IMG/VR virus record: IMGVR_UViG_3300042691_035629 | Location: 1 to 40,138 of that record | Strand: one strand, 5' to 3' | DNA: 40,138 nt | Source: a virus | In this document: one piece after another, positions 1 through 40,138 of the stretch | Layout of the letters: the number at the start of each line of letters is the position of its first letter | How positions within the stretch are numbered: position 1 is the stretch's first letter | Notes under the pieces: generated by a model | Told to the model about the DNA's origin: nothing | Seen by the model: only the letters and a program-made list of their open reading frames with translations | Databases searched by the model: none | Translations under genes and position numbers: made by a program

Positions 1-415
1 TTTCCGCTGAGGGGGTGCCCGACTTTTGACCCCCCCCCGGGGGGTGGGTGGCGGGGGCGGCACGGCCGAAGGCGCGGGCGACGCCGCGGGCGGACTCGGT
101 GGCGGTCTTCGCGTCGCTGCAGGCCAGGCACAGCGGCTGCACGTTCGCGTCGATGTCCTGCCCGCCTTCGGCCAGCGGCTTGATGTGGTCGCGGATGACA
201 GCCTCGCTCAGCCGGCCATGCGCCATGCACTCACGGCACATCGGCTCGCGCTGGAACAGCTCGGCGCGCATCCGCTGCAGACGCCTGCCCGTGATGCGCT
301 TGGGCGCGGCCACGGCCTTGACCCAGGCAGGCAGCGGGTGCGCGGCACACCGGCCGGTGCCGTCACGCACGAGCACGCCACAGCGGCTGCAGGGCTTGGG
401 TGCGGCGGAGGGCAT
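1..415 (-). CDS. HNH endonuclease, N-terminal part (continues at 40138)
   Basis: The frame opens with ATG at 415 and runs off base 1 without a stop. It reads a CxxC pair near the N-terminus (CSRC), a second CxxC (CREC), the core RDHIKPLAEGG, then an asparagine and a final CxxC (CLAC). This is the zinc-supported His-Asn-His fold of phage HNH nucleases. In HK97-type phages such genes sit directly before the small terminase and assist DNA packaging. The frame passes in register through a run of nine C and six G at 30-44. Joined to 40138-40065 it gives a 162-aa protein whose stop overlaps the terminase start. It is the first gene of the late operon, after the hairpins at 431-516. Confidence 0.88.
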   Translation of the reverse strand, partial: MPSAAPKPCSRCGVLVRDGTGRCAAHPLPAWVKAVAAPKRITGRRLQRMRAELFQREPMCRECMAHGRLSEAVIRDHIKPLAEGGQDIDANVQPLCLACSDAKTATESARGVARAFGRAAPATHPPGGGQKSGTPSAE

Positions 416-430
416 GGTAGGCGCAAGAAG

Positions 431-516
431 CACCAAGCCCCGCGCGCGTTGCCGCGGCGGGGCTTGGTGAGGGGCACGAGCCCCGAGGTGTGGCAGCGCG
501 CAGAGGGCAGAAGCCC
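431..516 (-). terminator. Three consecutive hairpins between the Q-like gene and the late operon
   Basis: Three inverted repeats fill the 116-nt gap between genes. The largest has perfect 13-bp arms (431-443 and 457-469). Two smaller ones are GGGGC-ACGA-GCCCC (471-484) and GGGC-AGAA-GCCC (505-516). On the minus strand the large hairpin is followed by CTTCTTG, a weak U-tract. The position, after a small HTH regulator and before HNH/terminase, matches that of the lambda late terminator that Q overrides. Terminator function is inferred. Confidence 0.6.
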
Positions 517-531
517 CGAGCTTGCCGAACT

Positions 532-906
532 CTAGCCGGGATCGTCTATGTTGCAAAAAATCGGCGCATGAAGCGCTGCAGCCAGCTGGCGGTGCGCTTC
601 ATCAATGCGCGCGTGCACGGTGCTGGGCGCGCACCCTACCCGCTCCGCATGCTCGGCCGCGCCCAGCTTGAGACAGTAGTGCGCCACGACCGTGTTCCGC
701 AGCCGCATGCTCAGCTGCCGTATGGCCGAGTGCGTCTCGGCCGCATCGCCCTGCTTTGCCACCTTCAGCGTGGGCGTGGTGCCCGGCGATGGCGGCGACC
801 AGCTCCGATCGAGCACGTTCACAGCCGGGAAGCCCGAGCCGTCACCCACCGTCACCACCTGCGCCCAGCGCTGCAGCCGCGCCTCGATGTCAGCCCTGCG
901 AGCCAT
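532..906 (-). CDS. Small HTH protein, candidate late-gene regulator (Q-like by position)
   Basis: This 124-aa protein has a C-terminal segment resembling sigma-70 region 4 or a related helix-turn-helix: HYCLKLGAAEHAERVGCAP followed by STVHARIDEAHRQLAAAL, about residues 75-115. The ATG at 906 lies inside the end of the upstream gene (17-nt overlap), so the two are probably coupled. It is the last gene of the leftward replication operon and directly precedes the hairpin cluster and the late operon. By analogy with lambdoid phages this suggests an antiterminator or late activator. No direct homology to lambda Q can be claimed from the sequence, and another DNA-binding role is possible. Confidence 0.65.
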   Translation of the reverse strand: MARRADIEARLQRWAQVVTVGDGSGFPAVNVLDRSWSPPSPGTTPTLKVAKQGDAAETHSAIRQLSMRLRNTVVAHYCLKLGAAEHAERVGCAPSTVHARIDEAHRQLAAALHAPIFCNIDDPG

Positions 907-1219
907 GCTGCCCCTGCGCTTCTGTGGCCTGCTCAGGCCAGATCACCACCCAGCACGCGCCGAAGCTCACCATCGCCTCGGCCACTGCCGCGTTGATCGG
1001 GTGCCCTGCAGCGAAGGGCGTGCCGACCACGTGCCCTGCCTCCATGGCCCAGAAGCAGTTCGGCTCACCGCCCAAGCCGCGGCGCACCAGCGCGAAGGCA
1101 CTGCGGCCAATCTCCCCGGCCTTGCGTTGAATGGCCGCGTAGGTGTGCGGCATCGTCAGCTTGATCGCCTGAGCCTGACGGTCGATTTCCTGTCGGTTCG
1201 GCTTGGTTCCGTCCACCAC
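890..1219 (-). CDS. Hypothetical protein, 109 aa
   Basis: I do not recognise this family. The start is taken as GTG at 1219, six bases after an AAAGG ribosome-binding site at 1226-1230. In-frame GTG codons at 1225 and 1216 are alternatives. The protein begins with a charged stretch (TKPNRQEIDRQAQAIK) and has a hydrophobic C-terminal half (FGACWVVIWPEQ). There is no signal peptide and no clear catalytic motif. Its stop overlaps the start of the HTH gene at 906, placing it in the same leftward operon downstream of the primase. Confidence 0.6.
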   Translation of the reverse strand: MVDGTKPNRQEIDRQAQAIKLTMPHTYAAIQRKAGEIGRSAFALVRRGLGGEPNCFWAMEAGHVVGTPFAAGHPINAAVAEAMVSFGACWVVIWPEQATEAQGQHGSQG

Positions 1220-1577
1220 GTCCACCCTTTCTATAGAGATCAACACACACTCGCAAAAGCCGCGCGCGCGTTCGTGCGCAGACGCCTGCACCCGCCCGCC
1301 CCTGCATCGAGGCGCCGCGATCGGCCATGCAGCGGCTCAGCCTGGGCCAACAGCGGCAACCCAAGGGCCGGTGCACTCCATGCGATGGCCGGACGGCCTG
1401 GACGGCCGCGCCTTGCCCGCGCCTGGTCGACAGCTGCGCTACGTCATAGGCCCGTGCAGCGATCTCCCCGCCACGGCGCCGCACCGGGGGCCGCGAATCG
1501 CGCCTCCCGCACCCGGTGTGCCCCGTCGCGTATCGAGAGCCGCGACCTTTTCCGCAGCCCGGTGCTGCGCTCGCTGG
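1220..1577 (-). other. Region without a confident gene (358 bp)
   Basis: This gap separates the primase stop from the next minus-strand gene. A possible 51-aa minus-strand frame (1591 to 1439) has an ATG overlapping the primase stop region, but it is rich in Arg, Gly and Ala and has no recognisable domain. The right-hand part contains a TATAGA sequence just before the ribosome-binding site of the 890-1219 gene and the motif GCAGACGCCTGC at 1278-1289. I see no RNA gene. Confidence 0.4.
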
Positions 1578-4220
1578 TCAGAACGGCTCGTCATCGCTGC
1601 CCTCATCCGGCCCGGGCGCCACCGTGGGCGCCGAGCCGGTCTCTGGTGATGCGCCTGGCGCCGGCGGCGCCAGGGGTGCATCGTCGTCATCCTCTGCGGG
1701 CGGCGGCCACACCTCCGGCCGCCGAAAACCCCGCCTTCGGCCACCACCACCTTCGCGGTGCTGCAGCCAGCCATAGGCATCGAGCCAGCTTCGGATCTGG
1801 CTCTCCAGTTGCGCGGTGCTCTTCGCAGGATCTGCCCCCAGCGCCTGGCACAGCTCAGGCATCGTCACGAAGGAGGTGTCCTGGGTCAGCTGGCTCGTGG
1901 CCCGCCCTTCCGTGGGCGATGAGCCCTCGCGGGTGAGCAGCTCGAACATGCGCGCCTGCACCGTGGTCTCGACCAGGCGCTGCCGTTGCTCCGGCACGAA
2001 GTAGGCTTCTTCTTCCTCATGCGTGGGGAAGTAGCGCTCGCCTGCAGCCCACAGCGCGTAGGCTTCGGCAAACAGCTGCTCGCGCCACCGCAGCAGCCAC
2101 TGCAGGCGGATCCGCTGGTCTACCCACACGGGCCAGAAGCGCCGGTTGCCCGTCAAGTCATACAGGTAGGCGCGCTTGTTCGTCGTGCAGAAGATGACGC
2201 ACTGCCGCGGGTGCGGCCGCACGAACTTGCCGTAAGCCCCGCGGTAGCGGTCTACCGTCGAGCTGAAGAACTGCTTCACCTGCTCGCTGTCGGCTCTGCG
2301 GAAGGCCGTCATCTCGCTCAGCTCATAGGCCCACAGGCCCTCGAGCTGCTCCATGCCGTCTTTGCCGTTGCCGATGTCGAAGTGCGTGTCGCTGAAGTGG
2401 GCCTTGCCCACCAGCACCTCGACGAAGGTGCTCTTGCCCATGCCCGTCTTGCCCTCGAGCACAGGGCTGTAATCGAACTTGCAGCCCGGCTGCATCACAC
2501 GCGCCACCAGGCCCATGAGCATGTAGCGCCCCATCAGGCCCAGGTACTCCTGGCGCCTCGGGCCCACCTTGGCCGGGTCCATGCCCAGCGCGTGCAGCAA
2601 CCACTTCTTCAGCCGTGGGCGGCCGTCGTGCCTGATGGTCTTGAGCCAGTCGCGCAAGGGGTGGAAGCGGCTGCCGTCGGCCACCGTCTGAATGGCCTCA
2701 TCCAGCGCCGCGCGGCTGGCCGCCTTCAGCTTGTAGGTGCGGCTGAGCCACTCGCCGAGCCGAAGGTCGTCGTTGTCGGCCACCAGGCCGGCATCCTCGC
2801 GCCAGGGCCATGGCCGCACCGTGCACAGCGCGTTGGTGAGGTCGTTGTACGCCAGGCAGCCCACAAGCGCAGGCGCCTTGTTCAGCGCCGCCATCACCAG
2901 GTTGCGGTTGACGCCGATCTGCCAGATCTCGCAATCCATCTTCGCGGCGATGTACTCGAGGTGTTCCTGGAAAGCGTCGTCAGGCGCGCCCGCTTCGGCG
3001 GCATCTGCGGCCGGCTCACCTGGCGGCCCAGGTGGCGTGGCATCGCCGCTGGCCTTGGGCTTGTCGCCACCGGCCCAGGCAGGCAGTGCATAGGCCCCCG
3101 CAAAGAGCCCCAGCACGCGCTCGCCGTCCCACCCTTCGGCCACGGCATCGCCGCAGTCCCAGCCGTCGACCACCGCGCCCGGCTCCGGTATCGGCAGCAG
3201 CTGCACGGTGCAGCCGTGCTCTGCGCGCAAAGCCGCACCGATGCCCAGCATGGCCTGCATGCCGGGCTGCTTGTCGGCGGGCAGCACCGGCTTGCCGGCC
3301 TGCAGCACCAGCTGGGCGGCCTTGTCGGGGCAGCCCTGCCGCTCGGCCGCTGTCAGCGGCTCGCGCTTGGCATCGCAGTCGGGCCAGCACAGCACGTGCG
3401 CGCCGGCCAGCCACGACCAATTGGCCTTCTTCCAGGCCTTGCTGCCACCCGGCCACGACACCACGCAGTACACGCCCGGCGCGAAGCCATCCAGCAGCGC
3501 CTGCAGTGCGTCGGCCTTCTTCTCCCCCTCTACCAGAACCACCGTGCGCCCTGCAGGCCGGCGCGCGCCGGGCAGGTACAGCGGGCGCGGCACATCCCAC
3601 TGGCGCCACTTCCAGCAGCTGGCGCCGTCTTTCGAGCTGGTGCACCAGGTGCGTGGCAGCGGGTCTTTGCCGCCGTCGCTGGTGCGGAAGCGCACCACGT
3701 GGCCGTGCAGGCCGGCGTCATCGCGGTAGGCCGCGACGTGCTCGATGTCTTCCTCGCGCCGGGCGTAGTGCTTGAACGTGGCCGCGGGGGCGTGCTCCGG
3801 CACCGGGCTCACCGTGGTCCAGCCCTCATCGGCCGCAGGCTTCTTTTCCGGCGCAGCCGCAGGCGCCGCGCGTTTTGGCGCCGGCGGGGGTGCAGACGCC
3901 TGCGCAGCAGCAGGCGCCAAGCCGAGTTCGGGCATCAGCTCGCGCGCCGCCACGACGCGGTCTTTGCCGTAGACCGCGCAGTACAGGTCGAGCAGGTTCT
4001 TGCCACGCTCGCCGCTGGCGAAGTCAGACCAGTAACCCTTGACCAGGTTGACGCTGCAGCTGCGCCCCTCGCCGCCCGACAGATCGGCGCAGACGTACTC
4101 AGGCCCCACCTTCTTGCCGCCGGGCAGCCAGCTGGAGACATAGCTCTCGGCGCTGTGCAGCAGCGCGCGCTCGACGGCGTCGAAGTCGATCGGCGTGTAC
4201 CCGCCGTTGCGTTGAGACAT
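1578..4220 (-). CDS. Primase-helicase, TOPRIM plus VapE-type ATPase
   Basis: This 880-aa protein is the replication enzyme of the phage. The N-terminal region looks primase-like. Around residues 225-285 a TOPRIM-like core is visible: VVLVEGEKKADAL, then LCWPDCDAKRE supplying acidic metal-binding residues. A Pro/Ala-rich linker follows. The C-terminal half is a virulence-associated-E type P-loop helicase with Walker A EGKTGMGKST near residues 587-597. Downstream the segments WAYELSEMTAFRRAD and FCTTNKRAYL fit Walker B and sensor regions. In phages such fusions make primers and unwind DNA at the origin. The ATG at 4220 follows the upstream TAG by 11 nt. The C-terminus is an acidic, Pro-rich tail. 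Confidence 0.9.
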   Translation of the reverse strand: MSQRNGGYTPIDFDAVERALLHSAESYVSSWLPGGKKVGPEYVCADLSGGEGRSCSVNLVKGYWSDFASGERGKNLLDLYCAVYGKDRVVAARELMPELGLAPAAAQASAPPPAPKRAAPAAAPEKKPAADEGWTTVSPVPEHAPAATFKHYARREEDIEHVAAYRDDAGLHGHVVRFRTSDGGKDPLPRTWCTSSKDGASCWKWRQWDVPRPLYLPGARRPAGRTVVLVEGEKKADALQALLDGFAPGVYCVVSWPGGSKAWKKANWSWLAGAHVLCWPDCDAKREPLTAAERQGCPDKAAQLVLQAGKPVLPADKQPGMQAMLGIGAALRAEHGCTVQLLPIPEPGAVVDGWDCGDAVAEGWDGERVLGLFAGAYALPAWAGGDKPKASGDATPPGPPGEPAADAAEAGAPDDAFQEHLEYIAAKMDCEIWQIGVNRNLVMAALNKAPALVGCLAYNDLTNALCTVRPWPWREDAGLVADNDDLRLGEWLSRTYKLKAASRAALDEAIQTVADGSRFHPLRDWLKTIRHDGRPRLKKWLLHALGMDPAKVGPRRQEYLGLMGRYMLMGLVARVMQPGCKFDYSPVLEGKTGMGKSTFVEVLVGKAHFSDTHFDIGNGKDGMEQLEGLWAYELSEMTAFRRADSEQVKQFFSSTVDRYRGAYGKFVRPHPRQCVIFCTTNKRAYLYDLTGNRRFWPVWVDQRIRLQWLLRWREQLFAEAYALWAAGERYFPTHEEEEAYFVPEQRQRLVETTVQARMFELLTREGSSPTEGRATSQLTQDTSFVTMPELCQALGADPAKSTAQLESQIRSWLDAYGWLQHREGGGGRRRGFRRPEVWPPPAEDDDDAPLAPPAPGASPETGSAPTVAPGPDEGSDDEPF

Positions 4221-4231
4221 GGAACCCCGGC

Positions 4232-4528
4232 CTACTGCTCAGCGAACAAGGCAGCTTGCTGCCCACCGCCATGCAGCGCGGCCGACAGGCTGTGCAAGGC
4301 CTCGTGCACCGAGCTGCCCGGTGGCGGCACGCCCAGCACCCGAGGCCGCCCCTGCGCCACCACCACCAGCGCCCGCGCGGCCAGCAGCCGGCTGGCGGTG
4401 TAGCGCGCCACGCCAAAGCCCACCTGGGCGCGCGCGGCAAGGTCCTTCACGGCAGCAGGGCCCTGCCCCGCTGCCTGCACCAGCGCCTCGGCCACCGGGC
4501 CGTATGAACGTGCAGGCCGACCCCGCAT
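4232..4528 (-). CDS. Small putative winged-helix DNA-binding protein, 98 aa
   Basis: This short basic protein has a pattern suggesting a winged helix: AVKDLAARAQVGFGVARYTASRLLAARALVVV, about residues 25-57, reads as helix, turn, recognition helix and wing. The ATG at 4528 shares one base with the preceding TGA (TGATG), so it is translationally coupled. It lies directly upstream of the primase-helicase, where phages often encode an origin-binding or loader accessory protein. That role is inferred only from position. Confidence 0.6.
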   Translation of the reverse strand: MRGRPARSYGPVAEALVQAAGQGPAAVKDLAARAQVGFGVARYTASRLLAARALVVVAQGRPRVLGVPPPGSSVHEALHSLSAALHGGGQQAALFAEQ

Positions 4529-4791
4529 CAGGCCCCACCCTCGCGCCGGCCGGCCAGCTTGAGCAGCGGCCAGTTGTCCCGGTTCAGGCTGAAGCCGTCG
4601 GGCATGTTCGTGGCCACCGGCCGGCCATCAGGGCGCAGGTACTCGAGGTGCGCCACCGCGGCGCCATTGCGCAGCATCGGCTCGTGGTAGTCCACGTCGC
4701 GCACCACGCACAGGCGGCCCATGGGCGTGCGGTACACGGCAGCCGGGTCTAGCCGAGGCGGCAGCGCGCCCGATACAGCGCGCGCGTTCAT
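4528..4791 (-). CDS. Hypothetical protein, 87 aa
   Basis: The family is not recognised. The start is ATG at 4791, forming an ATGA overlap with the stop of the 4788-5156 gene. The protein contains YRTPMGRLCVVRDVDYHEP and a segment reading HLEYLRPDGRPVATNMPDGF, which look like beta-strands joined by short turns. It has no membrane segment. It sits second in a chain of three coupled genes ahead of the primase, so a role around replication is plausible but unproven. Confidence 0.65.
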   Translation of the reverse strand: MNARAVSGALPPRLDPAAVYRTPMGRLCVVRDVDYHEPMLRNGAAVAHLEYLRPDGRPVATNMPDGFSLNRDNWPLLKLAGRREGGA

Positions 4792-5156
4792 GCCGCCCTC
4801 CGGTTGCGCTGCGCCTGCAGCTCCTCCATCAGCGTGACGCGGCTGTCCTGCGCCAGCCACTGCACCAGCACCGTGTTGCCCAGCACCAGGCAGGAGATGC
4901 CCGCCTTGCGCGCCGGCAGCTCGCGCCGCGTTTCATGCACGCTGAAGTAGTCCGAGCAGTGGCTCACGTAGCTGTCGGTGAGCTCGGCAAAGGTGCGCAG
5001 CGTGATGCGCGGGTTGCGCAGCTTCCACGCCAGGCGGCAGGCATGGCGCCAGCTCTTCAGGCCCATCACCACCTCGGGCGGCACCACCAAGCGCTGGGGC
5101 TGCACCACACCACCCAGCAAGGGCAGCGGCAGCGTCAGGCGATCAATAGATTTCAT
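4788..5156 (-). CDS. Hypothetical protein, first gene of the replication operon, 122 aa
   Basis: The ATG at 5156 is preceded on the minus strand by purine-rich AAGGGAACGGG. The protein is moderately basic and apparently helical, with the stretch SWRHACRLAWKLRNPRITL and the C-terminal VTLMEELQAQRNRRAA. I do not recognise the family. It is the first gene after the minus-strand terminator at 5241-5269, so it would be transcribed either from a promoter in 5157-5240 or by read-through from the Cro-like promoter. Confidence 0.65.
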   Translation of the reverse strand: MKSIDRLTLPLPLLGGVVQPQRLVVPPEVVMGLKSWRHACRLAWKLRNPRITLRTFAELTDSYVSHCSDYFSVHETRRELPARKAGISCLVLGNTVLVQWLAQDSRVTLMEELQAQRNRRAA

Positions 5157-5240
5157 GGGCTTACCCGTTCCCTTACCAGTTGAATCTGGCCGAAGCTGTA
5201 GGCATGCAACCGCATCGCATGGCCGGCTCAGCCGAAGAAG

Positions 5241-5269
5241 AAAAAGCCCCCAGCCCGAAGGCCGAGGGC
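5241..5269 (-). terminator. Rho-independent terminator on the minus strand
   Basis: A ten-pair stem (5246-5255 with 5260-5269) closes on a tetraloop and is followed on the minus strand by five T residues (5245-5241). Two positions that would be C-A mismatches in a plus-strand RNA become U-G pairs in a minus-strand RNA, so the structure clearly belongs to minus-strand transcripts. It separates the Cro-like transcript from the replication operon, a position equivalent to lambda tR1. Confidence 0.8.
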
Positions 5270-5360
5270 GAAGCCGTCCCGGCCGCTCAGGGAGGAGGCA
5301 GCGGCCACCGGGTAGGCCGGCACCAACAGGACGGAAGTGACAACCGCATGGCGGTTAGGT

Positions 5361-5383
5361 GGGCGCCCTGTCTGGGTTACGCT
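5361..5383 (+). promoter_or_regulatory. Leader/promoter-like element, copy 1
   Basis: GGGCGCCC at 5361-5368 is followed nine bases later by TACGCT (5378-5383) and GGCGGTC. The same arrangement with identical spacing lies upstream of the gene at 5913. TACGCT is a plausible minus-10 box about 40 bases before the ATG. No convincing minus-35 is visible, and GGGCGCCC is itself palindromic and could bind a regulator. Confidence 0.4.
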
Positions 5384-5420
5384 GGCGGTCCCCACGACTA
5401 CCAGCCCCAGGAGGGCGCCC

Positions 5421-5711
5421 ATGAACTTGAACCAGAACCCCGGCGGCTTCAGCCCGGCCGAGAACTTCATCTGCGGCACGCTAGAAGCGCAGCGCGTGTG
5501 CATGCTTACGCTGCTCACGTGTGTCGACAGCTCACTGGCACCCATCACGGCAAAGCTGTTGGCTCAACGCGCGCGGGAGACTCGCCAGCAGCTGCCTGTG
5601 GCAATGGAGAGGTACTTCGATCCGGTGATCGAAGAAGCCCTTGCTCGGCTAGAAAGACCGTCCACGGATTCCGAGCAGCAAAGCGAGCCGCGATCTGGCG
5701 GTCCCACTTAA
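5421..5711 (+). CDS. Hypothetical small accessory protein, 96 aa
   Basis: The ATG at 5421 is preceded by an excellent ribosome-binding site, AGGAGG (5409-5414). The N-terminal two thirds show the strong third-position G/C bias of the neighbouring genes and include an amphipathic helical stretch, ITAKLLAQRARETRQQL. The C-terminal 20 residues are less biased. It has no known domain and no membrane helix. It stands alone on the plus strand between two leftward transcripts, with a leader element shared with the gene at 5913. This fits an independently transcribed accessory (moron-like) gene expressed from the prophage. Confidence 0.6.
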   Translation: MNLNQNPGGFSPAENFICGTLEAQRVCMLTLLTCVDSSLAPITAKLLAQRARETRQQLPVAMERYFDPVIEEALARLERPSTDSEQQSEPRSGGPT

Positions 5712-5778
5712 GGACGCGCTCGGATTCTTCCCGATGGCGCCGGCGCGCCTTGTATCGGGGCACCAACGCGTTACGCCG

Positions 5779-5828
5779 CATGGCCGGCCTCCGTGGTGGT
5801 GGCCGGCTGTGCGGCCTGGTTGAGGGGC
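5779..5828. repeat. 50-bp direct repeat, copy 1
   Basis: This 50-bp stretch recurs at 6348-6397 with only two mismatches. The second copy is the 3' end of the Cro-like gene. The repeats flank a block holding the second leader element and the small gene at 5913, suggesting duplication or insertion of an accessory unit next to the immunity region. Confidence 0.85.
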
Positions 5829-5849
5829 GCGGTGGGCGCGGGGATGGGC

Positions 5850-5872
5850 GGGCGCCCCACGTGCGATACGCT
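5850..5872 (+). promoter_or_regulatory. Leader/promoter-like element, copy 2
   Basis: GGGCGCCC (5850-5857), nine bases, then TACGCT (5867-5872) and GCCGTTC repeat the element at 5361-5383 with the same spacing. The ATG of the 79-aa gene follows 46 bases after the start of TACGCT. Promoter function is inferred from conservation of order and spacing. Confidence 0.4.
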
Positions 5873-5894
5873 GCCGTTCGTCACAACCGCAACC

Positions 5895-6350
5895 TCACGC
5901 ACGGGGGCCCCCATGGCAGACAGAGAACAACTTCTTCGAGACCTGACGCACAAGGACGAGCCCATCGAAGTCGGGCAGCGGGTCTACTACACCCTCGTCA
6001 GGCCGCAGAGCGAACGCACCGCTGGGCCAGCGCCGAGCGAGGAAGCCATCCGCACCGCAAAGCTCGTGGCCATGCTCGTGCAGCAGCTGGCGCAGGCGGG
6101 CCACATCAGCGCCGATCAGCTCGACGCCTGGCTGCTGCACGCCGTCCAGTAGCTCCAGCAGCCAAGCCAGGGCCAGCAGGCGCACGGCGGGGTCGAATCC
6201 GTCGTGCTCTGCACGCCAACGGTAGCCATCGGCACCAAGAGCCATGGCTTCGCGCCCGCTGGGCATACCGCCAAGGACCATCGCCATGAGCGCGCGCAGG
6301 CGGTTCAGCTGCCAGGTGGCGGGCGTGGCAGTGGGGCTGCGGTCAGACAT
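5895..6350 (-). CDS. Hypothetical protein, 151 aa, overlapping the end of the Cro-like gene
   Basis: The ATG at 6350 lies inside the 3' end of the Cro-like gene (8-nt overlap), as expected for the second gene of that transcript. The N-terminal half is convincing: WQLNRLRALMAMVLGGMPSG and VRLLALAWLLELLDG look like a folded helical protein with good codon bias. The C-terminal half is antisense to the plus-strand gene 5913-6152, and both frames look coding. I do not recognise the family. Either strand could be the real one in the overlap. Confidence 0.5.
   Translation of the reverse strand: MSDRSPTATPATWQLNRLRALMAMVLGGMPSGREAMALGADGYRWRAEHDGFDPAVRLLALAWLLELLDGVQQPGVELIGADVARLRQLLHEHGHELCGADGFLARRWPSGAFALRPDEGVVDPLPDFDGLVLVRQVSKKLFSVCHGGPRA
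5913..6152 (+). CDS. Hypothetical small accessory protein, 79 aa
   Basis: The ATG at 5913 follows a G-rich leader that is a second copy of the one ahead of the gene at 5421. The protein reads as a charged N-terminus, a short beta segment (GQRVYYTLVRPQSE) and a C-terminal helical hairpin (AKLVAMLVQQLAQAGHIS, then ADQLDAWLLHAVQ). Third positions are strongly G/C. No known domain is recognised. It is fully antisense to the 3' half of the minus-strand frame 5895-6350, so one of the two may be spurious. Confidence 0.5.
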   Translation: MADREQLLRDLTHKDEPIEVGQRVYYTLVRPQSERTAGPAPSEEAIRTAKLVAMLVQQLAQAGHISADQLDAWLLHAVQ

Positions 6351-6612
6351 GGCTGGCCTCCGAGGTGGTGGCCGGCTGTGCGGCCTGGTTGAGGGGCTCA
6401 GCCGCTGGCGCGGCGGGCGGCTTCACGGTGCCGCCGGCCAACTCGATGAGCTTCAGCGCCGGGTACGCGCCGATCTCCTTCGTCTTGCCGCTGGCCAGCC
6501 TCGACACCGATGGCTGCGACAGACCGATCGCGTCTCCAAGGCTCTTCGTCGTGTAGAGGCGCCGCTCGAGCAGGTCGCGGGCGATCTCGCAGAGATTGAT
6601 ACCTTGATGCAT
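6343..6612 (-). CDS. Cro-like helix-turn-helix regulator, 89 aa
   Basis: A small HTH protein is divergent from the repressor gene. The HTH spans about residues 15-45, with TKSLGDAIGLSQPSVSRLAS followed by GKTKEIG. The same SGKTKE motif occurs at the equivalent place in the divergent repressor, so both probably read related operators. The start is the ATG at 6612, nine bases after a good minus-10 box (TATCAT), so the mRNA would be nearly leaderless. The C-terminus is a Pro/Ala-rich tail encoded by the 50-bp repeat. It is the first gene of the leftward early transcript, a Cro-type position. Confidence 0.75.
   Translation of the reverse strand: MHQGINLCEIARDLLERRLYTTKSLGDAIGLSQPSVSRLASGKTKEIGAYPALKLIELAGGTVKPPAAPAAEPLNQAAQPATTSEASHV
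6348..6397. repeat. 50-bp direct repeat, copy 2
   Basis: This is the second copy of the repeat at 5779-5828 (48 of 50 bases identical), here forming the 3' end of the Cro-like gene and the start codon region of the 151-aa frame. Confidence 0.85.
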
Positions 6613-6620
6613 AGGCCCAC

Positions 6621-6648
6621 ATGATACGGCCGCGCATCACCTTTGCAA
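6621..6648 (-). promoter_or_regulatory. Leftward early promoter with overlapping operator
   Basis: On the minus strand, TTGCAA (6643-6648), a 16-nt spacer and TATCAT (6621-6626) form a good sigma-70-type promoter for the Cro-like gene. An 18-bp imperfect palindrome, TGATACGGCCGCGCATCA (6622-6639), covers the minus-10 box and spacer. A closely related site lies in the rightward promoter at 7174-7191, so this is very likely a repressor/Cro operator. Confidence 0.7.
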
Positions 6649-6671
6649 GCCCTGGGCGCCAAAATGCACCG

Positions 6672-7037
6672 ATGCATTACCGGCGCTCAGTTGATCCGCG
6701 TGACCGAATCCGCGAACTGCGTACCCTTCGGGGCTTCCGCAGTGATCGTGCTTTGGCCACTGCAGCGGGCCTTGAACAGCCGACGCTGTCGCGCTACCTC
6801 AGCGGGAAGACCAAAGAGATGACAGTCGACAACCTTGAAGCGCTGGCAAGAACGCTCAAGGTCACGCTCAGCGAGTTGATCGGCGAAGTGCCGCTGTCAT
6901 CACGCGCCGCTGTGGGCGAGGCCGAAGCCATCTTCCGTCTGCTGAGCGACGACCAGCTGCGCCAAGTCATCAACGTGGCACGGGCCCTGTTCCCGCACGA
7001 GACGGGCGGCTTTAAGCCTCCGGCAAGTCCAGAGTAA
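6672..7037 (+). CDS. Phage repressor, XRE-family HTH, 121 aa
   Basis: The protein carries a canonical XRE helix-turn-helix in residues 12-67, including ALATAAGLEQPTLSRYLSGK followed by TKEMTVDNLEALARTLKVTL. A short C-terminal region (EAEAIFRLLSDDQLRQVINV) may mediate oligomerisation. It lacks the Ser-Lys peptidase domain of LexA-like CI repressors, so induction must use another route. The ATG at 6672 lies in the palindrome ATGCAT, which also forms the start of the divergent Cro-like gene. It is flanked by promoters carrying the same operator motif, the layout of a lysogeny switch. Which of the two HTH proteins keeps lysogeny is inferred. Confidence 0.8.
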   Translation: MHYRRSVDPRDRIRELRTLRGFRSDRALATAAGLEQPTLSRYLSGKTKEMTVDNLEALARTLKVTLSELIGEVPLSSRAAVGEAEAIFRLLSDDQLRQVINVARALFPHETGGFKPPASPE

Positions 7038-7170
7038 CGCTGAACAGGCCGTCCGGGCCGCCGCCGTAGACCCGGCAGCCAACGGCCACTTCGCCCAGAT
7101 GGCCAAAGCCGTCGCGCTGCAGCGCCTGGCGGAAGGTAGCAGGGAAAATGATGCGTCGATGTATTGACAC
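7012..7170 (-). CDS. Possible small protein, 52 aa, convergent with the repressor
   Basis: A minus-strand frame opens with GTG at 7170 (TTG at 7173 is an alternative) inside the rightward promoter. It ends 26 nt inside the 3' end of the repressor gene. It reads a compact, protein-like sequence, FRQALQRDGFGHLGEVAVG followed by CRVYGGGPDGLFSVTLDLP, with good codon bias. No ribosome-binding site is obvious and the start lies within operator DNA. I do not recognise it. It could be a small regulator transcribed leftward or a chance frame. Confidence 0.4.
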   Translation of the reverse strand: MSIHRRIIFPATFRQALQRDGFGHLGEVAVGCRVYGGGPDGLFSVTLDLPEA

Positions 7171-7192
7171 CAACGATACGCGGACGCATCAT
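7149..7192 (+). promoter_or_regulatory. Rightward early promoter with two operator sites
   Basis: TTGACA (7164-7169), a 17-nt spacer and CATCAT (7187-7192) form a promoter for the plus-strand early operon. A perfect 10-bp inverted repeat (7148-7157 and 7183-7192) brackets it. The site at 7174-7191 shares GATACG-N4-CGCATCA with the operator at 6622-6639. A weaker site at 7149-7166 overlaps the minus-35 box. Repressor binding here would block the promoter. Confidence 0.7.
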
Positions 7193-7220
7193 CGTGCCGT
7201 CAACACGACGGAGGCGCCAA

Positions 7221-7580
7221 GTGCCGCACACAGCAACCATCCGAGCCACCGACCTAGACTTCGTCTTGGTCGCCCACCGGCTGCGCCGCCGCACCCACGG
7301 CCGCACCCCGGCCCTGTGCGTGATGTCCCCGGGCCCGTACCTGCATGTGGACTGCGCGAGCAGCAGCGAGCACACGCGGCCCGGCCTCATCGCCACCGCC
7401 AAGCGCCTGGGCGCGGCCCCGCTGAACAGCCAGCCGCTCATGCGCGGCCACATCGGCCGCCTCATCGAGCGCACGCGCCGCCAGCACGGCCTGGCTGAAG
7501 TGCGCCGCACCTGGCGCACCGGCCTGCGCGCCCTGCTGGCCGAGCCGCGCCACGTGCTGCACGGGGGTGCCGCGTCATGA
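7221..7580 (+). CDS. Hypothetical early protein, 119 aa
   Basis: This is the first gene of the rightward early operon. The GTG at 7221 is chosen because GGAGG (7210-7214) lies six bases upstream. The protein is basic and Arg-rich, with a central segment LCVMSPGPYLHVDCASSSE and a helical C-terminus (LIERTRRQHGLAEVRRTW). No known family is recognised. It overlaps the next gene by ATGA. Being first behind a repressor-controlled promoter, it is expected to be expressed immediately on induction. Confidence 0.65.
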   Translation: MPHTATIRATDLDFVLVAHRLRRRTHGRTPALCVMSPGPYLHVDCASSSEHTRPGLIATAKRLGAAPLNSQPLMRGHIGRLIERTRRQHGLAEVRRTWRTGLRALLAEPRHVLHGGAAS

Positions 7581-7951
7581 GTGCCCTCGACGACGCCATC
7601 GCCACCCACATGGCCCACGGTGCAGGCGCCTGCGCCGACCCGCTCACCGACAGCCTGGCCGAGCAGTGCGCTCACTCGGCCGAGCCGCCGCCCCGGCTGC
7701 ACCTGCGGCCGGGCTGGGAGAACGAGCCGCCCGAGCCGCCCATCCCCTGGCGCTGGATCTGGCCGGCCGCCGCCGCGGTGACGCTGCTGCTGGGCTTGCT
7801 GGGCGGCTGCGGCGGTGGCGAAGAGCCCTGCCGAGCCGACTTCACCGGCCCGCCCGCGCCGGGCTTCGAAGACCTGCCCGTGTGCGAAGACCCGGGCCGC
7901 GCCCGCATCACCCCGCCCGCCTGCGTGGCCGACCCGAGGCTCTGCGCATGA
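7577..7951 (+). CDS. Small membrane protein, 124 aa
   Basis: The start is ATG at 7577, coupled to the preceding stop by ATGA. One clear membrane helix, WIWPAAAAVTLLLGLLGG, about residues 63-80, follows a Pro- and Trp-rich segment. The C-terminal 45 residues contain four Cys and many Pro and may lie outside the membrane if the orientation is N-in. The family is not recognised. Together with the next gene it forms a pair of small early membrane proteins. Host takeover or superinfection exclusion are possible roles, but neither is shown by the sequence. Confidence 0.6.
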   Translation: MSALDDAIATHMAHGAGACADPLTDSLAEQCAHSAEPPPRLHLRPGWENEPPEPPIPWRWIWPAAAAVTLLLGLLGGCGGGEEPCRADFTGPPAPGFEDLPVCEDPGRARITPPACVADPRLCA

Positions 7952-8199
7952 GCGGCCTGCACATCCCCCTGCCCCGCCGCGCGCCGCCTTACGGCAGCAC
8001 GCCGCCGGCCAGCTTTGACGCCAGCGGCCCCGCGCCGCACACCGCCGCACTGAAGGGCACCTGGCTCGACGGCTACGCCTACGGCGAGCGCGTGGGCCAC
8101 GTCACCGGCTGGCGCTGGGGCATGGTCTGCGGCGGTGGCGTGATGCTGCTGCTGTGCACCGTGGCCGTGGCCGCAGCCAAAGGCCTGGGGTGGCTGTGA
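7948..8199 (+). CDS. Small membrane protein, 83 aa
   Basis: ATG at 7948 overlaps the previous stop (ATGA). The N-terminal half is soluble and Pro-rich. A central GTWLDGYAYGERVGHVTGWRW segment leads into a C-terminal membrane helix, WGMVCGGGVMLLLCTVAVAA. This gives a tail-anchored topology. No known family is recognised. It is coupled to the following gene by TGATG. Confidence 0.6.
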   Translation: MSGLHIPLPRRAPPYGSTPPASFDASGPAPHTAALKGTWLDGYAYGERVGHVTGWRWGMVCGGGVMLLLCTVAVAAAKGLGWL

Positions 8200-8642
8200 T
8201 GGGCGCTGCACTCCCCCAAGCCCACTCGCACGCCCACCCGCACGGCCGGCGCGTGCAGGCGCCTGCACAGCCGCCGCGCCACCCTGGCGCGCTGCGCGTC
8301 ACCGGCAGCCTCACCAGCGCGGCCGAGCTGCGCCCCACCACCGACGTGCCCATGCGCCTGCTGCTGTGCGTGCAGCTGCAGCCCGAGCGCGGCCTGCCCT
8401 ACGTGGCGCGCGTCGACCTGGGCACCGACCCCAGCGACCACTTGGCCGCAGACGCACTGCTGCCCCATCTGCGCGCCGGGGCCGTGCTGAGCGTGGCTGC
8501 GGAGGCACTGGAGTTGCGCAGCGACCACGCCTGCCAGGTGCTGCGCCTGGTGCAGCCGCACAGCGTGCTGCTGCTCGAGCACCCGCGCGAACCCGCCGGC
8601 GCGGCCGAGCCCGACCTCTTTGCCACCGCCACAGGAGCCTGA
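8199..8642 (+). CDS. Hypothetical protein, possible OB-fold, 147 aa
   Basis: ATG at 8199 shares a base with the upstream TGA. After a His/Pro-rich N-terminus the segment ALRVTGSLTSAAELRPTTD, then LLLCVQLQPERGLPYVARVD, reads as alternating beta-strands. It resembles the first strands of small OB-fold single-strand-binding proteins of the PriB/SSB kind, but the resemblance is weak. The N-terminal coding region contains a palindrome, GTGCAGGCGCCTGCAC (8253-8268), repeated in the ParB-like gene. If it does bind single strands it would support replication and also influence attC folding further down the operon, which is speculation. Confidence 0.5.
   Translation: MGAALPQAHSHAHPHGRRVQAPAQPPRHPGALRVTGSLTSAAELRPTTDVPMRLLLCVQLQPERGLPYVARVDLGTDPSDHLAADALLPHLRAGAVLSVAAEALELRSDHACQVLRLVQPHSVLLLEHPREPAGAAEPDLFATATGA
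8254..8275. repeat. 22-bp exact repeat containing GCAGGCGCCTGC, copy 1
   Basis: This 22-bp stretch recurs exactly at 11163-11184 inside the ParB-like gene. Its palindromic core GCAGGCGCCTGC also occurs at 7622-7633, and a one-base variant, GCAGACGCCTGC, at 277-288, 1278-1289 and 3892-3903. It is a candidate binding site for the phage ParB-like protein. Confidence 0.6.
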
Positions 8643-8644
8643 CC

Positions 8645-9019
8645 ATGCCCCCGCACGACACGCCCGTCATCCTGCGCGATGGCCCTTTCACGGTGCTGGC
8701 CCAGCGCCACGAGGTGATGTTCCACGACGGCCTGGCCGTGGGCCTGCACCCGGTGGCCAGCCACGGCCAGGTGCAGGTGTTCCTGCGCGCGGTGCATGCC
8801 GAAGGCATACGCTGGGTACTGTTCGATTTGCGCCAGGTGCCCGGCGAGCTGCACGACGATCTGCTGCGCTTGCAGCCGCGCGACCACATCGGCGCGGTGT
8901 TCTACACCCTGCGCCTGCAGTACCGCACCCGCAAAGCCTTCGTCGACGCGCTCGACAAGCTCGCGGTGCGCACGTGGTGGGCAGGCAAAGCGCAGCAGCT
9001 GCAGGAGCTGGCTGCATGA
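8645..9019 (+). CDS. Hypothetical protein, 124 aa
   Basis: ATG at 8645 is preceded by AGGAG (8632-8636). The protein has mixed alpha/beta character with segments such as VILRDGPFTVLAQRHEVMF and IRWVLFDLRQVPGELHDDLL, and a helical C-terminus. No membrane helix and no recognised motif are present. It overlaps the dNMP kinase gene by ATGA, so it may act in early metabolism, but no function can be assigned. Confidence 0.65.
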   Translation: MPPHDTPVILRDGPFTVLAQRHEVMFHDGLAVGLHPVASHGQVQVFLRAVHAEGIRWVLFDLRQVPGELHDDLLRLQPRDHIGAVFYTLRLQYRTRKAFVDALDKLAVRTWWAGKAQQLQELAA

Positions 9020-9582
9020 CGGGCGCCCACTGCACCAAGCCGCTGCTCATCGGCCTAGTGGGCCGCGCCGGCGCGGGCAAGAGCACAGTGGCCGGCATGC
9101 TGAGCGAGGACTACGCCTTCACCGAGCTGGCCTTTGCCGAGCCACTGCTCGACATGGTGTGCGCACTGTTTGCCCATGCCGGCATCGATGGCGCCTGGGC
9201 CGTGGAACGCGCCCTCAAGGAACAGCCCACCACGCTGGGTTTCAGCTACAGGCACCTGGCGCAGACGCTGGGCACCGAGTGGGGCCGCGGCCTGGCGCCC
9301 GACTTCTGGGTGCGCGTCATGGAGCACCGGCTCTCGAGCCCCGCCCTCGAGGGCGACAACCTCGTCATCAGCGACGTGCGTTTCCCGAACGAAGCCGAGC
9401 TCATCACCCGCCGCGGCGGCGTGCTGGTGCGCGTGCTGCGCAACGGGCCAGGCCACACCCGCGCCCACATCAGCGAGCAGCACGTCGACACGCTGCCCGT
9501 CCACACCGAGCTGCTGAACTTCGGCAGCACCGCCACGCTGGCCGACCAGGTCGACCGGCTCATCCACACCCTGAGGAGCTGA
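9016..9582 (+). CDS. Deoxynucleoside monophosphate kinase
   Basis: The 188-aa protein has an N-terminal P-loop GLVGRAGAGKSTVAGML (about residues 13-29) and the segment VISDVRFPNEAELI. That second segment is characteristic of the phage dNMP kinase family related to T4 gp1. Such enzymes phosphorylate dNMPs to dNDPs, feeding precursors to phage DNA synthesis in the cytoplasm. The length and the order of motifs fit the family. The ATG at 9016 overlaps the upstream stop. It sits mid-operon with unknown early genes and the ParB-like gene. Confidence 0.85.
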   Translation: MTGAHCTKPLLIGLVGRAGAGKSTVAGMLSEDYAFTELAFAEPLLDMVCALFAHAGIDGAWAVERALKEQPTTLGFSYRHLAQTLGTEWGRGLAPDFWVRVMEHRLSSPALEGDNLVISDVRFPNEAELITRRGGVLVRVLRNGPGHTRAHISEQHVDTLPVHTELLNFGSTATLADQVDRLIHTLRS

Positions 9583-9586
9583 CCCC

Positions 9587-11488
9587 ATGGCCGACACAGG
9601 CACGCCCGACACCATCATCCAGATCCCGCTCGAGCACCTGCACGAGAGCCCCTTCAACCCGCGCAAAACCTTCACCGCCATCGACGAGCTGGTGGCCAAC
9701 ATCAAGGGCGAGGGGCGCATCCACTCGCCGCTGCTGGTGCGCCCGCGCATCCCGCCGCTCTTCGACGCAGGCGCCGACACCCAGCCCGAGGCCGTGGCCG
9801 GCTACGAGCTCGTCTTCGGCCACCGCCGCTATCGCGCCGCCCAGCTGGCCGGCCTGGCCACCGCGCCGTGCATGGTGCGTGCGATGACGGACGCCGAGGC
9901 CCGCAGCGCGCAGATCGCCGAGAACCTGGCGCGCAAGGACGTGCACCCCATTGAAGAGGCCGAGGGCTTCGAAGCCATGCTCAGGCACGACGGCATCACC
10001 GCCGACGAGCTGGCCGGGCTGGTGGGCAAGAGCCGCAGCTACGTTTACGGCCGCCTCAAGCTGCTGCAGGCCGTGCCGCAGGTGCGCGATGCGTGCCTGC
10101 GCGGCGAGATCGACGCCGAGGCCGCGCTGCTGGTCGCGCGCGTGGGCCTGGCCAAGCTGCAAGAAAAGGCCCTGGCCCGCATCAAGGCCATGAGCGTGAG
10201 CCTGGGCGACGGCGGCAAGGCCAGCTACAGGCGCATCAAGGCCGAGCTGGCCGACAGCTTTACGCTGCAGCTCAAGGGCGCCATCTTCGACCGCGAAGAC
10301 GCCCAGCTGCTGCCCGGCGCCGGCACCTGCAGCGCCTGCCCCAAGCGCACGGGCAATTCGCCGGTGTTCGAAGACGTGGCCACCGAGGGCATCAACACCT
10401 TGAGCTGGGAGCACAGCTCGCTCAACCACGTGGGCGAGCCCAACCGCTGCACCGACCCCGACTGCTGGGACGCCAAGACCAAGGCGCACCTGGCCGCCGG
10501 CGCGGCCAAGCTCGAGGCCGAGGGCAAGCTCGTCGTCACCGGCAACAAGGCGCGCCAGGCACTGGATGCAGCCGGCACCCCGCGCAACGGCTACCTGCCG
10601 CTCGATCGCGTGAAGGCCGAGCTGAAGAAGGCCGCCAGGCCCGTGCCGGTGGTGCACGTGCAAGACCAGCGCACCGGCAAGCTCGTGAAGGCGGTGCGCC
10701 GCGAAGACCTGGTGGCCGCGGGGCTGGCCAAGCCAGAGCCCAAGGCGGCCGAGAAGGGCCGCAAGGACGAGAGCTACGAAGCCCGCCAGAAGCGCCAGGA
10801 GGCCGAGTACCAGGCCAAGCGCGAGAAGGCGGCCGCAGACACCGAGGCCAACCGCCGCTTGCTGCTGGCCGTGCGCGGTGCGGCCGCCACCCGCGAGCGC
10901 ACTGAGTTCGAACTGCGGCTGCTGGTCGCCGCGGCGCTGGCGTCGACGAGCTACGACGTCTGGCCCACGCTCACCTGGCTGTACGACAGCGACATGGAGA
11001 GCCTTAAGCGCCGCGTGGACACCATGAGCGCGGACGAGCTCACGCAGTTGCTGCTCGACTGCGCCATCGTCGACCACGTCGAGACGCGAGCGGGCTGGGA
11101 CGAGAAGCCCGAGCCGCTGCTGGCCCTTGCCGCGCACTACGGCATCGACGCCCTGGCCGCCATGCAGGCGCCTGCACAGCCGCCCACTGAAGGCACTTCT
11201 ACCCCTTCCACCGCTGGCGCGCGCGCAAAGCATGCGGCGCCCAAGGGCGTGGCGTATCACTGCGCCGAGACAGGCGAGTCGTGGTCTGGCCGGGGCCTGC
11301 GGCCCGCCTGGCTGCGGGCCAAGATCGCTGGAGGCGCGTCGCTGAGCGACTTCGCGGTGGCCAAGAAGGCCAAGCCCGAAGCCAAGAGCAAGACCAAGGG
11401 CAAGAAAGTGAATGACGACGCCGGCTCCGCCGGCGGCCAGGGCGCCACCACCGCGGGGCTCTTCGAGGCGAATGAGGTGCACGCATGA
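9587..11488 (+). CDS. ParB-like DNA-binding protein with H-NS-like C-terminus
   Basis: This 633-aa protein begins with a ParB/Srx domain: ESPFNPRKTF, then ELVFGHRRYRAAQLAGL, the NTP-binding GHRRYRAA motif. The ENLARKD box and an HTH (TADELAGLVGKSRSYVYGRL) follow at about residues 145-165. A Cys cluster (CSAC, then CTDPDC) around residues 246-300 may bind zinc. A charged coiled-coil linker follows. The last 80 residues contain GESWSGRGLRPAWLRAKIAG, which matches the H-NS C-terminal DNA-binding motif. There is no ParA in the window, so plasmid-style partition is unlikely. Transcription control, DNA organisation or replication-site marking are more plausible. Confidence 0.85.
   Translation: MADTGTPDTIIQIPLEHLHESPFNPRKTFTAIDELVANIKGEGRIHSPLLVRPRIPPLFDAGADTQPEAVAGYELVFGHRRYRAAQLAGLATAPCMVRAMTDAEARSAQIAENLARKDVHPIEEAEGFEAMLRHDGITADELAGLVGKSRSYVYGRLKLLQAVPQVRDACLRGEIDAEAALLVARVGLAKLQEKALARIKAMSVSLGDGGKASYRRIKAELADSFTLQLKGAIFDREDAQLLPGAGTCSACPKRTGNSPVFEDVATEGINTLSWEHSSLNHVGEPNRCTDPDCWDAKTKAHLAAGAAKLEAEGKLVVTGNKARQALDAAGTPRNGYLPLDRVKAELKKAARPVPVVHVQDQRTGKLVKAVRREDLVAAGLAKPEPKAAEKGRKDESYEARQKRQEAEYQAKREKAAADTEANRRLLLAVRGAAATRERTEFELRLLVAAALASTSYDVWPTLTWLYDSDMESLKRRVDTMSADELTQLLLDCAIVDHVETRAGWDEKPEPLLALAAHYGIDALAAMQAPAQPPTEGTSTPSTAGARAKHAAPKGVAYHCAETGESWSGRGLRPAWLRAKIAGGASLSDFAVAKKAKPEAKSKTKGKKVNDDAGSAGGQGATTAGLFEANEVHA
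11163..11184. repeat. 22-bp exact repeat containing GCAGGCGCCTGC, copy 2
   Basis: This is an exact copy of 8254-8275, here within the 3' part of the ParB-like gene. Both encode the peptide QAPAQPP in unrelated proteins, which argues for selection on the DNA rather than on the protein. Confidence 0.6.
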
Positions 11489-11727
11489 AGCTCTCCACCC
11501 GACGGCGCCTCATGGCCAGGCGGCTGGGCAACCCGGCAGGCTCCACTGTCAGCGTGCTGCACATCCAGCCGCGCGACACGCTGGTGGTGTTTGTGCCCGC
11601 CACGATCTCGGCCGAACAAGCCCAGCGCGCGGCGCAGTACTTCCGCCAGGCGGCGGGCCACGAGCGCGTGCTGGTGGTCGACAACCGCACCGGTCTGGGC
11701 GTGCTGCGCGGAGGCCGTACGCGATGA
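11485..11727 (+). CDS. Hypothetical protein, 80 aa
   Basis: ATG at 11485 overlaps the ParB-like stop (ATGA). The protein has a basic N-terminus (KLSTRRRLMARRLG), then STVSVLHIQPRDTLVVFVP and ISAEQAQRAAQYFRQAAG, a beta-beta-alpha-like arrangement. It has no recognised family. The coupling suggests co-expression with the ParB-like protein. Confidence 0.6.
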   Translation: MKLSTRRRLMARRLGNPAGSTVSVLHIQPRDTLVVFVPATISAEQAQRAAQYFRQAAGHERVLVVDNRTGLGVLRGGRTR

Positions 11728-11969
11728 GCATCCAGCGCATCGACAGCGACACCACCCATGGCTGGCAGGCGCGGTGGCCGGTCGACGGCCAGCGCGGCAA
11801 CGGCCTGACCATGCTGTGCAGCGACGGCGTGCACGGCGGCCCCGACAAGGCCCACCGCGCCGCCCGCGCGGCCGAGCGCCTGCTCAAGCTGCAGGCCCAG
11901 CAGCTGCGCCGCAGCGTGCTGCTGGCCGAGCTGCAGCACCTGGTGCCGAAGGGCGGCGCGCAGTCATGA
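11724..11969 (+). CDS. Hypothetical protein, 81 aa
   Basis: ATG at 11724 is coupled by ATGA. The N-terminal half resembles a small beta-sheet domain (TTHGWQARWPVDGQRGNGLT). The C-terminal half is a long helix (HRAARAAERLLKLQAQQLRR). The family is not recognised. It is one of the short accessory genes at the distal end of the early operon. Confidence 0.6.
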   Translation: MSIQRIDSDTTHGWQARWPVDGQRGNGLTMLCSDGVHGGPDKAHRAARAAERLLKLQAQQLRRSVLLAELQHLVPKGGAQS

Positions 11970-12421
11970 GCCGCAAGCGCTGCCGCCGCCGCATCTGGGC
12001 CGCTATCCCGCCACGCGAGCTGCTGCCCAAGCTGCCCGCCGACCAGGTACGTGAGCTCAGCCTCGTGCACTCGAGCAACCTGGATCTGCTAGCCACCGGT
12101 AAGGCCAGCGAGCAGGTGATGTGGGATCTGGTGAGCGGAGTGCTGCTCTGGTCGAAGGCGGCCGAGCAGATGAAGGCGGGCGTCGACGAGATGATCGAGC
12201 AGGTGCAGCTCGTCACCGCCATCGTGCAGCGATATGGTCGCACCGGGCGCGTGGGCCTGAGCGGCGCCGAGTACCAGCTGGCCAAGCGCGGCGTGGAAGT
12301 GATAGACCAGCTGGCCGAGCTCGTCGACAAGCCCACCGCGATCGCGTGCGCCGAGTGGGGCCTACTGAAGATGCGCGAGATGGCTGCAGCGGCGGCGGCT
12401 GAAGTGAGGCGGGCCGCGTGA
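11966..12421 (+). CDS. Hypothetical helical protein, 151 aa, last gene before the integron
   Basis: ATG at 11966 is coupled by ATGA. The protein is basic at the N-terminus and then mostly helical: QVRELSLVHSSNLDLLATGK, SKAAEQMKAGVDEMIEQVQL and GVEVIDQLAELVDK are amphipathic. I do not recognise a named family. Its TGA ends at 12421, only one base before the R core of the attC site. The integron boundary therefore falls exactly at the end of this gene and leaves it intact. Confidence 0.65.
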   Translation: MSRKRCRRRIWAAIPPRELLPKLPADQVRELSLVHSSNLDLLATGKASEQVMWDLVSGVLLWSKAAEQMKAGVDEMIEQVQLVTAIVQRYGRTGRVGLSGAEYQLAKRGVEVIDQLAELVDKPTAIACAEWGLLKMREMAAAAAAEVRRAA

Positions 12422-12422
12422 G

Positions 12423-12524
12423 GCCTAACGCCTGGCTGAACTGGAGACAACGGCCATGACCAAGCAACCCGAAGCGCGCGAACCTAACCAGCCGTTGGCT
12501 CTCAGTTCGAGCGCAGTGTTAGGC
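12423..12524 (-). other. attC recombination site of an integron cassette
   Basis: The site begins and ends with the integron core sequences GCCTAAC (12423-12429) and GTTAGGC (12518-12524). Between them, 12430-12454 pairs with 12491-12517 through a second box (GCTGAACTG against CAGTTCGAGC), an unpaired spacer and a CAACGGC/GCCGTTG stem, leaving a variable loop at 12455-12490. Read on the minus strand, the arm next to R'' carries one extra, extrahelical C and the right core reads GCGTTAGGC. These are features of canonical attC orientation. The folded, recombining strand would then be the plus strand of the window. The length of 102 bp is normal. Confidence 0.85.
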
Positions 12525-12794
12525 CCCGCCTTGCGCGTGGTGAGCAGCAGCAGCGCCGGCATGCGCGTAGACCACATAGACCCGGACGGCAATGCTTCGC
12601 TGCGCATTCACCTGTGGCGCGACCCGGACGAATGCAACATGTGCGGTGCGCTGGGCTACCACTCGCACGCGGTTCCGTGGTACTGCGGCCCGGTGGCAGA
12701 AGGCGACAGCGAAGGCGGCTACAAGGCCGTGTGCGTGCGCTGCTATGGCCGCTGGGAAGCATGGGATGCCTCCCTGCGGTATTGCGGGGCCTAA
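12456..12794 (+). CDS. Integron cassette gene: small Cys-rich (zinc-ribbon-like) protein, 112 aa
   Basis: The frame lies entirely inside the predicted cassette (12429-12794). Its TAA is the last three bases before the recombination point. The ATG at 12456, inside the attC loop, has GGAGA at 12443-12447. An internal ATG at 12561 would give 77 aa, and the protein-like part begins there. The core reads HLWRDPDECNMCGALGYHSH, PWYCGPVAEG and AVCVRCYGRWEAWDASLR, with two CxxC pairs suited to binding zinc. No named family is assigned. The gene runs opposite to the normal cassette direction and so is co-transcribed with the phage early operon and intI. Confidence 0.7.
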   Translation: MTKQPEAREPNQPLALSSSAVLGPALRVVSSSSAGMRVDHIDPDGNASLRIHLWRDPDECNMCGALGYHSHAVPWYCGPVAEGDSEGGYKAVCVRCYGRWEAWDASLRYCGA

Positions 12795-12827
12795 CGTCAA
12801 TTCGACCGCAGCTTCCGCGCCGTAACA
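12789..12827 (-). other. attI-like integron insertion site
   Basis: On the minus strand a GTTAGGC core (12795-12789) lies 32 bases downstream of TGTTACG (12827-12821). From memory of the class 1 attI1 site, TGTTACG precedes GTTAGGC there by 33 bases, so the geometry is almost the same. The site is directly upstream of the integron integrase gene on the opposite strand, the normal integron layout. No attC-like fold is visible, as expected for attI. The cassette would begin at base 12794 and run leftward. Confidence 0.65.
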
Positions 12828-12836
12828 CCAGCCGCC

Positions 12837-13907
12837 ATGCTCACCACCCAGGCACCGCCCACCTCTGCGCCTGTTACGCGCCGCGCTGAGGCGGGGTTCG
12901 CGCGCACGGCAAGCGCTGCGCCGGAGCCTGGCGAGCGCGGCCACCTGCAGCACCTGCTGGTGTCGGCCATCCGCACCCGCCACTACAGCCGCCGCACCGA
13001 GCAGGCCTATTGGCACTGGACGCGGCAGTTCGTGCTCTGGTCTGGCAAGCGTCACCCGATCGACATGGGCGCCCCCGAGGTCGGTGCGTTCCTGTCCTAC
13101 CTCGCCACCGAGCGCGGCGTCAGTGCCAGCACCCAGCGCCAGGCCCTGGCCGCGCTGCTGTTCCTGTACCGCCAGGCGCTGCAGCTCGAGCTGCCCTGGG
13201 TCGACGACATCGTGCGGGCCAAACAGCCGCAGCGCCTGCCGGTCGTGCTCACGCGCGACGAGATCGGCCGCCTCTGGCAGCAGATCCCGCAGGCCTCGCG
13301 CCGCGGCTTGGTGCTGCGCCTGCTGTACGGCACCGGCATGCGTCTGCTCGAGGGCCTGCGCCTGCGCGTGAAAGACATCGACTTCGGCACCGGCAGCATT
13401 ACCGTGCGCGGCGGCAAGGGCAACAAGGACAGGACCGTCATGCTGCCCCAGAGCCTGGCGCCCGAGCTGCGCGAGGTGCTGGCCGAGCGCGAACGCTGGC
13501 ACTCGGTCGATCTGGCCACCGGCCACGCCGACGTCGAGCTGCCCGGCGCTCTGCACCTCAAGTACCCGGCCGCGCCGCGCCAGCTGGGCTGGCAGTTTGT
13601 CTTCGCCACCGAGGCTTATGTCACCTGCCCGCGCACCGGCGCCATCCGCCGCCACCACCTGCACGAAGACGGCATCCAGCGCCTCATGGCCAAGGCCGTG
13701 AAGGCGGCGCGCATCCACAAGACGGCCACGCCGCACACCCTGCGCCACAGCTTCGCCACGCACTTGCTGCAGGCAGGGTACGACATCCGCAGCATCCAGC
13801 AGCTGCTGGGCCATGCAGACGTCGAGACGACGATGATCTACACGCACGTGCTGCCGGCCAGCCAGGGCGGCCGCGGCGTGCTGAGCCCGCTCGACACCCT
13901 CGCCTGA
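12837..13907 (+). CDS. intI: Integron integrase (IntI-type tyrosine recombinase)
   Basis: The 356-aa protein follows the integron integrase pattern throughout. HYSRRTEQAYWHWTRQF forms the N-terminal core-binding region and LLYGTGMRLLEGLRLRVKD holds the first catalytic Arg (about residue 169). GGKGNKDRTVMLP holds the Lys, HTLRHSFATHLLQAGYDIR holds His/Arg (about 300-303), and TTMIYTHVL holds the Tyr (about 335). The diagnostic IntI-specific insert is present: LPGALHLKYP through FVFATEAY to RRHHLHEDGIQRL, about residues 235-282. The C-terminus GGRGVLSPLDTLA is also typical. All catalytic residues are kept, so it is probably active on attI x attC. The TGA overlaps the ATG of the HTH gene (TGATG). 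There is no strong ribosome-binding site. Confidence 0.93.
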   Translation: MLTTQAPPTSAPVTRRAEAGFARTASAAPEPGERGHLQHLLVSAIRTRHYSRRTEQAYWHWTRQFVLWSGKRHPIDMGAPEVGAFLSYLATERGVSASTQRQALAALLFLYRQALQLELPWVDDIVRAKQPQRLPVVLTRDEIGRLWQQIPQASRRGLVLRLLYGTGMRLLEGLRLRVKDIDFGTGSITVRGGKGNKDRTVMLPQSLAPELREVLAERERWHSVDLATGHADVELPGALHLKYPAAPRQLGWQFVFATEAYVTCPRTGAIRRHHLHEDGIQRLMAKAVKAARIHKTATPHTLRHSFATHLLQAGYDIRSIQQLLGHADVETTMIYTHVLPASQGGRGVLSPLDTLA

Positions 13908-14266
13908 TGCCGACGACCTGGTCACTCGACGACGCCGCCGCGGCGCTGAAGACCAGCGCCGAGACGGTGAGCGACTGCATCCACAATCGCGGCCTGCCGG
14001 CGGCGCGCATCGGCCGGGCTTACGTGCTGGTCGACGACGACGTCATCGCCTGGCTGCGCACACAGTACGGCAAACACCAGGGGGCAGCATGCGGCTCTAT
14101 CAACGCGGCGAACGAGGCACGTGGTGGGTTGACCTCGGCGAGGTCGCCGGGCAGCGCGCTCGACGCAGCACTGGCACCAGCGACCGCGCCGCGGCGCAGG
14201 AATACGCCGCCACCCTTGCGCGCGATCTCTGGCGGGCCCGCCGGCTCGGCGAAACCCCCACGGTGA
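13907..14266 (+). CDS. Excisionase-like helix-turn-helix protein
   Basis: The first 60 residues form a MerR/excisionase-type HTH: WSLDDAAAALKTSAETVSD, then CIHNRGLPAARIGRAYVLVD and DDVIAWL. Such small proteins bend attachment-site DNA and direct excision. The ATG at 13907 shares its first base with the intI stop. The remaining 60 residues are low-complexity and overlap the integrase gene for 178 nt in another frame. The functional part is therefore probably the N-terminal domain, with the tail a by-product of the overlap. Its place directly before the phage integrase supports an Xis role. Confidence 0.65.
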   Translation: MPTTWSLDDAAAALKTSAETVSDCIHNRGLPAARIGRAYVLVDDDVIAWLRTQYGKHQGAACGSINAANEARGGLTSARSPGSALDAALAPATAPRRRNTPPPLRAISGGPAGSAKPPR

Positions 14267-15381
14267 CGTGGGACCAGGCCGTCGTGGCTTGGTTGGAAGA
14301 GCACCAGCACCGCCGCAGTATCGAAGAAATCAAGCGCGTGCTGCGCTGGCTCACCGGCCACCTGCGCGGCAAGGCGCTGGCCGAGATCACCGACCCCGTC
14401 ATCCGCCAGCTGGCCAAGGCCCGCAAGGCCGAGCCCGTCAACCGCCGCACCATCGCCCGCGCGCTCGCGGCCGACAAGCCGGCCCCGAAGCCCAAGCCCA
14501 CCAGCGGCGCCACCGTCAACCGGCACCTGGCCCAGCTCAGCGCCGTGCTGCACTACGCCCACAAGCGCCGCTGGCTCGACGCCGTGCCGCCCATCACCAA
14601 GGCGCCCGAGCCCGCCAAGCGCGTGGCCTGGCTCACCCGAGACCAGGCCGAGCTGCTGCTGGCCGAGCTGCCGCCGCACCTGCGCGCCATGGCCCGCTTC
14701 GGCCTGGCCACCGGTCTGCGCGAGACGAACATCCGGCTGCTCACGTGGCACCAGGTTGACACCGCCCGCGCCGTGGCGTGGTTTGAGGCAGCCGAGATGA
14801 AGGCCGCCAAGGCCCACAGCGTGCCGCTCAACCCCGAGGCGTTGCAGGTGCTGGCCCTACAGCGCGGCAAGCACCCGCGCTGGGTGTTCCCGGTGCCGCA
14901 CTGGGTGCCGGGCGACAAGCCCGGCGACAAGCCCCGCCTGGTGGAAGACGCGCCCACCGGCAAGATCAGCAGCGCGGCCTGGCGCAAGGCCTGCACCCGC
15001 GCAGGCGTGCCCTGGCTGCGCTTCCACGATCTGCGCCACACCTGGGCCAGCTGGCACGTGCAGGCCGGCACCCCGCTGGCCGTGCTGCAGGAACTGGGCG
15101 GATGGGCCAGCCTGGCCATGGTGCAGCGCTACGCCCACCTGGGCAGCAGCCACGTGGCGCAGTGGGCCGGAAACCTCTCCCGAGGCGGCACAACTCTGGC
15201 ACAACCTGCACCGGCACCCACCAACGAAAAAGCCCCCGAAGGGGCTGTTCACGAGGGAGAAGCGGTGGGGTGGCTGATGGGACTCGAACCCACGACGACC
15301 AGAATCACAAGACGTTCCCAGGGCGCCGAGGTGTTGAAGATCAACGACTTACAGCGCCGCCGCAAGCCTAAAGCGGCTTGA
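14089..15381 (+). CDS. int: Phage tyrosine integrase (tRNA-His site)
   Basis: This 430-aa recombinase has catalytic residues in ATGLRETNIRLLTWHQVD (Arg about 210), HDLRHTWASW (about 313-316) and the Tyr in MVQRYAHLG (about 348). It catalyses integration and excision of the prophage. The C-terminal tail GWLMGLEPTTTRITRR is the translation of the antisense of a tRNA 3' half, so the attP core lies inside the coding region. Integration would replace the last codons with host sequence. The late-operon terminator and an 18-bp direct repeat also lie within the 3' end. The ATG at 14089 follows GGGGG. Confidence 0.93.
   Translation: MRLYQRGERGTWWVDLGEVAGQRARRSTGTSDRAAAQEYAATLARDLWRARRLGETPTVTWDQAVVAWLEEHQHRRSIEEIKRVLRWLTGHLRGKALAEITDPVIRQLAKARKAEPVNRRTIARALAADKPAPKPKPTSGATVNRHLAQLSAVLHYAHKRRWLDAVPPITKAPEPAKRVAWLTRDQAELLLAELPPHLRAMARFGLATGLRETNIRLLTWHQVDTARAVAWFEAAEMKAAKAHSVPLNPEALQVLALQRGKHPRWVFPVPHWVPGDKPGDKPRLVEDAPTGKISSAAWRKACTRAGVPWLRFHDLRHTWASWHVQAGTPLAVLQELGGWASLAMVQRYAHLGSSHVAQWAGNLSRGGTTLAQPAPAPTNEKAPEGAVHEGEAVGWLMGLEPTTTRITRRSQGAEVLKINDLQRRRKPKAA
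15186..15203. repeat. 18-bp direct repeat, left candidate integrase arm site
   Basis: CGGCACAACTCTGGCACA occurs here and at 15385-15402, on either side of the attP core (62 and 74 bp away). Paired direct repeats flanking a core are typical of integrase arm-binding sites. Confidence 0.65.
15227..15246 (-). terminator. Late-operon terminator (minus strand)
   Basis: A six-pair stem AGCCCC/GGGGCT (15231-15236 and 15241-15246) closes on a UUCG tetraloop in minus-strand RNA. It is followed by five T residues, one of which closes the stem. It is the first terminator met after the last lysis gene and lies antisense inside the integrase gene. Confidence 0.8.
15266..15310 (-). other. attP: attP core: 3' half of tRNA-His
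   Basis: On the minus strand 15310-15266 reads the 3' half of a tRNA. It holds an anticodon loop TTGTGAT with anticodon GTG (His), a T-arm GTGGG-TTCGAGT-CCCAT, the acceptor strand CAGCCAC, the discriminator C typical of tRNA-His, and CCA. The 5' half is missing, so it is not a tRNA gene. About 45 bp of identity would rebuild the host tRNA after integration. It occurs once and undisrupted, as in an excised or virion genome. Confidence 0.88.
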
Positions 15382-15384
15382 CGC

Positions 15385-15402
15385 CGGCACAACTCTGGCA
15401 CA
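15385..15402. repeat. 18-bp direct repeat, right candidate integrase arm site
   Basis: Exact copy of 15186-15203, just past the integrase stop. It is followed by two further GGCACA-like elements (15405-15420), giving an extended right arm. Confidence 0.65.
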
Positions 15403-15439
15403 GGCCGGCACAGCCGGGCACGGTGTTGGCACTGGGCGC

Positions 15440-15547
15440 TCAGCGGCGCCGGCTGCGCCACAGGTCGCGCAGGGTCACGGCCAGGCCGAGCAGCACCAGC
15501 GGGACACAGAGCAGCGCCGGCACCACCATGGCAGCCAACCGCCTCAT
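15440..15547 (-). CDS. Tiny membrane peptide, 35 aa
   Basis: ATG at 15547 overlaps the Rz1 stop (ATGA). The peptide is one membrane helix (MVVPALLCVPLVLLGLAVTL) followed by the basic tail RDLWRSRRR, giving N-out/C-in topology by the positive-inside rule. It is the last gene of the late operon. A role in lysis is inferred only from position. The family is not recognised. Confidence 0.5.
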   Translation of the reverse strand: MRRLAAMVVPALLCVPLVLLGLAVTLRDLWRSRRR

Positions 15548-15777
15548 CGCACCACCGCCAGCGCCGCCGCCCTGCACTGCCAGTACAGCCCCACCACCTC
15601 GAGCAGCTTGCGCGTGGTGCCGCCGAAGCTGTCGTCGGCCAGCGGCGTGAGCTCAGGGCACGACGCCACCACCAGCGGCGCTGCCGGCGGCGGCGGGGCC
15701 GAGCGCGGCATTGATGCGCTGCAGCTGCTCAGGAGAATGGCGGCAGTCACGGTACTCAGTACGCACCTGGATCTCAC
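15544..15777 (-). CDS. Rz1-like outer-membrane spanin lipoprotein
   Basis: The GTG at 15777 opens a frame that overlaps the 3' part of the Rz gene out of register, the classic Rz/Rz1 arrangement. The 77-aa product starts with a short lipoprotein signal (VLSTVTAAILLSSC) with Cys19 in the lipobox. A Pro-rich stretch (APPPPAAP) follows, as in Rz1 proteins. After lipidation it would sit in the outer membrane and pair with Rz to fuse the membranes at lysis. It extends 109 nt beyond the Rz stop, so it is only partly embedded. Confidence 0.78.
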   Translation of the reverse strand: MRSRCVLSTVTAAILLSSCSASMPRSAPPPPAAPLVVASCPELTPLADDSFGGTTRKLLEVVGLYWQCRAAALAVVR

Positions 15778-15985
15778 GCTCGACCTCCTGGCGGATGGTG
15801 GTGTGTCGCACGCTCATGCGGGCGATGGCCTCGGCGGCCGCAGTGGCGCTTGCCTGGCCTGCCTGCGCGATGAGCCGCTCGTCGCGCGCCGCCTCGGCCT
15901 CGACTGCGCTGCGGCCGTCTTGCCGGCCCTGCCAGTAGGCACCGCCCGCGGCCGCGGCGGCCAGCAGCAGTGCCCAGGGCCACAT
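15653..15985 (-). CDS. Rz-like inner-membrane spanin
   Basis: This 110-aa protein has an N-terminal membrane helix (WPWALLLAAAAAGGAYW) and then a long periplasmic, charged coiled-coil region (AVEAEAARDERLIAQAGQAS and on to HTTIRQEVEREIQVRTEYRD). That is the usual Rz design. With Rz1 it spans the periplasm and disrupts the outer membrane after the wall is opened. The ATG at 15985 lies two bases after the upstream stop (TGATCATG). Confidence 0.78.
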   Translation of the reverse strand: MWPWALLLAAAAAGGAYWQGRQDGRSAVEAEAARDERLIAQAGQASATAAAEAIARMSVRHTTIRQEVEREIQVRTEYRDCRHSPEQLQRINAALGPAAAGSAAGGGVVP

Positions 15986-15987
15986 GA

Positions 15988-16284
15988 TCACGTCGGCGCC
16001 CTTTCGTCCAGATCCCCCGCCCTGCTGTCCAGCCGCGTGCCGGCGGGCGCCGCGTAGCGCCAGCGCGGCGCGCCGGCCAGCAGGTACATGGTCACGCCCA
16101 GGGCCATGCTCAGCTTGCCCAGCGCGCCCGGGAACATCAGCCCGCCCATCAGGCCCAGGCCGATGACCAGGTGCGCCAGGAACACGCCCGGGTCTGTGAC
16201 CTTGTGGCGCATCTGGTTGACTCTGCAGACCACGCTCCACAGCGCCGCCAGGATGAGGGCAGCCGTCAGCACGCCGATCGTCAT
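15988..16284 (-). CDS. Small multi-pass membrane protein, holin candidate, 98 aa
   Basis: ATG at 16284 overlaps the preceding stop (ATGA). Hydrophobic segments MTIGVLTAALILAALWSVVC, VFLAHLVIGLGLMGGLMF and KLSMALGVTMYLLA suggest three membrane helices with a charged C-terminus. Size, topology and position directly before the spanins fit a class I holin, which makes the inner-membrane lesion that times lysis. It has no recognised family signature, and the adjacent membrane proteins are rival candidates. Confidence 0.6.
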   Translation of the reverse strand: MTIGVLTAALILAALWSVVCRVNQMRHKVTDPGVFLAHLVIGLGLMGGLMFPGALGKLSMALGVTMYLLAGAPRWRYAAPAGTRLDSRAGDLDERAPT

Positions 16285-16697
16285 GGTGACTCGTCCCCTT
16301 TGTTTTGCAGCGCCCGCGGCCGCAGGCTCCACACCCAGCGCGCCACGTTGAGCCAGTTGTGCCCGATGGCCGGCAGCAAAAACGCCACAGGCATGAGCGC
16401 GTCGGTGATCTTGACCCCGCCCGCCCACGGCACGGTGGCGCGCATGGCCTGCGTCAGCAGCTCGGCCACCGAGACGGTGACGCCCAGCGTGAGCACCAGC
16501 GACACCACCACGAAGCCCGCCAGCTGCAGCCGCGGCACCGGCGGCATGCGCCACAGGCCCACCAGCATGCCGCCGAACCAGCCCAGCACGATGGCGCCAT
16601 AGGCACCCACGGCCACCGCGAACTCGGGCCCCAGCAGCGCCGTCGCCGCCAGCACGGCCACGCTCACCAGGCCGGGCACTTGCTCGTCATGCACCAT
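16281..16697 (-). CDS. Multi-pass membrane protein of the lysis region, 138 aa
   Basis: ATG at 16697 overlaps the upstream gene by 11 nt. Membrane helices are visible at VSVAVLAATALLG, AVAVGAYGAIVLGWFGGMLV, LAGFVVVSLVLTLGVTVSV and ITDALMPVAFLLPAIG. A soluble basic tail follows (SLRPRALQNKGDESP). It could be a second holin or antiholin, or an unrelated membrane protein. The sequence alone does not decide. Confidence 0.6.
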   Translation of the reverse strand: MVHDEQVPGLVSVAVLAATALLGPEFAVAVGAYGAIVLGWFGGMLVGLWRMPPVPRLQLAGFVVVSLVLTLGVTVSVAELLTQAMRATVPWAGGVKITDALMPVAFLLPAIGHNWLNVARWVWSLRPRALQNKGDESP

Positions 16698-17076
16698 GGG
16701 GCACCTCGTCGTCGAGCCGTTGCGAGATGGCGGCGGCCAGCAGCATCAGCAGCCACAGGCCCACCGCGCCCAGCGGCAGGCCGAAGCGCGCGCTGCACTG
16801 CTCGGCACCCGGCACCACCGGCCACGGCGCGGCCAGCCACAGCAGCGAGCAGCCGGCCGTGAGCAGCTGCCACACGCCGGCCAGCGCCGCCACCGCCCAC
16901 ACCCAGCCGCTGCGGTAGGCGTTGGCCAGCAGCGAGAGCAGCACCAGCACCAGCAGCGCCTGGCTGGCGTTCCAGACGTCGGCCTGGGTGTCGGGCGACA
17001 CGTGCTTCCAGGCGTGCTGAGCCAGGCCGGCCACCAGCAGCACGCCGGCTGCCTCGTTGAGGTAGCGCCGCCTCAT
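16687..17076 (-). CDS. Multi-pass membrane protein of the lysis region, 129 aa
   Basis: ATG at 17076 overlaps the upstream stop (ATGA). Hydrophobic segments AAGVLLVAGLAQ, SQALLVLVLLSLLANAY, VWAVAALAGVWQLLTAG and AVGLWLLMLLAAAI predict four helices separated by short loops. The N-terminus begins with MRRRYLNE. It is one of three consecutive polytopic proteins. No known family is recognised, and a lysis role is inferred from context. Confidence 0.6.
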   Translation of the reverse strand: MRRRYLNEAAGVLLVAGLAQHAWKHVSPDTQADVWNASQALLVLVLLSLLANAYRSGWVWAVAALAGVWQLLTAGCSLLWLAAPWPVVPGAEQCSARFGLPLGAVGLWLLMLLAAAISQRLDDEVPHGA

Positions 17077-17222
17077 CGTGGCGTACCCGGGCGCGGGCCG
17101 CCGCCGCTGTGCGGGCGCAGCAGCATGGCCTTGAGGGTGTCGCCCTCTTGCCGCTGGCGGCAGGCGATGAACAGGTAGCAGGCCACCGCGCCCGATACAA
17201 CCAACAGGGCATTCATCAGCAT
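17073..17222 (-). CDS. Small single-pass membrane protein, 49 aa
   Basis: The ATG at 17222 is preceded by GGAGA (17233-17229). One membrane helix, LMNALLVVSGAVACYLFIAC, about residues 2-21, is followed by a basic cytoplasmic-type tail (RQRQEGDTLKAMLLRPHSGG). It starts the lysis block and overlaps the next gene by ATGA. The function is unknown, and an antiholin-like regulator is one option. Confidence 0.55.
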   Translation of the reverse strand: MLMNALLVVSGAVACYLFIACRQRQEGDTLKAMLLRPHSGGGPRPGTPR

Positions 17223-17302
17223 GGAGATTCTCCGGTTGCGTCGGCACAGCCTGCCGACAGGGCGGTGATGGGTGACCGGTGGGCCGGCCTTGTGGTGTTC
17301 AT
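17216..17302 (-). CDS. Possible 28-aa linking ORF
   Basis: The ATG at 17302 overlaps the previous stop (ATGA) and the TGA at 17218-17216 overlaps the next start region. It would thus couple the tail gene to the lysis genes. The peptide has no motif. It may serve only to carry ribosomes across the gap. Confidence 0.3.
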   Translation of the reverse strand: MNTTRPAHRSPITALSAGCADATGESPC

Positions 17303-17787
17303 CGCTTGACCTGGGTGACGCGCATGACGCTGTCCCAGATTTGAATGGCCGGCCCCGACACTGTCGTGCGCAGCTGGAAGGTGAGCGCAACGCCTGCAGC
17401 AGCAGAGAAGCTGGCGATGCAGGCGATCTGATGCCGCGACAGATCGGCAAATCGGCTGCCACCGATTACCACGGTCGAGCCGCCTGCCGGCGTGACCCTC
17501 CAGACGATGTTGTTGCCCGCGTCGCCGTTGATGTTGTTGGCATAAGCGGCGGCAGTGAACTCGATCGTGCACGCGGCCTCGGGCGTGACCACGAACTCGT
17601 GCACGATGACGTCGTTGCCGAAGCCAGCGCCCGCGGGGTCTTCTTGGCTGGTGCTCAGCGCGGTGGCAGCATCTGCCGCCAGGCCGCCCACAGCGCTGAG
17701 GGCGCCGCCCACGTAGTTGGCCTTGGCGGCGCTGGATGCCGCTGCGTCGGCTGCGACTTGTGCGACTTGTTCTGTTGCGGGTCTCAT
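17299..17787 (-). CDS. Hypothetical protein downstream of the tail spike, 162 aa
   Basis: The start is taken as ATG at 17787, five bases after the tail-spike stop. A TTG at 17796 overlapping that stop is an alternative. The N-terminus is an Ala-rich helix (QVAQVAADAAASSAAK). The rest alternates strands (NDVIVHEFVVTPEAACTIEF and on to GVALTFQLRTTVSG), as in small virion beta-proteins. It may be a tail-spike accessory or capping protein. No named family is recognised. Confidence 0.55.
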   Translation of the reverse strand: MRPATEQVAQVAADAAASSAAKANYVGGALSAVGGLAADAATALSTSQEDPAGAGFGNDVIVHEFVVTPEAACTIEFTAAAYANNINGDAGNNIVWRVTPAGGSTVVIGGSRFADLSRHQIACIASFSAAAGVALTFQLRTTVSGPAIQIWDSVMRVTQVKR

Positions 17788-17792
17788 TGAGT

Positions 17793-19952
17793 TCAATCGG
17801 TCGTCCCGTTCCAGTCGTTGAGGCTGCGAGTGATCGTGCCGACACCTGCCGTGATGGCCAGGCTGGTGCCGCGCGTGCTGTTGTTGCGGGCGCGGATCGT
17901 GGCGCCGGTGCTGGAGTTGTTCTCCAAGATGGCGTAGTCATCGGCGCCGGCGCCGCCTGCCTGCGTGCTCATGGTGCAGTCGTTGTTGAAGACGCCCACC
18001 ACGGTGTTGGCTGGTGCCCCACCGTCGATCTGCACCAGCCGGCCGAAAGACTCGCCCACGGTGTCTTTGAAGCCGTAGATGCCGCCCAGCGTCTCGTTGA
18101 CGTAGAACACCGAGCCGCCGGGCAAGTTGCAGCGGTAGTTGGTGCCGACGACTGAGCGCACATTGAAGAAGCAATGCGCCGCGGCTTCGACCTTGCCGCC
18201 GAACACAAAGCGCGTCGTGGCCACGCCGATGTAGATGAACCCCAGCGTCTCGGGGTTGGTCAGCCGCTGGAAGCCGTTGAACCCGAAGTTGCACGTGGCG
18301 CCGCCCACGCCGAACGAGATGACGGTGTCGTCGGTCGACGTGTTCCCGCTGGTGTCGCTGAAGTAGGCCGAGCCGAAGACGCCGTCCTGGCACTTGAAGA
18401 TCGTGGAGACGATGTCGGGGTCGAGCCCCGAGCCGCCTGGCGAGCCCGCTGCCACCCATACGGCCTTGGGCCCGGTCGTGGGGTTGGAGCTGCGATCCCA
18501 CCGCACGCGGTTGTTCCAGCTCTTGTTGTTGTAGCACTTGTTGTAGCCGTCTGAGTTGGGGTCGGCCGGGTTGGGGTTGCTGCCGATCCGCACCACGTCG
18601 TACATCGCGGCCGAGTCCTGGATGTCGTTGCCATACAGGTCGTTGTCATACACGCCGGCTGTCTTGCCCAGGGCGTCGAACAGCGGCACCGCGCCGGCCG
18701 TGAAGATGCGCAGCGGGAAGATGCTCACGAAGCTGCTGTGATGCACGCCGCCGATGGTGGGCAGGCCGATGATGCTGTTGTCGTGCACCTTGCACTTGCG
18801 CACGATGCCCGTCACGCCGTACAGCGACACCACCTCGTCGCTGCTCATGTGCTGCATGCGGTTGCCGTGGATCTGGATCTTCTCTGTCACCCACTCGTCG
18901 GCCTCGGCGTTTGTTGCCGCCACGTCGGCTGGCGCACTGCTCTGCAGCGTGGCCAGCGGCAGGTTCGAGAGCCGGAAGTTCCGCACCCAGATGCAGGCTC
19001 CGCCGTCGGGGCTGAAGATGGTGCCGCCGTTGCCGTAGGCGCCGGTGACGTTGAGCAGATCGCAGTCGTAGACCGTGCCGTTGCGGTTGAGGCAGTAGAA
19101 GTCGATGAGCGACGCGACAGGCTGCGCGCGGCCAGAGACAAGCGTCCTCACGGCCTCGAGGTGCAGGCCCTGGAACTTGCTGCGCTTGGTGCCGGCGATG
19201 CCGATGCCGCCCATGCCACGCTGCAGGCCGATCTTCATGCCGAAGTCGATATAGGCAACGTCCTCGGCCGTCGCCGGGTTCCAGGCCTGGCTGAAATTGC
19301 GGTTCGTGATGACGAACTCGCTGCCGAAGGTGGGCGAGGCGTCGAAGGTCTCTTCGGGCATCAGCCACGTCTTGCCGCGCACGCCGCGGATCTTGTTGCA
19401 GCGGAAGGATTTGCGAAACCGCAGCGACCAGGGCGGCAGCGCGAGCCAGTAGCCCCGAGAGTCGGCCTCGGCGGCCGCGGCCACCAGCTGGTCGGTGACG
19501 AGAGATGCGTCCTCGCCCGCCGTGAAGATGATTGACGACTCCCAGGTGCTCACGAACCAACCAGCGGGCGCAGGTGGCGGCGGGGGTGGCGGCGGGGGCG
19601 GGGGTGGCGGCGGCGCCGGTGCCGACACGGCGACCACCGGGAACAGCCGGCACACGATGCGCGTCTTGTTGAAGCCCACGCTGGAGGGGCCCACCAGCTC
19701 GTGGTCGACGTACTCCAGGCCTACGGGCACCGCCACGTCGCCGCCGGGGTAGTCGCGCTCGATGAAGGTGCTCTCGCCGGCGTTGAAGACCATCACAGAC
19801 GTCTGCCGCGTGCCGCCGCTGCCCACAAAGCCGCGGATGGCCATGGTGACGCCCGCGCCGCGGTCGCCGGTGTTGCTACCCCACTGCCCCGAGAACTCGA
19901 CGCGTAGGCGCCCGGCCAGCGGGCTGGAAAAGTTGCCAGTAGGTAGCGGCAT
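17793..19952 (-). CDS. Tail spike / receptor-binding protein
   Basis: The 719-aa protein has three parts: an N-terminal beta-domain (residues 1-113) likely to attach to the tail tip, a hinge of 14 consecutive prolines (114-127), and a large C-terminal region. The C-terminal region is rich in Asn, Gly and short strands (HDNSIIGLPTIGG, NDLYGNDIQDSAAMYDVVRI, YNNKSWNNRV), as in parallel beta-helix, pectate-lyase-like spikes. It probably binds, and may cleave, a surface polysaccharide of the host. The ATG at 19952 follows the tail-tip stop by two bases. Enzyme activity is inferred. Confidence 0.75.
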   Translation of the reverse strand: MPLPTGNFSSPLAGRLRVEFSGQWGSNTGDRGAGVTMAIRGFVGSGGTRQTSVMVFNAGESTFIERDYPGGDVAVPVGLEYVDHELVGPSSVGFNKTRIVCRLFPVVAVSAPAPPPPPPPPPPPPPPAPAGWFVSTWESSIIFTAGEDASLVTDQLVAAAAEADSRGYWLALPPWSLRFRKSFRCNKIRGVRGKTWLMPEETFDASPTFGSEFVITNRNFSQAWNPATAEDVAYIDFGMKIGLQRGMGGIGIAGTKRSKFQGLHLEAVRTLVSGRAQPVASLIDFYCLNRNGTVYDCDLLNVTGAYGNGGTIFSPDGGACIWVRNFRLSNLPLATLQSSAPADVAATNAEADEWVTEKIQIHGNRMQHMSSDEVVSLYGVTGIVRKCKVHDNSIIGLPTIGGVHHSSFVSIFPLRIFTAGAVPLFDALGKTAGVYDNDLYGNDIQDSAAMYDVVRIGSNPNPADPNSDGYNKCYNNKSWNNRVRWDRSSNPTTGPKAVWVAAGSPGGSGLDPDIVSTIFKCQDGVFGSAYFSDTSGNTSTDDTVISFGVGGATCNFGFNGFQRLTNPETLGFIYIGVATTRFVFGGKVEAAAHCFFNVRSVVGTNYRCNLPGGSVFYVNETLGGIYGFKDTVGESFGRLVQIDGGAPANTVVGVFNNDCTMSTQAGGAGADDYAILENNSSTGATIRARNNSTRGTSLAITAGVGTITRSLNDWNGTTD

Positions 19953-19954
19953 GG

Positions 19955-22051
19955 TTAGCCCATGTTGCTGAAGTTGATGCCCACGTCTTCGTAGAACTCG
20001 GTGGTCTGCAGCACACCGTCGACAGCCCGGCGCCCGGCCACCGTGTGGGCAATCTGCCGCCACGGGCCGCGCATACCCAAGGTGTTGACGGCCCGCGCGC
20101 GCACCGCCACCAGGATGCCGATGCGCTGGCCGACGATGTCGGCCGCGGTGGCGTTGCCGGCCACCATCACCACGGTGGGCCAGTCGCCTGTGGGCAGGCC
20201 GCCGGCCACCTCAGCGGCCTGCACCTCGATGCGGCCGCTCTGGCGCACGGCCTCGCTGGCGATGGCGTCCCAGCTCACCCGCACGCGGGCCAGTGCGCTG
20301 CGGTCGGCCTGGTCTTCGGTGCCGCTGGTGGCCACCAGGCCGGTAAGCGGCGGCACCAGGCCAGGCCGCGGCAGTGCCGTGTTCGGTGACGTGTTGATCA
20401 GGTCGAACACCGCATCGGGCGTGTAAATTGCGGCAGCGGTTTCGCGCAGGGTGAGCAGCACGCCGCCCGTCAGGCTGAAGCGCCAGCCCACTACCTCGAA
20501 CAGCTTGGCATCGAACCCGAAGCGGGGCAGCGTGACGCCGACGACGTCGAACAGCTCGAGCGGGTACGCGCGCAAGTTGCAGGGCAGCGTGATGGTGAGG
20601 CCCTCGCGCGCCTCGCGCAGCAGCACGCCGCACACATGCTGGGCATGCACCGCGCGGGTGACGCCGCCGAGCTGGATCTCGCTCACCAGCTCGCGGCCGT
20701 CGGCCGTCACGTAGCTGTCGGCGCGCACCTCGGGTCCAGGCGTCTGCACGTAGACCTGCGCTGCGTCGGCGTAGGTGGGCTTGATGATGTTGATGGCCTC
20801 GCCGGTGCTGGCCCCTGGCACCAGCTGGATGGCCTCGGCACCGGTCACCCAGTCTTCGGTGATGGTGGCCACCGGCGCGCGGTACACGCCGGCGCGCACG
20901 CTCAGGCGCCCGCCAGCCCAGCCCCACTGGCCGGCCATGGCCTCGCAGATCTCGCCCAGCGCCTCGTCGGGGTTGCTGTCGAGCGGGATGACGATGCCGC
21001 ACTGGTACAGCGGCAGCACCACGGGGCCGCCCGTGGGCACGGCAAAGGCGGTGCTCACGTCGCAGGCATTGGCCGCCGCCGCGAAGGCGGGCTCGTTGAG
21101 CTCGTCGGTGATGCAGCCGCCGCCGTTGGCGTACAGACTCCAGTCACGGGCAATCAGGGCAGGGTTTTCGGTCCACGCGGTGCTGGCCGTGCGCGGGTCG
21201 TACACGCGGGCCCCGCGAACGATGGCCGTGATCGAGGGCACGCCGGAGGGGAAGGCGTCCTGGTCGAAGGTAAGCGTCACCAGCAGCGCGGCAATGCCCT
21301 CGAAGCGATCGGTGGACTGCACTGCGGTGCCCACCAGGGCCTCGAGGTCGGCGTAGAGGTTTTGGCCCGGTGCGCCGGTGTAGCGCCGCACGCGCGCCTT
21401 GCTGGCAGTGATGTCGGTCTGGTAGAGGATGTCCCAGCCGGCCACAGCCACGCCGAAGACGGCCTCTCCGCTGCCGTTCCAGCTGCCGACCTCGGTGCTG
21501 GATGTTTGGCTTTCGCCGCTGCCCGAGGTGATGGTGGCCATCGGCGGGATGCTGAGCACAGGCGAGCCCGTCACCACGTAGCCGCCACCGGGGCCCACGG
21601 TCGCGGCGGGGGTGGTGAGCGACTGCCGCGCCGTGATGGCCACGGGGGCCGTGATGACGTTGCCCGAGCCGTCCAGATCGACCGGCACTTCGTTGAAGTA
21701 GACCTGCTCGATGGCATCCACCTCGTGCCCGGCCAGGGCCACCACCAACGTGTAGAACTGCTTGTTGTCCCCGTGCGTCTGCTTGAACACCACGCCGTCG
21801 ACGTTGCGCACGCGGCCGTAGACGCGGCTGCGCGCGGCCTGCGCGGTGGCCGTCATGACCAGGCGGTCTTGCACGCTGGCGTTGGCGCGGTCGCGGGCCT
21901 TGCGCTGCGCCTTTCGGCGCTGGTGGCTGCCGTAGCTGAGCGTGGCGGCTGTGAAGGCCACGTAGGTGAGCGCGGTGATCTGCCCCAAGGTCAGCACGCT
22001 CGTGGCGGTGAGCGTGTTGGTGGCAATCCAGGCGGCGACAGTCTCAGGCAC
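19955..22051 (-). CDS. Tail tip attachment / host specificity protein (J-like)
   Basis: This 698-aa protein lies after the NlpC/P60-like gene and before the tail spike, the position of lambda J. It has an N-terminal hydrophobic segment (LTLGQITALTYVAFTAATL). A central region typical of baseplate-hub proteins follows (ALVVALAGHEVDAIEQVYFN, then WSLYANGGGCITDEL). The C-terminal part is fibronectin-like (ALARVRVSWDAI and on to VRARAVNTLGMRGPWRQ). It is shorter than lambda J, the receptor-binding part being on the separate spike. The GTG at 22051 is chosen for its GAGG site. It overlaps the upstream gene by eight bases. Confidence 0.8.
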   Translation of the reverse strand: MPETVAAWIATNTLTATSVLTLGQITALTYVAFTAATLSYGSHQRRKAQRKARDRANASVQDRLVMTATAQAARSRVYGRVRNVDGVVFKQTHGDNKQFYTLVVALAGHEVDAIEQVYFNEVPVDLDGSGNVITAPVAITARQSLTTPAATVGPGGGYVVTGSPVLSIPPMATITSGSGESQTSSTEVGSWNGSGEAVFGVAVAGWDILYQTDITASKARVRRYTGAPGQNLYADLEALVGTAVQSTDRFEGIAALLVTLTFDQDAFPSGVPSITAIVRGARVYDPRTASTAWTENPALIARDWSLYANGGGCITDELNEPAFAAAANACDVSTAFAVPTGGPVVLPLYQCGIVIPLDSNPDEALGEICEAMAGQWGWAGGRLSVRAGVYRAPVATITEDWVTGAEAIQLVPGASTGEAINIIKPTYADAAQVYVQTPGPEVRADSYVTADGRELVSEIQLGGVTRAVHAQHVCGVLLREAREGLTITLPCNLRAYPLELFDVVGVTLPRFGFDAKLFEVVGWRFSLTGGVLLTLRETAAAIYTPDAVFDLINTSPNTALPRPGLVPPLTGLVATSGTEDQADRSALARVRVSWDAIASEAVRQSGRIEVQAAEVAGGLPTGDWPTVVMVAGNATAADIVGQRIGILVAVRARAVNTLGMRGPWRQIAHTVAGRRAVDGVLQTTEFYEDVGINFSNMG

Positions 22052-22511
22052 GGGGCACCTCTTCAGGGGTGGCGGTGCAGCGCCAGGCGCGCACCACGGC
22101 ATCGGGCTGCAGCGCCACCACGCCCACAGCGGCCGCGGCGTGCCAGGCGGCGCCGCCCCACACCGCCAGCGACGGGCGCTCGGGGTCGTGGTGGCTCAGC
22201 CCCACGTCGCCGGGCTGGGCCAGTGCGGCGGGCACCACCTTGCCTGCCCGCGCGATGGCGATGCCGACGACGCCGCCCAGCTGCGCCAGCACGCGCGCGG
22301 CCTCGGCGGCGGTGCTGTAGGTGCCGCGCAGGTCGGCCGCGAGGTCGTGGCCCGTCACGGCCAGCACGGCATCGGCGGCGAAGAGGCAGCAGTCGTGCTG
22401 GCCCCACGTGAACGGCGTGCCCGCGCGCGCGGCGAACAGTGCGGCCAGGCGCTCGGGCCACTCTCGCACGCGCACAGACGGCAGGCGCTGGGCAGGTAGG
22501 GCGGTGCTCAT
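22044..22511 (-). CDS. NlpC/P60-like tail peptidase (DUF6950-type)
   Basis: The 155-aa protein contains TPFTWGQHDCCLFAADAV with the likely catalytic Cys (about residue 40). GHDLAADLRGTYST follows, and then a His in WGGAAWHAAAAVGV. This pattern is that of small cysteine peptidases encoded before the J-like gene, related in role to the lambda K protein. It would trim peptidoglycan stem peptides at the tail tip during entry. The ATG at 22511 overlaps the previous stop (ATGA). Since no other wall hydrolase is visible in the genome, it might also contribute to lysis. Confidence 0.72.
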   Translation of the reverse strand: MSTALPAQRLPSVRVREWPERLAALFAARAGTPFTWGQHDCCLFAADAVLAVTGHDLAADLRGTYSTAAEAARVLAQLGGVVGIAIARAGKVVPAALAQPGDVGLSHHDPERPSLAVWGGAAWHAAAAVGVVALQPDAVVRAWRCTATPEEVPRA

Positions 22512-23077
22512 TGGCGGAAGAAGCTGGCCGCTGGCCACTGGTCGGGCACCTGCGCCTGGCTCAGCACGTAGCGCAGGCTGGTGTCGGTGGGGTGCAGGCG
22601 CTGCTGGTCGCCGTCGGTGTAGCGCAGCGGCTTCGGGCGGCGGTAGGTGTCGCCGCGGTGGATGGCCACCACGCCGATGGTGCAGTCTTCTGCGCCGTGG
22701 CTGATGGGCATGGTGTCGAGCGTGCCGGTGAAGACGACAGGCGCGTCGAGCACGGCGTGGGTGTCGGGGTCCAGGATCACCAGGCGCAGCACGCAGCTGG
22801 TGCCGCGCACGTCTTCACCCAGCGCCAGGGCGATGCTGTCGCTGGGCACGCCCGACAGCGTGAACTGCAGGCCGGTGGTGCTTTGCACGGCGTCCGTCAC
22901 GGCCTCGACGGCGCCCAGGGTGCCGGTGCCGTAGTACAGCTGCCCGGCCCACTGGATGGCAACCGAGCCGGTGCACAAACGCACGGGCTCGGGTGAAAAG
23001 CCCAGGTCCAGAAGCAGGCACATGGGCACCACGGGCCCGGCCATCACGGCCTGCGCGGCCGGTGCGACGGTGCGCAC
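22508..23077 (-). CDS. Tail tip (baseplate-like) protein, 189 aa
   Basis: GTG at 23077 follows the previous TAG immediately. The protein shows CTGSVAIQWAGQLYYGTG, the stretch LVILDPDTHAVLDAP, VFTGTLDTM and RYTDGDQQRLHPTD. These segments recur in a family of phage tail-tip proteins encoded between the tape measure and the NlpC/P60-like gene, comparable in place to lambda L. It probably forms part of the hub between tail tube and tip. Confidence 0.68.
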   Translation of the reverse strand: MRTVAPAAQAVMAGPVVPMCLLLDLGFSPEPVRLCTGSVAIQWAGQLYYGTGTLGAVEAVTDAVQSTTGLQFTLSGVPSDSIALALGEDVRGTSCVLRLVILDPDTHAVLDAPVVFTGTLDTMPISHGAEDCTIGVVAIHRGDTYRRPKPLRYTDGDQQRLHPTDTSLRYVLSQAQVPDQWPAASFFRQ

Positions 23078-23686
23078 CTAGAACACCTCGATCAGGTCGA
23101 GCGCGGCGCTGTCTATGGCGCCCGGGCGGCGCATCGGGCCGGCCTGCTGGGCGGGCAGCACCATCTCGCAGGTGGGGCGGTACCAGGTGACGGAGCTGCC
23201 CGAGGCGATGGTGCCGCGCACGCGGTTCACCACCGGCACCGAGCCGGCGCCGCCGGCCAGCGTGACATCGGCCGCCACCATGAAGATCTGGCCACCGCAG
23301 CCGATGAAGTCGCCCTGCAGCAGCGTGACGGGGCCGCTGCCGCTGGCGGCCGTGCCGCCCGTGACGGGCAGCGTGGTGTTGCCGCGCACCACGCCGGCCG
23401 AGAGCGTGACGGTGCCGCGCAAGGTGCCGCGCGGCGTGCCTGCGTAGAAGGCCCAGACGCGCACCCTATCGATGCCGCCGGCGAGCTGGTTGCAGAAGGC
23501 ATCGACCCCGCGCGGGTTGCGTGCAGACATCTGCGCCAGGCTGCAGCTGAGCACCCAGCGCTCGGCGATGAAGTCGAAGGCCTGGGGGTTGCCGTTGAAG
23601 GGGCTGGCGAACTGCACCGTGCTCTTGCGCAGGTTGAACTGCGCCGTCTGCGGCACCAGGGCCTCGGGCCAGTCGATGGTGGGCAT
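23078..23686 (-). CDS. Distal tail protein, 202 aa
   Basis: ATG at 23686 lies two bases after the tape-measure stop. The protein is beta-rich (NLRKSTVQFASPFNGNPQAF, RWVLSCSLAQM, GRGTIAS-like turns) and ends in ALDLIEVF. Directly downstream of the tape measure, this is the position of lambda M or distal tail proteins that cap the tube. Assignment rests on position and composition rather than on a motif. Confidence 0.6.
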   Translation of the reverse strand: MPTIDWPEALVPQTAQFNLRKSTVQFASPFNGNPQAFDFIAERWVLSCSLAQMSARNPRGVDAFCNQLAGGIDRVRVWAFYAGTPRGTLRGTVTLSAGVVRGNTTLPVTGGTAASGSGPVTLLQGDFIGCGGQIFMVAADVTLAGGAGSVPVVNRVRGTIASGSSVTWYRPTCEMVLPAQQAGPMRRPGAIDSAALDLIEVF

Positions 23687-23688
23687 GG

Positions 23689-25704
23689 TCAGATCACCCT
23701 GCGGTTGGACAGATCGTTCATCACGCGGCCATAGGTCTGCTGGCTCATGAGCTGCAGCGCGCTGACGAGCTCGCCGCGGGTGATGCCGGCGGCGACGTTG
23801 TAGACATTGGTGACGCCACCACCGCCACCGGCCACGCCCAGCTTGCCGTCGCTGCCGCGCTTGAGGGGCAGCACCGCCTCGGGCCCGGCCTCGCCGGCCA
23901 CGCCCATGCGGTTGCCGCTCATGCCGAAGAAGGTGGGGCGGTTGAGCACGCCGCCGTCGGCGAAGGCGGTGATGCTGCTGCCGTTGCTGAAGGCCCCGCC
24001 CTTGGCGAAGCCGAGGAACCCGAACAGCTCGGCCACGTAGCCGCCCTGCCCGTTTTTGCCGAACAGGCGCGTGGCCAGGTCGGCGGCGGTGGCCTGGGCC
24101 ACCATGTTGAGCAGCATGTCCTTCCAGGCGTCTGCGATCGAGTCGAAGTCGCCACGCAGCACGCTGGCGATGTTGTCGCCGAGGGTGTTCTGGATGTTGC
24201 GCTGGAATTGGCGGGTGAACTCGCTGATCTCGTCGAGGGCCTTCTCGGTGTCGCCGGGCAGGCGGCCGGTGGTCTGGCGCACCAGCTCGGCCCACTGCTC
24301 AACCGTCACCCGGCCCTTGTCGAACTCGGCATTGATGAAGGTGATGTCGTTGAGCACGTTGCCCAGCTGCCCGCTCGGCGTGTTGGCCAGCAGCTCGTTC
24401 AGCCGCTGGCGATTGGCAGCCAGCTTCACCTGTTCGGGGTCGAGCTTGGCGATCTCTTCGCGGATGCTGCGCAGCGCATCGCCCTGGTTGCCCGTGTCAC
24501 TCTCGCCGCCCACCTCGATGAGCGCCTGCAGTTCCAGGCGCAGCTGGCCCAGCTTGGCGGTGTCGGTGCTCTCCAGGCGCTTGAGCGCGGCGATGGTGAG
24601 CGGGTCGAGCGGGGTGCCGGCGAAGTCGGTGGGCTTGGCCTTCGGACCACGGGGCTTGCCGGGAGCGGCGGGCAGATCGCCGACTCCCGGCAGACCTGGC
24701 GGCTGGCGCGGCCCGTCTTCTCGGCCGCCTCCCTGGGCTTTCTGCAGCGAGCGCAGGAAGCGCTCTTGCTTATCCAACTGATCCAACTGGTTCAGCAGCT
24801 CACGCGGCGGCCTTTGCCCGGCGGCCGTGGCGGCGTCCACGACCTCCTTAACGCGCACGTACTTGCCGATGACCTCAGTCAGCCGAACGTTCAGGTTGTC
24901 CAGCCTCTGGATCTCGAACGTGTTGAAACTGAACGCGGCATCGTAGAAGCCGCTGAAGCCCGCGTTCTTGGCGCGCTCCTGGGTCTCAAAAAACTGGTTC
25001 AGCGCGTTGATCACCGGGCCCGAAATGGTGCGCGCCACGTCGGTCGCGTTCTTGCTCAGCGCGGCCAGCTGAAGGTTGAACTTCTCCGCCTGCCTTGCTT
25101 GCTCTGTGGTGACGGTGGCGTTCAGCTGCCCAGCCTCGGCCAGGTCTTTCAGCAGCGGCGCTACCTCGCGCACGCTTTTGCCGAACAGCTCCTGCACCAA
25201 ACGCGCCTTGTTGCCGTCGTCGGCAAAGCCAGACAGCGCTACGGCCGTGCGGCGCAGCGCCTCGGCTGGGTCCAGGCGCCGCAGCTCTTCGGCATTGAGG
25301 CCGATCCGTTTGAGCAGCTCGGCCGTCTCGCTGCCCTGTTTTGCACCGGTCAACTGGGCATTTAACCGCACCAGCGCCGAGCCCACGGTGTCGAAGGCCG
25401 TGCCAGTGCGCGCGGCGATGTCTTCCAGCGCCGACAGGTTCTCGATGCTCGCGCCGGTGGCGTCGGCCAGGTCGTTGAGCGCGTCCAGGCCGTTGACGGT
25501 GGTTCGGAAGAACTGCACCAGCGCCGCCGACGAGAAGGCCCCAGCCAGGGCCGCGCCCACGCCCGAGGCCACGCTGGCCAGCCGGTTGTAGCGCGCCTCC
25601 ACATCGGAGGCGCTCTTCTCGGCCAGCCGCGCGGCCTTGCCGAAGCCCTGCTGCAGGCCGGCAAGCCGGGCCTCGAGGTCGATGCTGAGTGTGGCCAATG
25701 CCAT
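23689..25704 (-). CDS. Tail tape measure protein
   Basis: The 671-aa protein begins with helical coiled-coil sequence (GFGKAARLAEKSASDVEARY) and a hydrophobic segment (ASGVGAALAGAFSSAALVQF). The C-terminus FAKGGAFSNGSSITAFADGG, then GEAGPEAVLPLKRG is the usual ending of lambda-type tape measures. It sets tail length and is ejected with DNA. By the rule of about 1.5 angstroms per residue the tail would be near 100 nm. The ATG at 25704 uses an AAGGA that overlaps the upstream TAA. Its place after the G/GT pair is canonical. Confidence 0.92.
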   Translation of the reverse strand: MALATLSIDLEARLAGLQQGFGKAARLAEKSASDVEARYNRLASVASGVGAALAGAFSSAALVQFFRTTVNGLDALNDLADATGASIENLSALEDIAARTGTAFDTVGSALVRLNAQLTGAKQGSETAELLKRIGLNAEELRRLDPAEALRRTAVALSGFADDGNKARLVQELFGKSVREVAPLLKDLAEAGQLNATVTTEQARQAEKFNLQLAALSKNATDVARTISGPVINALNQFFETQERAKNAGFSGFYDAAFSFNTFEIQRLDNLNVRLTEVIGKYVRVKEVVDAATAAGQRPPRELLNQLDQLDKQERFLRSLQKAQGGGREDGPRQPPGLPGVGDLPAAPGKPRGPKAKPTDFAGTPLDPLTIAALKRLESTDTAKLGQLRLELQALIEVGGESDTGNQGDALRSIREEIAKLDPEQVKLAANRQRLNELLANTPSGQLGNVLNDITFINAEFDKGRVTVEQWAELVRQTTGRLPGDTEKALDEISEFTRQFQRNIQNTLGDNIASVLRGDFDSIADAWKDMLLNMVAQATAADLATRLFGKNGQGGYVAELFGFLGFAKGGAFSNGSSITAFADGGVLNRPTFFGMSGNRMGVAGEAGPEAVLPLKRGSDGKLGVAGGGGGVTNVYNVAAGITRGELVSALQLMSQQTYGRVMNDLSNRRVI

Positions 25705-25716
25705 GGTGTGCGGTCC

Positions 25717-25977
25717 TTACTCGTCGTCGCGCTCGGCGGGCTTGCGGTAGCTCTTGATGACCAGCAGGCGTTGCAGCAGCGCGGCCACGTCGGTGACGCC
25801 GAACCACTCCACAAACAGCGGCAGGCCGGCCCAGTCGATGCCGCCCTGGCCGTTTTTCAGCGCACTGAACACTGAAAGCGCGGTCACTTCGTCGTCGTCA
25901 GGCTGCAGGGGCGCCTGGCCCTCTTCAACGGCGCCGGCCTCTGCATCGGCCCGCTCGTCGAGGAGGGCGATCAGGCT
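25717..25977 (-). CDS. T part of the G/T tail chaperone fusion (minus-1 frameshift)
   Basis: This 86-residue segment has no start of its own. It is reached when ribosomes reading the G gene slip back one base on seven A residues (minus strand 25983-25977) just before the G stop. The fused GT protein would have 212 aa. The T part, SLIALLDERADAEAG through LFVEWFGVTDVAALLQRL, is acidic then hydrophobic. In lambda, G and GT at a fixed ratio recruit tail-tube subunits to the tape measure. Stop TAA overlaps the tape-measure ribosome-binding site. Confidence 0.85.
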   Translation of the reverse strand, partial: SLIALLDERADAEAGAVEEGQAPLQPDDDEVTALSVFSALKNGQGGIDWAGLPLFVEWFGVTDVAALLQRLLVIKSYRKPAERDDE

Positions 25978-26354
25978 TTTTTTGCGGCGGCCCTTTGCTC
26001 CATCACCGCCGTGGCGTGCTCGATGAGCACGTTGCCCACGGCGTTGACGATGTCCACGCTGTCGCGCGCCACTGCGTGCCACACGTCGGCCCGGAAGGGC
26101 AGCTCGTCGCTGGCGCCGTCGTGCGCGCCCAGCAGGCTGGCTTCGGTGAAGCCCTTCCAGTCGACCACCTGGTCGCAGACCACGTCGACCAGGCTGTCGC
26201 GGCGCAGGCGCGGCATCTCGGTCTCGCGCAGCAGCAGCACCTGCACCTGGCGGCCGCAGGGCAGCGGCACCCAGCGCAGGCGCTGCTCGTGCAGCTTGCG
26301 CAACACGTGGTCGGCCGGGTCGAAGGCGCCGGCCGGCTTGCCGTTGAGGCCCAT
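25971..26354 (-). CDS. Tail assembly chaperone G
   Basis: The 127-aa protein between the tail tube and tape measure reads PADHVLRKLHEQRLRWVPLP, then TEMPRLRRDSLVDVVCDQVV, and ends QRAAAKKA. The last codons contain the heptamer A-AAA-AAA, a standard minus-1 slippery site, followed at once by the TGA. It is the analogue of lambda gpG and is not part of the virion. The ATG at 26354 lies three bases after the tail-tube stop. Confidence 0.85.
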   Translation of the reverse strand: MGLNGKPAGAFDPADHVLRKLHEQRLRWVPLPCGRQVQVLLLRETEMPRLRRDSLVDVVCDQVVDWKGFTEASLLGAHDGASDELPFRADVWHAVARDSVDIVNAVGNVLIEHATAVMEQRAAAKKA

Positions 26355-26357
26355 GCG

Positions 26358-26999
26358 TCAGGCCGCCAGCTTGAGCACCAGGCCCTTGACGGCGCCGTCG
26401 ATGCTGCCGGTGCCGAGCTGGCCCTGCTGCACGTCTTCACCCGGCAGGCCGGGCTCGATGGTGCACACGCGCACGGCGCCGTTGCCCAGCGTGATGCGCA
26501 CGATGCAGAGGCCCTGCGTCTGCACGGCGCTCTCGAACAACAGCATGGCGGCGCTTGGCGTGTCTTGCGCCAGCAGGGCCATGTTCAGCGCGTCGGCCGG
26601 CAGGTTGCCCAGCTCCTCCTGCGTCACGATGTCGATCAGCCGCGTGGCGTTGAGCTTTTCGGCGCTGCCGCCGCCGAACCGGTAGCTGGTGGCCTCGCTC
26701 AGCGTCTGCCAGGTGGCCACAGGGATGAAGCTGCCGCTCACGAAGTCGCTGTACTGGGTGGTGTTGAGACCCTGCAGCTCGAAGGTGCTGGCCGTCTGGT
26801 TCTTCACCCGGCAGGCTTGCTTCTCCAGCTGCACCATGCCGGCGACGTTGTTGAAGTAGCCCACGGTGTTGTTGGGCTGGCCGTGCGCGGCGGCGGTGGC
26901 CACCCCGGGGTTGGCCTTGGTGACAGCGGTAACAGTGACAGCCGCCGCAAAGGTGGCAGCGATTTCGACGCGGATGCCGCGCCCTTTGACGTTGGCCAT
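26358..26999 (-). CDS. Major tail (tube) protein
   Basis: The 213-aa, beta-rich protein begins ANVKGRGIRVEIAATF and has a strong ribosome-binding site (AAGGAG) ahead of the ATG at 26999. Its position between the tail-completion gene and the G/GT chaperones, together with size, identifies the tail tube subunit. A G/T/V-rich N-terminal strand region (AAVTVTAVTKANPGVAT) and TASTFELQGLNTTQYSDF fit the tube fold. It is preceded by a strong hairpin at 27051-27084 that may tune its expression. Confidence 0.85.
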   Translation of the reverse strand: MANVKGRGIRVEIAATFAAAVTVTAVTKANPGVATAAAHGQPNNTVGYFNNVAGMVQLEKQACRVKNQTASTFELQGLNTTQYSDFVSGSFIPVATWQTLSEATSYRFGGGSAEKLNATRLIDIVTQEELGNLPADALNMALLAQDTPSAAMLLFESAVQTQGLCIVRITLGNGAVRVCTIEPGLPGEDVQQGQLGTGSIDGAVKGLVLKLAA

Positions 27000-27040
27000 G
27001 GTGGCTCCTTCTTGCAGTGCCAGCGCGGGCCGGCGGTTGA

Positions 27041-27084
27041 TGAAAACAGCGCGGCCCGCGCCGGCTGGGTGCCGGGCGGGCCGC
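27041..27084 (-). terminator. Hairpin ahead of the tail tube gene
   Basis: Perfect 9-bp arms (27051-27059 and 27076-27084) enclose a second 5-bp stem (27061-27065 and 27071-27075). On the minus strand the hairpin is followed by GCTGTTTTCA. It fills the 120-nt gap between the tail-completion and tail-tube genes and could act as a partial terminator or RNA-processing site. Confidence 0.55.
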
Positions 27085-27119
27085 TATGGGTTGAACGGGT
27101 GTTTGGCTGGATCAGCGGG

Positions 27120-27485
27120 CTACAGGGCCCACCACTCGACAGACAGGATGGATGCGTCCAGGCGCAGCTCGGCGTCGTAGCCGCCCTCGGTGCTGAGCAC
27201 CACAGCGCCGCGCGCGGGGTCGGCCCCTTGCACGGCCAGCAGCACCTGCGCGGCCACGGCGGCGGCATCGGCTGAGCTGCGGGCCCAGCACTGCACCGTG
27301 AAGACGCACTGGTCGGCCATCACCTCGCCGAGCAGGTTGTGCGTCAAATCGTGCCGCGAGGTGAAGGCCACGAAGGGCAGCACCGCGCCCTCGGGCACGG
27401 CGTTCTCGCTCACGCGCGTGCCCACCAGCGCGGCCAGGCCTGGGTGCGCCACCAGCAGCGCGCGGAAGTCGGTCTCGGCGCTCAC
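27120..27485 (-). CDS. Tail completion protein (DUF3168-type)
   Basis: The 121-aa protein shows ETDFRALLVAHPGLAALVG at the N-terminus, then LPFVAFTSRHDLTHNLLG and QCVFTVQCWARSSADAAAVA. This is the pattern of the DUF3168 family found between the gp10-like gene and the tail tube, a neck or tail-terminator component. GTG at 27485 overlaps the preceding stop (GTGA). Confidence 0.78.
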   Translation of the reverse strand: MSAETDFRALLVAHPGLAALVGTRVSENAVPEGAVLPFVAFTSRHDLTHNLLGEVMADQCVFTVQCWARSSADAAAVAAQVLLAVQGADPARGAVVLSTEGGYDAELRLDASILSVEWWAL

Positions 27486-27994
27486 CGCACCCCCTTGCCG
27501 CGGCGGTTGTTGAGCTTGGCGATCTGCGGGCCCACCTGGTTGATGAACACCTGCAGGGCCTGGGGCAGCCGGTCGGCCGCGCGCTGCAGGAACTGCCGGC
27601 CCTGGATGAACTTGGTGCCGAACTCGATGAAGCGCCAGTAGAAGGGGTCGGTCTTGCTCTTGGCGCCGCGCTGGCCCCGCTTGGCAGGCCTGACGTTCAC
27701 GAACACGCCCACGTTGCCAGCGCGGCGCGACTCTTTGCTGGTGCGCACCACGATGGCCTTGCGCACGGTGCCCGGCGTGCGGTACGGCGCGTTGACGGTG
27801 GGCGAGAGCACCGGCGTGCGGTACGGCGCGTTGACGGTGGGCGAGAGCACCGGCGCGCGGCGGCGGGCGTCGTCGCGCACCACGCGCGCCGCCGCGCCGA
27901 GCGCGTTGCGCAGCACGCGGCGGCGCAGCTCGGGCACCACGCCGGCCAGCGCGGCCTTCAGATCGGGGATGCCAGAGACGGTGGCCTTGATCAT
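27482..27994 (-). CDS. HK97 gp10-like tail completion protein with internal duplication
   Basis: The 170-aa protein starts IKATVSGIPDLKAALAGVV and contains RVVRDDARRRAP, DPFYWRFIEFGTKFIQGR and LQRAADRLPQALQVFINQ. These are hallmarks of the HK97 gp10 family, which joins neck and tail. An in-frame tandem duplication repeats the 13 residues VLSPTVNAPYRTP in the loop after RRRAP. The ATG at 27994 overlaps the preceding stop (ATGA). Family members normally carry this loop once. Confidence 0.85.
   Translation of the reverse strand: MIKATVSGIPDLKAALAGVVPELRRRVLRNALGAAARVVRDDARRRAPVLSPTVNAPYRTPVLSPTVNAPYRTPGTVRKAIVVRTSKESRRAGNVGVFVNVRPAKRGQRGAKSKTDPFYWRFIEFGTKFIQGRQFLQRAADRLPQALQVFINQVGPQIAKLNNRRGKGVR
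27772..27855. repeat. 39-bp perfect tandem duplication inside the gp10-like gene
   Basis: Bases 27772-27810 are repeated exactly at 27811-27849, and six further bases of the unit follow. The period is a multiple of three, so the frame is kept. Perfect identity suggests a recent event or an assembly error. Confidence 0.95.
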
Positions 27995-28344
27995 GCGGCG
28001 GCCCCGGCGCGCACGCCCTGCGTGCACATGAGCTCCGTCCAGACGCCTGCACCGCCCACGTCCACCGGCTGGCCCACCAGCTCGAGCGGCTGGCCCTTCC
28101 AGAGCAGGCGGTCGCTGGCCAGCAGGTCGGCGCGGTAGCGCATCCACACGGTGCAGTCGAAGGTGGCCTGGTCTTGCGCGGCGGCGAAGAAGTCGCGGCC
28201 GCGGCGGGGCTGCACGCGGGCCCAGACGGTGGCGACGTCGGCCCACGTCTCGAGCGCCTGGCCGCGGGCGTCTTGCCCGGCCGTGCGGCGCTGGATGGTG
28301 ACGCGCTGGTCGAGCGCGCCGGCGTTGAGCTGCGGAAGGTTCAC
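27991..28344 (-). CDS. Head-tail adaptor / head closure protein
   Basis: The 117-aa protein reads LNAGALDQRVTIQRRTAGQD, then WADVATVWARVQPRRGRDFF and FDCTVWMRYRADL. This matches the head-tail adaptor family (HK97 gp7, SPP1 gp16-like). It closes the capsid vertex beneath the connector. GTG at 28344 overlaps the upstream stop (GTGA), and its own stop overlaps the next ATG. Confidence 0.85.
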   Translation of the reverse strand: MNLPQLNAGALDQRVTIQRRTAGQDARGQALETWADVATVWARVQPRRGRDFFAAAQDQATFDCTVWMRYRADLLASDRLLWKGQPLELVGQPVDVGGAGVWTELMCTQGVRAGAAA

Positions 28345-28916
28345 CCGTAGTACCTCTGCGCGTCGAGCAGCGCGGGGAAGAAGCGGCCCGGCAGCTCGGC
28401 CACGCTGACGCCGGCGCTGAAGGCCTCGCGGTTGCGGTAGGCGGCGGACAGATGCAGCAGGATCCACAGGCGCACGTCTTCGGGCAGGCTATCGGGCGTG
28501 CTGCCGTAGCCGGCCACGAAGGTGATGCGCACGGCGTTGGCCTGGTCGCGCGTGTCGGGCCAGCTGGTGCCCAGCGCGGGCAGCAGCCAGCCGGGGGGCA
28601 TGTCGGGGTCGAGCGTGTACAGGCTGCCGCTGAGGGTTTGCTCGGCGCCGGTCGCGTCGGTGTAGGCCACGCTGCTGACACTGAGCACGCGGGGCTTGGG
28701 AATCTCGATCTCGGCCGGGGGGAATGCATCGAGCCGCATCTCCCAGGTCTGCGACATCAGCGCGCGGTTCAGCTCTTGCTCGGCGCTGAGGCCGGCGGCC
28801 TTGAGCATGAGCGTGATGAGCGCGTCGTCGGCGTCGTGGTCGACCTTGAGGTGCAGCTTCGCATCGGCCAGGCTGACGGGCAGCGCAGAGGGTGGGGTGA
28901 CCAGGCGCAGGGACAT
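28341..28916 (-). CDS. Head-tail connector (HK97 gp6 / phiE125 gp8-like)
   Basis: The 191-aa protein begins SLRLVTPPSALPVSLADAKL and continues with DHDADDALITLMLKAAGLSA, the well-known start of gp6-like connectors. A middle region (IEIPKPRVLSVSSVAY) and a C-terminal helix (DVRLWILLHLSAAYRNREAF) also fit. It forms the ring beneath the portal. The ATG at 28916 is the start, inside the 3' flank of the repeat-protein gene. It is separated from the capsid gene by eight unusual genes. Confidence 0.87.
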   Translation of the reverse strand: MSLRLVTPPSALPVSLADAKLHLKVDHDADDALITLMLKAAGLSAEQELNRALMSQTWEMRLDAFPPAEIEIPKPRVLSVSSVAYTDATGAEQTLSGSLYTLDPDMPPGWLLPALGTSWPDTRDQANAVRITFVAGYGSTPDSLPEDVRLWILLHLSAAYRNREAFSAGVSVAELPGRFFPALLDAQRYYG

Positions 28917-28923
28917 GGCAGGC

Positions 28924-29991
28924 TCAGCAGAGGTTGGCCGGGCGGCGGCCCGTTGCGAGGTTGGCGGGGCGGCGGCCAGGGGCTGACTCGTTGACACGGC
29001 GGCGCGGGGCGCCTGGCACCGGGGGCGCAAGCGCCGAAAGGATCGCCGCGATGTCGCTTCCGAACTCTGTGGCGTCGAGCGAGCCGCGCACCAGGATCTG
29101 GCCAGCGACGGCACCGGTGTCTGTGCCGCCTTCCGTGGCCGCCAGCAGCCCGGCCACGAGCGCGGCGCCAGTCAGCGCGGCGGTGTCGCCTCCGGTTTCG
29201 ACGGCGGACACATTGCCAACGGTGGTGATCGTGCTGGAGCCGTTGACAAGAGCAGTGTCGGCGCCGGCTTCGGAAGTGATCAGCGTGCCAGTAACGAAGA
29301 CCCGGCCGGGCGCTGCGGCAGCGTCGGCGCCCGACTCTGCGGCCGCCAGTGCGCCGGCGATGCTGTTGCTGCCGCTCAGGGCAGCGGTGTCGCTTGCTGC
29401 TTCCGAGACGCTGATGGCGCCAGCGACCGCGACGCCACCCGACACGGTGGCAGCGTCGCCGTTGAGTTCCGCGACCGCGGCCGCGCCCTGCACGAGCACG
29501 GCCCCCGTCGCGGCCACGGTGTCGCCGCCGCTCTCCGTGGCGGCCAATGTGCCATTGATGCTGTTGCTGCCACTCAGCGCGGCCGTGTCGCTGCCAACAT
29601 CAGCCGCGGAGATCGCTCCACTGACTGTGACCTGCCCAAGCAGAACTACGCTGTCTACGCCAGACTCGGTGACGAGAAGGGCGCCAACAACACCAGAGCT
29701 TGTGGTGGTGAAAGGGTCGCTGACGACGACGTTGCTGGTGACAACGCCGTCACTCCAAACCAGGGCGATTCGGTAGCTTGTGCCGCCAGCCAATCCGGTC
29801 GCCAGCCGAACGAAGGTGTACGGCTTTTGCGTTTCGGTCGGCGACTCCTCGTTGCCGTACCAAGTGGCCTGCGCTCCTGCGCCGCTCTGCCCCGCAAGAA
29901 TTTGTTCCGCAGTTGGGTCGAGCCAGCCTGCGGCCGGCGCAATGACGGCGTACAGCCGTGGCGTCGAGCCGGCGAGGAGGAGCAGCAGCAC
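28924..29991 (-). CDS. Repeat-rich virion protein (ten 22-residue repeats), 355 aa
   Basis: GTG at 29991 follows AAGGA by six bases; that site overlaps the upstream TAA. Residues 1-100 form a beta-domain (YTFVRLATGLAGGTSYRIAL). The rest is about ten tandem repeats of 22 residues with the pattern G-x-L-x-A-x-E-x-G-x-D-T-A-A-x-x-G, for example GTLAATESGGDTVAATGAVL and GLLAATEGGTDTGAVAGQIL. The acidic/Gly spacing suggests a beta-roll or beta-solenoid. The C-terminus repeats GRRPANL twice. It is probably a capsid or neck fibre or decoration protein; the family is not assigned. Confidence 0.6.
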   Translation of the reverse strand: MLLLLLAGSTPRLYAVIAPAAGWLDPTAEQILAGQSGAGAQATWYGNEESPTETQKPYTFVRLATGLAGGTSYRIALVWSDGVVTSNVVVSDPFTTTSSGVVGALLVTESGVDSVVLLGQVTVSGAISAADVGSDTAALSGSNSINGTLAATESGGDTVAATGAVLVQGAAAVAELNGDAATVSGGVAVAGAISVSEAASDTAALSGSNSIAGALAAAESGADAAAAPGRVFVTGTLITSEAGADTALVNGSSTITTVGNVSAVETGGDTAALTGAALVAGLLAATEGGTDTGAVAGQILVRGSLDATEFGSDIAAILSALAPPVPGAPRRRVNESAPGRRPANLATGRRPANLC

Positions 29992-30000
29992 CGGCGGTCC

Positions 30001-30162
30001 TTACAGACTTTCGAGCTGCGCCAGCGTGGTCGTGGTTTCGGCGATGTCGGCGTCGAGCGCAACGACGCGCTCCACGTCGCCAATGGCCACGGCGTGCCCG
30101 CGCTGCTGGCCCAGCGTGGCGAGCCGGTTGCGCAGGATAGTGATAAGGTCCGCGACGGTCAT
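30001..30162 (-). CDS. Small coiled-coil protein, 53 aa
   Basis: ATG at 30162 opens a short frame reading MTVADLITILRNRLATLGQQ, then GDVERVVALDADIAETTTTL. This is a heptad-like helical hairpin resembling small proteins that often follow capsid or decoration genes in tailed phages. Its stop TAA overlaps the ribosome-binding site of the next gene. It is probably a virion accessory or assembly factor; function unknown. Confidence 0.6.
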   Translation of the reverse strand: MTVADLITILRNRLATLGQQRGHAVAIGDVERVVALDADIAETTTTLAQLESL

Positions 30163-30171
30163 GTCAGCCCG

Positions 30172-31785
30172 TTAGACGAGAGGAATCAGCTCTTGGCTGA
30201 TGGTGGCGAGGTGCGACTGCAGCAGCACCACGTCGTAGCGATCGGTGCCGTCGATGGCCGCGTAGGCCGCCATGCGCGAGCCGATGGCCGCCGTGCCCGC
30301 CTGGATGAAGTCGGTGGGCGTGTACGGGCTGAAGACCCGGTTCTTGCAGTCGAAGCGGAAGATCTGGTTGATCGCGCTCGCGGTGTACACGTTGATGTAG
30401 TGCATCCTCCCCTCTTGGCCGAAGGGCGAGTAGCAGCCAGTGGTGCCGGCGCCGAAAGCGCTGACCCCGCCGTCGTACACCACCGCACCCGACCAGGTGC
30501 CCGTGGTGCCGCCTGCGATGTCCAGCAGGTCCAGCGTGACGGCGCCGCCGCGGAAGAAGAAGCAGTGCGAGTGGCGCGCGTTTCGCGCTGCGTCGGGCTG
30601 GATGCCGAAGCTGGGACACCACAGGTTGCCCGCGGCGTTGGCCGCCGGGGCTGCGCCGAAGTAGGTGGTGCTCCAGCTGCCGGCGGCGATGGTGTTGGTG
30701 CCGTTGCTCTGCGCTGCGTCGCTGTAGTTGTAGGTGTACACCGCGGTGGTGGCCGACGAGCGCAGCAGGAGCTGGTTGGGCAGCTCGATGACGAACTTTG
30801 CCGCGGCGCTGGGCGTGGTCGTCCAGGCCGTGCCCAGCGTGTAGACCGGGCTCGGCCCGGCCGTGTGCGACGCGATGATGCGGCGCTGGCCCACCGAGGC
30901 AGGCGTGGTCGCATCGGCCACGATGCGCACCTGGAAGTTCCTGTATTCGTTGGCCGCCACCACCGCGTCGCCTAGCGTGGCCTGGCCGGTGAGCGTGGAC
31001 GCCGCGGCCGCCGTGGCCGACAGGGCCATGCGCGCGACGATGTTGTTGTCGTACTGGAACGTGCCCTTGACCATGCCTTCGCCGGGCTCGTGGTTGAAGG
31101 GGGTGTACTGCTCATCCAGCACCATGATGGCCGAGTCGGTGGCGACGGTGGCCGGCAGGTTGGTGTTGGTCAGGCTGGCCAGCGTGTTGGTGGCCACCTC
31201 GAAGCTGCGCCAGATGGTGGCGGCCAGCGTGCCGGCCGACAGCATCATCACCCGGCCCGACAGCAGCTCGTAGCGCGCGCCGGTGGCGGGGGTGAACGTG
31301 AAGGCGTTGTCGACCGTGATGGTGGGCGTGGTGCCGCCGGTGTTGCCGACGATTAACCGCTCCTCGGTCTTGCCGGCCACCGTGTCGATCAGGCGGATCT
31401 TGAAGCCGTATTCGCCCGAGCCGCCCCGGTTGGCCAGCATGTTCACGCCCACCGCGCTGGGCAGCGCCGTCGAGAGCGTGAAGCTGGTGGTGGTCGCGCC
31501 GGCCGCGATGGTGCCCACCGCCGCGAAGCTGGGCACGAAGGCCGCCGCGGCACCGGCGGCGAAAGTGCCGCCCAGGCCGGGGTTGACGGCGAGTTGCCAG
31601 GACTTCGTGACGATGTTGTAGCGGTTGAGGATGGACGCGCTGACGAGGTTGTAGGCGAACGGGTTGCGCGAGAGGTCGCTGCGCATGTCGGCGCACATCG
31701 AAGTGCCGGCGGCGTGCGCGTTGGGAGACGGGGCGACCTGCGCCCACATCATGCGGTCGATGACTTTCTTGAAGGTGTTGGCCAT
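30172..31785 (-). CDS. Large virion-associated protein, unknown, 537 aa
   Basis: The ATG at 31785 has AAGGAG seven bases upstream. The protein starts ANTFKKVIDRMMWAQVAPSP and is dominated by Thr/Ala/Val strands (TFTPATGARYELLSGRVMML, SSATTAVYTYNYSDAAQ). The C-terminal part ends in DRYDVVLLQSHLATISQELI. Composition, strong expression signal and place among capsid genes point to an abundant structural or surface protein, perhaps a head fibre. No named family is recognised. Confidence 0.6.
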   Translation of the reverse strand: MANTFKKVIDRMMWAQVAPSPNAHAAGTSMCADMRSDLSRNPFAYNLVSASILNRYNIVTKSWQLAVNPGLGGTFAAGAAAAFVPSFAAVGTIAAGATTTSFTLSTALPSAVGVNMLANRGGSGEYGFKIRLIDTVAGKTEERLIVGNTGGTTPTITVDNAFTFTPATGARYELLSGRVMMLSAGTLAATIWRSFEVATNTLASLTNTNLPATVATDSAIMVLDEQYTPFNHEPGEGMVKGTFQYDNNIVARMALSATAAAASTLTGQATLGDAVVAANEYRNFQVRIVADATTPASVGQRRIIASHTAGPSPVYTLGTAWTTTPSAAAKFVIELPNQLLLRSSATTAVYTYNYSDAAQSNGTNTIAAGSWSTTYFGAAPAANAAGNLWCPSFGIQPDAARNARHSHCFFFRGGAVTLDLLDIAGGTTGTWSGAVVYDGGVSAFGAGTTGCYSPFGQEGRMHYINVYTASAINQIFRFDCKNRVFSPYTPTDFIQAGTAAIGSRMAAYAAIDGTDRYDVVLLQSHLATISQELIPLV

Positions 31786-31801
31786 GATTGGCTCCTTGAG
31801 T

Positions 31802-32257
31802 TCAGGTGATACGGGCGCGGACGCAATCTGCCCAGGCGGCGCGGTTGGTGTCCATGATCTGCATCTGGGCGCTGTAGCCACCGATGGCGGCGATGTTGGC
31901 CAGCGAGCTGACGGTGGCGCAGGTGGTCACGGTCGCCACGGTCGTCACGGTCGTCACGGTCGTCACGGTGCCGCTTTCGATCACGGCGGTGCTGCGCTGG
32001 CGGCTGATCGAGCGGTCGAATCCGAGAGGCGACATCAGCACCTGCAGGATGCGGTTCAGCAAGCTGATCGGGCTGCTCACTTCCTGCGTAGGCAGTGGGT
32101 AGCTGTATGTGACGTCGGTCGCGGTCTTGGCGTCGTCGGGGCCTTCAAATGTCACCAGCCCAACGGCCTGGGCTTGGGCCAGTTCGCCGCTGTAGACAAT
32201 CTCGCGCGTGGCGGCCTTTCCAGTGCTGGCGGGAAGTGGGACGTTATCGGTGGGCAT
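31802..32257 (-). CDS. Hypothetical virion-module protein with a TVT repeat, 151 aa
   Basis: ATG at 32257. The middle contains a short tandem repeat (TVTTVTTVTTVATVTT) encoded by a 9-bp unit repeated around 31926-31970. Around it lie SPISLLNRILQVLMSPLGFD and QIMDTNRAAWADCVRARI. The repeat could form a strand or an adaptable linker. The gene is coupled at both ends within the decoration block. No function is assigned. Confidence 0.55.
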   Translation of the reverse strand: MPTDNVPLPASTGKAATREIVYSGELAQAQAVGLVTFEGPDDAKTATDVTYSYPLPTQEVSSPISLLNRILQVLMSPLGFDRSISRQRSTAVIESGTVTTVTTVTTVATVTTCATVSSLANIAAIGGYSAQMQIMDTNRAAWADCVRARIT

Positions 32258-32267
32258 GGTGGTGTTC

Positions 32268-33080
32268 TCAGAAGGTGACGTTCAAAACTGGGCGAGCTGT
32301 GGTTGCTGTAACGTCAATTACGCTCGCCTGACTCAGGAGCGGCCTTACACGCGAGCGATTTCGGCGAGCCGGCTCAAACACCTGCCAGGGGTTTGCGCTG
32401 ACAGATCGCTTCTCGGCGTCACTCAAGTTGCGCCGCCACACAAGCGCAAGGGCAATGCGAACGTCGCCGCAGAAGTCAGCGGTGAACACCCTGCCATGCA
32501 GGAATATCGGAGTTCCGCCCTGCGCCCCATCCGCAGAGGCCAATACGGTGTAAAAGCGACCATTGATGAGCGACTCATCGGCGGGGTTCGTAGAGCTTTG
32601 CAGTCGGCCGTCAATCCAGATTTGCTGGTTGGACGGCGCGCCGCCAACGTCTTGCGTGAAACGTGGCTTGTCTTTGTCGACCGCAGGGCCGAACCCGTTT
32701 CCGAAGACAAGGATCCATCGGTTGTCGTCTGCGCCGCTGCTGCTTGTGTGGACCACAGACTGGACGGTCGGCGGGTTGCCGAAGGTGGTTGTCGGAGACA
32801 TGCGCGCCGCCACCACGAGGACCGTTAGGCCCGTCAAGCCTGGAATGGTCACGCCCGTGTCTATGCCTTGTGCGCCCGCCCCAGTGGACCTTCCGGCAAG
32901 GCCCGCCGCGCTTGCTTCTGTCGCAATGTCCAGGCGGGACATCGTCGCGCCGCTGGCAAGGTTGAAGTCGCTGGCAGCAGTATGCGCAACCACAAGGCCT
33001 TGAGTCAGGCTGTCGCCGCGCAGCCGCGGAACACCGCTTGGCTGAGCGACTTCGTCTCGCGTGAGTACGCGGCGCGGCAT
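32268..33080 (-). CDS. LamG/concanavalin-like jellyroll virion protein, 270 aa
   Basis: The protein has a strand-rich middle region (GIDTGVTIPGLTGLTVLVVA, then RWILVFGNGFGPAV and QQIWIDGRLQSSTNP). The ending ALVWRRNLSDAEKRSVSANP-WQVFEPARR is typical of LamG-like jellyroll domains in phage structural proteins. Such domains bind glycans and decorate capsids or tails, possibly helping the virion hold to surfaces. ATG at 33080 lies four bases from the preceding stop. Confidence 0.68.
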   Translation of the reverse strand: MPRRVLTRDEVAQPSGVPRLRGDSLTQGLVVAHTAASDFNLASGATMSRLDIATEASAAGLAGRSTGAGAQGIDTGVTIPGLTGLTVLVVAARMSPTTTFGNPPTVQSVVHTSSSGADDNRWILVFGNGFGPAVDKDKPRFTQDVGGAPSNQQIWIDGRLQSSTNPADESLINGRFYTVLASADGAQGGTPIFLHGRVFTADFCGDVRIALALVWRRNLSDAEKRSVSANPWQVFEPARRNRSRVRPLLSQASVIDVTATTARPVLNVTF

Positions 33081-33084
33081 GCTG

Positions 33085-33579
33085 TTAGGCGTAGTTGCCG
33101 GTGTTGACCGTCAGCGCATGGCTGCCGGCCGTGGAGTCCAATGCCTGCCCGGTGCTTTGCGTGACGAAAAACCCGACCTCTTGGGGCAGGGCTCCGAACG
33201 CCATAGCCAACTCGCGCCCGCGGATGACGTAGTCGCGGCCCGACGTCGTGTCGTTGGTGGCGGTCCCCAGAAGAACAGCCCCAGCCACCAGGATGTCGCG
33301 GCTCACGACGGTAGCCGCAGCGTCAGCCCCTGTGTAGGCGGCTGTGAACAACTCCGGCCAGGCGCTGTCGGCCCGTCGCGCGAAGGCCCACAACTCGATC
33401 TGGCCGCCGGCAGAGACGAGACCGTCAGAGCGCACCCGCAGGTACGGCATTGCGAAATCGTCGCGGTTGGAAGCGTTGCTGAGCGATGCCGAAACTCTAC
33501 CCACGGTCCTGCTGCTGCTGGATGCCAGGGAGGCCAAGGTGATTGCTGGCGCGGCGGACGCGCGGTAGTTGGTGCTCAT
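33085..33579 (-). CDS. Hypothetical virion-module protein, 164 aa
   Basis: ATG at 33579 lies six bases after the previous stop, without a clear ribosome-binding site. The Ser/Ala-rich N-terminus (ITLASLASSSSRTVGRVSAS) is followed by strand segments (MPYLRVRSDGLVSAGGQIEL, then REQ-free turns and REL-AMAFGALPQEVGFFV). It is probably a beta-sandwich protein of the same decoration block. The family is not recognised. Confidence 0.55.
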   Translation of the reverse strand: MSTNYRASAAPAITLASLASSSSRTVGRVSASLSNASNRDDFAMPYLRVRSDGLVSAGGQIELWAFARRADSAWPELFTAAYTGADAAATVVSRDILVAGAVLLGTATNDTTSGRDYVIRGRELAMAFGALPQEVGFFVTQSTGQALDSTAGSHALTVNTGNYA

Positions 33580-33585
33580 GTCGCG

Positions 33586-33966
33586 TCAGGCTGCGTGGGT
33601 GAACACGGCGCTGTTGATCGTGACGTTCTGGCCTGCGGTGATGCTCAGGCTGTCCAGGATCACATCGGCGGCCGTCAGGCCCACCGTGAGGCCGGTGATG
33701 ATGTCGGTGCCGCCGGACGCCGTGCGAATGCGCGCGGCAGCCGCGGTGCCTGTGGCGTCCGCTGCGGTGTCGCTTCGCGGGAAGCCGGAGAGGGTCAGCA
33801 CGCCTGCGCCCGTGGCTGCGCCGGCGATCGGGTTGCCGAGGGGGATGATGGCGAGCACGGTCGCCATGCCGGTGGTGCCAATCTCCAGCACGGCAGTCGT
33901 GCCGGCCTGAGCGACCACGGCCGCCATGCGGGCGATCTTGACTGCGTTGGTGTAGACGACGGGCAT
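33586..33966 (-). CDS. Hypothetical virion-module protein, 126 aa
   Basis: ATG at 33966 has AGGAG about six bases upstream. The Ala/Thr/Gly-rich sequence (AVLEIGTTGMATVLAIIPLG, then ITGLTVGLTAADVILDSLSI) suggests a small all-beta protein. Placement just after a hairpin downstream of the capsid gene fits a capsid decoration subunit. No homologue is named. Confidence 0.55.
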   Translation of the reverse strand: MPVVYTNAVKIARMAAVVAQAGTTAVLEIGTTGMATVLAIIPLGNPIAGAATGAGVLTLSGFPRSDTAADATGTAAAARIRTASGGTDIITGLTVGLTAADVILDSLSITAGQNVTINSAVFTHAA

Positions 33967-34026
33967 GCGAATCTCCTGGGATGGGGCTGCGGCGATTAGG
34001 GTGTGCAGACGTTTGGACCGGCAAGC

Positions 34027-34049
34027 AAAACGGGCCCCGCGGGGCCCGT
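34027..34049 (-). terminator. Palindromic hairpin with T-tract, minus strand
   Basis: A perfect 20-bp palindrome (34030-34049, arms ACGGGCCCCG) is followed on the minus strand by a short T-run. It lies in the 102-nt gap after the 99-aa gene and may partly terminate capsid transcripts, so that downstream genes are made at lower level. Confidence 0.6.
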
Positions 34050-34068
34050 TGGCGCTTGCCGGCGGTGG

Positions 34069-34368
34069 TCAGGTGAGCTCGGCGAGCTCGGCTTGCTTGG
34101 CGGCCAGCTCGGCCGCCAGGGCGGCTTTGGCGGCGTCGTCGGTGGCGGATGCGAGCTGCTGCTCGAGCTCGGTGATGCGGGCGCGAAGAGCGTCGGCGGC
34201 GGCGGGAGCCGCGGCGCGCGTCTTGACCTTCTTCGCCCAGCCTTGTTCGACGGCCAGATCGGCGCATTCGTCGGTGGTGTCGATGGGCTCGTCGCTGGGC
34301 TCGAACTCTTGGACGGTGTGGCCGCCGTGGGCGTACTTGAAGGGCTTGATGACCTTGATCTTGGGCAT
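34069..34368 (-). CDS. Small protein downstream of the capsid gene, 99 aa
   Basis: ATG at 34368 has GAGGT ahead of it. The first 50 residues, IKVIKPFKYAHGGHTVQEF, then TTDECADLAVEQGWAKKV, form a small SH3-like or beta-alpha domain common in phage genes next to the capsid gene. The rest is a coiled coil (LRARITELEQQLASATDDAA and AALAAELAAKQAELAEL). It may be a head-assembly or virion accessory protein. The function is not established. Confidence 0.65.
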   Translation of the reverse strand: MPKIKVIKPFKYAHGGHTVQEFEPSDEPIDTTDECADLAVEQGWAKKVKTRAAAPAAADALRARITELEQQLASATDDAAKAALAAELAAKQAELAELT

Positions 34369-34394
34369 GGTGACCTCGGGGTGTGGGCTGCAAT

Positions 34395-34426
34395 GCAACG
34401 GGCCCGCGCTGTGGCGGGCCTGTTGC
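34395..34426 (-). terminator. Hairpin directly downstream of the capsid gene
   Basis: Thirteen-base arms (34395-34407 and 34414-34426) with one wobble position close on a six-base loop in the 77-nt gap after the capsid stop. No T-run follows, so stabilisation or processing of the capsid mRNA 3' end is more likely than termination. Confidence 0.5.
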
Positions 34427-34445
34427 GCGATCGAGCGGCGGTGGC

Positions 34446-35855
34446 TCAGGTCGTGGAGATCCGCAGCAGCTTGATGGCCTGCGTGTTGCGCAGGCGGCCA
34501 CCCACGCGCTTGCGCACGTAGAACTTCACGAAGCCGGGGCTGGTGATCTCGTCGCGCGTCATGCGCATGCCTACGCGATCGCAGATGAGGTAGCCCTCCT
34601 TGAAGTCGCCGAAGGCCAACGGGAACGCGTTGGCCGCCACCACCGGCAGATCTTCCGCCTCGGTGACCGGGTAGCCCATGAAGGTGTCGGGCTGGTTGGC
34701 CATCATCGAAGGCTGCCACAGGTACTGGCCCGTGGTGTCCTTGTACTTGCGCAGCGTCGACAGCACCAGCTTGTTGCTGACCCAGCGGGCGTTGCGGCGG
34801 TAGCGGGCGCGCAGGGCGTACACGACGTCGAGCAGCGTGTCTGCCGAGGTCGGCATGGCCGCGGCCTGGCCAGACGGGATGTACTGCAGCGTGCCGAACG
34901 CGCGCGTCGTGTCTGCCGTGACCACCGGCGCCGGGCCGGCCAGGAAGCCGGTGGGGCGGTTGGTGCCGCTGCCGCTGACGAAAGCGGTGCCCTCGCCCTG
35001 GGCGATGGCCTCGGCAGCCGACTCGATGAGCCAGTTCTCGACGTCGAAGAACAGATCGTCGAGAGACTCTTCCGACGCCTGGGGGCGGGCCGACGCCATG
35101 CCGAAGGTGGGCGCCACTTCGGCCAGGTCCGGCGTGTTGGTCTGGTTGCGCGTGCCGGTCTCACCCACCCACTCGAAGGCCGCGCCGTTCACGTCGAACA
35201 GCTCTTTGTAGTCGGGGCTGCCGACCATGCGCACGGTGGCGATCTGGCGGATGGGGCTGATGTCGACGCTGAGCCGCTGGATCTGGCGCTCGATGATCTC
35301 GGGCAGCGCAAAGCCGCCGGCCGAGCCCGTGCCGGTGACGGTCTGCGCGGCACGGGTTTCGAAGCCGTCGTCGTCGCCGAAAGCCCTGGACTCGACGCGG
35401 CGCAGCTCCTTCGCGCGCTGCTGCAGCGCAGTGCGGCGCTCGGGGTCGCCCGGGTTGCGCACCCAGCCCAGGAACGCCTGGCGGTAAGACAGCGCCTCGG
35501 GCGACTCGCGCTGCTCGTTGGCCGCGGCGGGCAGCACGCCCGGGCGCGCCAGCTTGGTCTGCACGGCTTCGAGAGCCGTCTTGACTTCGGCCAGGCTCGA
35601 CAGCTCGGCATCGACCTTGCGCAGCTTCTCTTCGAGGAGCGGATCCACGCTGCCCTTGGACTTGAGCTCCAGCAGGCGCTGGTCGTTGGTCTTCTTGTAC
35701 TCCTCGAACGCGGTGGCGATGCGGTCGATGGTCTCGGCCAGCTTGCGCATGTCGGGCGCTTCGCGGCGCTCGTAGCGGTGGCCGGCTGCGGCGGCCTTGG
35801 CCAGGAAGGCGGCGTGGTGGGCCGCCATGATCGGGTTGAGCTTCGGGGTCTTCAC
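34446..35855 (-). CDS. Major capsid protein (HK97 fold)
   Basis: The 469-aa protein starts at GTG 35855, seven bases after AAAGGA; an upstream open frame exists but lacks a comparable site. Residues about 30-100 form the delta-domain coiled coil (MRKLAETIDRIATAFEEYKK onward to AVQTKL) that acts as internal scaffold and is removed by the protease. The mature part includes VTGTGSAGGFALPEIIERQI, NWLIESAAEAIAQGEGTAFV and WVSNKLVLSTLRKYKDTTGQ, the HK97-family capsid signature. It forms the icosahedral head. Confidence 0.93.
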   Translation of the reverse strand: MKTPKLNPIMAAHHAAFLAKAAAAGHRYERREAPDMRKLAETIDRIATAFEEYKKTNDQRLLELKSKGSVDPLLEEKLRKVDAELSSLAEVKTALEAVQTKLARPGVLPAAANEQRESPEALSYRQAFLGWVRNPGDPERRTALQQRAKELRRVESRAFGDDDGFETRAAQTVTGTGSAGGFALPEIIERQIQRLSVDISPIRQIATVRMVGSPDYKELFDVNGAAFEWVGETGTRNQTNTPDLAEVAPTFGMASARPQASEESLDDLFFDVENWLIESAAEAIAQGEGTAFVSGSGTNRPTGFLAGPAPVVTADTTRAFGTLQYIPSGQAAAMPTSADTLLDVVYALRARYRRNARWVSNKLVLSTLRKYKDTTGQYLWQPSMMANQPDTFMGYPVTEAEDLPVVAANAFPLAFGDFKEGYLICDRVGMRMTRDEITSPGFVKFYVRKRVGGRLRNTQAIKLLRISTT

Positions 35856-35875
35856 GGTGGAGTCCTTTCGGTGGA

Positions 35876-36574
35876 TCAGGAGGTGGGCGTCATGGAGCGC
35901 AGCAGCCGATCGGCCGCTGCAGTGGCCGCATCCACGCCATCCGCGTCGCGCGGAACCGGGGCGATGCGACGAACCTGGGCCACGAAGGCCCGGGCCGCGT
36001 CCGCCGAGAAGCCCGCGTCGCGCAGGCACCTCTCGGCGTCCTTGAGGGTCTGGATGGCGCCGGCATCGCTGGCCTTGACGCCGGTGATGCGGGCCTTGTC
36101 GTTGGCCGGGAAGGTGACGAGCGACACCTCCCAGAGCTCGATCTGCGTCAGCGTGCGGACGTCTGTCTCGCGGTCGTACAGCCACTCTTTCGAGAGGAAG
36201 CCGATGCTCAGGCCGTTGAGCGCGCCCATCTTGAGCAGCGCGTGCGCCTCTTTGCCGCGCACGGTGTCGAGCGCCAGGCGGCCCTTGATGCGCAGGCCCT
36301 TCTCGTCTTCGACCATCTCGGACCACACGCCGATGGGCTCCCAGGCGTCGTGCTGCCACAGCATCGCGGGCATGGTGCCGGCGGTCTTGTGGGCGGCAAG
36401 GCTTTCGGCGAACGCGCCCGGAGCGATGACGTCGGCGTAGGCATCGCGCACGCCGAAGACGCTGCCGTACCCTTCGACCGTGCCGTCATCGCCGGTGGCC
36501 TTGATGGCCAGCGCGAATGCCCGCACTTCGGGGCGGGCGCCGGGGGCGGATTTGCGTTCAGTCTGTCGGCGCAT
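35876..36574 (-). CDS. Prohead protease (HK97 family)
   Basis: The 232-aa protein contains VEGYGSVFGVRDAYADVIAP near the N-terminus, the catalytic His in MLWQHD (His75) and the catalytic Ser in NGLSIGF (Ser123). LWEVSLVTFPAN follows, the standard HK97 gp4 pattern. It cleaves the capsid delta-domain and itself during maturation. ATG at 36574 overlaps the portal 3' end by 17 nt. Size and order match the family. Confidence 0.93.
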   Translation of the reverse strand: MRRQTERKSAPGARPEVRAFALAIKATGDDGTVEGYGSVFGVRDAYADVIAPGAFAESLAAHKTAGTMPAMLWQHDAWEPIGVWSEMVEDEKGLRIKGRLALDTVRGKEAHALLKMGALNGLSIGFLSKEWLYDRETDVRTLTQIELWEVSLVTFPANDKARITGVKASDAGAIQTLKDAERCLRDAGFSADAARAFVAQVRRIAPVPRDADGVDAATAAADRLLRSMTPTS

Positions 36575-37775
36575 TGGGGTCTTCTCCTGCCGGGCGGGCG
36601 CCCGTCATGTTCATCGGGGTGAGCGGCTCGTCGAGGCCGTCGAGCGGGTCTTTGCCCTCTTCGTCGCGCAGCTCGTTGCGCGTGTAGATGCCCATCTCGG
36701 CCATGGTCCGGGACCAGACGGCGCGGTCCTTCATGGCGCCCGCGTTGAGGTAGCGGGTGTCGAACTCGGCGAACAGCGGGCCGGCGCCATCGAGCAGGGT
36801 TTCGTCCAGGCGCTGCGTCCAGGCCACGTGCCAGGGGGCCAGGGTGTGCTTCAGATGGGCGGCGAAGAAGGCCTCAGCGCTGGCGAAGGTGGTGGCCTTG
36901 TCGTTGTGGCCGACCATGATCGGGAACACGTTGAACGCGCGGCAGACCTCTTCCACCTGCAGGCGGCGGGTTTCCAGATGCTGGGCGTCGACACCCGACA
37001 TGCTGGTCTGCAACCACTTGGCGGCCCTGTCCAGGACCATCGGCATGCCGGTGCGCTCAGTGCCGGAGTACTGGCGCCGCAACCACTCGGTGATCGACGT
37101 GTACTGGTCTTTGCTGAGCGTGCCTTCAACCGAGTAGGTGCCGCTGGGGCGCGCGCCGTTCTCGTGGAACGCAGCCTGCGAGCGCTCTGCAGCCAGGCCG
37201 AGCCCGATGGCGCTGGCGGCCGCCTTGACGTGGTTGAGCGCACCGATGTAGTCCCACTGCAGGCCGTGCAGCACGAACACATCGGACGGCAGGAATTCGC
37301 CGACGAAGCCGAACTCGTCCCAGACGCGGTAGCGCACCTCGTAGCGGGAGATGCGGCGCACGTCCCAGCGGCCGGGCATCACCGGGATCAGCTCGCGCAC
37401 GCGCCGGTTGTCGCCACGAACCTTGATTGACAGGGCAGAGCCGGTCAATGCGGCGTGGGCCGTCATCAACCGGCGCCATTCGAAGCTCGTCTGCCACTCG
37501 TTCGGGCGCCGATTGAGCAGGCGGTACTCGGGGATGTTGATGGCGCGCTCGCGCTTGCCATCGGCCTTTTCGCGGAACACCTCCAGGCGCGGCGTGGCGC
37601 AGCCGTCGGCGATGGTGCGAACGCAAGACAGGACCGTGGCCACCTGCAGAGCGGTCTTCTCGTTGATGAGAAGGCCAGCCACACGGCCGCCGTCGAAGCC
37701 GTCGAGCAACGATGCGATCTGGTCGTAGGTTAGCTGGGCACTTTTCTGGCCCAGGAGGCGGCGCCACCAGCTCAT
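36558..37775 (-). CDS. Portal protein (HK97 family)
   Basis: The 405-aa protein begins SWWRRLLGQKSAQLTYDQ and has the family segments NRRPNEWQTSFEWRRLMTAH, ALTGSALSIKVRGDNRRVRE, FVLHGLQWDYIGALNHVKAA and VCRAFNVFPIMVGHNDKATT. The dodecameric portal is the DNA channel and the platform for terminase. ATG at 37775 overlaps the terminase stop (ATGA). Confidence 0.94.
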   Translation of the reverse strand: MSWWRRLLGQKSAQLTYDQIASLLDGFDGGRVAGLLINEKTALQVATVLSCVRTIADGCATPRLEVFREKADGKRERAINIPEYRLLNRRPNEWQTSFEWRRLMTAHAALTGSALSIKVRGDNRRVRELIPVMPGRWDVRRISRYEVRYRVWDEFGFVGEFLPSDVFVLHGLQWDYIGALNHVKAAASAIGLGLAAERSQAAFHENGARPSGTYSVEGTLSKDQYTSITEWLRRQYSGTERTGMPMVLDRAAKWLQTSMSGVDAQHLETRRLQVEEVCRAFNVFPIMVGHNDKATTFASAEAFFAAHLKHTLAPWHVAWTQRLDETLLDGAGPLFAEFDTRYLNAGAMKDRAVWSRTMAEMGIYTRNELRDEEGKDPLDGLDEPLTPMNMTGARPAGEDPNAPTD

Positions 37776-39508
37776 TGGGTCTCGCTCCCGCTGGGCGTGT
37801 CTTCCCAGAACGAGCGCCCTTCAGTGGCCTGGCCATGGATCGCCCGCCCCAGCGCCATGATCGCGCCCACGGCGCCGTCGATCTTGTTCTCCTCGCGCTC
37901 CTTGCGGGGGTAGATGTTGTCCTTCACGTCCCGGTGGCAGACGACGTTGCTCACCATCCAGTCCATGGCCGGGTTGGCGTCGTGCTGGAAGCGGTCGGGG
38001 CCCTGCAGCACCAGGGCCTCAAGCAGCTTCATCGGCTCGCTCAGGGTGTTGACCACCTGGCGCATCTCGACCATGGGCAGGCCTTCGGCCAGCATGTGGC
38101 CGGCCAGCTGCGTGGCCTGGAACGGATCGAAGGGCACCTCGCGCAGGTCTTGCAGCGTGCGGGCGTCTGCACGGAGCTGGTCTTCGATCATGTCGTAGTC
38201 GGTCACTTCGCCCGGTGTGGCCACCATCCAGCCGGCGCGCACCCAGCCGTCGTACTGGCTGTTGCGGCCGGTCTCGACGGCACGCTCGGGCAGCCAGAAG
38301 CGGCCGCGCGTCACCAGGTAGTAGCGGTCGATCTGCTCGTCGTAGGCCAGCACCGGGCCGGCAGCAATGTCGACCTTGCTGGCCAGGTCGAGCGCCACCC
38401 AGCAAGGAAGGTGCTTGATGTCGTCGATGGTGAGCGTGCGGTTGCCGCAGCGGTCCCAGGCCATCATGTCCATCCACGCGCTGTCGGCGTTGATCCAGAC
38501 GTTCAGGCGCTTGGTGAGGAAGTTGCCCAGGGCGCTGGGCATGGCCTCGGCCCGGCGGCAGGCGGCCTGCATGTCGTCGAGCTGCACGCTGATGCCGAGG
38601 TTGGGGTTGGCCTTGCGCCAGACGGACGGCTCACGCCAGTCGTCACCATCGTCGATGGTGTAGATCATCCCGAACCAGGTCTCGTCTTGGACCTGGCCCT
38701 CGAGGACCTTGACGATGTAGGTGCGCAGCTCGTAGCAGATGCCGGCGCGATCGCTGCCGGCGGTGGTGATGGCCGACAGCAGCGGCTGCGAGCGGGCGCC
38801 GGTGGCGGAGTCGATCACGTCCCACACCGCGCGGGTCTTGTGGGCGTGCACCTCGTCGACGACGCCACCGTGCACGTTGAGGCCGTCGAGCGTGCTGCCC
38901 TCGGCGTTCAACGGCTTGAAGCTGCTGGCCGTCTCGGCCACGGTGATGTCGTGCTTGCCCACGTCGACGCCGAAGCGCTGCAGGAAGTCGCCGGTGCGCA
39001 TGGCCATGTTGCGGGCCACGTCGAACACCTCGCGGGCCTGCTCGCCGGTGGTGGCCACGCTGTACACGTGTGCGCCGGGCTCGCCATCGGCGGTGAGCAG
39101 GTAGAGCGCGCGGCAGCTGGCCTTGGTGCTCTTGGCGTTCTTGCGCGCGATCTCTTCGTAGCTGCGGCGGAAGCGGCGCAGGCCGGTGTCGCGGTGCTTC
39201 CAGCCGAAGAGCTGGATCTCGGCAAAGAGCTGCCAGTCCTCCAGGCGGATCTTGGCGTAGCCGAGCTTGCCGTCGATGTAGACCGGCTTGGCCCACTGGC
39301 CCTTGATGTGGGGCAGCAGCTCGAAGAAGCGGCAGGCGCGCGCGCCGGCGGCTTCGTCGAAGACGTACGGGAAGGCGTCGGTGCCCTGGCGCGCCAGGTC
39401 GTCGATGAAGCGCTGGCAGCCGCGGCGCTCGAGGCGACCCGTGGTTTCTTCGCCCGCGACGACGCGGTGCGCGTAGGCCAGCGCGCGCTGCAGGTAGCTG
39501 TCGGCCAT
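37772..39508 (-). CDS. Terminase large subunit
   Basis: The 578-aa protein has the ATPase signature of the Terminase_1 family: Walker A-like ARKNAKSTKAS (residues 121-131), Walker B VVDE (216-219) and the coupling motif SAITTAGSD. The C-terminal nuclease half has the acidic segment ALDLASKVDIAAG and ends HDANPAMDWMVSNV and ENKIDGAVGAIMAL. It cuts concatemers and pumps DNA into the prohead. ATG at 39508 shares its first base with the TerS stop. Confidence 0.95.
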   Translation of the reverse strand: MADSYLQRALAYAHRVVAGEETTGRLERRGCQRFIDDLARQGTDAFPYVFDEAAGARACRFFELLPHIKGQWAKPVYIDGKLGYAKIRLEDWQLFAEIQLFGWKHRDTGLRRFRRSYEEIARKNAKSTKASCRALYLLTADGEPGAHVYSVATTGEQAREVFDVARNMAMRTGDFLQRFGVDVGKHDITVAETASSFKPLNAEGSTLDGLNVHGGVVDEVHAHKTRAVWDVIDSATGARSQPLLSAITTAGSDRAGICYELRTYIVKVLEGQVQDETWFGMIYTIDDGDDWREPSVWRKANPNLGISVQLDDMQAACRRAEAMPSALGNFLTKRLNVWINADSAWMDMMAWDRCGNRTLTIDDIKHLPCWVALDLASKVDIAAGPVLAYDEQIDRYYLVTRGRFWLPERAVETGRNSQYDGWVRAGWMVATPGEVTDYDMIEDQLRADARTLQDLREVPFDPFQATQLAGHMLAEGLPMVEMRQVVNTLSEPMKLLEALVLQGPDRFQHDANPAMDWMVSNVVCHRDVKDNIYPRKEREENKIDGAVGAIMALGRAIHGQATEGRSFWEDTPSGSETQ

Positions 39509-40065
39509 CAGGTGAACTCGTCGAAGCCCTTGGCCTGGTGCGCAGCGGGCGGCTGCGGGCGGTCGCCAGGCTGGCCGCCCTCGAAGAGCTGCAGCTGCGC
39601 GCGGATGGCGGTGGTGACGCTGGCCCGCGCGTCGGGGCGCAGGCCGAAGGACTCCAGCAGCTTGTGCAGCTTGGCCTGTTCCTTGTTCAGGATCTGGTAC
39701 AGGGCCGACTGCACGCGCAGGCCGTTCGGCGTGGTGTCCATGAGCGCATCGGTCGGGTCCTTGTCGGCCTCGAGCAGCAGCTTGGCCTTGGCCTCGATCG
39801 AGCGCTCAATCTGCTCCAGGCGGCCGATCGTCTGGCACAGCATGGCGAAGGCGTCGCGGTCGACACGCGAGAGCAGGTTGTAGCGGATGAGCTCTTCGCT
39901 CAGACGCTTCCACGCCTTGCGCGCTTCCTTCGACAGGTAGCGCGGCACGTCGGGCACGCCGACCTCGGGGCGGAAGAGCTGGTCGAGGTTCAGCGGCCGG
40001 TGGCCGCGGTTGCCTTCCAGCAGCTTCAGCTCGGCGGGCTTGCCGCTCGGCCCGGGCTTGGCCAT
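39508..40065 (-). CDS. Terminase small subunit (P27 family)
   Basis: The 185-aa protein starts at ATG 40065 (MAKPGPSGKPAELKLLEGNR), preferred over the further ATG at 40092 because the HNH stop overlaps it by one base. The N-terminal basic segment with GNRGHRPL, then DVPRYLSKEARKAWKRLSEE and DRDAFAMLCQTIGRLEQIE match the P27 family. It binds the packaging start site and presents DNA to TerL. Confidence 0.9.
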   Translation of the reverse strand: MAKPGPSGKPAELKLLEGNRGHRPLNLDQLFRPEVGVPDVPRYLSKEARKAWKRLSEELIRYNLLSRVDRDAFAMLCQTIGRLEQIERSIEAKAKLLLEADKDPTDALMDTTPNGLRVQSALYQILNKEQAKLHKLLESFGLRPDARASVTTAIRAQLQLFEGGQPGDRPQPPAAHQAKGFDEFT

Positions 40066-40138
40066 CAGCTGCGCTCCCTGTACTGCGCCCACCGATCAAC
40101 CCCCCCCTCCCCTGCAACCTGCGGGCGCAAAAATCCGG
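40065..40138 (-). CDS. HNH endonuclease, C-terminal part (continues from base 1)
   Basis: If the ends of the window are joined, the open frame leaving base 1 completes a Thr codon. It then reads 23 more codons, ending VDRWAQYRERS before TGA (40067-40065). The two parts give 489 nt, exactly 163 codons, and the stop overlaps the TerS ATG. This is the evidence that the sequence is circular or circularly permuted. Confidence 0.8.
   Translation of the reverse strand, partial: GFLRPQVAGEGGVDRWAQYRERS

Follow-up and report, generated by a model that had tools for sequence, protein, structure and literature searches.

Integrons are regarded as bacterial and their layout as fixed: a Pc promoter and an attI site are followed by cassette genes that read away from them. 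The locus described here raised the question of how an integron is organized, and how its cassettes might be expressed, when it is found in a phage genome with its cassette gene pointing the other way. The window, that is, the whole stretch of DNA analysed, was the 40,138-bp virus record IMGVR_UViG_3300042691_035629. Comparison of its sequence with related loci led us to conclude that it very probably contains a one-cassette integron of a phage-specific lineage, whose back-to-front cassettes would be read by a phage operon rather than from a Pc promoter.

The minus strand of the window encoded terminase, portal, head protease, major capsid, neck, tail, and tape-measure genes (PHROG matches). 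Thus, the terminase, portal, capsid, and tail genes of a tailed phage (Caudoviricetes) were present on the same contig as the integron. On the plus strand, an early-type operon that included a kinase-like and a ParB-like gene was located upstream of the integron (Table 1); the ParB-like protein had a C-terminal H-NS domain. The final operon gene was followed by the attC, the cassette, the attI, intI, an excisionase-like ORF, and a second, ordinary phage integrase. This final gene had homologues beside the phage integrase in two integron-less relatives, L298 and L300, and ahead of the array in phage contig L022. Additionally, an ORF similar to the excisionase-like one preceded the phage integrase in L298 and L300. 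An Rfam search returned no matches.

Table 1. Features of the integron and its phage surroundings (window coordinates).
Feature	Position	Strand	Remarks
Kinase-like gene	9016-9582	+	Early-type operon
ParB-like gene	9587-11488	+	Early-type operon
Final phage-operon gene before the array	11966-12421	+	TGA stop 1 bp ahead of attC
attC	12423-12524	-	Canonical top strand on minus; folded bottom strand on plus
Integron cassette, 366 bp	12429-12794		Between two crossover points (G^TTAGGC on minus)
Shine-Dalgarno GGAG	12443-12446	+	Inside attC, 9 nt before ATG 12456
Reversed cassette ORF, 112 aa	12456-12794	+	TAA 12792-12794 forms the final 3 bases of the cassette
attI	12789-12836	-	R-box core GCCTAAC (plus) and segment CGTCAATTCGACCGCAG..GCGTAACACC
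Integron integrase IntI	12837-13907	+	TIGR02249 integrase_gron, 424.7 bits (cut-off 265)
Excisionase-family ORF	13907-14110		TIGR01764 over cut-off; overlaps the intI stop
Second, ordinary phage integrase	14089-15381		

The borders of the cassette were sharply defined. Two GCCTAAC cores (R boxes) were located at 12423-12429 and 12789-12795, and the corresponding G^TTAGGC crossover points fell at 12428|12429 and 12794|12795, in exact agreement with the cassette limits given in a preliminary description of this DNA. In the attC, the R''/R' boxes GCCTAAC/GTTAGGC paired at 7 of 7 positions, pairing also extended over a long L arm, and the hairpin folded with -23.5 kcal/mol. Read on the minus strand, the site had extra unpaired bases in its 5' arm and the 3' core GCGTTAGGC. 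The attI segment was conserved next to intI in a comparison of the regions upstream of intI from 12 phages, and the attI is likely, as we infer, to contain integrase-binding sites.

The direction of the attC was established with a covariance model built from 23 attCs that were taken only from bacterial integrons, each in its canonical direction; it replaced a first heuristic finder that had missed many sites. The model matched 12423-12524 on the minus strand (34.9 bits, E=3e-6) and gave no plus-strand match to the window attC. The preliminary description had argued for a canonical minus-strand orientation from the extrahelical base and the core alone, and had named placement on the plus strand as one outcome that would speak against it; the model came down on the minus strand. 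In phage contigs, the same bacterial-only model found about 190 attC matches, those upstream of intI were essentially all on the minus strand, and attC polarity relative to intI was canonical. These observations also bear on the idea that the phage integrase recombines the opposite attC strand, in which case the polarity would be inverted in function and the genes would have a "normal" orientation with respect to the strand in use. The attC arms were indeed near-palindromic, and both strands could fold. However, the strand with the core, extrahelical-base, and L-box signature and the polarity relative to intI and attI both matched those of bacterial sites, and the IntI retained its integron-integrase signature. 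We therefore considered such a strand switch very unlikely.

The integrase itself had Pfam matches to Phage_integrase and SAM_4, and its residues R169, K194, H300, R303, H326, and Y335 were invariant in 12 relatives. Accordingly, the locus had an IntI gene with catalytic residues, an attC with R and L boxes and extrahelical bases, an attI adjoining intI, and a fixed attC polarity, all of which are features of integrons. No LexA box (CTGT-N8-ACAG with at most one mismatch), as expected of an SOS-regulated integron, was present near 12700-12840, and LexA-box matches in the window were fewer than the chance mean.

The plus-strand frame that had been proposed for the cassette was recovered as a 112-aa ORF starting at ATG 12456. 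Its TAA directly preceded the crossover point, the suggested ribosome-binding site was present within the attC, and the two predicted CxxC pairs were found (CNMC and CVRC). The first 23 residues of the product were encoded by the attC. A 77-aa ORF from the ORF-finder list (12592-12825) was in a different frame. When the cassette was shuffled 2000 times by dinucleotides, 21 of the shuffled sequences contained an ATG-initiated ORF of 112 aa or more on one strand or the other. The product had no homologues in viral contigs, phages, plasmids, Pfam, PHROGs, or NCBIfam, and the zinc-ribbon family search gave no family match. A similarity to L080:7738-8055 was limited to the attC-encoded N-terminus and was rejected as homology. 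A single-sequence structure model was of low confidence (mean pLDDT 62), with residues 1-24 scoring below 50 and the remainder higher; it gave no convincing fold match, and its PDB matches to kinases (E about 0.04, low TM) were disregarded. The two CxxC pairs would at best allow a guess that this is a small metal-binding protein.

The GC-by-codon-position score of the ORF was slightly negative (-3.3). Since the ORF was also an orphan, its coding status rested on its position, its Shine-Dalgarno sequence, its length, and the pattern across the family. The orphan status and the negative score could also fit another explanation, namely that plus-strand ORFs were spurious high-GC frames and that the cassettes contained normally oriented genes or none: ORFs on both strands are common at 69% GC, and this particular ORF had neither a homologue nor a positive codon-position score.

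The IntI relatives were drawn from viral contigs, from bacterial and archaeal genomes, and from the chromosomes of two order-rank searches centred on Pseudoduganella and Luteimonas genomes. Gene direction was called by the same script, a heuristic of our own, for phage and bacterial cassettes, with a noise of about 10% as judged on bacteria. Among 168 phage cassettes from 49 metagenomic IMG/VR contigs with related IntI, 150 genes were reversed, 11 were canonical (9 when contig L101 was left out), and 7 were unclear. In contrast, 90 bacterial chromosomal cassettes from 22 loci, processed by the same pipeline, included 63 canonical, 7 reversed, and 20 unclear cases. Fisher's test gave P of about 1e-36, a value that is overstated since cassettes share ancestry and are not fully independent. 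The reversed fraction of about 10% in bacteria was close to the caller noise, and the canonical exceptions in phages therefore fell within noise as well. Contigs bearing a terminase gave, on their own, 88 reversed against 4 canonical cassettes. Thus, in the survey of relatives that the preliminary description had called for, reversal was the rule.

Other strand criteria varied in their power. The longest ATG-only ORF of phage cassettes was on the reversed strand in 128 cases and on the other strand in 34, and ATG codons with a Shine-Dalgarno sequence of at least 5 nt were found 84 times on plus and 10 times on minus. The longest ORF with any start was dropped as a criterion because it did not separate the strands in phage cassettes at about 70% GC, and a GC-frame score separated the strands poorly in bacterial controls (37 to 51).

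The content of the cassettes also bore on the coding strand. On the reversed strand, 41 phage cassette ORFs matched 35 PHROG and 9 Pfam families, including DNA methylase/methyltransferase, DEAD/SNF2 helicase, PAPS reductase, HD hydrolase/phosphohydrolase, and DUF4326, with phrog_5086 matched three times. The 34 opposite-strand ORFs had no PHROG match and a single marginal Pfam match (9.5e-4). The reversed genes were thus, as a group, real and phage-like. Moreover, starts preceded by a Shine-Dalgarno sequence clustered 10-40 nt after the attC or within it. Spurious frames, very unlikely as an explanation, were thus already contradicted family-wide by these sequence data. None of the 150 reversed proteins matched the bacterial control cassette genes. 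One reversed ORF (L080:9525-9893) had a weak match to the Acb2/Tad1 hairpin (22.9 bits, below the Pfam cut-off of 27) and is a possible anti-CBASS/Thoeris cargo.

The attC of these phages also seemed to have a second role, that of a 5' leader. The reversed genes started mostly 10-40 nt past the attC or inside a long attC. Among long phage attCs (at least 80 nt), a Shine-Dalgarno sequence with ATG was present on the reversed strand in 32 of 71 (about 45%) and on the opposite strand in 3 of 71, as compared with 1 of 32 and 0 of 32, respectively, for long bacterial attCs. In proteins that started in the attC, the attC-encoded N-terminus comprised about 10-25 residues. It has been reviewed that bacterial attC hairpins hinder ribosomes heading to the next gene (PMC8876359); a translation start inside the hairpin may avoid this hindrance. 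Thus, the phage cassettes look as if they were built reversed, with the attC as a 5' leader that often carries a Shine-Dalgarno sequence and a start codon, which sharpens the earlier proposal that phages select reversed cassettes.

The phylogeny indicated how this architecture was distributed. An IntI tree (172 rows) grouped 71 of the 74 viral IntIs in a single clade (SH-aLRT 97) that was nested within IntIs of proteobacteria. All reversed arrays with an IntI in the tree belonged to this clade, and the three viral IntIs outside it (L094, L099, and L101) had no reversed array. Since all tree-placed reversed arrays were in one clade, the reversed architecture may have a single origin and have been passed on by descent. 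A large terminase was found on 27 of the 49 surveyed contigs, and the terminases matched three different family models, indicating that the integron occurs in more than one phage type. When named phages were searched for DNA similar to the locus, only a 45-bp match was obtained. A contig binned to a Rubrivivax MAG (JAJTDE010000039.1, L103) shared its IntI match with phage contig L033, which hinted at a Burkholderiales host for this phage group. Virus Rctr41k (L183, KX853513.1) had, at 68-5678, an IntI-like gene with 45% identity after a run of small co-directional genes, and no attC was found in it by the models used.

One IntI clade could also be expected if all reversed cassettes had been inherited from a single founding array in the absence of further capture and of selection for direction. 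We considered this explanation very unlikely because the 150 reversed proteins formed 122 clusters, and because near-identical phages had different cassettes with breakpoints at the cores. Namely, L025 and L036 had flanks about 96% identical on both sides, but from the attC core to the attI core they carried different cassettes and could not be aligned. In L298 and L300, the same two flanking genes were present with no integron between them, as expected of an accessory insertion. Two neighbouring cassettes at L038:8594-9981, whose called ORFs repeated at a 666-bp shift, looked like an apparent cassette duplication. In L022:5081-5512 (also in L023 and L289), intI had a large internal deletion that fused its N-terminus to its C-terminal end and the cassettes remained, representing decay toward a CALIN.

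Continuing capture with selection on direction, which we preferred, could operate as follows. IntI would catalyse attC x attI recombination in these phage integrons, as we infer from the breakpoints, and such insertion would fix the polarity of the attC. A gene reversed relative to its attC would then share the direction of the phage operon, which continues through the site into intI. Because insertion fixes attC polarity, only cassettes with a reversed gene would end up in this direction, and selection would keep them. The cassettes would be transcribed from the phage operon in place of Pc, with intI on the same message, and position in the array would matter less since each gene would have its own ribosome-binding site. 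The integron would shuffle small phage accessory genes between phages.

Where it was callable, the nearest upstream phage gene was on the same strand as the cassette genes in 38 of 40 arrays. A consensus scan found no sigma-70-like promoter reading into the array, with the reservation that promoters of high-GC hosts are easily missed; the only sigma-70-like site in 7000-16000 was at 7164 on the plus strand, upstream of the operon. This was consistent with cassettes that would need no Pc. It could be argued that gene direction is set by replication direction or by folding of the attC strand rather than by transcription, since array orientation relative to replication is conserved in chromosomal integrons (PMC8946536, PMC11551772). 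Replication constraints, however, act on attC polarity, whereas the flip observed here was that of the gene relative to its attC and not of the attC relative to intI. Given also the agreement with the upstream phage gene, we regarded a replication-based explanation as highly improbable and retained expression from the phage operon.

Comparison with known systems helped to define the element. Like mobile and chromosomal integrons (class 1, Vibrio, Xanthomonas), it had an IntI, an attI at the intI start, canonical attC structure and polarity, and mostly one-gene cassettes. In contrast to them, it was carried by phages, its cassette genes faced attI and intI instead of facing away, its genes had the attC at their 5' end, in some cases with a Shine-Dalgarno sequence and ATG inside it, and no Pc was found by the sigma-70 scan. 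Thus, neither in the window nor in the 150 reversed phage cassettes did the genes read away from intI as they would from a Pc. That orientation is the usual layout and no strict requirement, and the element is an integron variant, not a non-integron.

In Treponema-type integrons, intI is inverted and shares its direction with the cassette genes (PMC3607928). A common strand for intI and cassette genes was found here as well. However, in the Treponema type intI is flipped and reads toward attI, and the genes keep their usual relation to the array, whereas the intI of the window started next to attI and was transcribed away from it, and the genes were flipped. One phage contig with a large terminase (L101:10001-12854) did have a Treponema-type layout, with an array of canonical genes downstream of intI and an IntI outside the main phage clade. 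Occasional reversed cassettes are known from chromosomal integrons, for example the Xanthomonas symE cassette (PMC12444791). They also place a gene against the array direction, but they are isolated exceptions that are not under Pc control; in the phage clade, reversal was the rule.

Phages with integron parts have been reported previously, including Vibrio phages p16/p42, P1, Shewanella M16-3, TJE1, PH101, and P12002L (Qi et al. 2023, PMC9892861). Known phage integrons are mostly host-derived or canonical. The integrons and CALINs of that paper were described as host integron fragments or as having cassettes in typical orientation, unlike the reversed ones described here, and its accessible part contained no mention of reversed cassettes. 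In TJE1, we found two weak attC matches on the same strand as its genes, which is the canonical arrangement. No report of reversed cassettes in phages was found in the open-access literature.

Taken together, it seems likely that a monophyletic, phage-only integron lineage keeps its own pool of reverse-coded cassettes, in which the attC would serve both as a recombination hairpin and as a leader with a Shine-Dalgarno sequence and start codon. The captured phage genes, perhaps for counter-defence or host takeover, would be expressed from the operon without Pc and would pass between different phages. Gene calls in such arrays may be wrong where a tool presupposes the canonical direction. The old question of how a gene and its attC are joined in one polarity becomes directly testable. 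Moreover, a phage clade with inverted gene polarity suggests that the architecture of cassettes is set by the context of their expression rather than by recombination chemistry, and phages would gain a dedicated platform for trading accessory genes.

Follow-up and report, generated by a model that had tools for sequence, protein, structure and literature searches.

How a tailed phage could leave its host when its lysis genes include no recognisable wall-degrading enzyme is the question raised by the viral DNA considered here (hereafter the window), which comprises 40,138 bases and represents one whole IMG/VR virus record (IMGVR_UViG_3300042691_035629, classed as linear, with a GC content of 69.5%). 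Tailed phages are assumed to require an endolysin. A sequence-only reading of the window had noticed a lysis region rich in membrane proteins and had left two possibilities, namely, that an unfamiliar endolysin was hidden among the unassigned genes or that lysis used another principle.

The window phage is a temperate D3-type siphophage. Its TerL shares 57% identity with the TerL of Variovorax phage VarioGold and approximately 43% with that of Pseudomonas phage D3, and the genes named by Pfam include terminase, portal, prohead protease, and capsid genes. The minus strand carries the late genes, starting at the right end with the terminase genes and finishing with the lysis genes at 15.4 kb. 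A host search with TerL and the tail-tip protein J in genome contigs gave no match. No terminal repeats were found at the record ends; the left end carries an HNH endonuclease gene (2..556, minus strand, PF01844 at 2.6e-9, 3' end open) adjoining a putative cos, and the right end carries the gene for the terminase small subunit (39508..40092, minus strand, PF05119 at 6.3e-16). Because of these two genes the record was considered essentially complete, and an endolysin gene is therefore not hidden in an end gap. In a related 44-kb contig (G004, IMG/VR 3300042516_004603), the same two genes adjoin and their junction is sequenced through; when the window ends were compared with it by eye, assuming zero indels, approximately 12 nt were missing, which rules out an endolysin at the HNH-terminase junction. 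The record thus appears to end at the expected cos, fitting packaged linear DNA.

The minus strand of positions 15440-17222 contains an overlapping operon in the order p49-p129-p138-p98-Rz-Rz1-p35, with no endolysin gene. All the proteins listed by the sequence-only reading (Rz, Rz1, three multi-pass proteins, and single-pass proteins of 49 and 35 aa) are indeed present there. Neighbouring genes overlap by 4 nt (p49/p129, p138/p98, p98/Rz, and Rz1/p35) or by 11 nt (p129/p138). Based on hydropathy (window of 19, cut of 1.6), one membrane segment was predicted in p49, three each in p129 and p138, two in p98, one in p35, and none in Rz. The first gene, p49 (17073..17222, minus strand), encodes the 49-aa single-pass protein, and its stop overlaps the p129 start. 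It is followed by p129 (16687..17076), p138 (16281..16697), and p98 (15988..16284, whose stop overlaps the Rz start), all on the minus strand. The first two are holin-like candidates and the third is a holin/antiholin-like candidate, a putative role suggested by their position and hydropathy. Pfam and PHROG scans gave no holin family match for any of the three and no match of any family above the cut-off for p129, and p98 matched DUF2304 at 6e-4, which did not reach the cut-off. Searches of viral contigs with p138 and p98 singly, and of phage records with p138, returned no match.

The spanin genes follow. The i-spanin gene Rz (15653..15991, minus strand) starts at GTG 15991 or ATG 15985, and its product matches several spanin PHROGs (best 5.7e-4). 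The o-spanin gene Rz1 (15544..15777, minus strand) is nested in Rz in another frame and encodes a lipobox-like LSSC motif; its product matches phrog_2425, a PHROG without an assigned function, at 7.4e-6, and further Rz1-like matches were weak and below the cut-off. The lambda lysis genes S, R, and Rz/Rz1 form the canonical holin-endolysin-spanin system. The window resembles this system in that, where the late region ends, membrane proteins are followed by Rz with Rz1 nested in it, and it possesses the two-component spanin. It differs in that no phage-encoded endolysin was found by profile, Pfam, or PHROG searches.

The missing component was approached by comparison with relatives. A scan with J returned 12 contigs, eight of which (71-75% identity) were studied; the slot comparison comprises these eight and two TerL relatives (G009 and G010), omitting L010-L013 (26-30% identity in J), L052-L054, and L058-L060. 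Six of the eight J relatives (IMG/VR contigs L002, L003, L004, L005, L008, and L009, with J 73-75% identical) all have the operon order of the window and, in addition, a 140-aa gene between p98 and Rz, designated X. For instance, L005 (IMGVR_UViG_3300042939_000785) and L008 (3300042484_003364) carry p129, p138, p98, Rz, and Rz1 arranged as in the window (approximately 65-86% identical) and share its adjoining integrase, and the p49 of L008 is 54% identical; they differ from the window in having an M15-type peptidase of 140 aa between p98 and Rz and in lacking p35. Among the J relatives, p129, p138, and p98 are 71-73%, 65-67%, and 69-70% identical in six of eight, respectively, and p49 counterparts are 53-56% identical in five of eight (five of the six X-bearing ones at E 1e-3). 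Rz is 82-83% identical in the relatives whose contig extends to it (L002 ends inside Rz). Rz1 is 84-87% identical in all four aligned relatives and is present in all five contigs extending that far; a scan with Rz1 yielded just five contigs, each of which was known before and contains X.

At the corresponding position in the window the slot is closed (15983..15994, minus strand). In place of the 420-nt gene for an M15 peptidase found in the relatives, TGATCA leads directly into the Rz ATG, and p98 terminates within the same 4 nt, GTGA, in which Rz begins. Inspection by eye indicated that TGATCA equals bases 2-7 of X in the relatives (ATGATCA; the MAFFT alignment is out of register there) and that these six bases lie 18 nt behind GATCTG, as in L003. 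By a rough estimate, such a six-base agreement would arise by chance approximately once in 200 cases, and TGATCA is possibly a remnant of the start of the lost X. Overall, these comparisons argue strongly that the endolysin gene X was precisely deleted from the slot of the window.

Several lines of evidence bear on the nature of X, which is a predicted M15-type peptidase. The X protein of L005 scored 23.0 bits against Pfam Peptidase_M15_3 (PF08291), just under the cut-off of 23.2, and its homologs in L036 and L040 scored 26.9 bits (passing) and 21.1 bits (failing), respectively. Its match to the endolysin family phrog_894 was 0.0087, and all three tested homologs matched the same family at 7e-6 to 7e-7. 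A scan with X identified 14 contigs, eight beyond the original six; in L034, L039, and L040, the homolog lies after membrane-protein genes and before spanin-like genes, and one public record labels a homolog as 'peptidase M15'. In an 11-row alignment, H80, D87, and H125 are invariant (an H-x6-D ... H pattern), and we take these residues to be the Zn ligands of M15 peptidases. The predicted model of X (pLDDT 92.7) was best matched in VIA-align 2 by the Zn DD-peptidase 1lbu (Z 9.0, rmsd 3.1, 115 aligned), and the endolysins LysB4, Ply500, and LysECD7 gave Z values of 7.5, 7.0, and 6.7, respectively. X thus shares its predicted fold and its H..D..H pattern with these M15 enzymes. Foldseek returned nothing under E 0.001 for the model; the best match was ChiX (0.018), and the first four matches are wall peptidases of the M15 kind. 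A sequence-profile search of X against the PDB gave no M15 match, and NCBIfam gave nothing notable. The likeness to M15 endolysins belongs to the X of the relatives, whereas the window has no such gene.

The slot is occupied by other proteins in the remaining relatives. L006 and L007 contain a 187-aa phrog_3108 protein there (the L006 contig ends at this point, before any Rz). In G010, a homolog of phrog_3108 lies upstream of a gene for an Rz1-like lipoprotein, and a gene upstream of the slot has a product 31% identical to p138. PHROGs give no function for phrog_3108; in Pseudomonas phage YL1, a member annotated as a lysozyme lies directly before an Rz-like spanin, and in AM.P2 a homolog called 'putative lysozyme' precedes a 'putative endopeptidase'. 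The predicted model of the phrog_3108 protein was poor (pLDDT 65), with all Foldseek matches at E of at least 0.4; the list includes the SPN1S endolysin, the gp46 endolysin, and a chitinase at TM 0.33-0.42 (E 2.7-4.7), which is suggestive only as a hint of a hydrolase. In G009, whose identifier suggests a prophage from an isolate, Rz and Rz1 share 54% and 57% identity, respectively, with those of the window and are preceded by a member of the 'endolysin' family phrog_873 (1.1e-58). The slot between p98 and Rz is therefore filled in all ten relatives examined, by three unrelated kinds of protein, and empty in the window. Unrelated hydrolases thus seem to swap freely between constant neighbours, and slot position may help to name endolysins that profiles miss, such as phrog_3108.

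The genes left around the closed slot are all open. Pairwise dN/dS values between the window and L003, L005, and L008, which include the time preceding the loss, ranged from 0.24 to 0.62 in all 12 comparisons (p129, 0.43-0.49; p138, 0.48-0.53; p98, 0.43-0.62; Rz upstream of the Rz1 overlap, 0.24-0.25), and on this measure the remaining lysis genes appear to be under purifying selection.

Since the slot is empty in the window and filled in each of the ten relatives, the phage probably relies on an enzyme of its host or of another phage. Taken as a whole, the best reading, advanced with moderate confidence, is a natural loss of the endolysin with murein cleavage supplied in trans; if the deletion is granted, such a supply is fairly likely. 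The ancestor would have had a standard holin, endolysin, and spanin operon, from which the M15-type X between p98 and Rz would have been excised precisely. At the time of lysis, the membrane proteins p129, p138, and p98 would kill and depolarise the cell, the murein would be cut by an enzyme that the phage does not encode (an autolysin of the host, or an endolysin from a second phage that resides in or infects the same cell), and the outer membrane would finally be breached by Rz/Rz1. Two reports provide precedents: in pneumococcus, the holin activates the autolysin LytA, which has a part in the release of phage SV1 (PMC6116005), and one Listeria strain contains two phage elements with redundant lysis modules (PMC6872733). 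Both precedents are Gram-positive.

It is also conceivable, at a rather low probability, that the deletion is real and the phage is lysis-defective, being kept as a prophage or as packaged DNA that would never exit the cell unaided, with no substitute enzyme. Endolysin genes are absent, as in the window, from prophages covered in two studies: 11 pneumococcal prophage groups have no endolysin gene and were called defective (PMC8637289), and only the i-spanin was detected in 10 Stx prophages (PMC8136144). These cases are chromosomal prophages, and those of pneumococcus were interpreted as incomplete, whereas in the window the rest of the phage and of the cassette is intact and the missing gene was identified by comparison. 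Moreover, the recognised packaging, head, and tail genes are open, the record ends at the HNH-terminase junction of the relatives, like linear packaged DNA, and the dN/dS values reveal no decay in the neighbouring lysis genes, all of which speaks against a defective phage.

An endolysin that escaped recognition elsewhere in the window, for example, among the structural proteins p355, p270, p151, p164, and p165 or as an early gene, is quite unlikely. Several window genes have neither a relative in the compared contigs nor a family, and endolysins outside the lysis cassette are known in other phages, which leaves some room for such a gene. On the other side, profiles of the relatives' M15 peptidase and of phrog_3108 found no match in the window, and no wall hydrolase was found among the translations scanned with Pfam (79) and PHROGs (70, five scanned twice) from a window with 259 ORFs of at least 60 aa. 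The unassigned late genes lie in the head and tail modules, and the enzyme of the relatives sits in the cassette. The earlier observation that positions 15440-17222 contain no endolysin was thus borne out by the profile, Pfam, and PHROG searches, as was the absence of one elsewhere among the ORFs scanned; its suggestion of a hidden, unfamiliar endolysin gained no support from these scans, and the slot that holds an endolysin candidate in all ten relatives is closed in the window.

The last gene of the operon invites a different explanation. p35 (15440..15547, minus strand) encodes a single-pass micro-protein of 35 aa whose tail is basic, and its start overlaps the Rz1 stop as ATGA. The interval between Rz1 and the integrase is approximately 105 nt longer in the window than in L003, L005, and L008, and the extra stretch encodes p35; this ORF occurs in only one of 17 loci tested, the window itself. 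RNA and ssDNA phages have single-gene lysis proteins that block murein synthesis or trigger autolysis, and p35, perhaps together with p49, might replace the enzyme in the same way. In a bolder form of this reading, a dsDNA phage would have given up enzymatic murein cleavage after losing its endolysin, and a newly gained, translationally coupled p35 would trigger wall failure with no enzyme, holins and spanins being kept; both the replacement and this wider scenario are considered very unlikely. In their favour are the presence of p35 in the window operon and absence from three aligned relatives that kept the endolysin, the coupling to Rz1 combined with a single membrane segment and a basic tail, and a gene-like GC content by codon position (0.77/0.51/0.94). 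In addition, of the 436 ATGA/GTGA sites that the window contains, only three are followed by an ORF of 30-60 codons with a membrane segment and GC3 > 0.88. Two of these three are other window ORFs, which implies that p35-like ORFs arise by chance, and no sequence relative of p35 was found in phage records. Furthermore, L038 has a different membrane ORF (79 aa) coupled to its Rz1 stop despite having its own endolysin, and therefore p35 may be an accessory holin; in G010, a 74-aa membrane ORF lies further on. Apart from an accessory holin, p35 could be a new lysis factor or simply an ORF that arose by chance.

An assembly artefact, in which the contig skips an endolysin that the real genome holds, is highly improbable. 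No second record spans the junction: a 33-base junction probe had no match in viral contigs, and L057, the single record that matches the window at 100% identity (10,958 bases), stops at 27775, short of the cassette. An identical 11-kb contig is on record in metagenome 3300032093. Against such an error, the stop of p98 and the start of Rz overlap by exactly 4 nt at the join, and no repeat of useful length was seen by eye at the two edges of X in the relatives.

The sequence-only reading had offered a single candidate wall hydrolase, an NlpC/P60-like tail gene at 22044-22511. The gene (22044..22538, minus strand) lies between tail genes, outside the lysis cassette, and its product matches DUF6950 (PF22262) at 2.6e-33, the sole Pfam entry up to E 1, with no match to the NlpC/P60 family; two Pseudomonas phage records that it matches carry a 'putative peptidase' label there. 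That this tail protein acts as the endolysin is barely credible, because each of the eight J relatives has the same gene (76-79% identical) in addition to an endolysin candidate of its own, and at the alignment position presumed to be the catalytic histidine site of NlpC/P60, Ser, Ala, or Thr is found. Its place among tail genes and its presence in every J relative also imply that it does not compensate for the lost endolysin.

A search of the literature found no description of this cassette, which may still be in print. Loss of the gene with supply of the enzyme in trans is a simpler reading than the proposed other lysis principle; well-supported gene loss mostly takes the place of that proposal, leaving the question of how an otherwise intact phage exits its host. 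A complete temperate phage that keeps constrained membrane proteins and spanins and has dropped its enzyme would be a natural test of whether a phage can rely on its host or on a second phage for lysis.

An integron integrase is encoded on the plus strand at 12837-13907 of the window (NCBIfam TIGR02249, 2.3e-127, 424.7 bits against a cut-off of 265), where its gene adjoins the tyrosine integrase of the phage itself, and it shares 88% identity with its counterparts in two related contigs, G002 and G005. Phage-borne integrons have been described in the literature (PMC9892861). A 45-nt stretch at 15266-15310, where the integrase gene has its 3' end, is 95.6% identical to unannotated stretches of the Burkholderia phages Magia and BgManors32, and this stretch probably represents an attachment site.

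A ParB-like protein with a C-terminal H-NS domain (PF00816, 3e-10) is encoded at 9587-11488 (plus strand). Among 45 ORFs scanned in the window, one matched deoxynucleoside monophosphate kinase (phrog_139, 6.6e-42; Pfam DNMK, 1.2e-11); this ORF is probably that at 8620-9582 (plus strand), a placement based on the weak kinase matches of the latter.

Two minus-strand genes contain repeats: a tail-region gene at 27482-28729 carries a short in-frame duplication (VLSPTVNAPYRTP, present twice), and the gene at 28924-29991, one of a group of unknown genes that separates the capsid gene from the connector gene, encodes a protein made up of imperfect repeats (ATESGGDT...). Positions 1-10958 of the contig L057 (IMGVR_UViG_3300032093_002068) are 100% identical to window positions 27775-38732, and the phage is therefore present in a second record.

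In the contig L046, a homolog of phrog_3108, the family that fills the endolysin slot in some relatives, is encoded at 2986-3282; it is shortened to 98 aa by a big internal deletion and adjoins an Rz-like gene, and L046 may perhaps represent another phage in the course of losing this enzyme.
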